Assembly: GCA_003194525.1 (NCBI GenBank)
Contig: NBIV01000095.1
Location: 1 to 64,000 of the forward strand
Reading direction: 5' to 3'
DNA: 64,000 nt
Source of the DNA: Gracilariopsis chorda
Taxonomy: Eukaryota > Rhodophyta > Florideophyceae > Gracilariales > Gracilariaceae
Shown here: in pieces, positions 1-64,000 of the stretch
Numbering within the stretch: position 1 is the first letter of the stretch
How the letters are laid out: each line of letters starts with the position of its first letter
Program-made: the position numbers and the translations under genes
The notes under the pieces: model-generated
Database searches by the model: none
What the model was told of the DNA's origin: nothing
What the model saw: the letters and a program-made list of their open reading frames with translations, nothing else

Positions 1-1015
1 AAAACCCCTAAAAAACCCCTAAAAACCCCTAAAAACCCTAAAAACCCCTAAAAACCCCTAAAAACCCCTAAAAAACCCCTAAAAACCCCTAAAACCCCTA
101 AAAACCCCTAAAAACCCCTAAAACCCCTAAAAAACTAAAAACCCTAAAAAAACCCCTAAAAACCCCTAAAAAACCCCTAAAACCCCTAAAAACCCCTAAA
201 AATCCCCTAAAAACCCCTAAAAACCCCTAAAAAAACCCCTAAAAACCCCTAAAAACCCCTAAAAACCCCTAAAAAAACCCCTAAAAACCCCTAAAAACCC
301 CTAAAAACCCCTAAAAAACCCCTAAAAACCCCTAAAAACCCCTAAAATCCCCTAAAAACCCCCTAAAAACCCCCTAAATTCCCCTAAAAATCCCCTAAAA
401 TCCCCTAAAAACCCCTAAAAATCCCCTAAAAACCCCTAAAAACCCCTAAAAACCCTAAAACCCCTAAAAACCCTAAAAACCCCTAAAAACCCTAAAAACC
501 CCTAAAAACCCCTAAAAACCCCTAAAAACCCCTAAAAACCCCTAAAAACCCCTAAAAAACCCCTAAAAACCCCTAAAAAACCCCTAAAAACCCCTAAAAC
601 CCCTAAAAACCCCTAAAACCCCTAAAAACCCCTAAAAACCCTAAAATCCCCTAAAACCCCTAAAAACCCTAAAATCCCCTAAAAACCCCTAAAAACCCCT
701 AAAAACCCCTAAAAAACCCTAAAAACCCCTAAAAACCCCTAAAAACCCCTAAAAACCCTAAAAACCCCTAAAACCCCTAAAACCCCTAAAAACCCCTAAA
801 ACCCTAAAAACCCCTAAAAACCCCTAAAAACCCCTAAAATCCCTAAAAAACCCCTTAAAAACCCCTAAAAACCCCTAAAAAACCCTAAAAACCCCTAAAA
901 AACCCCTAAAAACCCTAAAAAACCCCTAAAATCCCCTAAAATCCCCTAAAAAACCCCTAAAATCCCCTAAAACCCCTAAAAACCCCTAAAAACCCCTAAA
1001 AACCCCTAAACTCCC
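1..1015. repeat. Telomere repeat array (C-rich strand)
   Basis: About 100 tandem units of CCCCTAAAAA and close variants (CCCCTAAAA, CCCTAAAAA, CCCCTAAAAAA, TCCCCTAAAA, a few CCCCCTAAAAA) start at base 1 and fade out at about 1010. The C-rich strand reading 5' to 3' into the window is what a left chromosome end should show. The implied G strand is TTTT(T)AGGGG. The number of A and C per unit varies from repeat to repeat, as expected of a slipping telomerase template or of homopolymer read error. Confidence 0.96.
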
Positions 1016-1073
1016 CAAACGGCCCAAACAGATCTCCGTTTCTGATGCTTTTATTGGTCTGCATCACACCCAT

Positions 1074-2240
1074 ATGGCTCTTCGAACGTCTCTACGCTCC
1101 ACGCTACCACTACCACCATCATCACAACGGAGCCCCGGTTCACAGATTGAGCCTCAATCATTTAATGGCGCACAAGGATTTGGGCCCTCTTCTCTCCTGA
1201 GACAAATATCACCCTCTTCACCATGTAACAATCCACATAAATATAAGCAGGACTCAGCGGATCAACACCCCACAACCTCAGCATCCACAATAGCTCATCC
1301 AAGACCAGAACCACTATCAGCAGCTCCACCAAGTACTCCATCACAGGCTCCGAAAGCCCCACTTCTGAACCCTCCATTACGCTCTGCACTCCCTCCTGCT
1401 GCACACAGCCCGTCACGAGGTACTCGATTCCCTGATTCAGACCCCATACCGACAACAGTAATCTCTCCAGCTGCACGCAGTTCATCAAAAGCGCATAACG
1501 CAGCACCCGTTCCGAACTTACTACACAGATCCGTACCTCTCTCGCATGCCGCAAAGCAATCACCAATTGCACATATGCCGTCGTCAACCTCTGCAGTCTC
1601 AACCGCTCATGGATTCCAACAACAACCTAAACACACACCTTCACAACCACAAGCGGTAACTGTGATATCTCACCCGCCGGTGGTACCAAAACCTGCGACT
1701 CAGTTCTCCTCAATGCGACACGCGCTTGTTGGCGTCATTAATGGCTTAGTGGCCATGAATTGTGCTCGAAGTGGTTCGCAATTGATATGCAAGAGAGAGG
1801 TAATTGTTTCGAAGATCTTAGAAGATGCCGTTATCAAAATGCATATGGTTGCAATGGGATCTAATGAATCCATGGAAAACGCCATGCAGAAAATGACCCC
1901 ACTCATTATCTCCAAATTCCAGTCAATATGTTCTCGTTCTTCACCTTGTCCCATCCCAAATGTTTCGCATCAGAGTTTCCGCAGCCCACAAACAAGCGCC
2001 GTTCCAACTACCTCCCTATCTTCCTCTCCACAGGATGTTACGAAAGAGCTAAAGATGACATCAGGCCCAACAGATCATCACCAACAACGAGAAAGAAACA
2101 TGGAGTACACTATCATAGTCGAAGAAGGTCATTCTTTGGTGCAGCGGGAATCCGACTTGGACCTGAAAAAAGAATGGATGTCATGCATGCTAAAGATGCG
2201 TGAACTGGTTGGGAAGATGAAGGAACGGAAATCTGCTTAA
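1074..2240 (+). CDS. Unknown Ser/Pro-rich protein, first gene next to the telomere
   Basis: An open frame of 388 codons starts with ATG 58 bp after the telomere array and ends in TAA. The first ~200 residues are low complexity, rich in Ser, Pro, Ala and Gln, and look disordered. Residues ~215-290 are more ordered and could form helices. The last ~40 residues are charged (Lys, Glu, Met). No signal peptide, membrane segment or known motif is visible. A composition-driven chance frame cannot be excluded, since a 146-codon frame runs on the other strand. The next gene toward the centromere is a telomere-linked helicase, so this could be part of the same subtelomeric unit; that is inference. Confidence 0.45.
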   Translation: MALRTSLRSTLPLPPSSQRSPGSQIEPQSFNGAQGFGPSSLLRQISPSSPCNNPHKYKQDSADQHPTTSASTIAHPRPEPLSAAPPSTPSQAPKAPLLNPPLRSALPPAAHSPSRGTRFPDSDPIPTTVISPAARSSSKAHNAAPVPNLLHRSVPLSHAAKQSPIAHMPSSTSAVSTAHGFQQQPKHTPSQPQAVTVISHPPVVPKPATQFSSMRHALVGVINGLVAMNCARSGSQLICKREVIVSKILEDAVIKMHMVAMGSNESMENAMQKMTPLIISKFQSICSRSSPCPIPNVSHQSFRSPQTSAVPTTSLSSSPQDVTKELKMTSGPTDHHQQRERNMEYTIIVEEGHSLVQRESDLDLKKEWMSCMLKMRELVGKMKERKSA

Positions 2241-3237
2241 CGATTCTGTGTCTTCGAAAACCCTATGCAAGCATTTGGAGCTTAAAGTGCAGTACGTAAT
2301 CGCCACACTATACTTCAAAACGTCCCGATAAACCGACTTTACACATACTGCTTTCTGTTCTGCACTTTATTCATGGTTTTTAGTCTCGGCTTGGAGTCAA
2401 CGGAGTACACGACTGTTGTAATATTATTGATGGACGTACAGTGATGATATGAGAAGCGATTTGAACATCCCACTAATCTTGAGCCCTTTTAAACATCGGT
2501 TATAGGGCTTCTGCTTTAAGAATGGCGTAATCCTCAGAGACTGCCTAAACTGACTATTCTACCTATAGAGAACATTTGAAGTGGTGGGACACCCGTAATG
2601 GATGTCGCAAATGGACTTTTGATTTCTATTTTACTGTTTTTTTTCTGCTGTTACTAACTGAAACCAGATTCAAACATCCAACCATTGCTCTCAAAATCTT
2701 CAAATTCGTAGCTTCACAGAATTTGTGGTCTTATGGCTTGATTTCAACGGGGATCTCAGGAGTAATTGGATCTGATATGGTCCAATAAAGAAGGCTACGA
2801 AGCGCAGACACATACAGTCAACGTATCGAATTACACTGATGAAAGGGATGATGACAAAGATGTTACATTGCGACAGGTGAGACTTCTTTGGTGTTTTTCA
2901 GGATTTTTGGTATACGGCACATACGCTGCGGACCCGGGATCTAATCTGATACAGCGCAATCCCCAACCTCCTAGTATAACCGTCGACAGGAGACCGCAGT
3001 CGTAGACAAACTGCAGTTTTGGTCTGAGAATCAGTCGATTTCTTTCGTTTGGGGGACCTCAGACGTACAATCTGCACTGGGTCTTTCCCAGTGATGTAGG
3101 ACGGATGATTTGGCCGTTCTCATGCGGTTACTTTTGCAAACGCAATCCCTCACCATGATGACCTGGGCGGGAGAACGAGAACAGTGACATCCCCTTCTCG
3201 AGGTCTTCTAATATTGATTGCCACCTCCATCTATTTC
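2241..3237. other. No convincing gene
   Basis: Only short frames (70-79 codons, at 2576-2788 and 2766-3005) with no recognisable motif. This stretch would hold the promoter of the downstream helicase gene if that was ever transcribed from here. Confidence 0.5.
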
Positions 3238-6200
3238 ATGTACTTGCGGTTTGGAAAACATATTCATCTGTACCGTATGCTTCGCTCATTAGGTCTGCTG
3301 CAGCTCCATATTCTGCTCACTGGTATGTTCAACTCAAGTCTGAAATCAAACCGCTCAATACTAGCGCATTACTTCATGAGAAAGATTCTAGGTACTCACA
3401 GCAAGGGTTCTAAATTAATCGATCCACTTCCTTCCACCGAAATGCAGGTTATGATCTCTTCTGATCTAGAGAATCATTCTCCCCCCAAGGGCAGCATCTG
3501 TGGCGACAAACCCCTCGCATTTGAATTGCAGTCCATGGGCCTTTTCATCGTTTGCTTAGGATGCTCTTGTGGGATACCCTCGGCTCGTGCCATACAGAGA
3601 CATCTGCAGGGGATTCATGGTACTACTAGCGACGTTGCAGTCGATACTGCAAAACTGCTTTTATCGAAACAAACCTATATGCAGTCAATCATGCAAGAAG
3701 TTTCCCTGTGGGACAAATATGATTCTGCCCCATCGCTTCGTTCTGGCATGGAAAGTTCAAACACTCTGAATGCGATAAGGCCATTGGTAATTCTGGATCA
3801 CGAGCGCCAGTTCTTAGATCCACTGCATGGTTTAACCATTCTGGATGGACATAGTTGCCCTTGCTGTCCTTCTTGTTACACAGACAAGCGTTCTCTGCAA
3901 AAGCATCTCCAATGTATACATAACGTTGGCACGGGGAACAATCTCATGGAAATGGTACATAGGAAAGGAACAATCAGGCTCCAGACGATTTTTCATGGCT
4001 CTCTTCGCAGGTTATTTCCCGTGACTTCAAAGCCTCCAATTGGTGAGGTGACCATTTTGCATTCACTACACGCCAATGATAGCTCCGATACTCAGGCAAT
4101 TTCCTTGAAGGAAAGTAAGGTCCAGGTTTCTCGAGCTCAAATATCCGGCAGAGAACCTTTCTCGAAAGTTCATACAGGTCCCGCGGTTTTCGGGCAGGAT
4201 GAGGGTGCCTACTTTAAGGAGTGTGCAGAAAAGATCACCAAGAAGTTCTTCGGGAGCTGCCAAGATGCTGTTCTTATCAATAATGGGACCAAGGGTCTGG
4301 ATAATCCGATGAAAAGCACCTTTATAGCTCTTTCACGTTTTGATAATGTGCTTCAGAAAAGAGGAATCACAATGGAGGAAGCCAATACACTAACATCTCT
4401 TCAAATCGATTCTGGGGGGTCGAACCAAATTTAGGATGCCGTTGTAGGTCTTGTGCTTCAAGATTCTCTACAATATTTGACACAGGTTGCTTCAATCACT
4501 GTCGATATCCCATTTTGCGTACTTAGATGGCTCAACATTCGAGACAGGAGCCAAGGAGGGGCTCTCACTGTAGTAGAACAGAACACAGCCTACAAGTATG
4601 CCAAGGTGCTTGCTCGTATGGTAATGTTTGTGAAGAAATCAAGAGATCGGGTTCCTTCTCTTGGCAGTGCTAAAGTTTTTTCTTCTGGATCGGATTATAT
4701 GAAAGTCATTCGTGAACTGCCAAGTGCTGTGGTAGCAAGAGGTGAAAAGATATCAGTTATTCAGTACGAAAGGGTTTATTACGATCATTGCGATGCAGAA
4801 AGATATGAAACATTCCGCCGTTTGGTGAAAGAACTTCTTCTTGTTCCACAATCGATCTTCGCTTCTGAAGACAAACTTGCTGTCAAAAACTTCGTTTGCT
4901 GCTCAAGTGTTCATCACAAAAGCGGTGTGATTCGTTTTTCAGAAGCCTGGGAAATAACGGGTACCCTGGCAGCCATCCAGTACTGTGTTTCTGTAGCAGC
5001 TGCTCATGAATACGACCATGCAAAACGTTTGAAAAACGAGGGAGATCACAACGGGACCTGTACTGAGGAAAATGAAGTTATGTGTTCTAGTACTTTTGAT
5101 GAAGAAGATCTGATTAGGAATTACGTTTCCTTGGACAGGAATTCTTCGGCATCCTTTGTACGTCATATTTTGGACTTGGCTATGAGCTTGGTTGCGAAAG
5201 AAGATCTAGATGTTTCTTTCGAGAACTGTACTTCACATGTTAACTGTGGAATTGTGAAAGAGGTACATGTCTCACTTGGTGATATCGGGCTCTTGGTGAA
5301 AAGGGCGCACAATGAGCTAAATGAACTTCTTCATCAGAATCTTTTGCTCGGAAATCCATTTCCGAATCTTTCTTGACCACATTGCGCTCACTAACAGAGG
5401 ATCTACGATGTAATGCATTTGGGTTTTCATTCTTAAATCATGGAAACACTTGTTCCTGGGTACAATCAAACGCTTTATATCTCCTTCAGGCGTTAAAGAA
5501 GCCAGCTCAATCAGTCAGGTACAACCCGATCGTGACATCCAAGCACTCTGCCTCATCAAACGTATTCCAACGAGAAGAAATTGGGAATTTTCTTAGCGTT
5601 CAAGGAGTACGTATGTACAAGTCTAGAGCTCTGTCCTGGTTGGCATCTTGTCAAAGGTTCCAAGAGCTTCTTCTTTTTTGTGTGCACATCTCTTCTGGAT
5701 CTCCAGCCCGGGCCCCGGAGCTCGCGCGTTTAAAGGTTGCCAATGATCAGTATGGCCCTAGAAATGTGTTTGTCTCTCAAGGCACGGTGATGCTTCTCAC
5801 CCGGTGGAGCAAAACCCGATCTCTCAAAGGGTATTCGAAACCCATTCCTCGTTTTCCAGACCCTACCACCAGCGAAATTATGCTCTTATATCTTTCATTA
5901 TTCCGCCCACTAGAATTGGTCGTTATCGATGCACTATATGGCTCTGACGTCGCATCTGTGCATGCTAACCGTCTCTTTGTGAACAAAGGCGAACCATTCA
6001 AGGAGGATCGAATCCGCTCTTGTATTTCGCAAAGACTGATTTTCAAGGAAAAACAGCTGCTGTTTAACGATTATCGCCATTTCACAGCAGGTATGGTTCC
6101 CAATGTAGGTTTTAACCAAGCGACAGGTATCATGGACGAGATGCAGGAAGAGCTATGCAACCTTGGACATTTGCAGGCTGGTCACACCAAGTCTACCGCT

Positions 6201-8861
6201 GAAAGAGCATATGCTCGCACCCGTGAGGTATTGCAGGATATAACTCATTCAACCCTTCACAGATACCGAGAATGGTCAAAAACCTGGCACCGTTTACTAG
6301 ATTTAGATAAGAATTGCAGTCCGCGGCTACAAACTGGACCCAGAATTGGAAATGCTCTAGACTTGGAAGCTCAAGAAAAAGAAATGCCTTCCCCTCCAGC
6401 GAAAAGATCCAAACTAGCAGTGGACTCTCCCAGGCATGGCATATTGGCATCCTCGGTTAAAGCAGAAACACCATGTAGTGCTCCAAGTAGTGCCAATGAT
6501 ATGGTTGTACTCCCAAGCGATATATCTCTCAATTACCACAACATCAAAAGAAGTCAAACACAATCCACCGCTGAAAACGGTGTAACAATCTTCAATGGAG
6601 ATGACCGAAACTACGATCATCTTATTGGCACGTTCTTAAATGATCTCCGACAGATGTTCCAGGATCAGAAGGCCACGTTCCGAACATATACACAATTTCG
6701 AGTAACTATTGCCATTGCGGAACGTCAGAATAACACATTGGTCATAATGCCAACTGGTTCTGGGAAGACGATATGTGTGATGCTTCCGGTTTTCATCGAA
6801 AGATCTCTCAAGTCCACAATTATCATTGTGCCTCTTGTCTCACTCTCTACAGAGTACGTTGAACGGGCGACGAGTTGCAGACTAAGTGTTCAAACTGGGC
6901 TCGGGAGGAGGAACCAAAGTGAGTTCGCTGACATTTACGTCGTGCTCCCGGAGCATGTCCGTGACCCTCGCTTCCGGGAACTCGTGCTCCGACTCACAAA
7001 CCATAAACGTCTGGCTCGGATTGTAGTCGACGAGGCGCATCTGGTCTCTATGTGGTCTTCTCTCCGACAAAGTTTACGGGACATCAAATATGGTCTCATG
7101 TGCATACCAACTTCAATACCTAGAGTATTATTGACAGCAACGCTTCCTCCTCGGGATCGAATGAATCTTTTGCTTCAACACGGAATTCGATCTGCTGTAC
7201 TTTTCAAAGCCCCCACTGTGCGTCGCAACTTGCGTTTTGAAGTGAGAAGCCTCAAGGAGAATATCAGCGAAACCTCCCGAGACCCATCGGGAAGGTTCAG
7301 GAGCACGATTCGAGATCTTCTGCAGGCACTTACAACGGAAATGAAGTTGGAGATGGATGGAGTCTGTACTAATCTCTTAGAATATGGGAATGAGTCTAAA
7401 TACTCTTTTCGAGTTCTGGTGTATGCGATGCAGCGCCATATCGTGGAAAAGGCGTACGAAGTTCTTTACGCTTCGTATGTTGCACTTCCTTCCGGCAGTA
7501 CGTGCAATGGATAACTAAATTACGAAAAAAAGATTTCAGTTATTGCTTACCACGCTGGCATGTCCAAGAATGCACGTATGGCAGCCCACAAGCAGTGGAC
7601 CTCATTTTCATCAACCTCAAACCTCACAAACGACTGTATGCCAGTCATTGACATTGGAATCATGGTGTGTACGTCGGCTTTTGGAGCAGGAGTTGACGCT
7701 CCGAATGTGCGCATCGTTATGCATTTGGGTGGCTCCTCATCACTTGTAGACTACGCGCAAGAAGCGGGTAGAGCGGGCCGTGATGGACTTCTTGCCCGAT
7801 GTGTGGTTCTCTTTTCAAAAAGAGATGCCGACCATCTTACATCAACTCTGGAGAAAGAAGCAACCGAAAGTTTTACAGAAGACGCCTACCGCAAGTTATT
7901 TGGTTGGCTAGAAGCGCGGAATTGGTTTCAGGATTCACAATCATGTCGAAAACACTCCCTGTATGCGGCAATGGATGGAGAAGGCCCGGGAGTCTGCATT
8001 TTCGATCCTGAGTCTGAGCCTTGTGATGTCTGCCTTCATCATTACAATGGGCCTCCGCGTAGAGCTATTAATGCGGAACCAAAAACGCTTGGTACTCAAA
8101 ACCTACTTGAAACATCCCAAAGCCCTGCGATAGATAATTCTCACAAGGTCACTTCCCATCTATTCATCTCGGAGAAGAATAAGAAACACGCAAATCAGGA
8201 CTGCATTATTCAGCGAACTTCGAAACCTGAAGAGGCAGAAAGGGAAAGCTTTGCAATTGCAGATCCTTGCAGCTGGGGATCTGCAGTTCCAACGCCCTCC
8301 CCTCCACAATCAGTAGAGCTGCTAATCCGGGAGGCGGAGTCAGTAGCTCTAGATTTCGAAGGTGACTGTCTGGCTTGCTTGGTTCTGGCTAACAAAAACA
8401 TTAAGGATGGTCATGATTGCTCTCTGTCACGTAGACGGTGCTTTCGATGCCATTCTGATCGCCACAGATTCAGTGCCTGTCGCAACTTTGTTCCGGTGGC
8501 CCAGGGCTGCTGCTACAAATGTGGTATCGGGTATTGTCAAGGATTAAAGGTCCACAGTGAAGCAATGGGATTTGCTTCTACATGCAAACTTGTACGGTTA
8601 AGGGACCTTGGATGGCTGTTATGGAGATGCAGTGAGGGGACGAGAAGGCATATTGTACGGGATCTGTTCTGCGATAATGACAGCGCAGCTTATCACACAA
8701 ACTTGACAAAGCTTTCCACGGCAGGAAGCCAAGATAATGATAGACTCTGGGCTACCTGGCTCTCACGTACTGGTGATACCGTACCGAATCTGCTATGGTT
8801 GGCAAGTTGGTGGAGAAGAAAGTGGGAGGTAAGGATGGATAGCCAACAGAAAGATATATGA
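3238..8861 (+). pseudogene. Telomere-linked helicase: C2H2-like fingers + tyrosine-recombinase-like + RecQ
   Basis: One long gene of about 1870 codons, broken by an in-frame TAG (4432-4434), a 1-nt shift near 5370 and an in-frame TAA (7512-7514). The protein reads through each stop without loss of homology. Two finger-like motifs (Cys-x2-Cys, then His-x4-His) lie near 3556-3620 and 3855-3920. At 5640-6290 there is a tyrosine-recombinase-like core: Arg in SPARAPELARLK, YRHF, then GHTKSTAERAYAR with candidate catalytic His and Tyr. The RecQ helicase follows: Walker A PTGSGKT (~6750), DEAH (~7029), motif III TATLPP, motif IV AYHAGMS, and the QEAGRAGRDG motif (~7760). Cys-rich clusters end the protein. 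Known telomere-linked helicases of fungi sit in the same position. The first in-frame ATG is 3238, but a GTG-led frame opens at 3184, so the start is uncertain. Probably no longer functional. Confidence 0.8.
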
Positions 8862-10060
8862 GATACCCCTACATTGAGCTCTTGGACGCAGACAATCTTT
8901 GGAGCTTTTAGTTTGTTTCAACGCATAAGATGTAGGACACAACGTTAACTTACATTACTTCAATGCAACTACTGTCTACACTTCACCGTGATGGGTATTC
9001 CTTGCATGAATCAAATCAAAGTGAGGAGCCCGGTTCCAACTTTTTGGTAGTGTTACGCAGGCTACACTCGAACGGAGCAATCAGACCGCCATTTCACTGT
9101 ATAGCCTGTAGTCCGCCAAAACATTGTAAAATTTACGGCGTTCCAGTGAGTCCGCAAACTTAACCCAAAATTCAACATACCTTGAATGCAGTGTAGATTT
9201 GAGTGCACACGTCAGTGCACTCGAATCACTGACATGCACCATATGGTGCCAAACCGCTCGATGCTGACAAAGTCATACTAGTAGGTCAGCGCACCTGTCC
9301 GATAGACACTTGTCTATCCGCCCGGATGTAGTGTTGCCAAATGATTATTTCTTGAAGGGATTGAACCTTTCATACACGCGTCAGGAACGGTGTTTTTTAA
9401 TCAAAAGTACGTTTTTGATATCAAAAAGCGGTTCTCTGGAGCTCTGTAGTAAATTAGTCATATTTTACAAGCACATCTCTATCAAACCATCTGTTTGTCT
9501 TATGTTTCTGGTTCTCACCTAGCAAAACCAACAGAAGCTTAGAATTCTTGCTATACAAAAACATGTTGCATCACTTATACAGACTACAAAAGGCAAAAAA
9601 ACGATCAAAATAACAAAAATTAAACGTAAAGTTGATTGTTTTGACCTCATATGAGGTCAGCGGTCCGATAGACACTAGAGAGAGAGAAGAAACCTGGAAC
9701 TATCGTTTAGGATCTCAAAATGCGATTTTTGTTTTTTAGAATGGCTCATTGGGCATAGCCGTGAGTAAACCGCCGGCGCTTGATAGGCATAACATACGTC
9801 CTGCAGTAACCAACCTGCCCCTCTTGCACCCTGAACAAAGCACCATCATCATCATCATCATTGAATACAGCTACCAAATCTTAGAAGAACTGTGCGTGTT
9901 TGCTTCCATGCAAAGCTCCGCTTTTGACTCACCGCTGTCGGTCATTGTTCACCACATTCGGCACCTGAGTCACATTCATTTGATGCCCAATACCAGAACC
10001 TGGTGAGTTGACGATCTTGGATAACAGGAAGGGTAGGACTCCGTCGCGAAGGCTGCCAAA
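8862..10060. other. Non-coding spacer with a cluster of palindromes
   Basis: No gene is seen. It holds perfect palindromes at 9236-9249 (centre CATATG) and 9642-9659 (centre CATATG), a hairpin-forming ATAGACAcTTGTCTAT near 9302-9317, and a repeated block AGGTCAGCG...TCCGATAGACACT at 9283-9310 and 9654-9676. A short (ATC)n run lies near 9845. The pattern looks like remains of a small element, but no complete one can be delimited. Confidence 0.5.
9283..9676. repeat. Direct repeat pair with palindromes at both ends
   Basis: AGGTCAGCG followed within 6 bp by TCCGATAGACACT occurs at 9283-9310, and without the 6-bp spacer at 9654-9676, in the same orientation. The second copy overlaps an 18-bp perfect palindrome (9642-9659). 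The ~370 bp between them are A/T-rich and non-coding. Confidence 0.5.
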
Positions 10061-13000
10061 ATGCCCCCCAACCCTTCGCAGAGAGATGATTCCTTTTCAT
10101 GGGCAATCGAGCAGTTCATTCGAGCCAACCAGCTGATGAATGCAATCGATGCAGACAGAAGACCTGTAATCGAAGAAGCCATTGCATGTTATCGAAACGT
10201 ACTTCAGGTTGTGACACGGGAGGGAAATCCAGAAGCCTGGGCGCTTGTCCAAATGAACCTAGGAGAGGCATTTGCATTTCGCATTGGAGATGATCGGTGC
10301 CGGAATGTGGAGAATGTGATAGAGTGCTATGAGAAAGCACTGGAAGTGTGGACGAAGGAAGCAGCGCCGCTGGATTGGGCAAGGGTGCAAATGACCCTGG
10401 GGAACGCATTGCGATATCGCATTGGAGGTGATCGAAGCCGGAATGTGGAGAATGCGATAGAGTGCTATGGGAAAGCACTAGAATCGTTGACTAAGGAAGC
10501 AGCGCCGCTGGACTGGGCCAAATTGCAAATGAACCTGGGGATCGCATTTACAGATCGCATTGGAGGTGATCGGAACCAGAATGTGGAGAATGGGATAGAG
10601 TGCTATGAGAAAGTACTGGAGGTTTGGACGAAGGACGCCGCGCCGCTGAATTGGGCAACTGTGCAAATGAACCTGGGGAACGCATTGCAAAATCGCATTG
10701 CAGGTAATCGGGGCCGGAATGTGGAGAATGCGATAAAGTGCTATGAGAAAGCACTGGAAGTGTGCACTAAGGAAGCAGCGCCGCTGGATTGGGCAAAAGT
10801 GCAAGTGAACCTGGGGAACGCATTGCGAAATCGCATTGGAGGTAATCGGGGCCGGAATGTGGAGAATGCGATAAAGTGCTATGAGAAAGCACTGGAAGTG
10901 CGGACGAAGGAAGCAACGCCACTGGGCTGGGCAACTGTGCAAATGAACCTGGGGATCGCATTTACAGATCGCATTGGAGGTGATCGGTGCCGGAATGTGG
11001 AGAATGCGATAGAGTGCTGTGGGAAAGCACTGGAAGTGTGGACTAAGGAAGCAGCGCCACTGGATTGGGCAAAAGTGCAAATGAACCTGGGGAGCACATT
11101 GCGAAATCGCATTGGAGGTATTCGGGGCCGGAATGTGGAGAATGCGATAAAGTGCTATGAGAAAGCACTGGAAGTGTGCACTAAGGAAGCAGCGCCGCTG
11201 GATTGGGCAAAAGTGCAAGTGAACCTGGGGAACGCATTGCGAAATCGCATTGGAGGTAATCGGGGCCGGAATGTGGAGAATGCGATAAAGTGCTATGAGT
11301 AAGCACTGGAAGTGCGGACGAAGGAAGCAACGCCACTGGGCTGGGCAACTGTGCAAATGAACCTGGGGATCGCATTTACAGATCGCATTGGAGGTGATCG
11401 GTGCCGGAATGTGGAGAATGCGATAGAGTGCTGTGGGAAAGCACTGGAAGTGTGGACTAAGGAAGCAGCGCCACTGGATTGGGCAAAAGTGCAAATGAAC
11501 CTGGGGAGCACATTGCGAAATCGCATTGGAGGTATTCGGGGCCGGAATGTGGAGAATGCGATAAAGTGCTATGAGAAAGCACTGGAAGTGTGGACTAAGG
11601 AAGCAGCGCTGCTGGATTGGGCAAGAGTGCAATTTAACCTTGGGATGTCTCTTTTTTTCCGATTTTGTGATGGCACTAGTGATGCCGAACATGCACAAGT
11701 GTACCTGCGCAATGCGCTCACGGTTATATCGAAGGAGTCCAATCTGTTGGTTTTCCTGAGAGTGAGCTTTGAAGTGGCCAGAGTTTCGGCCGCAGAAGGA
11801 TCTTCGGATGAGACGAGATCAGCAGCGGGGGATACGCTGAAGGCGCTGGAATACGTCAAGTCTCTTACGGGAGCAGGTTTGTTACATGTACGGACTGTGG
11901 ATGAAGATTACGCTGCTCTGGCGGGCATACTTGCAACGTCGTACTTAAGCGACGGGGATTACCACATGGCTCTGGAGAGGTTTGATCGCTTCAAAGCTTC
12001 TTTGCTATTGGGGTTTCTGTCCGAGGGGGTAGGAATCGCTCGGCGACTGTCTGGAGATTTGGATCGTTTCGATAGTTTACGAAACAGGTATCGCATGCTG
12101 AAGCACAAACTCGACCTGGCCTCTGGAAAGCTGGAATTTGACTTGGTCTTGACCGAGTTGAATGATGTGAAACAGAACATTGATGACATTGTAGCCGTCA
12201 TCAACAAGCAGAACTCCATTACGGATGCGCTACCCGTGTCTTCGAGGGAAATGGTCGAGTTCTTGGACCGAAGCAAAGCAATCGCAATTGTGCTCTTCTT
12301 CGCACCACGGAAAGAAATGATGAAAGTTAGGGATTTTTCAGAGTTCCTACACACGTTCTCCGTTTGGAATGGGGAACTTAGATTACACGAGGGGGAACTG
12401 AGCTACTCTGACAGAAGAATAGGCTTGGATGAAGGGCATGTCCAACAGATAGGGAATTTTGTGTCTAAGATTTTTCGTGCGCACCATTTTGAGAACGCAC
12501 CAACCCGGCTCGTCGTCGTTCGTCATCGTCACCTGCACGCAATTCCTTTCGCTGCGCTCCGGATTCAGATCGATGAGTCTGGAAGGGAGGGCAAATATCT
12601 GGGAGATGTGTTCACCTGAGGTATCTGGATGGTGCCGAGCCTCTCCATTGCGGTACGGGTTGATGAGAGAGGAGTCGCCAGCAAGCCGTTGAAAGAGTGT
12701 GAGATCGTATCCGCAACGTGTCCCACAGTACGTCTGCGACCTCAGCACGAAGAAGTGATGCAAAAGATTGGGTTCGGCGGTAGATCACATGTACACATCG
12801 CTCATCCATGCCCACCGCATAGCGAAATCATGTCGCGCCGCGAGTTGAAGACTTGCGATATTTTGCACTTGACATGCCACGGCACCTTTGCAGGAGGAAC
12901 AGAAACTGCAGCAGCGCACCTAAACCCCTCAGAAGTAGTGAATGCAACAGGACTGAGTTTTGGTACCGGAGACGAAGCGCTGTTAAACATGGCTGATATT

Positions 13001-13420
13001 TGGGGTATGCGTCTCAGAAACTGCACGTTAGCCACGGTGGTTGCGTGTTCCGGGGCTGCGGTGGACGTTTTGTCTCGAAGTGATGAGAGTTTGAGTATCG
13101 GAACGGCGTTACTGGTGGCTGGCGCGCGAAACGTGGTGTGTACTCTGTGGCCTGTTCATGAGCTCTCAGCTGCTGCGATAATGTCGAAATGCTACGAGAA
13201 GCTATGCGCTGCTGCCGTAGACGGAGATGTGGATGTATCCAACATATCTGCGTTTCTTGGAGAAGCCCAATCGTGGTTTCGAGACTTAACTGATTCTGAG
13301 TACTTCGACGTATTGGACCGCTTTGATCCTGATGACAAGCTTACCGGTTTGGATAACAAAGACATCCTTGCGTGGGCACCTTTCGTGGTGATAGGCCCGC
13401 CGCCATGGTATTCGCAATAG
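10061..13420 (+). pseudogene. TPR-repeat protein with C-terminal CHAT (caspase-like) protease domain
   Basis: A single frame of 1120 codons from ATG 10061 to TAG 13420, interrupted only by an in-frame TAA (11300-11302) and TGA (12617-12619). After a ~40-residue leader come about ten 46-residue TPR-type units (core NLGNALRNRIGG, then NVENAIKCYEKALEV). A helical linker (~11650-12350) follows, then a CHAT domain of the separase/caspase clan. The candidate catalytic His is in LTCHG (codon 12878-12880) and the Cys in VACSG (codon 13046-13048), followed by the typical AGARNVVCTLWPV segment. CHAT proteases cut partner proteins, and the TPR array usually recognises the ligand; the target here is unknown. 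The unit pattern resembles TPR-CHAT proteins of cyanobacteria and algae. Both catalytic residues remain although the frame is cut upstream of them, so the stops look recent. Confidence 0.85.
10710..11537 (+). repeat. 414-bp tandem duplication inside the TPR array
   Basis: The block from about 10710 to 11123 is repeated immediately at about 11124-11537. The period is exactly 414 bp, which is three 46-residue units. Where compared base by base, the copies differ at one site in the first third: AAA in copy 1, TAA in copy 2 at 11300-11302, which creates the first premature stop. Confidence 0.85.
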
Positions 13421-14508
13421 TACCCTTCGTAAATGGTCTAGATATGTAGTACAGTATGGGGCTCGAGGCGACGATGGGACGCGTTCTGGAGCCGTTTGTT
13501 CCTCGTTCCAGTGGCGCAGGACGCATTCAACACCTGCTGCCATAAAATCGTAGGGTCTACAGCGCAGAGCAAGCACTCCGAATTTTTGAATATTATTTTC
13601 ATCGGTTTAAGATTTGGCAGAACAGGCTTTCTTGCCTTGCTGGCACCGGAACGGCGAGATGGCTGGTCCATCGCATCTTACTGCGCTGCGTGGCACCAGC
13701 AATTCAGTGCACAGTGCAAGCGATAGCCTGCGATGGAGAGGGCTGGGACAGAAAGGACAGAGAGGAGCGCTTCGGCGCAGTTGGAGCAAACGGGCTGGTG
13801 CAGCCACTTCGCAGCGGACTCAGTCGGCTGCGACGCGACCACCGCCGACCGCCGCCGGCGACAAGGCTGCATGAGTGTGCGCTTAAGCCTGCAAAAGAAT
13901 TATTCTTCCGCGTTCCTCGAAATCCTACTGAAATATTCAAACGGAGCCAACCTCCAAACGCATGCTTCGTCGCGCCGTCCGCATCCTTGAACAACTCCGG
14001 AAAGCACATCGGCCACCGCCGTACAACATAACTTTACGTCCCCATCTCGCAGCAAGTGAACCCCAGTCGTGTTGATACGCCAGCGACGAATTGAACAGTA
14101 GCGATGAGCAACATGCCTCCATGCACTGCCTCATCTCAAAGAGACAATACCACATACCCAGGCACCTTTCTTGAATCAATACAGTACTCTTATCAGAAGG
14201 CGTTCAAAAGCTCTCGACCTCGCTCTTACTGCCGATATACATCAGCCAAGAGACCTTTTTCGTACAAGTCCTTGTACGTCTCGATTGCAGCTTCGTACTG
14301 ACACACACTGGTCCAGTAGCTCTCCCATACTCTCCTTTCAGGCACCGACAAGCGCTCCTTTGAAGCGGCATGCCCCACACCCTAACGATATCACGCAACA
14401 GAACGATATCAACTAACTACGAGTCTTCCACCGTTTTGTTCTGTGCTGACCTGCACTTCTTGCCTCCTGCTTGCTCATATAAGGGCAACTAGCTGCACTT
14501 AACGCAAT
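13421..14508. other. No convincing gene
   Basis: Many overlapping short frames on both strands at 13600-14030 reflect a local GC-rich, stop-poor patch (about 13690-13880) rather than a gene. No motif is recognised. Confidence 0.5.
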
Positions 14509-15720
14509 TTGCATTCGATAAAGCTATATCTGCCCGCACAACCTAGTTTTCGCGCGACGCCCAACACAGCGTCGCTCGTGGCCTCTACTCCCAGATTGCT
14601 GCAGTTTCCTGTCACACTAAAGAAAGACGCAGTTGGTTATGAGCTTCAGAAGGATGGTGGTCAGAGTAATTCCTGCACTCGCAACACTGTGTCTCGCAGG
14701 GCACTAGTTGAGCTCTCCGGCGAGAAGCTGGACCCTTCCGTCTTCGATGTTGCCAATGCGTTCGTTATCGATGTCGAAGACTGGGAGAAGCACTGCCCAG
14801 CGGTTCAGCCTGTAGATGAGGCCGATGACATGCTCTTTTACGTCAGTGATGAAGTTTCCGTGAATGGAAGCCAGGTCTATTTGGTCATGTCCATTGTGTC
14901 TGGCGCCGCGATTGCTCCCGAGATTGAAATTGACGCTAGCGAGAATCCCGCGTTTGTCAACGCTCTTCCGAACACAGTCGTCTTTAGAGACAGCCTGATG
15001 TACGCCACCACAACCTCTCTTTGTTGTCCACCTCACGAAACTTGATGTTCATAGATTCCCTTCGGGTTGCAACCAGCCCGACAATTTCTAATAACACCAA
15101 AGTCAACCTGTTCACTGGCGCCGTGTTGTAAGTCGGTGCATCCCTATCGGCTAACCTGAGCAAGTTCAAGGTCAAGCGTCTGTTTTAGGCTGAGGTCCAG
15201 TGGGAACAAATTCTCAATACTCGTCTAGAATCCCAACTGAGTGAACGCCGCATTCACCGATGTGAGAAGTGGTGAAATTGACAGTCGTCCAATTCCCAAG
15301 GTCTGGCTTTTCCGTGAAGATTGTGTTCGATGGTCGCATCTGTGCTGGGGCCTTCGGCAGAAGTAGACTGGGTTGCTGACGTAGAAATTGACGCTGCAAT
15401 CGAGGCTGGCATCCGTGCGTCACGCGAATTGAAGCAGCGTGTGACAGCTCACATCATCCTACCGCGTTTCAACTGGAAGGACTTGCTGCCTTCAAAAAAA
15501 TGTAGCTGGTAGCTCCACCTTCACGGTCAACGACGAGCTGAATGCGGAAGCCAGCATAAATGGGTTCATTGGTGTGTGCCCAACTGTTCGTGTTGAATTT
15601 ACTCTTGGCAAGGAAGGTATCGAAGGGAACATCGGAGCCATAATGCGTTTGGAGGTGGACACTCGCATCAAGAACCCAGCGTACGCGGCGTGCACCGGTA
15701 GTGGTTCATAAGATTGGGAA
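14509..15720 (+). pseudogene. Decayed gene of unknown function
   Basis: A 178-codon frame (14509-15045) is followed by further plausible coding pieces in shifted frames: about 15340-15510 (acidic, VEIDAAIEAGIRASRELKQR) and about 15510-15710 (TFTVNDELNAEASINGFIG and on to ACTGSGS). All share an acidic, Val/Ala/Ile-rich, beta-strand-like composition, which suggests one interrupted protein. No signal peptide or catalytic motif is visible and I do not recognise a family. A further frame at 15714-16112 begins with a short hydrophobic stretch and could be a downstream part or chance. Confidence 0.35.
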
Positions 15721-16112
15721 TTGCAGCAATTGTTTTAGGTGTCGTGGTGCACTCAAAATCAAGAGCAAATATCGTTCAGTTGGTCGAGAATGGCCGTGTA
15801 CACAAAGAGAAGGTGGTCATCGGTTACCTTTTCGAGACTCGCTTTGGAACTCTTTGCGCCGCTCCGGCAACATGCGCAGCTGCACTGCCCGAATCTACGT
15901 CCGTCACCCCGCCCTCCCGGTTGCCACCGCCGTTCTTCCACGAAAAAGTGCTCGAAGGATATTTAAGCGTCTCTAGAAAGTGCATTTTCTTCCTCAAATC
16001 TTGTCAATCTTGTGGCGCGTATATCCAATGCAGTACCAGCAGGTGCACCCCAGGCCACCGCCCGTTAATACTGTTTCTGGAATCCGATTCCAGTCCATGC
16101 TCTCTGGATTGA

Positions 16113-17109
16113 GCCGAGGGTCACTCAAATCGCAATTCAAACTGACCACTCGTGAAAGTTTTGAACAGTAACTCTAATACAGTTCAAGCACATATCCAAC
16201 TATCTAACTGTGAGAATCGATAATCTGCAGTGTCATTTTAACTTTTGACCAGTAAAGTATGGGTCTCAGATACCAGTCTTTTTGCAGAAACAAAAAGGTA
16301 GCCTCACACTATCGGAACTAAGAAGCCAGTGATCGTAACACGATTGCTGCAAATGGGAGGGATGGAACCAACGGTACGTTTAGCCGATATATCGAGCCGA
16401 GAAAGCGTCTACCCTTCGCATGTATTTGACTAGGGGAACGTAGCATACAATACGGATTCTCGTACAGATCCTCGCGTTTCTAGTATGATACAGCAGGTTA
16501 GGTTGCTAGCATTGCCAAGGATTTAAGACAACTACTGCTAGATTGCCAACCCTTCGCACTTTGATGAGAAACTGTGTGCCCCGGTCTTCGGTCTTTTACG
16601 GAGTGTAAGCGCGCTTGTTGTCGACAGCATTGCTGGACTGGCGAGTACGCTGCGAGAGCTTCGATGGAATACCCAATCCACCAATGATCCCGGCCATCCA
16701 GCAATGCTCCGTTCAGACGGTTCCACACGGGGCAGACTTCTAGGCTGGAACCCACGGAACCCCCAGCTACCGTGCAGCAGCGTTCGGCGGTTCTATTTAT
16801 CCGTCTACACGTGTATCAGAGACATGACCTCAGGTCGTAATTTTCCAGCGCTGCGAGTCGAGCAAGCGCCCTGGTTGACACATCCAGGGCGACGTTGCGC
16901 CCCTTCCAAGCGTCTACGTGAAGAGCTTAAAGCCTGTTCGCTCAGTTCGAGACGAAAGCCTGAGCGTTTCGTGGTTACGATTACGTATTCGCAATCACAC
17001 GTAATTCTCGCCCACCATTTCAACCACGTCCACCACAACTCTATCAGTCACAGCCGGTTCGACTCGCCCTTGTTCTTATTCGCCATCTCCAACACGTCTC
17101 GATTCTCTG
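16113..17109. other. No convincing gene
   Basis: Frames at 16498-16755 (minus) and 16704-17117 (plus) have no recognisable content and overlap each other. The stretch directly upstream of 17110 would be the promoter of that gene. Confidence 0.5.
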
Positions 17110-18060
17110 ATGGATAGACAACGATCTCTCAACCCGGAGGATACCCTCTACAATTGCCTTAGTCACTTCATGTCAGCAAACGCAATCTTTCCCCCACTCA
17201 ATGATAGCGACATCGATGTTTTTGACATCGTGAACATTCGAGCTACGGGTCCACGAGGCAACATGCTGGAATTCACAGACGTTTCCTTGTGCGACGTGCT
17301 TTCGCCCGGTGAGAGACATGAACTTAAGGATAGAATTAAGAATGGAGAGCCTTTCGTAAATGAGAAACGTCTGTCTGCCATATCCAACTGGTCGGTGGAT
17401 GCAAAGGTCGCAGTTGAGCATATTCTGGGATCTCATGGTTCTTCATTCGCCGCGGCACAAGGGAAATTCGTTGATCTCGCAGTTGTCGACGAAGCGAAGA
17501 AATCTGCAGGCCGCGGCATAACACGTCTCATCCAGCAAAAGGTGCACAAGTACTTTGCAAGTCTCATTACGGAAACGTCGCTCGACTCGCACATTCGAGA
17601 AAGATTTTTGATCGGTGTCATCACCGGTGTCATCACCGGCAAACTCGAAGCCATCACGGAACGCACCTCATCCGCACAAATGGCGGCGAACACCACCGTC
17701 AATGCCGCTAATGCCAGTCTCGCTGGTACAGCAACTACTGTACGCAGGGTAGGGCTATACGGCAGAGGCGTAATAGGCGTCAAAATGGTTTGCTTTCTTG
17801 TGCAATGTGATGTGAAGACTGAGAGGTATAGGATATCTAAGGCTATACCCGTTATCCGAGGGGATGAGGAACGCTTTAGGATATCTCGTAGGTTCTTAAA
17901 CGGCGGCAGGGGTCTAAGAAATCTATTGTGGATTTCCCGCCGGGGTAGTTATCTTTTTGCGGCGTGCCATGTGACTGACGCCAATGATCAGATTCTCGAC
18001 AATGAGACAAGAGTGACGTTTAAAAGGCTGACGACGGAATGCGGCACAATGCCCAGTTGA
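17110..18060 (+). CDS. Unknown 316-residue protein, apparently intact
   Basis: One of the few long uninterrupted frames, ATG to TGA. The N-terminal ~130 residues are acidic with helical character. Around residue 170 a short repeat reads GVITGVITGK, followed by an Ala/Thr-rich low-complexity segment (residues ~190-215). The C-terminal ~90 residues are basic and beta-rich and contain a repeated RYRISK / RFRISR element. No membrane segment or enzyme motif is seen and the family is not recognised. Its integrity, next to so many broken genes, makes it a candidate for a live host gene or a recently acquired one. Confidence 0.5.
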   Translation: MDRQRSLNPEDTLYNCLSHFMSANAIFPPLNDSDIDVFDIVNIRATGPRGNMLEFTDVSLCDVLSPGERHELKDRIKNGEPFVNEKRLSAISNWSVDAKVAVEHILGSHGSSFAAAQGKFVDLAVVDEAKKSAGRGITRLIQQKVHKYFASLITETSLDSHIRERFLIGVITGVITGKLEAITERTSSAQMAANTTVNAANASLAGTATTVRRVGLYGRGVIGVKMVCFLVQCDVKTERYRISKAIPVIRGDEERFRISRRFLNGGRGLRNLLWISRRGSYLFAACHVTDANDQILDNETRVTFKRLTTECGTMPS

Positions 18061-18788
18061 CTGAAAGCACCCCAACCAGACGGAGATGGAAATTAATATG
18101 ATAGGGTCTGGAAGGACTTTGGGGGCGTTGCTGGGCGCGATTTGTGGAATATGGACGGGCCCACCGTTCTGCCAAAAGAAGAAAATGAGCTCAGTCCTTT
18201 TCATATAGGAACAGATCTCAGGGGCTTAGCGGGCATTGAAACGGATGAGTATTTTCGGTGGATGTCGACTGGTGACATTCAGACCGAGAGTCAAGTAGGG
18301 ATAGAACCCAGTGCGAGTGGCGCTGCGTCCGCATGAGTGCGAGAAGGGTTTGTATAGCGAGGTAGTGGAAACAGACGTGCGCTGCTGGGTCCCGCTCGCA
18401 ATCCTTCTCACGGTTCAGCAGCAGCTTCAGTCTGGCTTTCACTGTCGATTGCGGTTTCATGTTTTCCTCCTTAGGAGCGTAACACCATTAGACGCAAGAC
18501 ACTGAAATGTCGTTTGTGTTCGTAATACTAGCCGCTGCATCAGTTGCTCCCTTCCCTGCGAACTTGCTCTATACTTGTGTGGCTTCTAACGATAGTACCG
18601 TAAACCCAGAAAAAAACGACGTCACGACGGCCTTTGTGACAAGGGTTGCACCTGAACAGATAACCAAGCCCCCTCAATAGAAGTATAACCATACACCTCA
18701 AGTGACAGCGGCACCTCTAAAATCGGCGGTGTCGCGAATGAAGTGAAAGAGTGCAAATGGGTGCGATGAATACCCGTTTTTGCGTATC
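18061..18788. other. No gene seen; flank of Harbinger copy A
   Basis: Short frames only. The last three bases before the element plus its first flank base give the AGT target-site copy at 18789-18791. Confidence 0.5.
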
Positions 18789-19067
18789 AGTGCGTTATTC
18801 CTGATTAGCATTTTGTGTCGCACACAAAGTCCATGAAAACATTGCCAGCAATGATACCACATATTAGGAAGAGAGCATTTGTGTACTCGCATTTTTCATG
18901 CGAACACGGATTAGAACACGCTCAACTGCCGAGGGCACAGATTAGCAAGCTTTCAAAATCGGGGCAATTCAGATCGTGCGACGGCTCACGATGCAGACTT
19001 GACGGCTTTCTGCACCTTAACAGCACATGTTTAGCCGTTACCGTCCCCTCTTCTTTACATCGTCGCC

Positions 19068-20234
19068 ATGCTCCGCATTCTCCTCCTTTGCCTCTCCAAA
19101 AGCAATCGACTGCGCCAAATCGACAACGACCCCTTCCGCCACCACATCTCGGCAACTGCGCGACGCCGTCGCGACAGACGTATCCCTCGGGTAGCGCTAC
19201 AGGATTCACATTCATCTCCGTTTATGACTCTATTCCTGTCGGGTAATGATCAAGCTCTTATCACACTCACTGGTTTCGATCATAATGCCTTCGATTATAT
19301 TCTAAACAAGTTCGCGCCACTTTACGGTATATACTCCCCGTACTCTATCACTGGGATGGTAACTCGCCTCCAGCGCCCCGCACGAAGACCGAGATCGCTG
19401 ACGGCTTTGCAATGTCTCGGTCTGGTGCTGAGTTGGGGCAGGACGCGAGGGTCTACCATGGTCTTGTGTATGTTGTTCGGCATATCAGCATCGGTATGCT
19501 CGCTGTTTCTTCGTTTCGGGAGGCGACTTGTGTTGCGGTCATTGAAGGATGATGATAACGCAGCTGTCAGAATGCCAACAGCTGAGGAAATAGAGGCCTT
19601 TCAAAATGCATTCTCTGCCAAATACTCTACCCTAGGTGATGTTTATGCTGTAGCAGATGGTTTGAAGCTTTACTTGGAGCAATCTGGGGACTGCGTAATT
19701 CAGAATATGTTCTATAATGGATGGAAGCATGATCATTACGTCGGCAACGTCTTCGTGTTTGCTCCAAATGGATGCATCATTGCATGCGCAACAAACGCTC
19801 CAGGAGCCATGCATGACTCTACTATAGCTGAATGGGGAAACATTTATTCGAAACTAGAGGCCTGCTACGAAAACTACGAAGGGAGATGTGTCGTGGACTC
19901 CGCTTTTTGTAAGGGACAGTACCCATTTCTTATTAAGTCTGCACAGGATCATTTCAGCTCGGCTGTTTACGCTTCAGATGTCGTGCGTATGCGTCAAGCA
20001 ACGTCTGCAAGGCAGGCATCCAAATGGGGAATGCGTGGATTTCAGTGAACTTTTCCTCGCCTCAAGGACCGAATGCCGTACGAGGAGAGAGGCGAACGTA
20101 AGCTAATTTTACTTTCAGTGGTTCGGCTATTCAACCTTCGGGCAAGACTGGTGGGGATTAATCAAATCTTATCATCTTATATGCCACACATGGGCGTAGA
20201 AGCAAACCATCTATTGTTCTCTATGAATCCGTAA
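19068..20234 (+). pseudogene. PIF/Harbinger DDE transposase, copy A (inactivated)
   Basis: About 388 codons from ATG 19068. The DDE core shows the first Asp in VADGLKLYLEQ and the second in VVDSAFCKG. The third acidic residue should lie in ASEWGM, as copy B has it, but here the codon at 20022-20024 is AAA (Lys). An in-frame TGA (20046-20048) follows, where copy B reads Gly. The conserved frame goes on to TAA 20232-20234. The enzyme would cut and paste the element with its partner. With the catalytic Glu gone and the tail cut, this copy should be inactive. An overlapping frame at 18815-19246 is a shadow. Confidence 0.88.
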
Positions 20235-20240
20235 AACAAG

Positions 20241-21668
20241 CTACTTCTTGACCAGCGACATCATCAACATCTCCATCATACGTTCATGTCGCTTGGTCTC
20301 TTCCTGCCGAATTGCTCGCTCCTCTGCCCGCTGCGCCGCTTTTTCTTTCCTCTCTTCCTCTCGTTCGGCCTCCCGTCGAAGGCGCTCTTCACGCTGTTCC
20401 TGTCTCCATTTCTTTTCTTCCTCACGCTCTATAGATCTCATCGCCTTGTCGTCGTCCCGCCTCGCCTGATCCTGCATCATCTGTAGCTTGTAAAGCTCAA
20501 TCAGGTCAGCACTCGAGCTTTTTGGCGTCTCTTTTGCCCCCCTCTTACGCACGATAGGGCGTGCACTGGAAGGGCTCGGTGATTTTAGGGGGGTCTTCTC
20601 GCGCGCGCCGTCTGCTGAATGCAGTACTTCTGCGCCGCTAGGGCCGTCATCGAAAGGATTAGTCTCCGGCTCCTCGTCGCCTGAATCAAATGCACAAAGG
20701 ATATCATCCGAATCTTCACCTTCCCCGATGTCCGCACGTTCTGTCATACTGTAACGAATACGTTTAGCTTTATCAACATCTAGAGGAATGGTAGGATCCC
20801 CAGTTGGGATCCTGCGGCGATGAAGAGAGGCAAATTTACGCTTCAAGCTGTCCACGGTGCGCTTATACTCGGGGTATCTTTCCGAAGGAAGCCGGACGAT
20901 ATGGTCCCATTCCTCCTTAGAGAGCGGTAAATGTTCTTCTAGAAGCTCCAGTAAATTGTCTACTTCCTGCCTTGAAAATCCCGAGCCGCGCCCCCAACTC
21001 TTCTCGATCGTCTTCCTCCTCTTACGAATTCCACCCACTACCCTCGAAGCCGACTTTCGGCCACCTCTCTGCTGCCGTGCAGCAGCATGAGAGGGTACAG
21101 TTCTCGTCGCTGCGGCCTCGGAGAAAGTGGTGGAGAGGTTCCGGCGCGTTGGTGGGGATGTGCTAGTTGCAGCGGAATCGGGCGGAAAAGACGGCAATGC
21201 ACCTTGCGCGTGAGGCATAGGCGTCTCGGAGGAAGGCTGGGATGGCGATGCGGAGCGAACTTGCGGCAGAGTCGTGACCGAAGGGCTTCGGTGACGTGAC
21301 AGAGAAGCTTGTGTTCTCCCGGGGTTGCATTCCAAAGAGCGTTGTACGGAGAGCGGAGCCGATATGAAAGGAGGAGAGGGAAGTGGTGGGGGCTCAGGGA
21401 AGCTCTCCGAAGGATCGTCGAGCGGGGGTTGTGCGTAGGCGGTGTCTTGACCGGTGGGTGGGGCAGGGGCAAAATCCGCTTGGCCGGAAGAAGTCATTCT
21501 GCACGTGCAAGGAGGTGCCCGGCGGGAGGTAGTCGGTGTTGGAAGGGGGGTAGGCGAAGGTTGGTGGACACAGCTGGCACAAAAAGTGGCGAGTGGGAAT
21601 TTGTGTACAGCACAAATCAACCTCGCACGTGGGCGAGCGCCAACCACGGAGAAAAAATGCGCATACAT
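20241..21668 (-). CDS. Harbinger partner protein, SANT/Myb-like with charged coiled coil
   Basis: 475 residues, uninterrupted. Residues ~50-220 are Pro/Ser-rich and disordered. A basic patch (GGRKSASRVVGGIRKRRKT) precedes a SANT/Myb-like block with FSRQEVDNLLELLEEHLPL, EEWDHIV and RTVDSLKRKFASLH, ending in the PTGDP signature often found after this domain. Residues ~385-470 form an extreme Glu/Arg coiled coil. In PIF/Harbinger elements this protein binds DNA and brings the transposase to the nucleus and ends. It converges on the transposase with 6 bp between stop codons. It is intact here, whereas in copy B it is broken. Confidence 0.85.
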   Translation of the reverse strand: MYAHFFSVVGARPRARLICAVHKFPLATFCASCVHQPSPTPLPTPTTSRRAPPCTCRMTSSGQADFAPAPPTGQDTAYAQPPLDDPSESFPEPPPLPSPPFISAPLSVQRSLECNPGRTQASLSRHRSPSVTTLPQVRSASPSQPSSETPMPHAQGALPSFPPDSAATSTSPPTRRNLSTTFSEAAATRTVPSHAAARQQRGGRKSASRVVGGIRKRRKTIEKSWGRGSGFSRQEVDNLLELLEEHLPLSKEEWDHIVRLPSERYPEYKRTVDSLKRKFASLHRRRIPTGDPTIPLDVDKAKRIRYSMTERADIGEGEDSDDILCAFDSGDEEPETNPFDDGPSGAEVLHSADGAREKTPLKSPSPSSARPIVRKRGAKETPKSSSADLIELYKLQMMQDQARRDDDKAMRSIEREEEKKWRQEQREERLRREAEREEERKEKAAQRAEERAIRQEETKRHERMMEMLMMSLVKK

Positions 21669-21818
21669 ATTTGGGGTGATTTTGGCGCAAACAGCCCTCG
21701 AAATGCCGAAATGTGCAGCAGTAAATTGGAATTTGTGTAATCAGGAAGCACCCAGTAACCTCGACAGAATATTTGCGTACCAAATGGTATTATTCTAGTG
21801 GCCATATAGTTTCGGCAA

Positions 21819-21850
21819 TAGAGGATTTACGCCGTACAAATTCTCGTACA
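21819..21850 (+). repeat. Left terminal inverted repeat of the 8.6-kb element
   Basis: Begins TAGAGGATTTACGCCGTA. It is followed to about 21955 by four or five TACGAGAATT-type motifs in both orientations. Its partner is 30371-30402. Confidence 0.78.
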
Positions 21851-22011
21851 ATTATGGTATACACCAGGGACAGGATGCACACTTGTCATTTGTGGCTACG
21901 AAACGTACGAGAATTTCATACGAATTCTCGTACAAACCACCATCCATACGAGTAGCTGATGGTATAACTCTTTCGCAGACGACGCGCTACGTTTGAACGG
22001 CTCTCTGACCA

Positions 22012-22930
22012 TGAGCACGTCCGGGCATTCCGAAAAATCGTCGAAAGACGCCAAGGATATGCAGACTACAACAGGATTGCCCGGAAAAAACCAAACCATT
22101 CTCTTCAACTACCAAAAGAGTCTGCCTTATCGTCCACTACGCAAAAATTGAAGCGATTTCGGTTTACTCAAGCATATGACATTTTTCTTCTTCAAGCGGT
22201 GCGAGAATATGACGCGCATGTTCCAGAATGGGGCATAACTGACGTAATATTGATAAAGTGTTGAATACTTTTCTTGCAGTAGTTCCTCAGGCAGTGTTTT
22301 CTTATATGAACCTTCCATCACGGAAGACGCTATTGGATCGATTTAAAAGGCTTTTGGCTATACAAAAAGCGGACAATAGGCGTAATGTGTCCGCAACTGG
22401 AATTGTGGAGGAGTAGGGTGAAAAGAAAGTGCTGCTAGATGATCTTATTCTTGAAATGGACGAAAAAAGCAGAAGCGGTGAAGGTAGAAAAGGAAGTGCT
22501 TAGAGCACATGAGAAAAAACTAATTGATTCCAGTGAAGAAATACGCAAGAAGGCTATGAAACGCAAGACAATTGCAGTGCAAAGTGATGGAGGTACTGAT
22601 ATCTCGAAATCGCCAGGCAGGAAACGGGCTCGACGTTTGGAGGCTTCTAATTCTGTTGACGATATGACATTTTTTCTTCTCGAGCAATCGAAAGAACTTC
22701 AACTATTTGAACAGAAGCGGTTCGACATGGAACACGAACGCTTGAAGATGGAAAGAGAAAGAAACGAGAAAGATCGGCAACATTTTGAGGCTTCGAGGAG
22801 AGAGGCGGACAGTGGATTGGAGCTTGAGAGGAAAAGATTTGAAATGGAAAAGGAAGAGCGTGCTTTAGCACTTGCAGAGAGGAAACAGATGATTGGTTTG
22901 ATTGAAGCTTTGACAAAGAAGCTTCAGTGA
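22012..22930 (+). pseudogene. Myb-like/coiled-coil partner gene of the 8.6-kb element
   Basis: From ATG 22012 the coding sequence passes through several frames. A Myb-like piece (FRFTQAYDIFLLQAVREYDAH, about 22155-22230) and a following helix piece (MNLPSRKTLLDRFKRLL, about 22305-22355) are separated by a stretch that may contain a short GT-AG intron (about 22242-22277). An in-frame TAG comes next, then the long frame 22439-22930, which is a strongly charged coiled coil (HEKKLIDSSEEIRKKAMKRK, then repeated Glu/Arg heptads). This organisation is typical of the second gene of PIF/Harbinger elements. Frame breaks suggest decay, though the intron call could remove one of them. Confidence 0.6.
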
Positions 22931-23045
22931 GGTAAACTGGATATGATGGTACACTAATTGGTTCGTTTACCCCAGGTGGTACTTCACAGGTTGCTCTTAT
23001 TTCGTCCGTGCGATTTGGCAGTTAGAACGGTTTGTTTGTTCATGC

Positions 23046-24582
23046 TTGGTGCGATCGCTATACATGCGTCTGTTTACGTGTTTTCAAGATGACCGTCTGA
23101 CTGAGTGCTATATTGCAAGCGTTTTTCCTCTTTTTTCTCGGCGCCTCGAACGAGCCTTTGGATTGGTGAAAGATATGATTCAGAAAGACGTAATCCATCC
23201 CAACTCTCATACCTACGACAATTTGATACAAGGTTGTGGCCGTTGGGGAGAGCTGGATGCTGCGTTGCGCTTGTTTCACTGAATGCGAATAGCTGGGGTT
23301 GCGCCTACCATTGTCACATACTCTGTAGCAATTGACGCCTGTGCAAAATGCGGTGCGGCGGTTGCAGTGGATCAAGCTTTAGATCTTATAACTGAAGTGA
23401 AACGGAGTGGTCTGGAACCAAACCTCGTTACGTACAATTCTCTCATTACACATGTGCGAGAGCTAAGCGATCCCACCTTGCTTTTAAAGTACTTCAGTTT
23501 ATACGAGAAGACAGAATTCTCCCGGATATCCTAACCCTGTGCTCTCTGGCTGATGCATGCGGTCGGAGCGGAGATGCTATTCGCGCCTTCGAGATCATCG
23601 AACAACTGGTAATGGAGTTTCTATCAATTAAGCCCAATGTGCCTGTTTACAATGCGCTTATACATGCATGTTTCAAGGCGAACGATTTCGAAAGTATGAA
23701 GATTGCCTTTGATGCTTTGAAACGTGAGCGTTTGCAGCCAAACGTTGTTACCTATTCAACTCTTATTAGTGCGTACACAGCGAAGAGTCACTTCGAAGAT
23801 GTCCTATACTATCTGAACAAAATGCAAGAAAGTGGGATGTGTCCTAATGAGCTAACTTTCACTTCTGTGATTTCAGGATATGGACGTTCTGGAAATGTTG
23901 ATCAGGCCATGGAAATGCTTGAGAAAGCACGGAAAATTTATAGAAAGCCGGACGAAGAACTTTAACTGCGGCGATCGTTGCCGCAATCGGTGGCGATCGC
24001 AAGGAAACTGTGCTGAAATTGGTAAAAGAGATGAGTCTTGCTGGATATTGTGTTCCGTATGTTTTGAACAAGATGATTCGGAAAGCTGGTGATCCAGAAC
24101 GAAGTGGAGCTGAATTGCGAAACATGCTATCTGTTATGGAAGCATTGAATGTCCGCCCTCAGCGTGTAGCCAAAGAAACGATAGTCAAAGCCTACGCAGA
24201 AGAAGGGGATGTGGTGTCTGCTTTCGGGGTCTTGCCGGATATGCAGCGTTTGGGATACCCTCCGAATCATCAGACATACCGCAGTCTTATACATGAGTGT
24301 ACAATTAGCAAGGATCCCACTCACATAAGAGAAGCAAGGGCCTTGTTTCGGAAAATCCGAGCCAGTATCGAGGATGGCCACGCGTTTCTTCGGTCGCACC
24401 GATCGAGGGACCTTTACGATGCAGTGGTTCGCGACGTTGACAAAATCTCTGATCCCTCGGAACGAGCAAGGCTACTAACGGGCATGCTAGAATCCATGGC
24501 GAAGGATTGTGGGAAAGTTTATGAGTATTTACTAGCGGAGCGAGTTTTTCCAGAGATACTGAAGGACTTGTGCTTCTCGTGA
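23046..24582 (+). pseudogene. Pentatricopeptide-repeat (PPR) protein remnant
   Basis: About 510 codons of consecutive ~35-residue PPR units (HPNSHTYDNLIQGCGRWG, PNLVTYNSLI, PNVVTYSTLISAYTAKS, PNELTFTSVISGYGRSGN). These organelle RNA-binding proteins act in mitochondria or plastids. The frame is broken by an in-frame TGA at 23280-23282, in the conserved LFHEM position, and by single-base shifts near 23485 and 23945. No targeting peptide is visible, so the 5' end seems missing; the first unit starts almost at once. It lies between the partner gene and other fragments inside a TIR-bounded element, so it is likely captured or trapped host sequence. Confidence 0.85.
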
Positions 24583-25252
24583 GTAAACTTTCGAGACTTC
24601 GGACACCATTGAACCTCGAGTCCCTGTGTGTAATAGTTCTTTAACTAGTCCATCGTCTTCCAATGTCAGCAGTGGTCTTGGTCAGCAGTTCGTACACACA
24701 CGAAACAATGGAGGGCCCAAGGGATCCTTTGATCGCAGTGCTAGCGACACAATATGTACGATCGTATTCGTTCAAGTCTGAATGATTCTTTTCTGTTCGA
24801 CACTTTTCGGGTGTTTGATAGAGTTGGGAAACTAAACTACATTGAATTTTAGTGTTCTTGTAATATGACGACTTTTCAAGACCCTACGAAAACTATGAGG
24901 CCACTAAGGATGATAGAATCGCACATCGAATAGTCGCGAAAGGGATTGCGGCAAAACTATCTTGAAGGGAAGTTGCAGAACAACACGGACTTGGATTCGG
25001 AGCAAAGATATTGTCTATACACACATGGGTTGAAGGTCTAAGATCGCCGATGGAAACCTCCTCTTACCACCCAGTTGCTTCGGTATCCGATACAAGTTTA
25101 GCAATTCTGCACAAAATGAGGTGATGGGGACACAGATAACCGTTGAGGGAGATGAAGAGCAAGGCATGTTTAGTTAAAATAAAACTGAGCTACAGCGTTC
25201 CACGAATGACGTGAAGAGCCTCCTTTTTTGACCCAGAGCTGTTAGAGATTTG
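24583..25252. other. No gene seen
   Basis: A/T-rich, no frame above 60 codons with recognisable content. It lies between the PPR remnant and the minus-strand fragments inside the 8.6-kb element. Confidence 0.5.
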
Positions 25253-26004
25253 CTACAATCCGTAGTCAGGTGGTGCAACAGGGTTGACTGAGGCTATCAG
25301 TGAAGGATAATTCAGATTCGCACTGTTGTAGATGCCAGCAAAGTCTTCATTGATGAGATGGTCAGGCATGTCAATGTTGACATCGTCGATAGGTCTCAGT
25401 CCCATTTCCTTAATCGGACCATCCCCGACAATGTCGACAGGGTGCAAACTGGAATAGTTCATGGAGATAGGATCACCTTCTGCAAGAGAAAATGCAAAAC
25501 CAAGGTCGGCAAGTGGGGCGTTGTCGAGCCCATAGTCACTCATCGTGCTCTCAAAGAGGAAGGGAGGAATGAGGTCTTCTTCAAGTGAAGTAACGGTATC
25601 GCTCTTTTGACATTTGTTAGCAGAACGTCCCCCTCTCCTTTCCTGCTCCCCTGCTCCAGCTCCGACTCGTCTTCGTCCTCCATCATTTACTCTGGGCGAG
25701 TAAATGAGGAGAGAGTATTCACGACACAATCATGTTGCGTCTCAAGAACAGATAAAGCGATGTTGGAGGTGGACGGTGTGCCAACGAAGTCAGCGACTAG
25801 CGCGGTATCAGTTGAAAAATTGGCAGACTCCTCTGGATGCAAACACAAATACGAAGAAACAAGCTGTGAAGTAGAACAGGAGTCTGGAACAGCAGTATGA
25901 GTATCGCCGAGGACAAGTGGTGTTTGCGGTTGCTGCAACGCAACAGGTTGAGAAGCAAGTAGTTTGCGAGGGGAGCCAAGTAAGGAGGTGGCAGAGGCAT
26001 TCAT
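25253..26004 (-). other. Unrecognised minus-strand frames
   Basis: Two minus-strand frames, 25687-26004 (105 codons, Ser/Thr/Gln/Pro-rich) and 25253-25729 (158 codons, acidic, with a DNAPLADLGFAFSLAEGDP segment), look like parts of one disordered, acidic protein with a frame break near 25700. The composition would suit a transcription-factor activation region, but no DNA-binding domain is visible. They may continue the host gene fragment upstream on this strand, or be a fourth fragment. Confidence 0.3.
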
Positions 26005-26138
26005 GCTCTTCAGCGTGGCCTGACATGCTGCTGAGGACGGTGGGTCGTCATTTTGTAGCGGGTTGGTCGTCGGACTTTGAGGTTACACTTCGCGATGGCG
26101 TTGAAAGCTTGCGAAGAGTAGAAGTGAGCGAGCGATGA

Positions 26139-27065
26139 TTATCGGATCCTGACAAAACATTCCTGCGCATCCTCAGCCCGCCATTTCCACTGCGTGAAGC
26201 GGGTTTCCATTTCGTCCTCGCTAGCACCAGCTTCAAGATCCGCTGAATCGTCATCTACGACGATGGGACGAAAGTAGTCATACTTTTCCGGAAGAAGCTC
26301 TTTCGGTATAAACCAGCACGAGCCAAATTTGTACTGGGACAAAAGAATAGTAGCCTGTGTGCTTAGCCATACAACCAGAGCAATGGCCAATGCAGGTTGC
26401 GGCTGCACGTGCAGAACGTTGTAAGGGCAGCCCCAGAAGTGCTATGGGATAGCAAGACGAGTGACGGTTGTACTGATAATATACGAGGGAAGCAGAGGAA
26501 AACGAAGGTCTTCGACAGCATTGAGTACTATTTGTGGTACCCAGAACGAAAAAAAGGCAAACAAAAAGAACCGCATATGGTTTTGGAGCTGATAAAGAAG
26601 AAGAATACCAATCAACAATGAGCCGTAAAATCGGGAATATAGCGTGGAGAGTTCTCAGCGCATCGCCTCCCAGCCTTCAGAGAAACCAGAAGGGTGGTGT
26701 GCCTTCCATATGAGCAACATTCATCTCATTAAAAAGATGGAGAAGCAGATGAACTTGAAGAATGCAGCAGTAGCAAACACATTGAAGAGCGGCTGCACAG
26801 CGATGCCCATAGTGAGATGTACAAGGCACAGGTAAGAGTCTGCAACAGCTTGCAAGCCCACGGTCATTAAAGAGACACGACGAGTGCCAGCTTGGGTGCT
26901 TGTCATTTCCATCTGTCTGATGAGAACAATAACTTGTATAAAGGTGACGACGGTGACAGGCAGGGTGTAGTTAACAGCCTTGCAAAAAAGATTTACCGTG
27001 TCCAGGGTGGACAGAACGAGGGATATTCTGCTTTGACCTTGCTTGGATACAAAAACACCTTTCAT
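26139..27065 (-). pseudogene. FLY1/Tul1-like transmembrane E3 ubiquitin ligase fragment, RING missing
   Basis: One frame of ~309 codons with in-frame stops at 26655-26657 (TGA) and 26442-26444 (TAG). It matches the membrane region of the plant FLY1/FLY2 and fungal Tul1/Dsc1 family: several hydrophobic helices with FIQVIVLIRQMEMTSTQAG, FNVFATAAFFKFICFSIF, SRFYGSLLIG, TVTRLAIP, FGSCWFIPKELLPEKYDYFR. These proteins are Golgi/endosome membrane E3 ligases whose C-terminal RING carries out transfer. Here the sequence runs to DAQECFVRI, where the RING should begin, and then stops; no Cys/His ladder is found downstream. The N-terminal lumenal domain is also absent. It is a double truncation inside the 8.6-kb element. 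Confidence 0.82.
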
Positions 27066-27416
27066 CTCTACAAACTCATCAGTGGGCTCCAGTTAACTGC
27101 CCGACAAAACTCCAGGAACGTTGGGATCGAGGCGCTGTGTGTCGCTTTCGCTAGGGGTCTCATCGGTGACCTGTCCCTCGGTTACATGAAAAGTGGCATG
27201 AAAGGCGCACTGCGCGGCAATGATGGATCGAGGGATGGCACGTTGCGCTCGGTACTGTTTGCGATGCTTTTGAAATCTTGGAGATACGGTCTTGAGGAAG
27301 CGTTCTTCCGTAGTATTGAGGTTGGTAAATGTTAATCCACTTCTCTTTCTGCGTGCTGCTGGACATATTCCAAGCGCTCCTTCGCGCCTCTGCCTAGCTC
27401 TACTCGTTTAAAAAAG

Positions 27417-29130
27417 TTAGGCAGTCATGAGAGTCATTAGTCTCCCAAATGATTCTTCTTTGAGGATCGAAATAAATGGAGGGGCTAGGGCAGCCATGGC
27501 AGAAATAGAAATGTTTGGTAAAGCCCCTAGCCGTTGACAAGCTCCTTCGAATAGCTTGATATTGCTCCGTACAATCCCTAATTCCTTAGCAAAGTCCTGT
27601 TCATCCCGACTTTCTGCAGGTGCGACGCGAATTATGTCCTTGACTTCAATCATGCCAGGATGAAGCTGATCCAGAAGGATACAGAGTACAGCACAGTCCC
27701 TGAAGCTTTCAGTGAAGTCTACGACCTTAATTCGGTGAATAACACATACGGTTGCACACCACTGAAGAAGCTTTCGTATACAATCTTTGTCTGTGCACTG
27801 ATAGATAACCAATCTGCTTGGACTCTTGATCGTTGGGCTTAATTCTCGAAATTTCTCCGGTGAGCTACACTACATAGCATTCGCCGTTCGGGCATGGAAT
27901 TCGTACTGTGCTGCACTGAGACTTTCGTCTAACAGTGAGTTGTCCAGAAGTTTGATTTCGATCCAGAGCTCAGTGATCTGCCACAGAAGGGCCACGGTCT
28001 CAGGTATGTTACCGTCTATGATTTCTCTTGCGGTCGCCTTCCATTGAACTTTAGCACGTAGTCTATCTGCAGCGTATTTGCTTATCGTATCCAACGCAAT
28101 CATTATGTTAAATGAGTGCTTTTTGTGTCTAGTCGCATCACTGAGCCGGCTACCATAATTGTATTTCACCTGTTGCAGAGGAAGAAGGTCACCAGTAAGC
28201 AATGAAGCAAGCCTGCAAAAGCGGATTCCCTCTCTTAAATCTGTGCCAAGATCTCGGACTGCAAAATTACTGATTCGATCCCACCACGGACAGTCATATT
28301 CTAGTCTCTATCCAAGGTCTCCAAGAAAACGATTCAGACTTTCAGGAGTTTGCAAGCATATTTGGCTCAGTTTATCAACGACTTCTTAAGAATTGTGAAC
28401 AGATGAGTCCGGTTTGAACAATGGAAAAGGAAGGTTGTTGACAACATCTGTGTCTTGTCCGGTATGATCCAACAACATGATGACCAACAGGGTGCGATAG
28501 GGAAGAAGTCCATTCTGCTTGACGGAGTCCATATTAGAAGACGGAGTGAAACTGTGCTTGGGCTAGTAGTGGGAAACTTTGATGCAACAGGATTCTCTGT
28601 GGTAAAATGGTTGCGCAGAATGTAGTCGACAAGTTTCTGTTGTAAGACTGCCACGTCTATTCTGTTGTTCGGCGTGTTTTGAGCTTGCAGTAGTACGTCG
28701 TCAATCTGGAGAGCGAAATTGGTGTGCAAGATAAGGCTCAGGCCCAACAGAAGCCAAGTAGAATTATACGAAATGTGAGCAGAGAAACTAACTGCTCAAA
28801 CTTAGGTTGCTCTGTACCAATAGAAACAGCGGCACTGAAGGAAATGTTGGCTTTCTTGATGTGGTTGCCAAAGCGCAGTACCTCAGCGTTGAATGCCGGG
28901 CCCCTGTAGAAGCACAACACAGCTGTGTATTGTGCAATGAAGACATCTGATGAAGCGAGGTTTTGAGTTGGGAAATAGGATAAAGATGAAGAAAGATCAC
29001 CAAGCTCGTGGTTTAGCCAAGCAGATAGGTCGATATATCGGTGTGTCCTTATATGGTCATATATTGCAGTACAAATCACACTCTGGTGCCTCACAATCAA
29101 AATACCGGCTAACCTGTCCTCCTTTTTCAA
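27417..29130 (-). pseudogene. ASPM-like (abnormal spindle) calponin-homology region fragment
   Basis: Read on the minus strand, 28560 to 27417 is nearly one frame with in-frame stops (near 28388, near 28311 and near 27880). The clearest part is a calponin-homology domain: SNFAVRDLGTDLREGIRFCR (~28260), LASLLTGD, then REIIDGNIPETVALLWQI (~27990-28040). A second CH-like piece follows (VVDFTESFRDCAVLCILLDQLHP, ~27680-27730). The preceding YRTLLVIMLLDHT segment fits the helices before the CH domains of ASPM proteins, which focus spindle poles. Frames 28367-29130 upstream include a frame shift near 28520 and probably belong to it. No IQ repeats are seen, so this is an internal fragment. Confidence 0.7.
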
Positions 29131-29248
29131 TACAGGTCTTGACGTTCAGCAGCAATGCGGATGCAATATACAAAAGAGCGACCGGAAATCGGCGAACGCA
29201 AAGCAGACGTGAGAAACCGTTTCGAACCCACATTTGTTTTAGGTCTTT

Positions 29249-30212
29249 TTAGTTCCATTCCACTGCAGTTCGAATTGCATTCATTGAACAGTTGTACTCA
29301 AGCTGTATGGCAGTAGCGCAACTTCTCTGAAAAGAAGTCTGTAACCATGGTCGCAGCACGTACGCAGGATCACCGTAAACATAGTACTGCAACCCGTTCA
29401 CAATCATACACCTTTCCATAACGGCTTCGATCCCGCTTCTTCTCAGGAGTGTAAGATCGTGTCGGCGTCCCACTTCAGGGCCAAACATATGAAAAATCAG
29501 GCCATCAGGGGTAGAAATGGCCTGATACTTCAAACAATGCTGCCGCGTGTGCCCAGAAAAAACAAGACCTTTGGTTGCTCCCCTCTCCTTCTGGACGACA
29601 TATACTTACCTTTGTGCTGTCAATGAACCCTACACATTTCTCTGGAGGGGCTCGACGTCTTTGAATTGCGTCTGCGTAAATTGTCGCACGAGATATCAGA
29701 AGCTTCTGCTGCAAAGTGGTTACCAGTCTACCTTTTAGGTTCACAAATCGCTCAACTGCTTCCCAGAATACTTCACTGATGTGTGTGAATCTCATCCCAA
29801 ATATTAGCTCCATATCATACCATGTATGAGCAGAAGACAATCGTTTCAAGACAATACAGCAGGCTGTAGTTGATTCACAATAGTAGCGATTGCGATGTGC
29901 ATGACACAGATCCCACCCGATAACCACAGAAATTCTACCAATATCGTTACGGCGAAATCTGTAGTCATGTAGACACTATTCCTCAGAGAAGATGTTAAGG
30001 TTGAAATTGTGATTTCGAATGCGGTAGCATCGAAGTTCAAGGTTTTGAAGATCATATTTTGCAACTTGCACGCGACGCCAAAGTGCTAGCATCAACGATG
30101 GTTCGGCTTCAGAATTAAGAGCTAGTTGAAACAGCGTTTTGCGCCGTAAAAAACGAGAACGAGCACGCCCAATTGAGTAGTCTTCTTGGCGGACCATCAT
30201 GTAAAAGTGCAA
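29249..30212 (-). pseudogene. Harbinger-type DDE transposase of the 8.6-kb element
   Basis: About 320 codons. The N-terminal helical part (30212 to ~29990) ends in an in-frame TAG near 29976. The catalytic part follows in the same frame: FGMRFTHISEVFWEAVERF, CVGFIDSTKVSICRP (first Asp), then a 1-nt shift in a T run near 29560, then FHMFGPEVGRRHDLTLL, GDPAYVLRPWL (second Asp) and an FNEC-like segment in a shifted frame (Glu). This is the DDE_Tnp_4 (PIF/Harbinger) type. It sits ~190 bp from the right TIR and faces the partner gene across 6 kb of host-like sequence. Inactive as read. Confidence 0.8.
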
Positions 30213-30370
30213 TGGAATCTTGGCTCATGTTCCAAACTGGGTGGTCTGTGGACAACCGCATGATTCTTATCCTACGAACTATACCATAAGTTATTTTGCG
30301 TAAGGTGCAAACACAATGTTTTGTTCCGCAAAATCTCGTAGCGTTCGTGTAAGTCGTGGCTACGAGATTT

Positions 30371-30402
30371 GATACGAGATTTTCTACGGCGTTAATCCTC
30401 TA
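30371..30402 (-). repeat. Right terminal inverted repeat of the 8.6-kb element
   Basis: The reverse complement begins TAGAGGATTAACGCCGTA and matches the left TIR at 27 of 32 positions. Two or three further TACGAGATTT motifs lie just inside (about 30331-30385). Confidence 0.78.
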
Positions 30403-31047
30403 ATGACCGCCAGTCGCTACTTTTCCATGCTTCCACATGTACGACAATTCGAAACACCGAGCTCCGTCAAAGATTAGCGAACAAGCGCTCCTCGCTTGCA
30501 CTCACGCCAACATCCCTCCGTTTCAGTCATCAAACTTTCGCTTTGTTGAAAGCACACTGGGACAAACGGTACTGAAGCGCTCGACCTTTTGATAGCTACA
30601 ACTCTTAATAATTTAACCATCACAGTCCAACTCGAACGGCCACCTGCAACACACCTTCCATTCTGGTCGCGTGCCTCGCCGCAAACGCCGTATAGTCAAG
30701 GCTCAAGACCTTCTCCGTCATAGACCGCACTCTCAACACGTCCTGTAACGCGGATTGTTCACGTGAGCAGCGATCTCCATCACCTCCCATACTGACTTGA
30801 GTGACAGATATGTGTAGACAAGGTCAGTAACCAGTACAGGGTGCGGTGACGTAGCCAGCAATGCAGCCGAAATACAAACAGGCTCCAGTGCGGCCTGGCA
30901 GTCCGCTTTGTACACATCCACAATATCTTGGGTTTGGCGCAGCTTGCAGACCCTCTGTTGCTGTGCTAAGCCAAAGATGGTGGCGAAGGATGATTCTTGT
31001 AGGGATATCTAACAAGTAGTGTTTCCATTCGCATTGCCACTCACCCC
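30403..31047. other. No gene seen
   Basis: Only short unsupported frames (for example 30733-30921 on the minus strand). Confidence 0.5.
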
Positions 31048-31633
31048 ATGGGCAACTTTGTCAGCTTTGTCAAGCACGCTTTGTTCTCCGCCGTCGCGGA
31101 GAAGATCGACCACCTTGCCCCCACCGCGTCCGAACAAGATGTCTCAGAGTGGTGCTGCTGCTTCAAGCAGCTACTGTAGTGTCGCAGATCGGCTTCGAGC
31201 GCGCCTTCAAGCAGTACTTGCTGGACATCTTGCAGATCGCCGACAAGCACGCTGCGCTGCTGCCCTCTGCTGTCGCCGATTGGCTCGAAGCAGACCCGAC
31301 CACCGCCTCCCTCGTCGAGCAGCATCGTGCCGACACGCTTTCACAGCAGGACCTGCGCGCCGGGCGCCTTCCAGACGGGTCGTCCGTGTTCCACGATGCC
31401 GACGCCGATGGTGTCGACGCCGATGGTGTGCACGGAGTCGTGGAGAAGGATGGTCGCGCCGTCAAGGTGTTCCGCGGTGAGCCGTTCCGCAACTAGGGCG
31501 ACACGCTATCCTTCAGGATGTCGTACAGCTTCGTGCCGACCACGCAGGTGGGCGTCATCAACGTCGTCAAGTTTGCTCTCGCCGAGCGGCGCCGTGTTTG
31601 CGTATCTGGCAGCCGCCACAGTTGGTCGCCAGT
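31048..31633 (+). pseudogene. FAD-linked oxidase (VAO-type) N-terminal fragment
   Basis: The likely start is ATG 31048 (MGNFVSFVKHALFSAV...). The frame shifts near 31145 and continues 31149-31496, then an in-frame TAG (31494-31496) stands where the family has the Trp of RNWGDTLSF. After it comes FVPTTQVGVINVVKFALAE, then RRVCVSGSRHSWSPVG, the FAD-binding signature of the vanillyl-alcohol-oxidase fold (sugar-lactone oxidases and relatives). Homology stops right after that motif, exactly where a short telomere-like sequence begins. The catalytic and substrate domains are missing. The region is visibly more GC-rich than its surroundings. The identity of the substrate cannot be told. Confidence 0.72.
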
Positions 31634-31635
31634 GG

Positions 31636-31651
31636 GTTTAGGGGTTTTAGG
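31636..31651 (+). repeat. Interstitial telomere motif
   Basis: GTTTAGGGGTTTTAGG, two units of the telomere G strand of this chromosome, directly at the break point of the oxidase gene. The G-rich strand runs away from the gene, as if telomere had been added to its broken end. Confidence 0.65.
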
Positions 31652-34534
31652 AAAAAACCCTGATAAATTTGAGTTTATAATCGTGCACAAAACTCATGCT
31701 CGGATTGAACGTTGCAAGAAGTGAAAACAGCTCAGCGTCACGAACAATGGCTAGATTATCCAAAGCTTCTCGTAGCGGAAAGCGAGTTTTGTGCGTTATT
31801 CTACTGTCACAGCACATAACTTTTCTTCTTCTTCTTCTTTTTTATGGGCACACATTACCTGATTACGGCATTGTGGTAGAATCTAACTCTACAGGGGAGC
31901 TTTTCTTCGTCTAGCATGCTAATCTCTATGTACATAAAGCTCCTCGGAAAGAAAGATTTTCTCTGTCCCGTAGTACCAATCTCTATTCATGTCCCCGGAA
32001 TGTAGCCGATTGTTTGATCATTCGATGCATAACTTTGTGATGTAGATTTTGACATGTTGTACTGAGGCTTGTGTGGTCAGTCGTTGATAGATGTTGGTTT
32101 GTGCGTGATCTACGATAATCATTGACAAAATAACGCGTTAGCGCTGCAAAAAAGATTCACAAGAACAACTGTCAAAACAGTATACCCAATTGCGTTTGGA
32201 TGTTTTGTATAGTAGTTGATGTAAATTGATCACCAGCTCCGAGTGCGCAGGTTTAAGAGGTGCACATCATCTTCTTTAACAGAGCCACAACTGGCTTGAA
32301 GTCGCACAGATATTTACTGTCTGCGGTCATCAGGGGTAATTAGTTTGTAGCTCTCAAACCGTCGAATAATTTCTTTATACCAACTACAGATGACTACCAC
32401 TTTAACACCGTTCATTAACAACGATACAAGTAAACAGAGATTTCTACGATTGATTACGTACTAATTCCAAAACTTCCATCCTGGGGATTAGTGTTCTTCT
32501 TTCTGAACAGCGGGTGCACCGGCGGTTTTAGGGGTTTCCTCCCGACGAATCGAAAAGAGGAACAGACTTCTGAAGAAATGCTTGAGTTTTTAGGCTTTCG
32601 TGGTGTTTTGGTAAAGTAATAAACAGGTTTAGTGCGTACGCGAATGGTGTTTTGGAGCTATTCACCATCTGCTACGCTATCATCTGATGCTCGGAGTAAA
32701 AGTGCACGATCCATGTCCGCGGTTCGAAACATCAATTTTGGAGATGGTGAATATATTGTTTTGAGGTCTCTGGACATTGTCCTAGGACACGGCCGAAAGG
32801 TTCATGTTGGTTGCTACCGTGCACGCGCACCTTTGAAAAAATAAATCAATATGAAGATACACGTGGCAGGTGCCTCTGAACATGAACTGCCTTTTGCACG
32901 TCCTAAGTCACTGCACCAAAACATGACATGGTTGGGGGACGTGCTGACCTCCCGTACCGCAAAGCACTGCGAACAATCTTCGTATTGCTGTTGAGGATCT
33001 GCAGCACGCCTTCATCGCCGTTTGGCCCCACAACGTCTTCACCACCGCCGTCGCGCGTCATCGCCCACGGCACCGCGTAGTAAAATGGTTACCAGTCGCG
33101 GCGAGTGAGCTCGTGCCACTTAGTGACACGCATGGTCCACGTCGTGCAGCGCGCCCCACACGCGCATGCACGCCCATGTGCAACGACATGCAGCCCGTCG
33201 CCACTCGGCATGGAGAGCAGCAGCAGCGTGACCACCGCCAACGCGCGCCACATCGCCTTCATCAGCTCGCTGTCGCTGATTTTCGACTTGTTCGAAAGGG
33301 GAGAGCACGCCGATCGGAAGAATGCTCAGCCCATTACCTTTCATTCTATATGCTGATCCAGAGCCCCACCCGTACACTCTTCTCTTCTCTCCCAGCGTCT
33401 CAAACCGCACTGCAGGATGGCCAGATCGAGCGTCACTGCCACGGCGCCATCGCACTGAGCCACTTCGCCGCACACGCTCGCCACCTCTGCCGCGCTTAGC
33501 ACTTAAAAACGTCCGTCCGTACCGATCATCGCCAGCTGATCATCTTCCCGCAGCGCCTTATTATGTATGTCCGGAGTGTCTGCGACCACAAACTTTAGTG
33601 TCGAGATGGGTCGGCTGCACGTTGACGCTGCTGGCGGCCCCAGCGCTGTTTACAAAGACCATCAATTTCTTTGTTAAATTTACGGCGCTGCTGACGAGCA
33701 CGGTGGCGCCAAGGCATCATGTGCATTGAATATGATCGGTGAAAGAGAACCATTCATCCCATCCCCCATTTCCTCGAGAGATCTGCGTTCTGTCAATCTT
33801 CAAGAGCATGTGCTGGCCAGCGTCGATGGGTCACATGAGTCGTTTGGATACTTTCGGCGAACAAGTACAACGGCGAGGAAACTTGTAGAGGGCAGTTGGA
33901 AACCGGGGCTTTAATTTATGCCACCCCCACGTCTTTGAGTCATGAATGGGCAGCTTAAAGGCTTTGCATTAGTAGGATTGCTATCTGGCATTTCGCAAAG
34001 TGGTAAAATCGATGACGGCAAGGTCCTCAGTTGAGATTACGAGGAAAGAAAGGAAGCAAGGTACTGTGCAGACCAACGGGGTTGAAGCAAATAGTCGTAC
34101 ACGAAAGTTCAAAGAGCTTCGCCAATATACAAAAACTGGGGAAAACATGAGAAGAATAATGGGCCGCGTCGATCGGTGTCAAATCCTTGTTTTGGGACTT
34201 CGAGTCGTTACGACTATGTAGATTATCCTTTAAGCGCTAAAAGAATAGCATTAGTTGCTATCAGTGGCTGTGATAAGTTGCGTACGTGTCGAATTGTTAC
34301 ATGGCATTGTAATTGAACAAGAGCGCACATCCGAATTACAAACATCACGCCGCACCAACTGACAACGTGAAAGGTCAGAGAAGAGACTCTTATGCGAAGA
34401 AGAGAAAGGGCGCGGGCGAGTAATATAAGAGGAGCGGAGATGCGCAGGGTAAAGAAAGGAGAGAGCCAGATGGGAAGTGGGCGTACTCTGAGCAATTGTG
34501 CTTTCTACAGTGCCTCCAGATGACATATAGTCCC
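31652..34534. other. No recognised gene; mixed A/T-rich and GC-rich sequence
   Basis: 31920-32890 is A/T-rich with no frame of note. 32930-33720 is GC-rich with overlapping frames on both strands, none recognised. On the minus strand near 33120-32940 an open stretch (KWHELTRRDW, AVPWAMTRDGGGED) looks protein-like but could not be assigned. It could be another piece of the oxidase or an unrelated gene remnant. Small frames at 33726-33914 and 34000-34221 have no support. Confidence 0.4.
32526..32537 (+). repeat. Second short interstitial telomere-like motif
   Basis: TTTTAGGGGTTT, just over one telomere unit, in the same orientation as the one at 31636. It is short enough to be chance. Confidence 0.35.
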
Positions 34535-34542
34535 ACGCAATT

Positions 34543-34780
34543 GGGAAAAGGCTAAACTACACGACGTAGATAGTGTAGGCGAGTCAGCGCGCATTTGCAC
34601 CAATAAAAAGAGAGAGTCAGCGGGCGCGTGCCACGGCAAGCTGCGCAAGTGCCATTGCTACTTGAGATCTTACTGCAGCCAATAATACGACCCTATTTTG
34701 GATTTCAACCAGTAGATCTGCAGAGTGAGAGCATTTCCTCTATCCCTGCTCTCTCCGGCCCCCAAGTCAGCAAAATGTAA
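34543..34780 (+). repeat. MULE left terminal inverted repeat
   Basis: About 238 bp, similar almost throughout to the reverse complement of 41700-41939. Similarity fades past about 34780. Confidence 0.88.
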
Positions 34781-36332
34781 ATATCATAATTGCCATTGGC
34801 GCCATTTTTGTGTAAACGGGTGAGCATATCCGAGGGAGAAGAGGCATAGGGAATCCTGATCGTGCTCTGCAAGCTTGATCTACATCTGTTCAAACTGGAC
34901 TGGAGAGAATTCTACAAAAACACCTGAGCAGGCTTCTCTCGGATATTTGTGGAATCTTTTCGGTGAGCCTTCCGTCTTCGACATGAGCTTCTCAGGTAGG
35001 ATCTATGAGATCAGGAGCCTTTTTACTGGACCATTCCGGAAATTCTTGGAATGCTTTGGGCATGAGGACCTAACGGCGACGTTCAGTTCGAAGATCGATC
35101 AAACACCAGTAGAGGAGTATCGAGTTATTTGCAGGTCTAGTAATTTCACCAATCGAGCGAACTATTTTCAGCGAATGATTTTACTAACTTGTTCGTAACC
35201 TTTTTGATATGCAGATTGACAACGCACGCTCTGGTGAGTTTTTAGGGAGATGTATTGGCTGGAAAACCGCCAATACCAAGCTAGATCCGAGTGATAGGAA
35301 AGAATCTGGGTTGAAGTTCTTGGGACGTGATCTGCAGGACTTTTGAGACCCTAAGCGGCGAGCAAACCTGGCTGTACATACGTTCTCCAGGTTCTTCGGA
35401 GGACTAACTGCTTCGCTACAAGATTAAAAGAAGAGGGAAAACATGGTGAGAAGATTGAGAACCTTCTTCGGTCTAAGTCTTAGACTGCGGATACGCGTTT
35501 GATGCGGCTTATGGTGCGGGTGGGATGGAATTGTTTGTTCATGAGTTCAGGTGATTCTATTGTTTAGTCTTTTCAGAGATACGTTGGCAACTGAAGTGCA
35601 GTCCTCAAGGAGGACGACTCAGCGATGCCCTGTGGACTTGGTGTTTTTGCCGCTTTCGCGTGTTTATGATTATTACCGCTATTAGCGGGTGTCTCAGCCC
35701 TCAGCAGATCCGCACTGTGCACCAGGTGCACACCTGTGCATGCGCCGTGTGCCGCCCAAGGCGTGAGTGTACAACGTGTGACACGGATAGTCAAGAGGAG
35801 GTTGGCACCACAGTGTGGACATTTAGTTAATTTATATTTATTGTTTATAATTTATCTATGCTACAGTAGGAGTATTACTACACTATATAGTGGCTCGGCG
35901 ACCCCGCCCTGACACTGAGTAAACTTCCCCAACCAGGGGTTCTTGGCTCTAAGTCTTTTCCGCTTTCGCGAGTCTTCTACACTCCTCGGAGGTAAAGCCG
36001 CGTTACTAACGGTAGACCTATCCACCCTGTGTCACCGGGAGTAGCACCGCCTTGGGCGTTTGTCACTTATTTCACCACCGCCGTGTTCTCACCCCTGTAT
36101 AGCGTTAATTTGTACCTTTTTCCGTGGCTCCGTTGGCCCACACCCCCGTCGCCCCCAATCGGGCATCTCCCGTATTTCCCTTACCCCACTCTCGTGGTTT
36201 CTACCCCTTTGTGTGGTTGCTCGTCACCGCTGACGCGTGTCTCTCGTGCCGGTATCCCGTGGCGTCTTCTCCCACTTACGTGGACTTGTACTCCTTAGAA
36301 GGGCTGTTTTCCCATTCGTGGTGATCATAATC
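34781..36332. other. MULE internal region without recognised gene
   Basis: A 107-codon frame (34875-35198, +) and an 89-codon frame (36029-36298, +) have no recognisable motif. 35817-35890 is strongly A/T-rich and 35700-35790 holds a near-palindromic GTGCACCAGGTGCAC. A nested insertion is possible but no ends were found. Confidence 0.4.
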
Positions 36333-39300
36333 CTACCGTTTCAACTGTTCCCGCTTGGCGTGAGGGTGAGCCTCGGCTTCACAACCCGACTTCGTCGTGC
36401 TCATCCAGAGAGGCTCCGTTCGCTGTGTTACCCCCCAGAGGGGAAGATCCGAACGTTTTCGTGTGTTGTTCCGCTTGCGGGTATTGCAGTACAGGAACCA
36501 CAGAAGTTCTTTTTGATAAACCACAGCACATCGAACCATGTGACAGCAAGCAAAACCAACGGACCAGGGCTGCCCACAGGAACAGACACCAATAAACACT
36601 GCCTTTACGTCATCCCCCGACCCCGTATACCTTTTTGAGAATTGAACAACAGTCTCCTGTGATGAGCGCTCTTCATCCACCGACGCATTCAGGCTCTGAC
36701 TCAGATGGCTTCCCCATTTCAACTTAAAGCGAGCTACAGGTCCAATTGCTGGGGTTGAACTACTTCCCAGGTTTCTGATTGCTTCCGGTAACGCTTCCTG
36801 TGAATAATCCACACCATCTGTGCTGGAAAGAATGTAGTTCTTCCAGGGCTTAAAGCTCAAATCTACGAAGTGCGCCAAGGCGTAGTTCGTGTACTCAGCC
36901 ACCAGGCTGTCTACAACTTCTACAGGTAGAAAGTGCTAAAGCTCTCTTGTCTTCTGATATCTCCCACTTTGAGAAGATAAGGTTCGTACAAGCTCCAAGT
37001 TCCGGGTATCAGCCCGTTCTTGGGATATACGCCGAACCTCCAAAGGAACCTTGCACAAGGGAATCTTCTTCGATATAATAATCTTCTTGTATGCAGAGTT
37101 AGAAGATTCGGTGTACCCAGTTCCTTTGAACATGTAACGGGTAGGTATAACCGCATTTCGGAAGCAAGACACCAGTATATGCGGTTTATAGTGGTACAAG
37201 TACTTATACTACACAGGGAGACGATCGTCAAAAGCATCAAAGTACTTGGATTCTAGCATTCTTCTCCTTTCGAAAAACGTTTCCGACGTATATGACTTTC
37301 TGAGGTTGAACAGGTCTTTCTTCATATCGTGCATCCACTCCATCTTACCAATCTTTCTACACCAATTGGCCACATTCTTCTTCTGATTCTCGTTCAGATG
37401 CCATTCGTCGAGGCTTATGTAGGACGAATTGAACACTTTCTCAGCTGCATTTGTACAGGCAGTGTTCTGGTCCATCACTACCATCGCCGGTGAGACCGCG
37501 AATATAGACTTGAAGTAGGACAGAATTCGTACGAAGTCCTCTTCTGTTTCGGAGCACATGTACCCCATGAAAAAGTTCAACACATGACCATCATTGGCTC
37601 TTCCATTAATGGTGACCAGAGGGAAACCGTTTCTATTGGCTATGGCTTTACAATCAATAGATACCCCCGGAACAATGCCGAACTTCTGGTAGTCTTCCAT
37701 CCACTCTCGAAACGACCAACCATCGTACTTCATCCTACCCGTATCATCCGCAGCGAAAAACCCCTTATTCTTTGCATCCTCCTGGCTCAACGAGAAGAGC
37801 AGGTCACACAACCTTACACATTCCAAATCGCGGTGATTGCTTGTGGAGGAAGCATACCTCAACTTCTTCCTCGCCCACACCGGATTTATCTTTTGATTGT
37901 ACTTGTCTTCCAGGTATCGTATCGTATCTGCAAAGCTCATATGCAAATCTTTCGCCATATGTATCGCTTCAGAACGCATCTGCGGCTTGAGATGTCTAAT
38001 AACAAAGCTCCCAGAGGGACTATGTCCATGTATACAACCATTTAAATTAGCCACGTAGATAATTCCACCATCTTCCTCCTGCCCAGAATCTTCCGTCTTA
38101 ATCGTTATCGAGAAGAGGCATCGCCTCATCTTGTTATTGTATTGATCGCACTTCAAGATTCGCTTCTTCAGCACCCTTCTATTCCCACGTTCAGCACCAC
38201 GACTCTTCGGAGACTTTGCCTTATCCGGAGATCGCTTTCGTTCTCCAAATTATATAGAAGTCCTTACGAATAAGCTGTACCCGAAGCAGTCCGCGATAAA
38301 TTTAACATCCTTCAGAACCGTGACACCAGGAGCATTGAGAGGAAGGGTTTCCAGATAGGCTAAGACAGCTGCTTTAAAACACTCCTCAATTCTCTCATTC
38401 GGTATCGTGTTCTGTACGGATTCCGTGCCCAGTTCTTCATCACCATCTTCTGTCCAATACTTTTTGTCCCTCTCTCCAAGGCCATCCTTCTCCGTTGATT
38501 CTGATTCTTCTTAATTCAGGATGCCACCATCAGAGTCTTCGAAGAAGCATGAAGGAACCCCCTCTTTGTCATCTAAGAATCGATCAATGAGCAGTGCTTC
38601 TTCTTCTTCAACGGATTGCTCATCTGAAACCTGCTGCCCATATGCAACGTTTGCGTTGAGAGTTTCACGCTCCTCACTCATTTTTGAGCCTAACTCGGCA
38701 CCCACAGCGCTGTGGCGTGCACGCTCGCATTTCGAGTCCACTGTTTGTGTGGAGGAGTTCGGAGAAGCAGCAGGGGGGTCAGCTTCAAAAGAGCTCATGC
38801 CAAAATCGCCTCTTACGCCACTCTCGACGTTAAAAGCGTTATCCAGAAGTCCATCCGAGCATTTTACATCGTTAACACCACCTTTCCCGATGCCTTCCCC
38901 TGAGATAGGTCCTTCCTGCGGCCTCTTCGGTAGATTGGAAACCAGCCTACCTCCTTCCTGTGAAACCGAGGAGTGTTGCTTCCAAAGCTTGGGTTTGGGT
39001 TCGTGAACTCCTCTTTGCGAAGCACAGCCATCAAAAACACCTCCCCTCTCAGGGCATTTCGTGCTATGCAACACGCAATAGAAGGGATAAAAGTCCTCAG
39101 CCCCACTGGAGTCGCCATACGCCATATTGTCTTCGCTACCTGTCTCTGCATCGCTTTGAGATAAAGGTCCATGTGAATGCTCTAGGAGGTAGCATGATGA
39201 GCTGTTGTAGAAGTCGGCTCCCTGGAAGGGGGGTATGGTTCGAAATATGCATGATAGACGTACATATTCTCCATTTTTCCGTATGTGCTCTTCCCATTCT

Positions 39301-39697
39301 TGTAGACAGGAGGCTAAAGAGGAGCGAATGCCCTCAACCCTCCTTCTCACAACATCACCGGGGCATGGAAGTTGTTGAGGGGTGTGCGTGTGTATCAGGT
39401 CCTGTTCAATTACCCAACATCTTGCCATGGGATAGAACTTTGCCCGAATATTGGAGCGGCACTGCGACTTGTGCCGCAGACACCGCATTTTCCGGTGAGC
39501 AGCGCAGACGACCTCGACTTCCTCGTCTGCAACACTGAGAAGTATTGTACACCATAGAGGTAGCCAAAGTTCTTAGCGATGTAGGCAACCAGTACAGGGA
39601 GGTCAAAGACCTCCTTTAAACCTTTCAGAGCTGTGACAAGCCTCTTGTTTGAAATTGCAAGTTCTGTCTTACATTCACGACCGTCCTGAAGGTTCAC
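36333..39697 (-). pseudogene. MULE transposase with FAR1-like N terminus, DDE core and SWIM finger
   Basis: About 1120 codons read from 39697 to 36333, with one 1-nt shift near 39525 and in-frame stops at 38511-38513 (TAA), 38250-38252 (TAA), 37209-37211 (TAG) and 36936-36938 (TAG). The N terminus has a Cys/His zinc module (RCLRHKSQC ... DLIHTHT) of the kind that binds TIR DNA. An acidic linker follows. The catalytic core shows FFAADDTGRMKYDGWSF, NGFPLVTINGRANDG, MVVMDQNTA (Asp) and SLDEWHLNENQKKN. The C-terminal SWIM finger is VCSCGQPWSVGFACCHMV. Homology is continuous across every stop, so this is a full-length but silenced transposase. Confidence 0.87.
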
Positions 39698-39715
39698 ATC
39701 AACCCCTGAAGGCCT

Positions 39716-41701
39716 TCAATTGTTTTCAAATCTCTCTTGGAAGTCTGCCTGAACGTCAGCGCATGAACCGGTCTTCGTAGTTCGTCCTTCACACACATTC
39801 CTTGATGGTAGCTCCATGTGCGGCTTCTCCTGTATCTGAGCATCAGAACAGGCTGCCAGCTCTTCATTCAGCTCTTGAGCTTGACCACCATTCTCAAAAG
39901 CCTGCTTTTTCTCTTCAATCTGTTTTTCAGTTTGTGCCTTCAGCTTGGAAGACGCCACGGTATCCTTCGCTCCTTCTTCAGCTTCAACTTCTACCTGTGC
40001 CTGTGTCCGACTGATCGTCTTTGCTGGTGAATTTCCGTCAATTTCCATGTCTACTTCACTACCTTCTCCATTCTGAATGCTTTTCTGCTCCTGTTCTACA
40101 CCTGATACTCCACTTACTTCAGAAGTTCTTCCAGTTTTCTCACCTAGAGCTTTGTGCACCATCTCGGAGCGCTGTGATACACATATCTCAAGCAATGTGT
40201 TCACAATGTCCGCTACAACCGGAGCAGAATCAGAAAACTGCACTCGTCGCTTCATGCGAAGCTTCAGGGCTAGACACATCCCACTGCTCTGAACAGAACT
40301 TTGGTTCAGCTCATGAACACGCTTTGTTCGCTTGCTTTTCTGTATAGCACGCGCCTCAGAGTCGCGCATACCCAACGGCATTGGCTGAAGATTCGTCTCT
40401 CTACAGGGGTCGTTGAAAACATCCACGACCCTTTCTTATCCTGCTTTTCGTTCTCCCAGAACTGTATACACATCCGTTCCCTCTTCCTTTCCAGCTTCTT
40501 CCTTTCCAGTCTGCACCCCCATGCTCCGCTCCACGCTTCGTTTCTTACGCTGCCGTTGTTTACCTTCCTTCCTCATGCAAGGGAGTTCTAAACAATGCTC
40601 TGACCGGAGCCGTACGACCATTGTTTCAGTAACAATGTCGGTTTGAAAGAACTCCTTCGCCATGAGTATGTGTAGAATCCGTATTCTAATGGACATCCAT
40701 CGAATCCTCTCAGTCAATGCTCGGCTGTACCCAGAGGCGTAGGTTCGCTTCAGGATACAGCCGTTGTCCCCACTAAACATGGTGAAAAGGGAAACAACAT
40801 AGCAACCACAGCTGTGCGAGTACTTTTGTCGCTTAAAACCTTTTACCGGTAGCATGTAGTTCTGCTCCGATATCACCGCACGTAGCACTTCATCTCCTGT
40901 GAGGCAAAAGGGAAGCAAGAAAGAGAACAGTTTCAGAATCCTTCGATCAACAGACATTCCAAGACTGTCTCCAAACCAAACCGTCCATCGTTGCGTTCCT
41001 CGCGCCGCATTGACAATTTTCTTCCCTACCAAAACACCCCAATGGCTGTTAGACATGTTCGATGGGACTACAACGGTGTTTATCTCTGTACCACCATCAC
41101 CTTTAAAGGTAAACCACTTCTTGAACACTTCTAAATCCTCTTCCGGTATGTTCCCCTTCTTTCTCTTGAATGACTTCTATAGTCTTGTAAGCATCATTCC
41201 AATAGAACATGAGGCAAAAGCCACACCAACAGAAGGTACCATGTTCAAAACAGCTGTTGAGATCAAATCGCTACACATTTCCGAGTCAGGTTTTGAACTG
41301 TGTACCAAAGAAACCGGTGATGTTTCTTTGCCTTCTGCGATCAGGATTCTGGCTACATGGTCCTTCGCAACCGCAGAAAGAACTCCAGAACTCGCAGAAC
41401 CATCACTGATGCGCATTCGCGTACGCTTTTCAAGATTCTCCCAGAACGACGTAAAGGTTTCATAAAGTTCATGTTCTGGAAGAATATCTACGTAGTGAAA
41501 CGCTTTTTTTTTGCTCCATTGCTCAAAGCAATAGAACAGTACACGAGAGCGGTCAGGGAAGGAGATTGGGACGTAGAGAGAGTCAGCAGTCTCTGAAAGG
41601 GTCGTCGAAGATGTGAAGGGGGACGTAGAACCTGACGTATCTGTCATTCCCACACATATTGACGACGCCGCGCGGTAACCTCGACTGCATCTACATCTCA
41701 T
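39716..41701 (-). pseudogene. ULP1-type (C48) cysteine protease gene of the MULE
   Basis: About 660 codons in one frame with in-frame TAG at 41177-41179, TAA at 40436-40438 and an ending TGA at 39716-39718. The C48 catalytic set is visible: His in NSHWGVLVG, Asp in VWFGDSLG, Cys in HSCGCYVVS (all ~40780-41050). The C-terminal ~230 codons are a Glu/Lys/Gln-rich tail. ULP1 domains remove SUMO-like tags and are carried by the KI-type MULEs of plants. The frame is the same as that of the transposase start 19 bp downstream, so the two may once have been a fusion broken by the TGA. Confidence 0.83.
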
Positions 41702-41939
41702 TTACGTTGTGTTGATTTGGCGGCCGGAGAGCGCAGGGATAGAGGGAATGCCCTGACTCTGCGGATCTACTGGTTGAAATCCAAAATAGGGGCGTATTAT
41801 TGGCTACAGTAAGATCTAAAGTGGCACGGGCACTCGTGCAGCTCGCCGTGGCACGTGCCCCCTGACTCTCTCTTTTTATTGGTGCAAATGCGTGCTGACT
41901 CGCCTACGCTATCTACGTCGTGTAGTTTAGCCCTTTCCC
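41700..41939 (-). repeat. MULE right terminal inverted repeat
   Basis: Partner of 34543-34780. The protease frame begins right at its inner edge. Confidence 0.88.
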
Positions 41940-42330
41940 ATGCAATTGAGATGACGTCCACACAACTCACAGTGGCTCCTACCAAAATACTATTCAGTAG
42001 CTCGGCTATCTAAACCAAAATATGTCAAAAACTTTTCGTCAATGGCCAATTTGGTTGTTCGCAGCAACCCGAGACAGCGTGGGTGCATGCGAGGCAATAA
42101 TTTGTGGACTGTGTGACACGTTCGCTTGTTCTCGAATGCGCCAGTTTTAACACTGGTCTTGGACAGTGAAGATTTGCTGCTTTCTCCTGGTGCGTCTCTG
42201 TACGTTCCCCGACGGCTCTTTTCTTTCTTTCTTCATCGCCCAATGTGCTGCGCTCTCCACCTCGCATCTTTTGTAAACGAAAAGTCTATTGTGTTCATTT
42301 TGCTTCTCATTGTCTCGTTGCAGAGCTGCA

Positions 42331-43878
42331 ATGATTGCTGACTCAGACGAGGAAGACATAGGCCCGCTCGTCCCACTCCCTTCTGTACGCAACAGATCTC
42401 CGTCATTTGCTACGGATTCCGGTGCTCAAAACAAAGAAATAGTTAGTGATCTACAAGAACGGGAGACGTTTCATACACTGCATTTAGGCAGCATTATGGA
42501 AGAAATTTCTTTCGTATATGACTACCTTTCCACACGAACCACCAAACGATTACAATCGTTGTTGACAACCGAACATAGAAATACGTCTGGGTCAGATACT
42601 CTTCTTGTTGCCCGAATGCTGCTCCATATCTACACGGAGCTGCGAAGAAATTTGAGGCCTATCTCTCTGTTGCTAAGCATCGACCGTAACGATTGTGAGA
42701 AGTATATGCAGGCAAACAAACATCGTTTCTTTATGGTGCCGCCCAGTCCGCAAGAACTACTTAACGTCATACCAAGTGCGCAAGAGAGAACGTCATTCAC
42801 CCGAAGTATCCCTTGGAATATCATTGGACAAAAAGAGATTCCAGCCGAAGGACAAAGCAGCACCATCTTGACGTCACCGTGTCATCAAAACACTACAAAA
42901 AGCCTTTCAGCGGAGTTTACTGACGAAGAGTTTGCGCGTCTATTGCTTTTGCTGCTGTATGAAGAAGTCTGCAAAAGAACCATTGAGCGTATGTTTAGTG
43001 AACTACCGAGGAAACTACAGGATGCTGGCGCCAAAGGGCCCGATCTTTGGAACCGTATCGCAGAACGCTTTAATAGTTCTGAATTCTCCCTGACAGAACG
43101 ATTCGAATACCCATTCGAGAATCTAGATCCAAGCCTCCCTCCGTTGAATAGACGGTCTGGAGAAAAGCTATCCCATGTTATGCGGGATGCTAGAAGTGTG
43201 TGGACATCGACCATGGCGAAATATGACGTGAGTGGCAATAATGGTGAACGTCCTTTCAAAGACTTCTGCCACAAAAGTTACTGATTGAACCGTTTTTCTG
43301 CGGTGGGTAGATGAACCTATTTAATGTTTCTAGTGTATGATCTCCACTATGAGGATATAGATCAAGTAATTGGACGCTTTATATCTTGCAATATTCCCAA
43401 GAATGCGGGAGGATGTTTGGGAGTCGTAGACAATTTGGGTAAGAAAAAACGATATTGATCTTGTGAGCTATCGACTTGTAGCAAAAGACAGAGGTCTAAT
43501 AGTAGCAGCAGCGAAAACAAGCTACAAAACAGCTTTTCGGAGCTCGGAACCTCGATGCAAAAGTTCAATGAAACTCAAGAGAAGCAAGTGTTACCGCAAG
43601 AAAGAATGTTTGAAACACATGAAAAACGGTGGGAGGAACGCCAACATGCGCAAGAGTGCTCTATGCAGCTTGTGCACAATTCTTCGCAGTCATCTGTCCA
43701 AAACGCAAACGGAATAATGGAGCTTACGAAGGCAATAAACGAAGCGTTCGATACTTATGAAAAAGCGCGGCTTGAAAACAAGGATGCCAGACATGTTGAC
43801 TACCTTCATCGAGTTTACCTTACCATCAGCTCTTCTTTAGACGACATGCTGAAACATGTACAAGTTGCTAGAAAATAG
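42331..43878 (+). CDS. Harbinger-like partner protein with one clear intron (third Harbinger unit)
   Basis: ATG 42331 follows a short pyrimidine-rich leader that ends in CAG. Exon 1 (to 43276) encodes an acidic start, a helical middle and PDLWNRIAERFNSSEF, SANT-like in spacing. A 57-nt GT-AG intron at 43277-43333 joins it in frame to MYDLHYEDIDQVIGRF. A second candidate intron (about 43440-43482) leads to a charged coiled coil (43555-43878: EKQVLPQERMFETHEKRWEE, then ELTKAINEAFDTYEK), but the frames do not join cleanly, so either my splice site is off or there is a 1-nt shift. The gene converges on the transposase at 47714-46482, as in the other Harbinger units. Confidence 0.5.
43277..43333 (+). 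other. Probable GT-AG spliceosomal intron
   Basis: 57 nt, starts GTTACTG and ends TTTCTAG. Removing it eliminates the TGA at 43282 and gives a continuous frame of at least 35 codons beyond. Confidence 0.6.
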
Positions 43879-44448
43879 TTCTTTGCTGTCCAGTTCTGCT
43901 TATGCTGATAAAATTTTGCTTGGGAATTCTCCTCGGGAGATAGTAAACCTATTCTTTCTTTCATATGCTCCTATACTTTTAAGCTTGCATTCGAAAACCT
44001 ATTATCTTGTTCCCTCAAAGACAGCTCGCGACGGGATGGCATTCTCCCCCATGAACGTGCCAAGAATGGCGATGGTGTTCGAACATGACGACTACCACCC
44101 GAAGTATCCTCCTGCGATGCAATACCAAGGATACCCTCAATCAGCACGCTCCAACTAGCCTCTTCAATACTGAAAGACAGTTTCTCTAGGCCTTTCAGGG
44201 TGACGTCGTGTACTTGGACACGCCCTCGGGAGGACCTGCGCTTCTTGCTGCTTCTGTAGTTTGTATTCCAATATATAACAGCATGAGCACTTCTACAAGC
44301 ACCCTTGAAAGCAGCTACTGACCTCCGATAGCTTCGCCGAGCGCGCACCACATAGCCTATTACAAGCTCAATGAACCAGCTCTCTTGGTTTCCCCGGGAT
44401 CTTTAGCACTCGCATTTGCGTCATCACCATTTGTCGTACCAACAGAAG

Positions 44449-44745
44449 ATGGGATCCAAAAGCAAGACTGCCGACGAGGACGCCAAGCTGCTCGCCAAAA
44501 AGGAGGAGGAGGAAAGAGAAAAGGGCTCGCAGGAGAAGCTTCGGAAACAGTGTGAGGCTGAGGAGCTCGCAAAAGCGTATAAACGCGCCGTTGAAGCATT
44601 CGCAAATATGAAACTCGCCGATATGGACGAGGAGCCTAGCAATTAAATGGAGCTCATCACCTTCTTGGAGAGGAAGATCGCTCTTGCTGAACAGGAAATC
44701 TCAAAATTGGAGGACGAGCTAGCTCAGTTGGAGGATGCAGAGTGA
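44449..44745 (+). CDS. Small charged coiled-coil protein of unknown function
   Basis: From ATG 44449, 65 codons of Lys/Glu-rich coiled coil (KKEEEEREKGSQEKLRKQCE) end in TAA 44644-44646. An ATG follows at once in the same frame, with 32 more codons of coiled coil (ERKIALAEQEISKLEDELAQ) to TGA 44745. Either two tiny frames or one ~98-residue protein with an in-frame stop. It lies between the partner gene and a kinase fragment in the third Harbinger unit and may be another captured piece. Confidence 0.4.
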
Positions 44746-45341
44746 TCTGGCGAGAATTTGTCTCATGTTCTGTCCATCCTCGTCCGATTTTTCCTTCCCA
44801 GTGCGTACACCATCTCGTCTCCGCTGCCTTCATCCTCCGTGTGATGGCATACTTCAAATTCCAAGCCAGATTTTCCACATCGCAACTTTCAGCAGTTTAA
44901 AGTTCTAATAGGTTCGGTTTAGAGACCACGCGTTCCATTAGCATTCCATATCCGATTAATTTCGACACCAAGGTTAGAAGTCTCTCTACCAACTCCAATC
45001 AGCCACTACGGCTTACATAACTTGGTTAAGAAAAATAACTACTAATCGAAGCTGAATGCGCCTCCTTGTGTTCTCAACAGTCATCCAAAGTCAATGAGGT
45101 CTTCAAAGCTAGCAGCTTTTCGACCATCGCTTTTCTTTGCGATTTTTTGCTGCTGCACAGCCGAAAGTGCGGAAGATGTCTTTTCTCGTCCAGATACAGT
45201 CGGGGGCGCCGTATAATCCGAAACATCGATTAGCGATGACATCGCATTCTTTCCTTTTTGGATTTTCGCATACGGTGGAACCGTACTTGTGGCAGAGCTT
45301 TCATGCCTGGGTATACGCCCAAACGCACTGCTTCCAAACGA

Positions 45342-46478
45342 TCATTCGACCCCCGCATTCTGCTGCATGGAGGCCTCTATCGAGCTGCGAGCTCTATGAG
45401 GCGTATGGCTCGGAGCACAATTCGCGCAATCTGAAGAAAACGCGTTTGGCGATTCAGTTGAAACCGTCGTCGAGGCCGAAACTATTGACGGTTTGCCAAA
45501 GGCAGAATCAAAATCGGCCCAATCGCTGTTTTCCATACTAGTAGGTGTAGCATTAGATTCTGAAACAGGACAATCGGGTTTTCCGTGAGGGCATCCAGTA
45601 ACAGACAACAGCTCATCGAAATTGCCTAACAACGACTGAGACAATGGCTGGGTAGGTGCATGTGCAGCAGTCTCGTTGAGACGCAATGCAGGTTTCGAGT
45701 AGGTAGTTGCACTCGCAGCGTTCGAATCAATTCCAAAATCCTCGCATCGTTTGGCTCGCAGTTCATTACCAACATTCATCAGTTGCGGATCTCTTTGTCG
45801 GCCGAGAATTCGATTCACCTCTTCCAAAACCTGGAAGGAATCAAATCGATGGGCAGGATCAACTGCAAGCATGTTCTTCAACAGAGATATGAATTCGTCC
45901 GGATACTCTGGCTCGGTGGGTATGTTCGCCAGACCTTTTCTAGTCTGCAGTGACGAAGATCCATCAAAAGGCAACGGGGTAAACAATAGAGCATACCAAA
46001 TGCAGCCCAAAGACCACACATCAGCACGTTCACAAATGAAAGGCTTTGAGTATAAATTTCCCAGTTCAGATACGGACGAGTGGGAGAGGCGTGGGTGTGG
46101 TTCAAGCCACGGAGCTGGTACAATGCGCAGTATCGAGAGCTGGCAGTCAGATCCAATGGTCAGCGTGCGAGCGCGCCCCAAGCGCGAATATGAGTACCAG
46201 CGGCAGATCCAGCGCAAGTACCGAAGAGCCCCAGGAAAATGAACGTCAGCATACGGTGACGATAACAAATGCAAGAACGGACGAACGATCCGCTTGTGCG
46301 CAATAAGAATGTTGCATTTATCTTGTAATGCTCCACGTGGAATTTTCGTCAGCAAAGCCAGTTCAAATCCTCGAAGCGACTGCGACACGGTGTCGACGCA
46401 AATCGACTTCAGATGGCATACAATGCAATGATTGGTTTCCGAACGAGAAGAGTGCACTGCACCAAATGAACGGCACAA
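45342..46478 (-). pseudogene. NAK/GAK-type Ser/Thr protein kinase, 3' fragment
   Basis: 378-codon frame. Residues ~145-235 are the C-lobe of a kinase: LYSKPFICERADVWSLGCIW, ALLFTPLPFDG, PEYPDEFISLLKNMLAVDP, AHRFDSFQVLEEV. The context matches AAK1/GAK/Ark1 kinases of clathrin coats and actin patches. The C-terminal tail (~140 residues) is Ser/Thr/Ala-rich with a DWADFDSAFG acidic-aromatic motif of the kind used by endocytic proteins. The N-lobe, glycine loop, catalytic HRD loop and DFG are not recognisable upstream, and the frame ends 4 bp before the transposase stop codon. So this is a truncated gene next to a transposon. Confidence 0.72.
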
Positions 46479-46481
46479 AGG

Positions 46482-47714
46482 CTATAAAGTCGGATTAGGT
46501 CGAAGTTGCCCCTTTTGGACTATTAATTCACGTAACTTCGCCCGTATGAAACCTCTTCCGGTTTCCAAATCAGGTAGAGACATAGAAAGTATTGAGATAA
46601 GCCATTTGTCCATTTCAGATCGCAAGTTAAGCAACTCTTCCTCGTCGTAAACGTACCGATTCAATGGTTTCGAATAAATAACAAAGTTATTCAATATCAT
46701 TCCCACTCCAACAATGGAGATGCAATCCTCAACCGAATAGTTGATATCTCCATTTTGGAATATCTTCCTTCGACCAGTTAAAATACCGAAAGTTTGCTCT
46801 ACATGTATGTGCATTGACGATGAAAAGAAATTAAACGAGTTGTTGAATGGCTCAAGATTCTTACCGGGGTAAGGGCTGACAACAAAATTAGACAATGTAT
46901 AGGCCGCGTCACAAACAGCATAATACCCAACTGGGACATTACCCTCTTCAAAGTATCTTGCTAGTGGTGATATTGCAAACACAAGAGCATCGTTAGTAGA
47001 TTCATCTAGTGCAGAAAAGTCCAAGAAGCGATAATTAGAGTCTACAAGAGCTTGCACTGGACTCGAATAGTACCCTTTTCTGCAGTAGGAAGAACTTGGG
47101 TTTTCATCATTCGGTGGCTTCCTTATTTTCACGCAAAGCCCATCAACGGCTCCAATGCAGCCTGACAAAGGGTTTGGAGATAGTCGAGAAGTCTTAAACC
47201 CCATGGCGATTTGCTTCAAACCTTGTTCGTCTTTTGGTAGGCCCGGAAGCGACATAACGTCCAGAACAGCATCTACAAACTGTTTAAAACATCGTCTTAC
47301 GCTGGTTTCACTTACTACATAGAGCAGCATAAGATCTTGAAAACTTGCACCTGCCACCATTCGAATTCCAATAGCGATCTTAACGCGGAGAGAAATACTT
47401 CTTTCTTGGGACACCAAGTGAGGCCTTAAGTAAACGCTTGTTGTAAGAATGGCTTCAAGATGGTCAAATGTTTTTCGACTCATTTGAAAGGCTCTCTCAA
47501 AATCTCTGTCTGAAAAGATGGATATGACGTCTTCAAACCGCGGTTTGATAATAGGAAAAGGAGAAGGACGAGGTTTTCTGCGAATTAGAATTGCGCTTAG
47601 AAGTGACGCAACTGTTGTCATCATAAACTGAAAGAACATTGTGCTAGCAGTGTAAACGTTCTGCATGGCATTGACTTGCAGTTGTTGAGCCTCATCAGAA
47701 AAAGATTCCGACAT
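46482..47714 (-). CDS. PIF/Harbinger DDE transposase, apparently intact
   Basis: 410 uninterrupted codons from ATG 47714 to TAG 46482. After a hydrophobic/helical N terminus and a helix-turn-helix-like region (SISLRVKIAIGIRMVAGASF, LYVVSETSVRRCF), the DDE_Tnp_4 core shows Asp in CIGAVDGLCVKI, Asp in VCDAAYTLSNF and Glu in HVEQTFGILTGRR. All three catalytic residues are present. Length fits the family. It is the only transposase in the window without a stop or shift, and thus the best candidate for activity. Element ends could not be found: no matching TIRs were seen in 41948-42330 versus 47715-48228, and MULE insertion may have displaced the left end. Confidence 0.88.
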   Translation of the reverse strand: MSESFSDEAQQLQVNAMQNVYTASTMFFQFMMTTVASLLSAILIRRKPRPSPFPIIKPRFEDVISIFSDRDFERAFQMSRKTFDHLEAILTTSVYLRPHLVSQERSISLRVKIAIGIRMVAGASFQDLMLLYVVSETSVRRCFKQFVDAVLDVMSLPGLPKDEQGLKQIAMGFKTSRLSPNPLSGCIGAVDGLCVKIRKPPNDENPSSSYCRKGYYSSPVQALVDSNYRFLDFSALDESTNDALVFAISPLARYFEEGNVPVGYYAVCDAAYTLSNFVVSPYPGKNLEPFNNSFNFFSSSMHIHVEQTFGILTGRRKIFQNGDINYSVEDCISIVGVGMILNNFVIYSKPLNRYVYDEEELLNLRSEMDKWLISILSMSLPDLETGRGFIRAKLRELIVQKGQLRPNPTL

Positions 47715-48229
47715 TCAATCTTTTTCGTTTTTTGCGGCTTTGTGTGAGGCATTGCTACTTGGATTCATATCTGTAGACCGTTATATGAAAGTGGAGCCGT
47801 GAAACGAAGTGGACGAGGAAAGGCTGCACATAACGCCACGTCGACTACGATCTGTCCAAGAGTTGTGTGGTGGGATCTTATCGGCGACGATCTTGTCCAC
47901 GTTTACAACATGTGACATGCGTCAGATGTGTAATATCTCGCCTGAAGTAGCTCAACCTATGCTTGATATCCCAAGCAAACAATTGGAGGAGCTTTAACCG
48001 CAGCAGCTACTACTGTACTGTTTCCGGTTGCTAAAGTCTGCACTATCCCGTAACGACAAAAACCGGCATTCTGTCTCCGCAAGTTGGCGCACATTCTAAC
48101 CCCGTTGGGCAGAAAATTGAAGTGCTTTGATCGATGTTGGAAATTTTCACAAGTACTAGTTGATTGGTTCCATGTGATTGGTGTACGTACTGATGATTCC
48201 CAACGCTTACTATTTGAGGTATAGGAATA
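47715..48229. other. No gene seen between two transposons
   Basis: It should contain the right end of the third Harbinger unit, but no inverted repeat partner was recognised. The last two bases TA (48228-48229) are the pogo target site. Confidence 0.45.
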
Positions 48230-50407
48230 ACCCTCACAAGGGCTTAATTTGGCAGACATTCGTGTCTCTGAGAAACAGGTCAAAACAGACGCGCAGACGT
48301 TGATTCTGCTTCATTTGTTACTGCTCAAAAGCAACGGTTATCACCAAGGCCTCAATTTGGCAGGCGTAACCCGTGCTCCGCTTCTTTCTATCAACGGTAG
48401 TAGCGAATCGCCATCGAAGCAAAAGCAGCTTCATGCTGTGTGGATGACCCAGAGCCACCATCCACAGTGTTTTTGGCTGTTTTTGGCCACATTGCGATCG
48501 GCAAGTCATCGAATTCCTTACGAGCGTTTGATTCCACCAAAGTGGGAAGGTTCATGTCACCTCCTCGACCATCGTTTTCTTCTTATTCTGCGCTCCACCA
48601 CCGAACCTAAACCTTTTATGAGTGCCGCCGACACCATTTGGCAATTTAAAAGGAAAAATACCTTCTATTAGCCACAATGCAAATGTGCTCCCAGGGTTAG
48701 TGTTAGGATTTGCTTTGGCTGGCGTTATTAGTGGTTCAGGACGCCAGATGACACTATTCGCTTACAGTTTTTGTTGCAGAACGTTCTCCATCTGACGCAA
48801 GCAGTCGCTGGAGCTCATGACTTCACACGCAATTCTCTGAACTTCTGTCGCAATCGCATCATCTGCAAGTCGGAAGCTTCCTGCGGCTGGGAGGTTAACT
48901 TGTGTACTGGGCTCCGGTTCAGGCAGTGGTGACTTGGTAAAATTCATAATTTTTTCCGTGTCAAGCGGATAGAGACCACAGTAAAAGAAGCTTCTAACAG
49001 TAAGGTTTGCATTCAAGGACCGATATGCAGCCGCTGCAAGTTTCATCTTCAAGAGTTTTTGCGTTCAGGTAAGCTCCCTTGTATAAGAACAAATACAAAG
49101 CGTATCTGACATTCTCTTTGTGCACCTTATTTATGTGATCGTCACACGGTTGTAGAAAGTGAAAGGTGTTTGCAGGGAGTTGGATGGCTTCAATGTTTTT
49201 GGCTACAGCGACTTCAATCCATCCTGTTCCCTTTCTTGAACTATGGCCATCGATGTACAGAAGAATCTTTTCTTCTTCTAGGACAAACTTGCGCAAAAAA
49301 TTGTCGAAGTGTGCTATAGCTTTCGGCAGAAGTTCTTTGGTGATGGACCCCTTTGTGCTGCATATGAGCGTTGTTCCTGTTGGAATCCATTCGCGTTCAC
49401 CAAGCCATTTATAGTCGTCGTGAAGCATATCGGTTATGTGTTGTTGAGTGGCATTCATCCATTTTTCAACAGGACTTTTCCCTTGCACGATGAGGAACAT
49501 TGGCGCAATATGGCCTGCAGCACAAATTATGATGAGGGATGTAAGGTGCTTTCCACTGTCCTTCATTTTCATTCTGAGACCTTCATTTGTCCGGTGTGCG
49601 GCATTGAAGTCACGATACCGACGACCGTATGAAGCGGAAACGGCTGTTTTATCCATGTTCCACACCTTTTGAGGGTCTGTGCCAAGATCTGGCATCTTTT
49701 CTCTGACCCTCTCTATGGTGTCTACTAAGTTCTTCAGGTGTTTGGAGTTTGGTGCGTTGATTCGCTTGGGCGCAATATTTTCTGTGTGGCGCATTGCTAT
49801 TTGGCGATTGCGAGACCGAAACGACTGTAAAGCATATACGGAAGGTAGATCATTCTTGAACGTCTTGCGACCTTCATTGGCAATCTGACCTATCATTGAT
49901 CGCATTTCATCCACCCCCATCGTAAACGCGTGTTCAGACGCAAATATCGCGCAATCTATCAGCTGCTCATCTGAACGTGATAGAACTGGTGTGCGACCGG
50001 CATGGTGTTCAGTGGTTGTGAGGAGGCGGTTTAGGGTCTGCCTTTGATCGTTTGTAATAGCTTTCCTGATACGATAAAGTGTTAGTTCACGTATTGAATT
50101 TGCAGCGGCAACGTCAGTAATAGTGTGATGGGCTCGAATGAGCTCAGCGGCTTTTCGGCAGCGAAGTTGTAATTCATCCCTTCTACTCTGGGCAGCCTTG
50201 CGTTTGGCCGTTTGCTAGCGCATTGACGGGGGCATGATGCAGTTTCTAGTCTCAGGACTCTGGATGAGACCCAAAGAGGTAGAACGAAAGTGCAATGGGA
50301 GATCTGGGAGCTCATTGGGAATAAGAATCTGTTCTCTACTGACTAACTTGTTGTCAAAATGGCTCCAACAAATTGAGCGCTTTCCCAAATTGAGCCTTTT
50401 TGAGGGT
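48230..50407. mobile_element. pogo/Tigger-like Tc1-mariner element, 2178 bp
   Basis: Inverted ends (left ACCCTCACAAGGGCTTAATTTGG, right read in reverse ACCCTCAAAAAGGCTCAATTTGG) are flanked on both sides by TA (48228-48229 and 50408-50409), the target duplication of Tc1/mariner/pogo elements. A second copy of the TCAATTTGG motif lies inside each end (about 48345 and about 50370). One transposase gene on the minus strand fills the middle. Confidence 0.85.
48762..50235 (-). pseudogene. pogo-like transposase (CENP-B/DDE_1 type)
   Basis: The gene starts at ATG 50235 with an in-frame TAG as codon 7 (50215-50217). An N-terminal helix-turn-helix region follows (RKAAELIRAHHTITDVAAAN), then a CENP-B-like region (SRSDEQLIDCAIFASEHAFT). 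The catalytic core has Asp in VWNMDKTAVS, Asp in LLYIDGHSSR and a third Asp in LQPCDDHINKVHKENV, giving the DDD triad of pogo-type enzymes. A 1-nt shift near 49050 separates the last ~95 codons (KMKLAAAAYRSLNANLTVRS, FFYCGLYPLD). The shift and the early stop make it inactive as read. An ATG-led frame from 49920 might give an N-terminally short protein. Confidence 0.85.
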
Positions 50408-50640
50408 TACTAGACCAAGATCCATATCTATCACTGCTTTTTGTTGACAAGGAAAGCTTCTGGAAAACTGGGCGTTCCGTATGGGGCGCGGTTGAAGAGG
50501 GTATAGCACAAAATATCTCCTTCGGGTATATTGCTCATGTATCAAAGTTTGGGGACACGTCTACATCGCAAACAATTGATGTAGGTGGCCTGAAGTGTAG
50601 AATGGAGAAATGCTTTGTTTACAGTGAGAAACCCTGGAAT
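50408..50640. other. Spacer between pogo-like element and Harbinger copy B
   Basis: No gene. Its last three bases AAT (50638-50640) are the target-site copy of Harbinger B. Confidence 0.6.
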
Positions 50641-50916
50641 GGGTTATTCCTGATTAGCATTTTGTGTCGCACACAAAGTCCATGAAAACATTGCCAGCAA
50701 TGATACCGCGTATTAGGACGAGAGCATTTGTGTACTCGCATTTTTCATGCGAACACGGATTAGAACACGCTCAACTGCCGAGGGCACAGATTAGCAAGCT
50801 TTCAAAATCGGGGCAATTCAGAGCGTGCGACGGCTCACGATGCAGACTTGACGGCTTTCTGCACCTTAACAGCACAGGTTTAGCCGTTACCGTCCCCTCT
50901 TCTTTACATCGTCGCC

Positions 50917-52083
50917 ATGTTCCGCATTCTCCTCCTTTGCCTCTCCAAAAGCAATCGACTGCGCCAAATCGACAACGACCCCTTCCGCCACCACGTCTCA
51001 GCAACTGCGCGACGCCGTCGCGACAGACGTATCCCTCGGGTAGCGCTACAGGATCCACATTCATCTCCGTTTATGACTCTATTCCGGTCGGGTAATGATC
51101 AAGTTCTTATCACACTCACTGGTTTCGATCATAATGCCTTCGATTATATTCTAAACAAGTTTGCGCCACTTTACGGTATATAATCCCCGTACTCTATCAC
51201 TGGGATGGTAACTCGCCTCCAGCGCCCTGTACGAAAACCGAGATCGCTGACAGCTTTGCAGTGTCTCGGTCTGGTGCTGAGTTAGGGCAGAACGCGAGGG
51301 TCTACCATGCTCTTGTGCATGTTGTTCGGCATATCAGCATCGGTATGCTCGCTGTTTCTTCGTTTCGGGAGGCGACTTGTGTTGCGGGCATTGAAGGATG
51401 ATGATAACGCAGCTGTCAGAATGCCAACAGCTGAGGAAATAGAGGCCTTTCAAAATGCATTCTCTGCCAAATACTCTACCCTAGGTGATGTTTATGCTGT
51501 AGCAGATGGTTTGAAGCTTTACTTGGAGCAATCTGGGGACTGTGTAATTCAGAATATGTTCTATAATGGATGGAAGCATGATCATTACGTCGGCAACGTC
51601 TTCGTGTTTGCTCCAAATGGATGCATCATTGCATGCGCAACAAACGCTCCAGGAGCCATGCATGACTCTACTATAGCTGAATGGGGAAACATTTACTCGA
51701 AACTAGAGGCCTGCTACGAAAACTATGGAGGGAGATGTGTCGTGGACTCCGCTTTTTGTAAGGGACAGTACCCATTTCTTATTAAGTCTGCACAGGATCA
51801 TTTCAGCTCGGCTGTTTACGCTTTAGATGTCGTACGCATGCGCCAAGCAGCGTCTGCAAGGCAGGCATCCGAATGGGGAATGCATGGATTTCAGGGAACT
51901 TTTCCTCGCCTCAAGGACCGAATGCCGTACGAGGAGAGAGGCGAACGTAAGCTAATTTTACTTTCACTGGTTCGGCTATTCAACCTTCGGGCAAGACTAG
52001 TGGGGATTAATCAAATCTTATCATCTTATATGTCACATATGGGCGCAGAAGCAAACCATCTATTTTTCTCTATGAATCCGTAA
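50917..52083 (+). pseudogene. PIF/Harbinger DDE transposase, copy B (inactivated)
   Basis: Same protein as at 19068 with in-frame TAA (51181-51183; copy A has TAC) and TAG (51283-51285; copy A has TGG). Unlike copy A, it keeps the catalytic Glu (ASEWGM) and the C-terminal ~60 residues to TAA 52083, so the two copies together show the ancestral features. The first two Asp residues (VADGLKLYLEQ, VVDSAFCKG) are present. Confidence 0.88.
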
Positions 52084-52089
52084 AACAAG

Positions 52090-53516
52090 CTACTTCTTGA
52101 CCAGCGACATCATCAACATCTCCATCATACGTTCATGTCGCTTGGTCTGTTCCTGCCAAATTGCTCGCTCCTCTGCCCGCTGCGCCGCTCTTTCTTTCCT
52201 CTCTTCCTCTCGTTCGGCCTCCCGTCGAAGGCGCTCTTCACGCTGTTCCTGTCTCCATTTCTTTTCTTCCTCACGCTCTATAGATCTCATCCCCTTGTCC
52301 TCGTCCCGTCTCGCCTGATCCTGCATCATCTGTAGCTTGTAAAGCTCAGTCAGGTCAGCACTCGAGCTTCCTGGCGTCTCTTTTGCCCCCTCTTACGCAC
52401 GATAGAGCGTGCACTGGAAGGGCTCGTTCATTTTAGGGGGGTGTTCTCGCGCGCGCCGTCTACTGAATGCAGTAATTCTGCGCCGCTAGGGCCGTCATCG
52501 AAGGGATTAGTCTCCGGCTCCTCGTCGCCGGAATCAAATGCACAAAGGATATCATCCGAATCTTCACCTTCCCCGATGTCCGCACGTTCTGTCATACTGT
52601 AACGAATACGTTTAGCTTTCTCAACATCTGGATGAATGGTAGGATCCCCAGTTGGGATCCTGCGGCGATGAAGAGAGGCAAATTTACGCTTCTAGCTGTC
52701 CACGGTGCGCTTATACTCGGGGTATCTTTCCGAATGAAGCCGGATGATATGGTCCCATTCCTCCTTAGCGAGCGGCAAATGTTCTTCTAGAAGCTCCAGT
52801 AAACTGTCTACTTCCTGCCTTGAAAATCCCAAGCGGCGCCCCCCACTCCTCTCGATTGTCTTCTTCCTCTTACGAATTCCACCCACTACCCTCGAAGCCG
52901 ACTTTCGGCCACCTCTCTGCTGCCGTGCAGAAGCATGAGAGGGTACATTTCTCGTCGCTGCGGCCCCGGAGAAAGTGGTGGAGAGGTTCCGGCGCGTTGG
53001 TGGGGATGCGCTAGTCGCAGTGGCATCGGGCGGAAAACACGGCAATGCACCTTGCGCGTGAGGCATAAGCGTCTCGGAGGAAGGCTGGGATGGCGATGCG
53101 GAGCGACCTTGCGGCAGAGTCGCGACCGAAGGGCTTCGGTGACGTGACAGAGAAGCTTGTGTTCTCCCGGGGTTGCATTCCGAAGAGCGTTGTACGGAGA
53201 GCGGAGCCGGTATGGAAGGAGGAGAGGGAAGCGGTGGGGGCTCAGGGAAGCTCTCTAAAGGATCGTCGAGCGGGTGTTGTGCGTAGGCGGAATCTTGACC
53301 GGCGGGTAGGGCAGCGGCAAAATTCGCTTGGCCGGAGGAAGTCATTCTGCACGTGCGATGAGGTGCCCGGCGGGAGGTAGTCGGTGTTGGAAGGGGGTTA
53401 GGCGAAGTTTGGTGGACACAGCTGGCACAAAAAGTGGCGAGTGGGAATTTGTGTACAGCACAAATCAACCTCGCACGTGGGCGAGCGCCAACCATGGAGA
53501 AAAAATGCGCATACAT
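52090..53516 (-). pseudogene. Harbinger partner protein, copy B (broken)
   Basis: Counterpart of 20241-21668. An in-frame TAG near 52693 replaces a Lys codon of copy A just after RTVDS, and one C is missing from a six-C run near 52388, which shifts the frame. The intact parts are the disordered N terminus with the first half of the SANT-like block (274 codons) and the last 79 codons of Glu/Arg coiled coil. Confidence 0.87.
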
Positions 53517-53845
53517 ATTTGAGGTGATTTTGGCGCGAACAGCCCTCGAAATGCCGAAATGTGCAGCAGTAAATTGGAATTTGTGTACTCAGGAAGCACC
53601 CAATATCTTCGAGACATCAACAAATATAGAGCTTTGTTGGGTGATATACAGTCCCGGAGAAAACAAGAATGTGACGCTCGAGTATCATTCCGCCGTTAAT
53701 TCTGCTGTGGACAGTTTTCTCTGCTCAGTTATAGACTCTCTGATGTCATAATCCCCCCACTTATACTAAAGCGGAAGTTTGTCTGTCTGTCTGTCTGTGT
53801 GTCAGCTAACGCCCACTCATTGGCTGAAAAATCGGCAAGGAGGCT

Positions 53846-53921
53846 GCCAAGTGGAAACGTGGCGTTTTATGCGCTCCAAGAGGCATCTTGCACCGCATAA
53901 TGCGACACGTTTCCACCTGGC
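53846..53921. repeat. Inverted repeat in Helitron 5' leader
   Basis: GCCAAGTGGAAACGT (53846-53860) pairs with ACGTTTCCACCTGGC (53907-53921) with one mismatch, and flanking bases extend the stem in part. Confidence 0.7.
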
Positions 53922-54004
53922 GCCTTTTGCACGCCACAGTAGCCTACCCGTTTGGCTAAAGTAGCCCACCCGTTACACTACAGTAACCGAGCCGTTGCAG
54001 TGCA

Positions 54005-54050
54005 GTGCACATGACCGTTTTAATTACTATTTTCCAACGGTCATGTGCAC
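54005..54050. repeat. Perfect 15-bp inverted repeat in Helitron 5' leader
   Basis: GTGCACATGACCGTT (54005-54019) and AACGGTCATGTGCAC (54036-54050) with a 16-nt A/T-rich loop. Confidence 0.85.
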
Positions 54051-54753
54051 CAATCGCATTGCACGCTATACAAAAGCGTGCAAAGCACTCGCCCACTGAG
54101 CGCTCGCGTTCTCCTTCGCTGTGGTTAACCTACGGTGTGGGTTCTAGCACTCTGGGCGAGTCAGGACGTCTGAAAAAGGTACGCTGGCGGTACCGGCGGG
54201 ATCTGTTAAGTTTAACTTTCTCACCAAACAACGCGTTCGTCATCCAGATTTAATTGGTTCGGCAACTATTTCTGGGTGGCGTTCACGTGAGGTACGATAG
54301 CTCCCCACAAAACGTGCATTGCGCGGAAGGAGTAGCCCTTGAAGAGTCTAGAAAGGGGACAACAGAGTACGATTCGCGCAACAGCGGCTCTGTCTGGATC
54401 TAAGGAACTGTTAAAGGGAAACGGTCTTCGGACTAAAGTACGTCCAGCACAGAGTTGCCTAGCGATTTTGGGATTGCAAAACTCGCAGTCCTGGCAGACT
54501 CTCCAGGCACGGCCCCCTGTTTACTCTGTACAGGTCAGTTCCCAATCTAGGCGGTTTCTTTGTGGTCAAGATATTTTATCTTCGCTGCAACGATCCAAAA
54601 CTTCGGTGCTAGGTGCATAAAAGGGTTTGGAAGCCCGTAGCACAATTGTTCTCGACCATATCCCTTTTTTTCTTTTTTCTTTCTTTTCTTTTTTTGCTTT
54701 GACGGTCTTTCGACAGTTTTTCTTTTTTTGTGGTGTGCGTGAGATCTTTTACA

Positions 54754-57700
54754 ATGCCTCCAACTCAGCCCAGTGCCTCAGGAGATGCCACACGTGAGCA
54801 GAACCGTCAAAGTACTGCTGCAAGACGTCGAGCAGAGTCCAGTGAGCAACGGGCAGAGAGAAGGCGTCGTAATAGAGAGCGAACAGCCATACGGAGGGCA
54901 AATGAAACTGAGGAACAGCGTGAAGCACGAAGAGCAGCTGATAGGGAACTGGCGAGAAGAAGAAGGGCTACAGCTTTCGCTGCGCACGCTGATGACGTTC
55001 GTGAGGCCGACCGTACAGCCACTGCTTCCGCACGAGCTTCAGAGACGCCAGATATTCGCGCAAATCGTCAGGAAAATGATCGTGATTCCCGGCGTGCTGC
55101 GAGGTCACAGAATGATCCTTTGACTCAACAATCTCGCCGTTACTCCGACAGAACATCTAGACAGGCATCACGAGAGCTCGAGAGCACAGCCGATCGACAA
55201 CAGCGTCTTGAAGCTCAGCGCGAGAGCCGAAATGTCGCCCGTCGATTGTTTGACTCGGATAATGTCGATGAGAGTGGGTACATGGACCTTGGTCTCATGA
55301 ATGTCGAGTGCCGCTTCTGCAAGGCACTGCACTTCAGAGAGGAGAGAGTGGTGAACAGCTCTCGCCGGAACCCGCTTTTCTCGCAGTGCTGCGCAAAAGG
55401 GCATCTCAGCTTCCCTGCGCTTCTGGAGCCTCCGCCTCTTCTTCGCCAACTGCTGACTGCGACTGGGCCCCGAGAGAACCACTTTCGTGCTGAGATCCGT
55501 GCCTAAAACACAGTTATGTCTATGGCTTCCGTCAAGGCAAACTGGGTGAGCCGTGGTTTAGGAGACTCTACCTTCAATCCTACGATCACTATGCAGGGAC
55601 AGATCTATCACTACATGGGTCCGCTCATTCCCGCTCAGGGTGTCCAGCCCGCATTTCTCTCTGTGTACATCCATGACACCGACTATGACGCGCAGTCTGC
55701 GAGGCGAGCGGGGTTGCTGCCCTGCCTCCAACCGGGACTGCTGTCTCAGTTGGCTGCCATGCTCCACACTGGCAATCCATACGTGCAGACATTCTGCAGC
55801 CTGCGCGAGTGGGCTATCACCGATACGCCAGCAAATACGTATCAGATGGTGATCCATGCTGATAGATGCCCCCGCAGCGAGCATTTTCGTCGCTACAACG
55901 GGCCCGAGGCGTCGCAAGTAGCCGCCATCATTCCAGGGAATGAGGACGGCGAGATTGGGACGCGCGATATTGTTGTGCGTAGGCGTGGAGAGCTGACTGT
56001 AAATGGTGATGAGGTGCTGGACACTATCCCCGTCAGTCACAGATCGTACGATCCCTTGAGCTACGTTCTTTTGTTTCCATGTGGCCAGGACTGATGGCAC
56101 CCTGAGATGAGGTATTGCCCACCAAACGCCTCGCGAGAGAAGAAGGTGACTCCGCTGATGTACTATTCGTGGCAGTTTTTCGAGAGAACGACCAAGGTCA
56201 GTACGATTCTACGCGGCAAACGGCTCTTCCAGCAGTACATGGTTGACCAGTTCTGCAAGGTTGAGTCGGAGCGTTTGTCTTACTTGCGACACAACCAGAA
56301 CAGACTTCGAGCTGCGGACTATAAATCCCTGCGGGAGAGCTTGGGTGACTCTCTGCTGGGCGTGGATGAGGCCGATGCTGTTTGCGCTGGACGACTGTTC
56401 GTGTTGCCCTCCACATTTGTAGGAGGTGATCGATACATGAGACAGCAAATGCACGACATCATCGCCATATCCAACACCATTGGGCACCCCGATATCTTTC
56501 TCACGATGACGTGCAATCCGAACTGGCCTGAGATCACCAGGGCACTGTTCGATGGTCAGCGCGCTCCCGATCGACCCGATCTTTGTGCTCGAGTGTTTCG
56601 TCTCAAGATGAAAGCCTTGATGTCGTTTGTCATTGATGAACAGTTCTTTGGAGCCGTTCTTGCTCATGTGCGGGTAATCGAGTTCCAAAAGCGAGGCCTA
56701 TCGCACGCGCACATTATCTTTTTCCTCAACGAAGATGCAAAGCAGCAGCTCCGAGACCCTGCTCACATTGACGAGCTCATCTCAGCTGAGATTCCTCCTT
56801 CCTCCGACGCCACCTTACAGGAGTTGGTGCTCAAGCACATGATTCACACTCCGTGCGGTGCGGGCAACCGGTCAGCGCTGTGTATGCGCGAGCTGACCTG
56901 CTTGAAGCACTTTCCGAAGCCGTTTCGCTCCGAAACTGCACGGTTTGAGAATGAGTACTACATCAGCTACCGAAGACGCGCTCCTTCCGAGGGCGGGGTG
57001 TCTGTGGAACGAAGCTGCAGGGTCGGCCGTCGACAGCGCGTAGTGACGTTGGACAATTCGTGGGTGGTTCCACATTGCCCAGAGCTTCTCCGCCGGTTTG
57101 CATGCCACATCAACGTTGAGCTATGCGTATCGCGACTTGGCGGTATCAAGAACCTCTTCAAGTATGTGTGCAAGGGTTCCGACAGAGTCACCATGGAGAT
57201 TTTAGATGAGAACGGACGCCATGAAGAGATCCAGAACTTCCAGGACGCACGGTATGTATCAGCCTCCGAAGCAGTGTGGCGGATGCTTGCGTTCGATATT
57301 GTTGATCGCAATCCACCCGTCGTGCGGCTTGAAGTACACTTGAAAGATCACCATACGGTGTTCTTCCAGGAAGGCGACGAGCACTCTGCTGCTAACAGAG
57401 AGCGAACAGGAACCAAGCTGACTGAGTGGTTTGTGGCCAACCAAAAGTACCCCGGCGCACAGCATATCCCTTATGCCCAGTTCCCGAGGTACTTTACTTG
57501 GAACAAATCAAACAAATGCTGGAAGCGGCGTGCATGTCTCCGACGTCGTTCAGTGTCTCGAAGCCAGCCCACCTCCTCCTCAGCCGCCGCTGCAGCAGCC
57601 GATCTATACGACTTCAGTGGCAGCAGTGCGCATGTACTTGGGCGCATTTACACTGCCAGTCCACGAGAGGGAGAGCGGTACTATCTCCGCTTACTCTTGA

Positions 57701-59654
57701 ACCACACAGCGGGTGCTACTTCCTTTCAGCATCTCCGCACCGTGGATGGTCAGCAGTGTGGTAGCTTCAGGGAGGCCTGCCTCAAGAAGGGCCTTCTCGC
57801 CGACGACAGCGAGTGGAGACGGGCACTACGCGAGTCCTTTCTCTCCTCATTTGTTCCGCTCTCTCATTTGTTTGCCACCATTTTGCTTTACTGCGAGCCG
57901 TCGGACCCCCGTTCTCTGTGGGAGCAGCATCTATCGATGTTCCTGCAGGATATACGCGCTCGACATCGCGGCATGATGCACGCACTGGCCGACGACGAAA
58001 GAGCCAGCTCTTACGTTCTCTTAGAAGTGCAAAAGGCATTGCAAGAAATGGGTGGCCCACTGGCGTCTCTGTCATCGTACGGTCTTCCGACACCCATGCA
58101 GGACCTACCAGAATTGCGCGCTCCAACTCGGTCTCCGCAGCAAATCCATTCGGAGCTGAACGACACTGTGCAAGCTGCCCTCCCTCTCTTCAATGAGCGT
58201 CAGCGTCTGGCGTTCAATACCGTCGTGGGGGCCATCCTTCCTGGCGTGTCCGCGGAGAGCTTGCAGGGTCTTGGTGGTCCTTCTACGCCAACGCAGCCAA
58301 CTACTCGCGTTTTCTTTTTGGATGCTTCGGGTGGAACCGGCAAGACCTTCCTCTCCAAGGCAATTCAGGCCACGTTACGCCTTCGTGGCAAGTCCGTCCT
58401 TACGGTAGCCACGTCTGCTGTAGCAGCCATACTGCTTGAGGGCGGTCGGACGGCCCACTCCGTGTTCAGGATTCCCATCCCAGCCACCGCTGAGAGCACG
58501 TGCAACATCCCGGTCAACTCGCACCTGGTCACTCGGATGAAGAACGTCGACCTCATTATCTGGGACGAGATCGTAATGTGTCACCGCTTCTGCGTCGAAG
58601 CCGTAGACCGCACTCTCCGTGACATAACGCGCTCGCAGCTCCCCGCTCCCCTTCGGAGGCAAGTTCGTATTGCTTTCTGGCGACTTTCGGCAGATCCTTC
58701 CCGTTGTTCGTGGCGGCTCTCGATCAGTGATCGTCAACGCATGCATCAAACGCTCAAGTCTCTTTTCTCACTTTCGCACCTTGAGATTGACTGAGAACAT
58801 GCGCCTTTCTGCGCTCCGTCGAGACCCCACAGCCACACAGGAGGCACTGCAGTTTCCAAACACGCTCTTGCAGATTGGAGAGGGCAGACTGCCAGGCACT
58901 GACCCGCAAAAGCACCCCTTCACCCTGCCAGAGTCCGTACAATGTGTGGAGTCGTTCCGCACCATGGTCCGTATGGTCTTTCGTGGTATCGCTCAAAAGG
59001 TACATAGATGCAGATTGGCTAACGTCAACGGTGATTATAACCGCACGAAACTATCGCCTACCAGAGCTCAACGACTATGTAGGCCACATGATATCTGGAG
59101 CGTATCGCACATACCTCAGTGCGGACAAGGTGAGCAACGACGACGGTGCCGCGCTGCAGTACCCTGTCGAGATGCTCAACACTTTGACTGCCGGGTCAAC
59201 GCTGCCTGACCACCGCCTCAAACTCAAAAAGGGCTTTGTGGTTATGCTCCTTCGCAACTTGGATCCCTCAAACGGCCACATCAATGGTGCCATCTATACC
59301 GTAGAAGACATGCAAAGCAACGTACTGTTTCTTCGACTCGCTTCTGGATTAAATCGTGGCAACGCACTTTGCCTGCCGCGCATGCCCTGTGGACCTGGAG
59401 ACGACAACTTTCTGGTTCCCAACTTCACTCGCACCCAGTTCCCAGGACGTGTTTGTTTTGCCATCACTACCAATAAGGCACAGGGTCAGTCGTATAGTGG
59501 TCGCATCGGACTGGATTTGCGTGATGGCTGTTGCACCCATGGCCAGCTGTAGGTCGCCTTTTCTCGGACCACCAACCCGTACAACATCGTGGCCTGTCTC
59601 CCTGCCGGTAGCACCTCTACCAATAATGTAGTGTACCCCGAAGTTCTTTTGTAG
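54754..59654 (+). pseudogene. Helitron Rep-helicase protein (RepHel)
   Basis: About 1630 codons. ATG 54754 starts an Arg/Glu-rich basic N terminus and a Cys zinc-like motif (VECRFCKALHF ... QCCAKGH). In-frame TAA (55504-55506, Tyr position of RAYNT) and TGA (56092-56094) follow. The Rep domain has HUH-type HAHI in EFQKRGLSHAHIIFFL, and FKYVCKGSDR with the candidate nicking Tyr. The PIF1-like helicase shows Walker A GGTGKT (~58330), IIWDEIVM, then after 1-nt shifts near 58665 and 59000 SGDFRQILPVV, KGFVVMLLRNLDP, TNKAQGQS and HGQL-VAFSRT, with a TAG at the Tyr of the last motif. The enzyme would nick, unwind and copy by rolling circle. Inactive as read, but all domains are recognisable. Confidence 0.87.
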
Positions 59655-59816
59655 ACTAACTTGATAGCTTTACGTAAACCTCTTCTTTCTTCTTTCATTG
59701 TTTTTCTTCTCCTCTTCCTTTTTACTCCCCAATTATACTTGCATTCTACAAACAAATTACCCAAAACACGCTTCTTAAATACTCCTTTCACTCTAATGCT
59801 TCTTTCACTCCTTAAC

Positions 59817-59831
59817 GCGTGCGAAGCACGC
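59817..59831 (+). repeat. Helitron 3' terminal hairpin
   Basis: Six-bp perfect stem with a GAA loop, followed by the CTAA end at 59853-59856 and an adjoining T, the expected insertion context. Confidence 0.8.
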
Positions 59832-59929
59832 AATGGAGCCACTTGTCTTATACTAATTACGACCTCACCACATTAATTATTCCTCTGTTGAGGAGTCTTG
59901 GTTTTAATAAGAAACTCACTGAGCGATGA

Positions 59930-60749
59930 GTGACATTTCATCATGCAATGCCGTACAGTGTTTGTGAGGAGTACAGGACATCATACGATCTGCTCCGAGA
60001 CCTTTGTCTTTCGAGATGTACTTGTGGTGGTCACCATATTCTGGATTCTAAGTTGATGAAAGATCAAAATCAATTCAAAGATGAGGAAGATATGGAGCCG
60101 CGTTTTAGGCTAGCTGTTAGAGATTGTGAACAGCCTGGAGAAATTGAAGTCATTCCCCATGCAATTGTTCGGCTTCGGAAGGATAAAGATGGATTCAACC
60201 TTTGATTGGACTGAAAGGCTCTGATTTATACGGAACGACGAATGACAAAAAGGTGCACAAGGAGGAATGGTGGCCTTCACTTCAAAGAAGTTGACAGAGC
60301 AGATTTTAAATCCTCCGCAAGGATTTAAGAAGCTGATCACTCTCGCATATCCCTGCGGGAAGTTGGTTGACTGGACAATGGCCACGACAGAAATGCCTGA
60401 GTTTCTTTCCCCATGTGATTTGAAACAATACTTCATTAGTGGTTTGACCTCTCACCACCTTTGCTACTTCATGAAAAACAGAGGTATGGGCTCACTGTTC
60501 AATAATTCAAAGCAGAAGCAGGACTTGTCAGTGAACTTTGTTGAGAACTACAAAGAAGCGCAAGATTTCTGGATAATGTTTAAGGAGGGATTCAACCATT
60601 TTCTCAAGCCGAAGACCAGGTACATAAAGGTCGTTCTTAATGTTTCAGCAGTTAAGGAACTATACAGGGGTGATAATAGGGTATACAAGTGCTCAGTGTG
60701 CCAGGGCATGGAGTTGCTTTGTGGTTATGGCGATCTGTATGATCTCTAG
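59930..60749 (+). other. Unrecognised plus-strand frames
   Basis: Frames 59930-60205 (91 codons; CTCGGHH zinc-like pair, then charged) and 60267-60749 (160 codons) lie in different frames, and may be parts of one decayed gene. The second holds YKCSVCQGMELLCGYGD, with Cys-x2-Cys and a further Cys, and FLKPKTRYIKVVLNVS. I do not recognise the family. They are diverged from the Helitron that ends 75 bp before the first. Confidence 0.35.
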
Positions 60750-60828
60750 TGCCGTACATGATTGCACGCATGGCTTTAAGTGTCGTAGATTTGATATCAT
60801 AGATAGTAGAGTGCTAGGTAACTCTTGT

Positions 60829-61263
60829 CTACAAGTCCCCAAGTAAACATTCAACATTCGATTGCGTTAGTAAAGCATCCATTTCAACTGCCTGTAGGAT
60901 CTCACTCTCAGCTGATCTATCATCCTTATATTTCTCTTCCCAGTCTCTGCTCCACATTCTCTGTACCTCACTTCTTACAACACCAAGTTTTCTTATGTTG
61001 TATATTGGTATATTTCCTGGTAATACAAATAACGGTACGTCATCATCCACAATATGGGAGGTCGACATAACGCACTTCTCATTGCATTTCACCAAAAGCA
61101 GTGCTACGGGTTGTCTGAAGATTAGCTTTGTGTGCCCTTTGAACTTTGTTTGGCCTGAATTTAGTTTTATGGCGTGGAGATCAGCAGAAGCGTCATCGAA
61201 TGAAATCATATATTGACCATTGCTTTTTACCTGTGCAAACCTGTAAAAATGTCTTGAAGACAA
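60829..61263 (-). other. Unrecognised minus-strand frame
   Basis: 144 codons with a beta-rich centre (TKLIFRQPVALLLVKCNEKC, MSTSHIVDDDVPLFVLPGN). It is on the same strand as the downstream-oriented PIF1 helicase at 62381-63998 and could be part of the same gene set. Family unknown. Confidence 0.35.
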
Positions 61264-61614
61264 TGATTCAAACCAAAAGCTTTTTGACGGTGTTCAGTCC
61301 TGTATTGAAAGGGTCACGTACAAAAACTATTTCAGATCGAGAGGTTTAGGGGAGGTGTAGTAGACCCAAAACATATGTGGGGTTGTGATTGCCGGTTGGC
61401 TTTTGTTGCCAATGCCAGATCTTATAGATGATGGAATTCCCAGTATCGTTGTCCTACACCCTTGCGGCATGTCAACGATATTTTTTAAGTTCTTCATAGA
61501 AACAGATTGAGAGACAGCTAAAAATCTAATCCACTCTCGTAATGCTCGATGAGACTGAGTACAAGCTTCTAGGTCTGTTACAATCTCAGAATATCTCCAC
61601 CTTATCGGATCGTT

Positions 61615-62028
61615 TTAATCTACCGGAAGCAAAGGTATTTTAGTCGGCATAGTGGTATTTGTGGATGCTGCGAGCAAAGAACTGGTTTTAAGTGAGTAGG
61701 GACCTGAAACAGTATCCCAAACGTTCTGTTTTTTGTACTGAAGGCACCATAGCCTGGTATCTTTCTGTCCAAATAATAGTACGCCGGATATGAAGATAAA
61801 GTCATCTTTGCCTTGCATGCATACGAAATCTACTTCAACCTTCTCAAAGCCGTTCCAAACATTAGGAAGGGATCCAAGAAAAGAAGAACAGTGCGGTACA
61901 CTGAAATGGGTGGGGTTTCGGGGGTCTTTTGGATACAGGAGAAAACCTTCCGGCGTTCTGCTGAAGGACACATCTCTTCCATCCGCTGCAGATTGATCGC
62001 CACATCGGAAGCAAAGATTTGCTGTCAT
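61615..62028 (-). other. Unrecognised minus-strand frame
   Basis: 137 codons, starting MTANLCFRCGD (Cys-x2-Cys). It has aromatic-rich, beta-like content (NVWNGFEKVEVDFVCMQG, DTRLWCLQYKKQNVW). Family unknown; it may be a downstream part of the helicase-bearing unit on this strand. Confidence 0.35.
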
Positions 62029-62380
62029 CGTATTCTTAAAGTTCAGATATAGTGATACTTTCGGATTTTGTAAGTGGTAGCGGTGTAATTTTCATCTCTC
62101 TCGGCGGAAGCAAAAACACATACACACGCATACATGGAACAGCACGCACACGTGTGTCCAGAACAGTGCACCAGCACTTTGCGCTCGTAAAACGCTTCTT
62201 CTCTCTCTCTTGAACAAATCAATCATTCTTTTTCTCCTTCCGCCACTATTGAAAGCGTATAGCCAGCGGAGAGGATATCTCTCCGGTGTCCCTACCAAAA
62301 ATGAAGTTGTTCTGAACAGTCAGTCCGAAGCTTTATGTGAAAAGGGTACAATGGCAGCCCCTAACAAATCCCTTAAGATC

Positions 62381-63998
62381 CTAAATCCACAGCAAGGGTA
62401 CACGAAGAACATGGGTGCTGTTGAAGGGATTCATCTCAAGATCTTGAGGAATAGTATCGCAAAACCTTTGGATGTACGCGGAAACAGCTCGTTTTGTACC
62501 CTCGAATCCGAAGGCCTTGTATATAGATGTGCATCTTGATATGGCCACGTATGCTTGACCGTAATCAAAGGCATATGATAAGTCCGTCTCAACTCGAAAG
62601 AGTGACATTCCTTATGACCTATGGATAGTAATTGCCCAACCAAGACTTAGACGTATCTGCAAAACACATGCCAAAAGTTGTGCATTCGTGCCCACCTGGT
62701 CCCAATATGTTGGGGAAACTATTTTGTACTTTTCGTTCTCAAACATTACTGCAAGAAGTACTTTCGGGTGTTCCGCACTAGTCGAAAAAATCGCCTATCT
62801 CCCTTGACCCTCTTCACAGTTCAGGATTGCTCTAACTTTGTTCTCTGTGAGTAACTTCGGAAACGGATATCGTTGTTCGCTTACCGTAACAAAACCAACC
62901 ACAAACCCAGATGACCAATTGACCAGGCCACTGCTTTCCTCTATATGTTTCGTATATAGCACTGGGCATCCTTGCTTGAGGTCAACAGTACCTTCAACTG
63001 AACTAAAACTTTTGGGAGTGGATGTCTCTCGTAAATTATAAATAGAAGAATAATACCGGACTGTGAAACCTGGAAGGGTTTTTAGTCTGCGCATATTATC
63101 AGACTGACCCTGCGATCGAAGTGGTAAGAGCTTCGTAAGACGAAGAATATCACCTCTAGCAGACAGTTCCGGTTCTTCGTGACGGCTTCCAACAATAATG
63201 GCGTTAAAAACATCGCACATATGACTGCTCAAAACGCCTGTTCTGATCTCAGATAAAATACCAAAGAAAACTGGACAAGCCTGGAGATGAGGAGTGCGTA
63301 GAACAAAAAAAGATTTCAATTGTCTTTCTCCATGCCTTAGATTCAAACGCGAAAGAAATATTAGAATTAAACCTGGACTGAACAGGAGCTAGTTGGAAAA
63401 AGTCACCACAGACAACAATTTGAAGCCCACCAAACGCAGAGCGTGATACTTCATTTTCAGGGACTTTAGAGAAATAAAATCGTTTTTGCCTTGCAGCAGA
63501 GCATACGGCCTCCACTAGGTCAAATAAGTGCCCGTCAATCATTGATATTTCATCCACGACTAGAGTATCGACTGCTTGGAGCTTTTTTTGAAGGGACACG
63601 TTGGAGATTGTACGCGTTCGTGCCTGTAATAGAGACAAGTCTCCTAATCCTAAGTGAAGAAATGAATGAACAGTGCTTCCTCCAATTGCAACTCCTGCAG
63701 AACCTGTGCTTGCCGTCACAGCAGCTCGTCTTCCATCCTTACGAAAACTCTTGATGAGCTCGAACAATGTAAATTTTTTTCCAGTTCCTGCAAATCCAGT
63801 GATGAATACGTGTCTCCCATTCAAACCTGCCGTAATTACCTTGCGTTGCAACAGATCCAGACTTTCGGAAGCAGAGGAACCTCTTCTGTGTTCTCTCGGT
63901 AGTTTTGTGATGTAGAAATCTTGTGATGGCACACTGGCTGCTTTCCACATGGAAGAAGCGATTGTGATTCTCTCGGTACGATCTCTGTGCAACTTCAT
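62381..63998 (-). pseudogene. PIF1-type DNA helicase, reaching the window edge
   Basis: Read from 63998 down. Walker A is GFAGTGKKF, with Lys-Phe instead of the usual Ser/Thr; then TASTGSAGVAIGGSTVHSFL, VDEISMIDGHLFD (Walker B) and IVVCGDFFQLAPV. A 1-nt shift near 63300-63346 leads to the second domain (SRGDILRLT-like, CPVLYTKHIEESSGLVNWSSG). A further break follows, then LSLGWAITIHRS-GMSL, where an in-frame TAA replaces the conserved Gln, and YGQAYVAISRCTS (motif VI). The first ATG is two bases from the window end, so the true start may lie outside. No Rep domain is linked, so it could be a host PIF1 copy or part of another mobile unit. Confidence 0.8.
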
Positions 63999-64000
63999 CG

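Follow-up and report, generated by a model that had tools for sequence, protein, structure and literature searches.

The acquisition of host DNA by cut-and-paste transposons is a debated process, for which gap filling, bypass of the element ends and fusion of elements have been proposed (PMC8277862, PMC8903248). Capture of host sequence by Harbinger elements is already published (PMC2528002, PMC2572040, PMC8903248). Coding PIF elements of grapevine, named Pifvine-3, were described as containing host sequence of up to 3.5 kb (PMC2528002), two gene pieces were reported from within the inverted repeats of the C. elegans Harbinger element Turmoil-1 (PMC2572040), and one maize Pack-PIF family was presented with pieces of two genes (PMC8903248).

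The window analysed here, a stretch of 64,000 nucleotides from the red alga Gracilariopsis chorda (contig NBIV01000095.1), contains an element of about 8.6 kb that is bounded by terminal inverted repeats (TIRs) and target site duplications (TSDs). The element is very probably a PIF/Harbinger-type cut-and-paste transposon in which the space between a convergent partner gene and transposase gene was overwritten repeatedly by unlinked host DNA. The element proper spans positions 21820-30401, which corrects the bounds of the initial annotation (21821..30400) by a single base at each end. All data were taken from one assembly, used without reads. The following features were assigned.

21817..21819, no strand: left TSD, AAT (flank comparison; empty site at C58)
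21820..21848, plus strand: left TIR, first letters AGAGGATTTACGCCGTA (inverted-pair search, TIR pattern search)
21816..23111, plus strand: element 5' core, common to sister elements with other cargo types (copy alignments)
21968..22930, plus strand: partner (second) gene, split into two frames in this copy (ORFs, copy comparison)
23112..23139, no strand: about 28 bp common to the C317 element and collinear with the start of its C79 cargo (junction alignment)
23140..26209, no strand: captured C1 piece, 3.07 kb, from host C1:25854-28927, 95% identical (genome alignment)
23140..24584, plus strand: 3' part of a PPR gene (Pfam PPR, parent alignment)
25253..26209 (start approximate), minus strand: 3' part of a convergent R2R3-MYB gene (parent alignment, Pfam)
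26208..27328, minus strand: C79 piece, 97% identical to the host locus (Pfam DUF2921, parent alignment)
27329..27332, no strand: 4-nt filler between the C79 and C87 pieces (by eye; same junction in the C317 element)
27333..29032, minus strand: C87 piece, 95% identical to the host locus (CH domain, parent alignment)
29033..30405, minus strand: element 3' core, common to sister elements (copy alignments)
29060..30224, minus strand: PIF/Harbinger transposase (DDE_Tnp_4), frameshifted here (Pfam)
30373..30401, minus strand: right TIR (inverted-pair search, TIR pattern search)
30402..30404, no strand: right TSD, AAT (flank comparison)

The TIR pair was the longest inverted pair reported between positions 21000 and 31500. 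Its arms (21816-21848 and 30373-30405) are 33 nt each and 88% complementary, with 26 of the 29 outermost nucleotides matching, and the TIR pattern with up to 2 mismatches gave 58 genome matches versus none for the reversed pattern. Thirteen copies of 7.6-11 kb were retrieved, which fall into five cargo types (A, 4 copies; B, 4; C, 3; D, 1; E, 1). Of these 13 copies, 12 have subterminal TCTCGTA/TACGAGA motifs within the left 160 bp and 12 within the right 160 bp. The matching TIRs and the subterminal motifs noted in the initial annotation were thereby borne out, and sister elements with different cargo, for which it had suggested a search, were found. The 5' core ends at approximately q1294/1296 and seems to be extended to approximately q1606 in types B and E.

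Identical 3-bp TSDs were found in 10 of the 13 copies (6 printed, 4 read by eye) and have the form AAT, AGT or ACT, i.e. ANT. The TSD match of the C3 copy lies two bases further out, the TSDs of the C99 copy do not match, and the C47 copy was left out of this comparison because its matched 3' end falls short of the TIR. The window flanks were joined (110 + 110 nt with one AAT) and matched C58:125318-125495 contiguously over query positions 43-220 with 96% identity. Judged by its alignment, this match, which spans the join at 110, is the empty paralogous site of the window insertion, and the initial annotation had called for just such a site. A second empty site, for the C3 copy, was not found among the best 40 of 157 candidates; apart from the C3 flanks themselves, these candidates showed a recurrence of the left 77-86 bp (and one 38-bp piece thereof). 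The whole 8.6-kb unit was present at three more places with 96% identity among the best 40 of 96 candidates, and these copies differ in their flanks and TSDs. Whole-unit copies, TSDs and the empty site rule out a segmental duplication or a chance neighbourhood of host genes.

Both element genes are broken in the window copy, which is defective and not autonomous by itself, contrary to what the initial annotation implied. The Harbinger-type transposase annotated at one end was verified by a DDE_Tnp_4 match (E = 3.5e-14 for the window piece and 5.5e-18 for the 388-aa frame of C48). This frame is open in C48, C1 and C317, and the motifs GFID, GDPAY and AVEW are present in order. These motifs are presumably those of the DDE triad. 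PIF/Harbinger elements have a second gene with a Myb/SANT-like domain. The second gene found here, of 306-323 aa, is conserved in four aligned copies and open at 306 aa in C34, C267, C48, C49 and C3; a Pfam Myb match was not obtained in any of the three copies scanned with E values up to 10. The partner (306 aa) and the transposase (388 aa) are both open in the cargo-bearing C48, 1 of the 13 copies by a motif filter that can miss diverged frames such as the open transposase of C317. With these two frames, C48 is a potentially autonomous Harbinger element with cargo.

Analysis of the window cargo identified four gene pieces from three unlinked host loci (C1, C79 and C87). The three unrelated host-type genes recognised initially were confirmed as PPR, DUF2921 E3 ligase and CH-domain pieces, and a fourth, the R2R3-MYB tail, had been overlooked. 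Pfam searches of the window pieces returned PPR (E = 3e-30), DUF2921 (4.8e-26) and CH (2.8e-5), the last with 24.7 bits, just below the Pfam cut-off of 26, and with 56.4 bits for the parent. CH domains are what the analysis finds in this gene; the name ASPM comes from the initial annotation. The parents sought for these pieces were located, and at C1, C79 and C87 the parent reading frames continue intact beyond the captured piece. The PPR parent encodes 901 aa (L050:7189-4484, minus strand) and the R2R3-MYB parent 503 aa (L050:2300-3811, plus strand). The C79 piece corresponds to approximately codons 157-530 of a 591-aa DUF2921 + RING-H2 E3 ligase gene, with the RING absent, and the C87 piece to approximately codons 123-690 of an ASPM-like frame with CH domains, which is at least 1689 codons long. 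As approximately 0.67 kb of intergenic DNA between the PPR and MYB genes was captured as well, the C1 piece is taken to have been acquired as DNA and not as spliced RNA.

In the parent stretches C1:23000-32000, C79:209193-213313 and C87:67802-72502, the match to the element is limited to the captured piece. As genome queries, the C1 and C79 loci yielded 6 matches each. Both recovered themselves and the four type A elements, the sixth match being a stretch of 198 bp at 68% for C1 and the C317 element for C79. The C87 locus yielded 35 (itself, copies with the same family ends and two older places). The captured genes were not found together outside elements with these three queries, and the same gene order at a TIR-free locus, named at the outset as evidence against capture, was likewise not encountered with them. 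The two older places lie on C45 and at C78:232846-233735, and their structure was viewed in part.

In sister elements whose ends are related, the cargo is different and includes STT3, an ERCC4-like sequence and possibly a VPS13-like frame. The STT3 piece is contiguous at C137:139920-141156, and the type B cargo matches C87:72361-78887 without interruption over 6.5 kb. In C1, the type C frame stays open for 1140 aa; in C3 it has 2 stops, and in C47 it has 2 stops and 3 frameshifting gaps. Its VPS13 label goes back to a single match (E = 0.01) of 14.5 bits, far under the Pfam cut-off of 50. A genome search did not find the parent of the type C cargo, the best match being 76% identical (C260). 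For the 1.17 kb that is missing in C78, a TIR element nested within type B was considered and rejected, as the edges are deletion-like, CTGGCA is shared and TIRs are absent.

Stops occur in every captured piece tested (4 copies for PPR, 4 for MYB, 5 for E3 and 5 for the CH gene), and frameshifting gaps are present in 4/4 PPR, 4/4 MYB and 4/5 CH-gene copies, with only 1/5 for E3. In the window, the PPR and MYB pieces each have 2 stops and 2 frameshifting gaps, the CH-gene piece has 3 of each, and the E3 piece has 4 stops without a frameshift. With stops in every tested piece, retention of the cargo as working genes is not supported. N:S counts of window pieces against parents were 40:24 (PPR), 34:16 (MYB), 32:6 (E3) and 54:34 (CH gene), which places E3 above and the other three below the ratio of approximately 3.2-3.3 expected without selection. 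This deficit could reflect mutation bias or constraint acting on the parent branch. For the transposase and partner compared with C48, the ratios (C47 being left out of the transposase count) were near the neutral expectation and similar to those of the cargo, and selection for activity is therefore not visible.

The junctions allowed us to propose an order of captures. The 28-bp stretch at the left edge of the C1 piece agrees with C79 at 23/28 positions (17 at the second-best place in the locus), which suggests that it is a remnant of an earlier C79 capture partly overwritten by the C1 piece. A counterpoint to this reading is that only 23/28 positions agree, whereas the 56 bp following in C317 are identical to C79. 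The C1 piece has this remnant on its left and the C79 piece on its right, and approximately 1.4 kb of C79 DNA absent from the window element is still present in C317. The C79 and C87 pieces would first have been joined in a C317-like element, and the left part of the C79 piece would then for the most part have given way to the C1 PPR/MYB piece. Besides the 4-nt filler, the capture junctions appear, as read by eye, to share 0-5 nucleotides.

Even though the cargo of C34 and that of C268 are mostly 97-99% alike, the ends of C34 and C267 (type A cargo) are 98.8-99.5% identical to those of C1 (type C) and 95.6-97.9% (left) and 96.4-96.6% (right) identical to those of the window and C268. On the starred branches of both end-trees, type A requires at least 2 changes; the trees are weakly resolved, with 2/10 and 3/8 inner branches starred, and the right-end tree holds 11 of the 13 copies, C317 and C99 being left out. 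Shuffled labels were as clustered as type A in 173/500 (left) and 51/500 (right) cases, and cargo type is therefore barely tied to the ends in these trees. From these comparisons we infer that ends and cargo of this Harbinger family have different histories.

In the proposed mechanism, each overwrite would be the gap repair of a double-strand break in the element, from excision or otherwise. DNA copied from an ectopic template would fill the break, which would be sealed with minimal homology or none, and transposase would then multiply the finished chimeras, in trans for those without a functional gene of their own. The discordance of ends and cargo suggests that segments may also pass between elements through template switching or conversion. 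The same junction marks would result from end joining of broken pieces, and breaks caused by excision are indistinguishable from others; for most single-copy animal Pack-TIRs, it was argued that the breaks were independent of transposition (PMC8277862). A tentative generalisation, about which we are slightly more doubtful than confident, is that the family ends serve as a shuttle that can be used again and again and the middle as a slot for cargo, with writing by gap repair, overwriting, extension from the parent once homologous and ectopic swapping, and with cargo and ends evolving separately while the element moves.

It is highly unlikely that the host pieces were inserted separately and in succession, as nested transposons or segmental duplications, between two element ends unrelated to each other, even though the pieces are sharply bounded and come from different loci. 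The matching outer TSDs, the empty site and the three whole copies elsewhere oppose this explanation, including the possibility, raised initially, that the two ends belong to different insertions. Moreover, C79 sequence on both sides of the C1 piece, together with the lost C79 DNA, points to replacement rather than simple insertion. Fusion of two neighbouring elements, in which the intervening host DNA becomes enclosed by the outer TIRs, is a published route of acquisition exemplified by a maize Pack-PIF family (PMC8903248) and could fit an early, long capture around the C87 locus. It is nevertheless distinctly unlikely for the window cargo, which comes from three contigs and whose compared parent stretches match elements over the captured piece alone. 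With up to 2 mismatches, no TIR match was found on C79 or C87 or within approximately 175 kb on C1, where the nearest is approximately 180 kb away; decayed relict ends may nevertheless be present.

Capture via reverse transcription of spliced or unspliced transcripts into the element is extremely improbable. Over the captured parts, each parent consists of one open frame, which is compatible with an RNA source and makes the absence of introns uninformative, but the C1 piece links two convergent genes via the DNA between them. The C87 piece in C317, C99, C86 and C182 also begins 76 bp upstream of the stop-to-stop frame, although this could be 5' UTR.

Mobile units with cargo genes are also known as Starships and Helitrons, which use different enzymes; in contrast to these, the tested captured pieces of the present family carry stops in every copy and are not kept as genes. 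Literature searches (titles and abstract openings, with subscription journals mostly outside) returned neither a red-algal Harbinger with captured genes nor serial cargo replacement in a Harbinger. The novelty initially claimed for capture by a Harbinger-type unit was overstated, host capture by such elements having been published. One genome keeps the parents, the intermediate-like sister C317, a likely overwriting footprint and several sister cargoes, and the order of events is therefore readable and models can be compared. The family also places multi-gene cargo in Harbinger elements with open element genes outside land plants, in a red-algal host, at which one phycobilisome-family match (28.1 bits, cut-off 22.2) also hints.

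Assignment to PIF/Harbinger agrees with the DDE_Tnp_4-type transposase, the 3-bp TSD and the 33-nt arms, which lie within the TIR length of approximately 25-50 bp in the wording of PMC2572040. The ANT duplications depart from the TTA/TAA target preference, which is usual and not strict, because TTA/TAA was given for 52% (rice) and 81% (maize) of PIF TSDs (PMC8903248). As in Pack-TYPE elements, host gene DNA lies between TIRs with parents elsewhere (excepting type C), but the transposase region, lacking in those non-autonomous elements, is retained in 13/13 copies. Pack-PIFs of rice and maize likewise have host gene pieces between PIF TIRs that were multiplied by transposition; they are non-autonomous by definition, and the example family averages approximately 0.5 kb with gene pieces of 163 bp and 58 bp (PMC8903248). 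Pack-MULEs and animal Pack-TIRs share unlinked parents, short junction microhomology, a gap-filling model and later multicopy state (PMC8277862, PMC6431247). Pack-MULEs differ in their transposase (MULE) and are described as mostly 1-2 kb, with none above 7 kb (PMC6431247), and the main text of the animal Pack-TIR study names Harbinger 0 times (PMC8277862). Turmoil-1 combines a Harbinger transposase with pieces of two host coding sequences, but these lie inside 760-bp inverted repeats, and its published description gives one complete copy and eight fragments without mention of cargo variants (PMC2572040). Pifvine-3 likewise has ORF1 and transposase, with host exons and introns inside that are in some cases common to multiple copies, its extra DNA being placed in a long 5' region of elements of approximately 5.8-6.7 kb (PMC2528002). 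Compared with Pifvine-3 as described there, the window family has its cargo between convergent genes, drawn from three loci per unit, apparently serially overwritten and varying among sister elements.

The PIF/Harbinger-type element at window positions 21820-30401 was followed through the assembly (91.3 Mb, 1081 contigs, denoted C1, C34 and so on; the window is C95:1-64000). The longest inverted repeat pair reported for the region lies at 21816-21848 and 30373-30405, and in an alignment of 13 copies the element proper begins with AGAGG and terminates with CCTCT. Target site duplications (TSDs) in the aligned copies have the form ANT, with AAT in the window copy. Identical 3-bp TSDs were found in 10 of the 13 copies (six printed by the script and four read by eye); the match is shifted by two bases in the C3 copy, the TSDs of the C99 copy do not match and the C47 copy lay outside the test. 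All 8590 bases were searched against the genome and the best 40 of 96 candidates were scored, which added at least three complete copies (96% identity; C34:214163-222741, C267:19434-28015 and C268:33532-42112), all copy numbers being lower bounds. Each of the three has separate flanks and a TSD at its own site, so that ends and gene pieces move together as a single unit. These inverted ends, TSDs and additional copies confirm the 8.6-kb Harbinger-like element proposed in the initial annotation. The empty site that it suggested looking for was also located: a query of 110 bp from each flank joined by a single AAT matched C58:125318-125495 at 96%, unbroken across the join, and judged by its coordinates this is a paralogous stretch in which the site is empty.

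The window starts with a telomere-like array of approximately 101 units of AAAACCCCTA (positions 1-1010). This start looks like it is at or near a chromosome end, which would place the element about 22 kb from it. The subtelomeric region at approximately 2500-8900 carries a putative RecQ-like helicase beside a recombinase-like frame (translation by eye), and ten 138-bp tandem units at 10250-11645 form a coding-like stretch, by appearance a putative TPR-like repeat gene. Another Harbinger-like pair, distinct from the element, adjoins it on the left:

within window 19035-21740, a DDE_Tnp_4 frame (Pfam 8.2e-10)
within window 19035-21740, a 499-aa frame matching DUF6818 (1.4e-7)

Over its first 43-55 bp the left-flank query also matches nine further sites, including window 53558-53612, and the end of this second pair is therefore repetitive.

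The interior of the element consists of sharply bordered pieces, each with a source elsewhere in the genome:

window 23140-26209, corresponding to C1:25854-28927
window 26208-27328, part of C79:209193-213313
window 27333-29032, part of C87:67802-72502

Intact parents, another item that had been left to be checked, were identified on all three contigs with reading frames that stay open well beyond the captured part. They encode a 901-aa PPR protein convergent with a 503-aa R2R3-MYB protein (C1), a 591-aa DUF2921 and RING-H2 protein (C79) and a frame 1689 aa or longer that contains calponin-homology (CH) domains (C87). The label "ASPM-like" for this last gene comes from the initial annotation. 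The 9-kb C1 stretch used as query returned six matches: its own locus, the four elements with the window's cargo (termed type A) and an unrelated 198-bp match at 68%. The 4.1-kb C79 stretch also returned six, namely its own locus, all four type A elements and an element on C317. The 35 matches of the C87 stretch comprise its own locus, copies bearing the family ends and two older sites of partly seen structure (C45 and C78:232846-233735). As the C1 piece contains the tails of two convergent genes and approximately 0.67 kb of intergenic DNA, it was copied from DNA. Introns, proposed earlier for distinguishing capture from DNA or RNA, are uninformative since the parent frames have none over the captured parts.

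Ends of the same type were indeed found to enclose different cargo, and the 13 retrieved copies fall into five types:

type A, four copies including the window copy
type B, four copies (C48, C49, C156, C78), 9.8-11 kb
type C, three copies (C1:208069-217105, C3:505297-514333, C47), about 9 kb; in C47 the right TIR is 13.7 kb away from the left TIR
type D, one copy (C317), 7.6 kb
type E, one copy (C99), 9.9 kb

Types A-C are 91.8-99.7% identical over the left 1165 bp and 94.4-99.4% over the right 1374 bp; the ends of D and E are more distant. Types B and E carry an STT3 piece (Pfam 1.6e-19 and 1.7e-13) contiguous with C137:139920-141156 (92%). In type B a further 6.5 kb follow that are contiguous with C87:72361-78887 (96%) and take in additional parts of the CH-domain gene along with a frame containing an ERCC4 domain (2.6e-7). 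Type C contains a 1140-aa frame with a VPS13_M match far below the cut-off, and the genome search did not find a source for its cargo (best match 76%, C260). In the type B copy C78:153337-163124, 1.17 kb is missing that C48, C49, C156 and the C87 parent contain, and the edges resemble those of a deletion between short repeats. A 360-aa frame at L031:5636-6715 (type B cargo, C87 neighbourhood) gave no convincing Pfam match. The TIR pattern occurs at 58 genome sites versus none for the reversed pattern. Family ends on C182, C86 and C45 are 18-22 kb apart, and stretches of about 11 kb (C182:45790-57434 and C86:167717-178675) lie inside two old, long copies. Three TIR pairs among the 58 sites, about 3.07 kb apart (C5:660814-663887, C13:6417-9490 and C22:445672-448746) fit the family pattern without mismatch, and each holds a 0.7-kb stretch that is 79-80% like type B cargo. 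They are absent among the scored core matches (best 40 of 96 candidates) and perhaps represent a shorter family sharing the same ends.

The junctions permit a partial ordering of the captures. A 28-bp stretch at window 23112-23139 is common to C317, where it is collinear with the start of C79-derived cargo, and is missing in the type B/E core. It matches C79 at 23 of 28 positions; the second-best site in the C79 locus reaches 17, and neither of the other two parent stretches exceeds 18. Its similarity is lower than that of the next 56 bp, over which C317 and C79 are identical. The C1 piece follows directly and C79 sequence resumes at 26208. Most likely, the C1 piece replaced approximately 1.4 kb within a previous C79 capture similar to the one that C317 retains. 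The window and C317 have the C79-C87 junction and its 4-nt filler in common; other junctions share 0-5 nt (by eye). As all five types keep 225 bp or more of the CH-gene piece beside the transposase, the common ancestor of the 13 copies probably already carried a C87 capture. The STT3 piece is old as well. Older relatives (C126:100439-103371 and C45:230896-249286) carry STT3 pieces and C87-derived pieces, and the first captures are therefore older than the recent copies.

Ends and cargo do not follow the same relationships. The type A copies C34 and C267 are 99.4-99.5% (left) and 98.8-98.9% (right) identical to the type C copy on C1; against the window copy and C268, which share their cargo, the values are 95.6-97.9% and 96.4-96.6%. 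The cargo of C34 and C268 is mostly 97-99% alike (500-column windows). For the 225-bp CH-gene remnant of C34, identity is 99.6% with C1, 91.6% with the window and 92.4% with C268. In both end-trees the starred branches, which are few, require at least two changes for type A. By these comparisons, ends and cargo have no single common tree, and exchange between elements is the simplest reading, albeit from few copies.

Both element genes are broken in the window copy, which is thus not the autonomous element initially assumed. C48, C1 and C317 have an open transposase frame of 388 aa, and both genes are open in one of 13 copies (C48) according to a motif script that diverged frames may escape. 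The N:S ratio of the element genes between copies is near that expected without selection, and selection on the transposase was not visible in this count. Every tested copy of the captured PPR, MYB, E3 ligase (C79) and CH-gene pieces contains stops, and frameshifts are common except in the E3 piece. Relative to the parents, the window's E3 piece has an N:S above the no-selection ratio, and its PPR, MYB and CH-gene pieces fall below that ratio. We see no sign in these frames that the cargo is kept for an encoded product.

The initial annotation regarded gene-fragment capture as unusual for autonomous PIF/Harbinger elements. In the published text available to us, host-sequence capture is already described for Turmoil-1 of C. 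elegans (PMC2572040), Pack-PIF of maize (PMC8903248) and the grapevine family Pifvine-3, whose coding elements carry up to 3.5 kb of host sequence (PMC2528002). The literature search, in the article portions it returned, found no Harbinger family whose related ends enclose several types of cargo drawn from four or more host loci and that also shows overwriting and exchange. Capture and multiplication of host DNA are evident from the sequence comparisons. For the route, we infer as the best supported account that a break in the element would be repaired by copying an ectopic host template, that this template may now and then be a sister element, and that the transposase would multiply the resulting chimera. 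Such a route is in line with the gap-filling model discussed, in the text available, for Pack-MULEs and Pack-TIRs (PMC8277862) and with the abortive gap repair named for a PIF family (PMC6327408).
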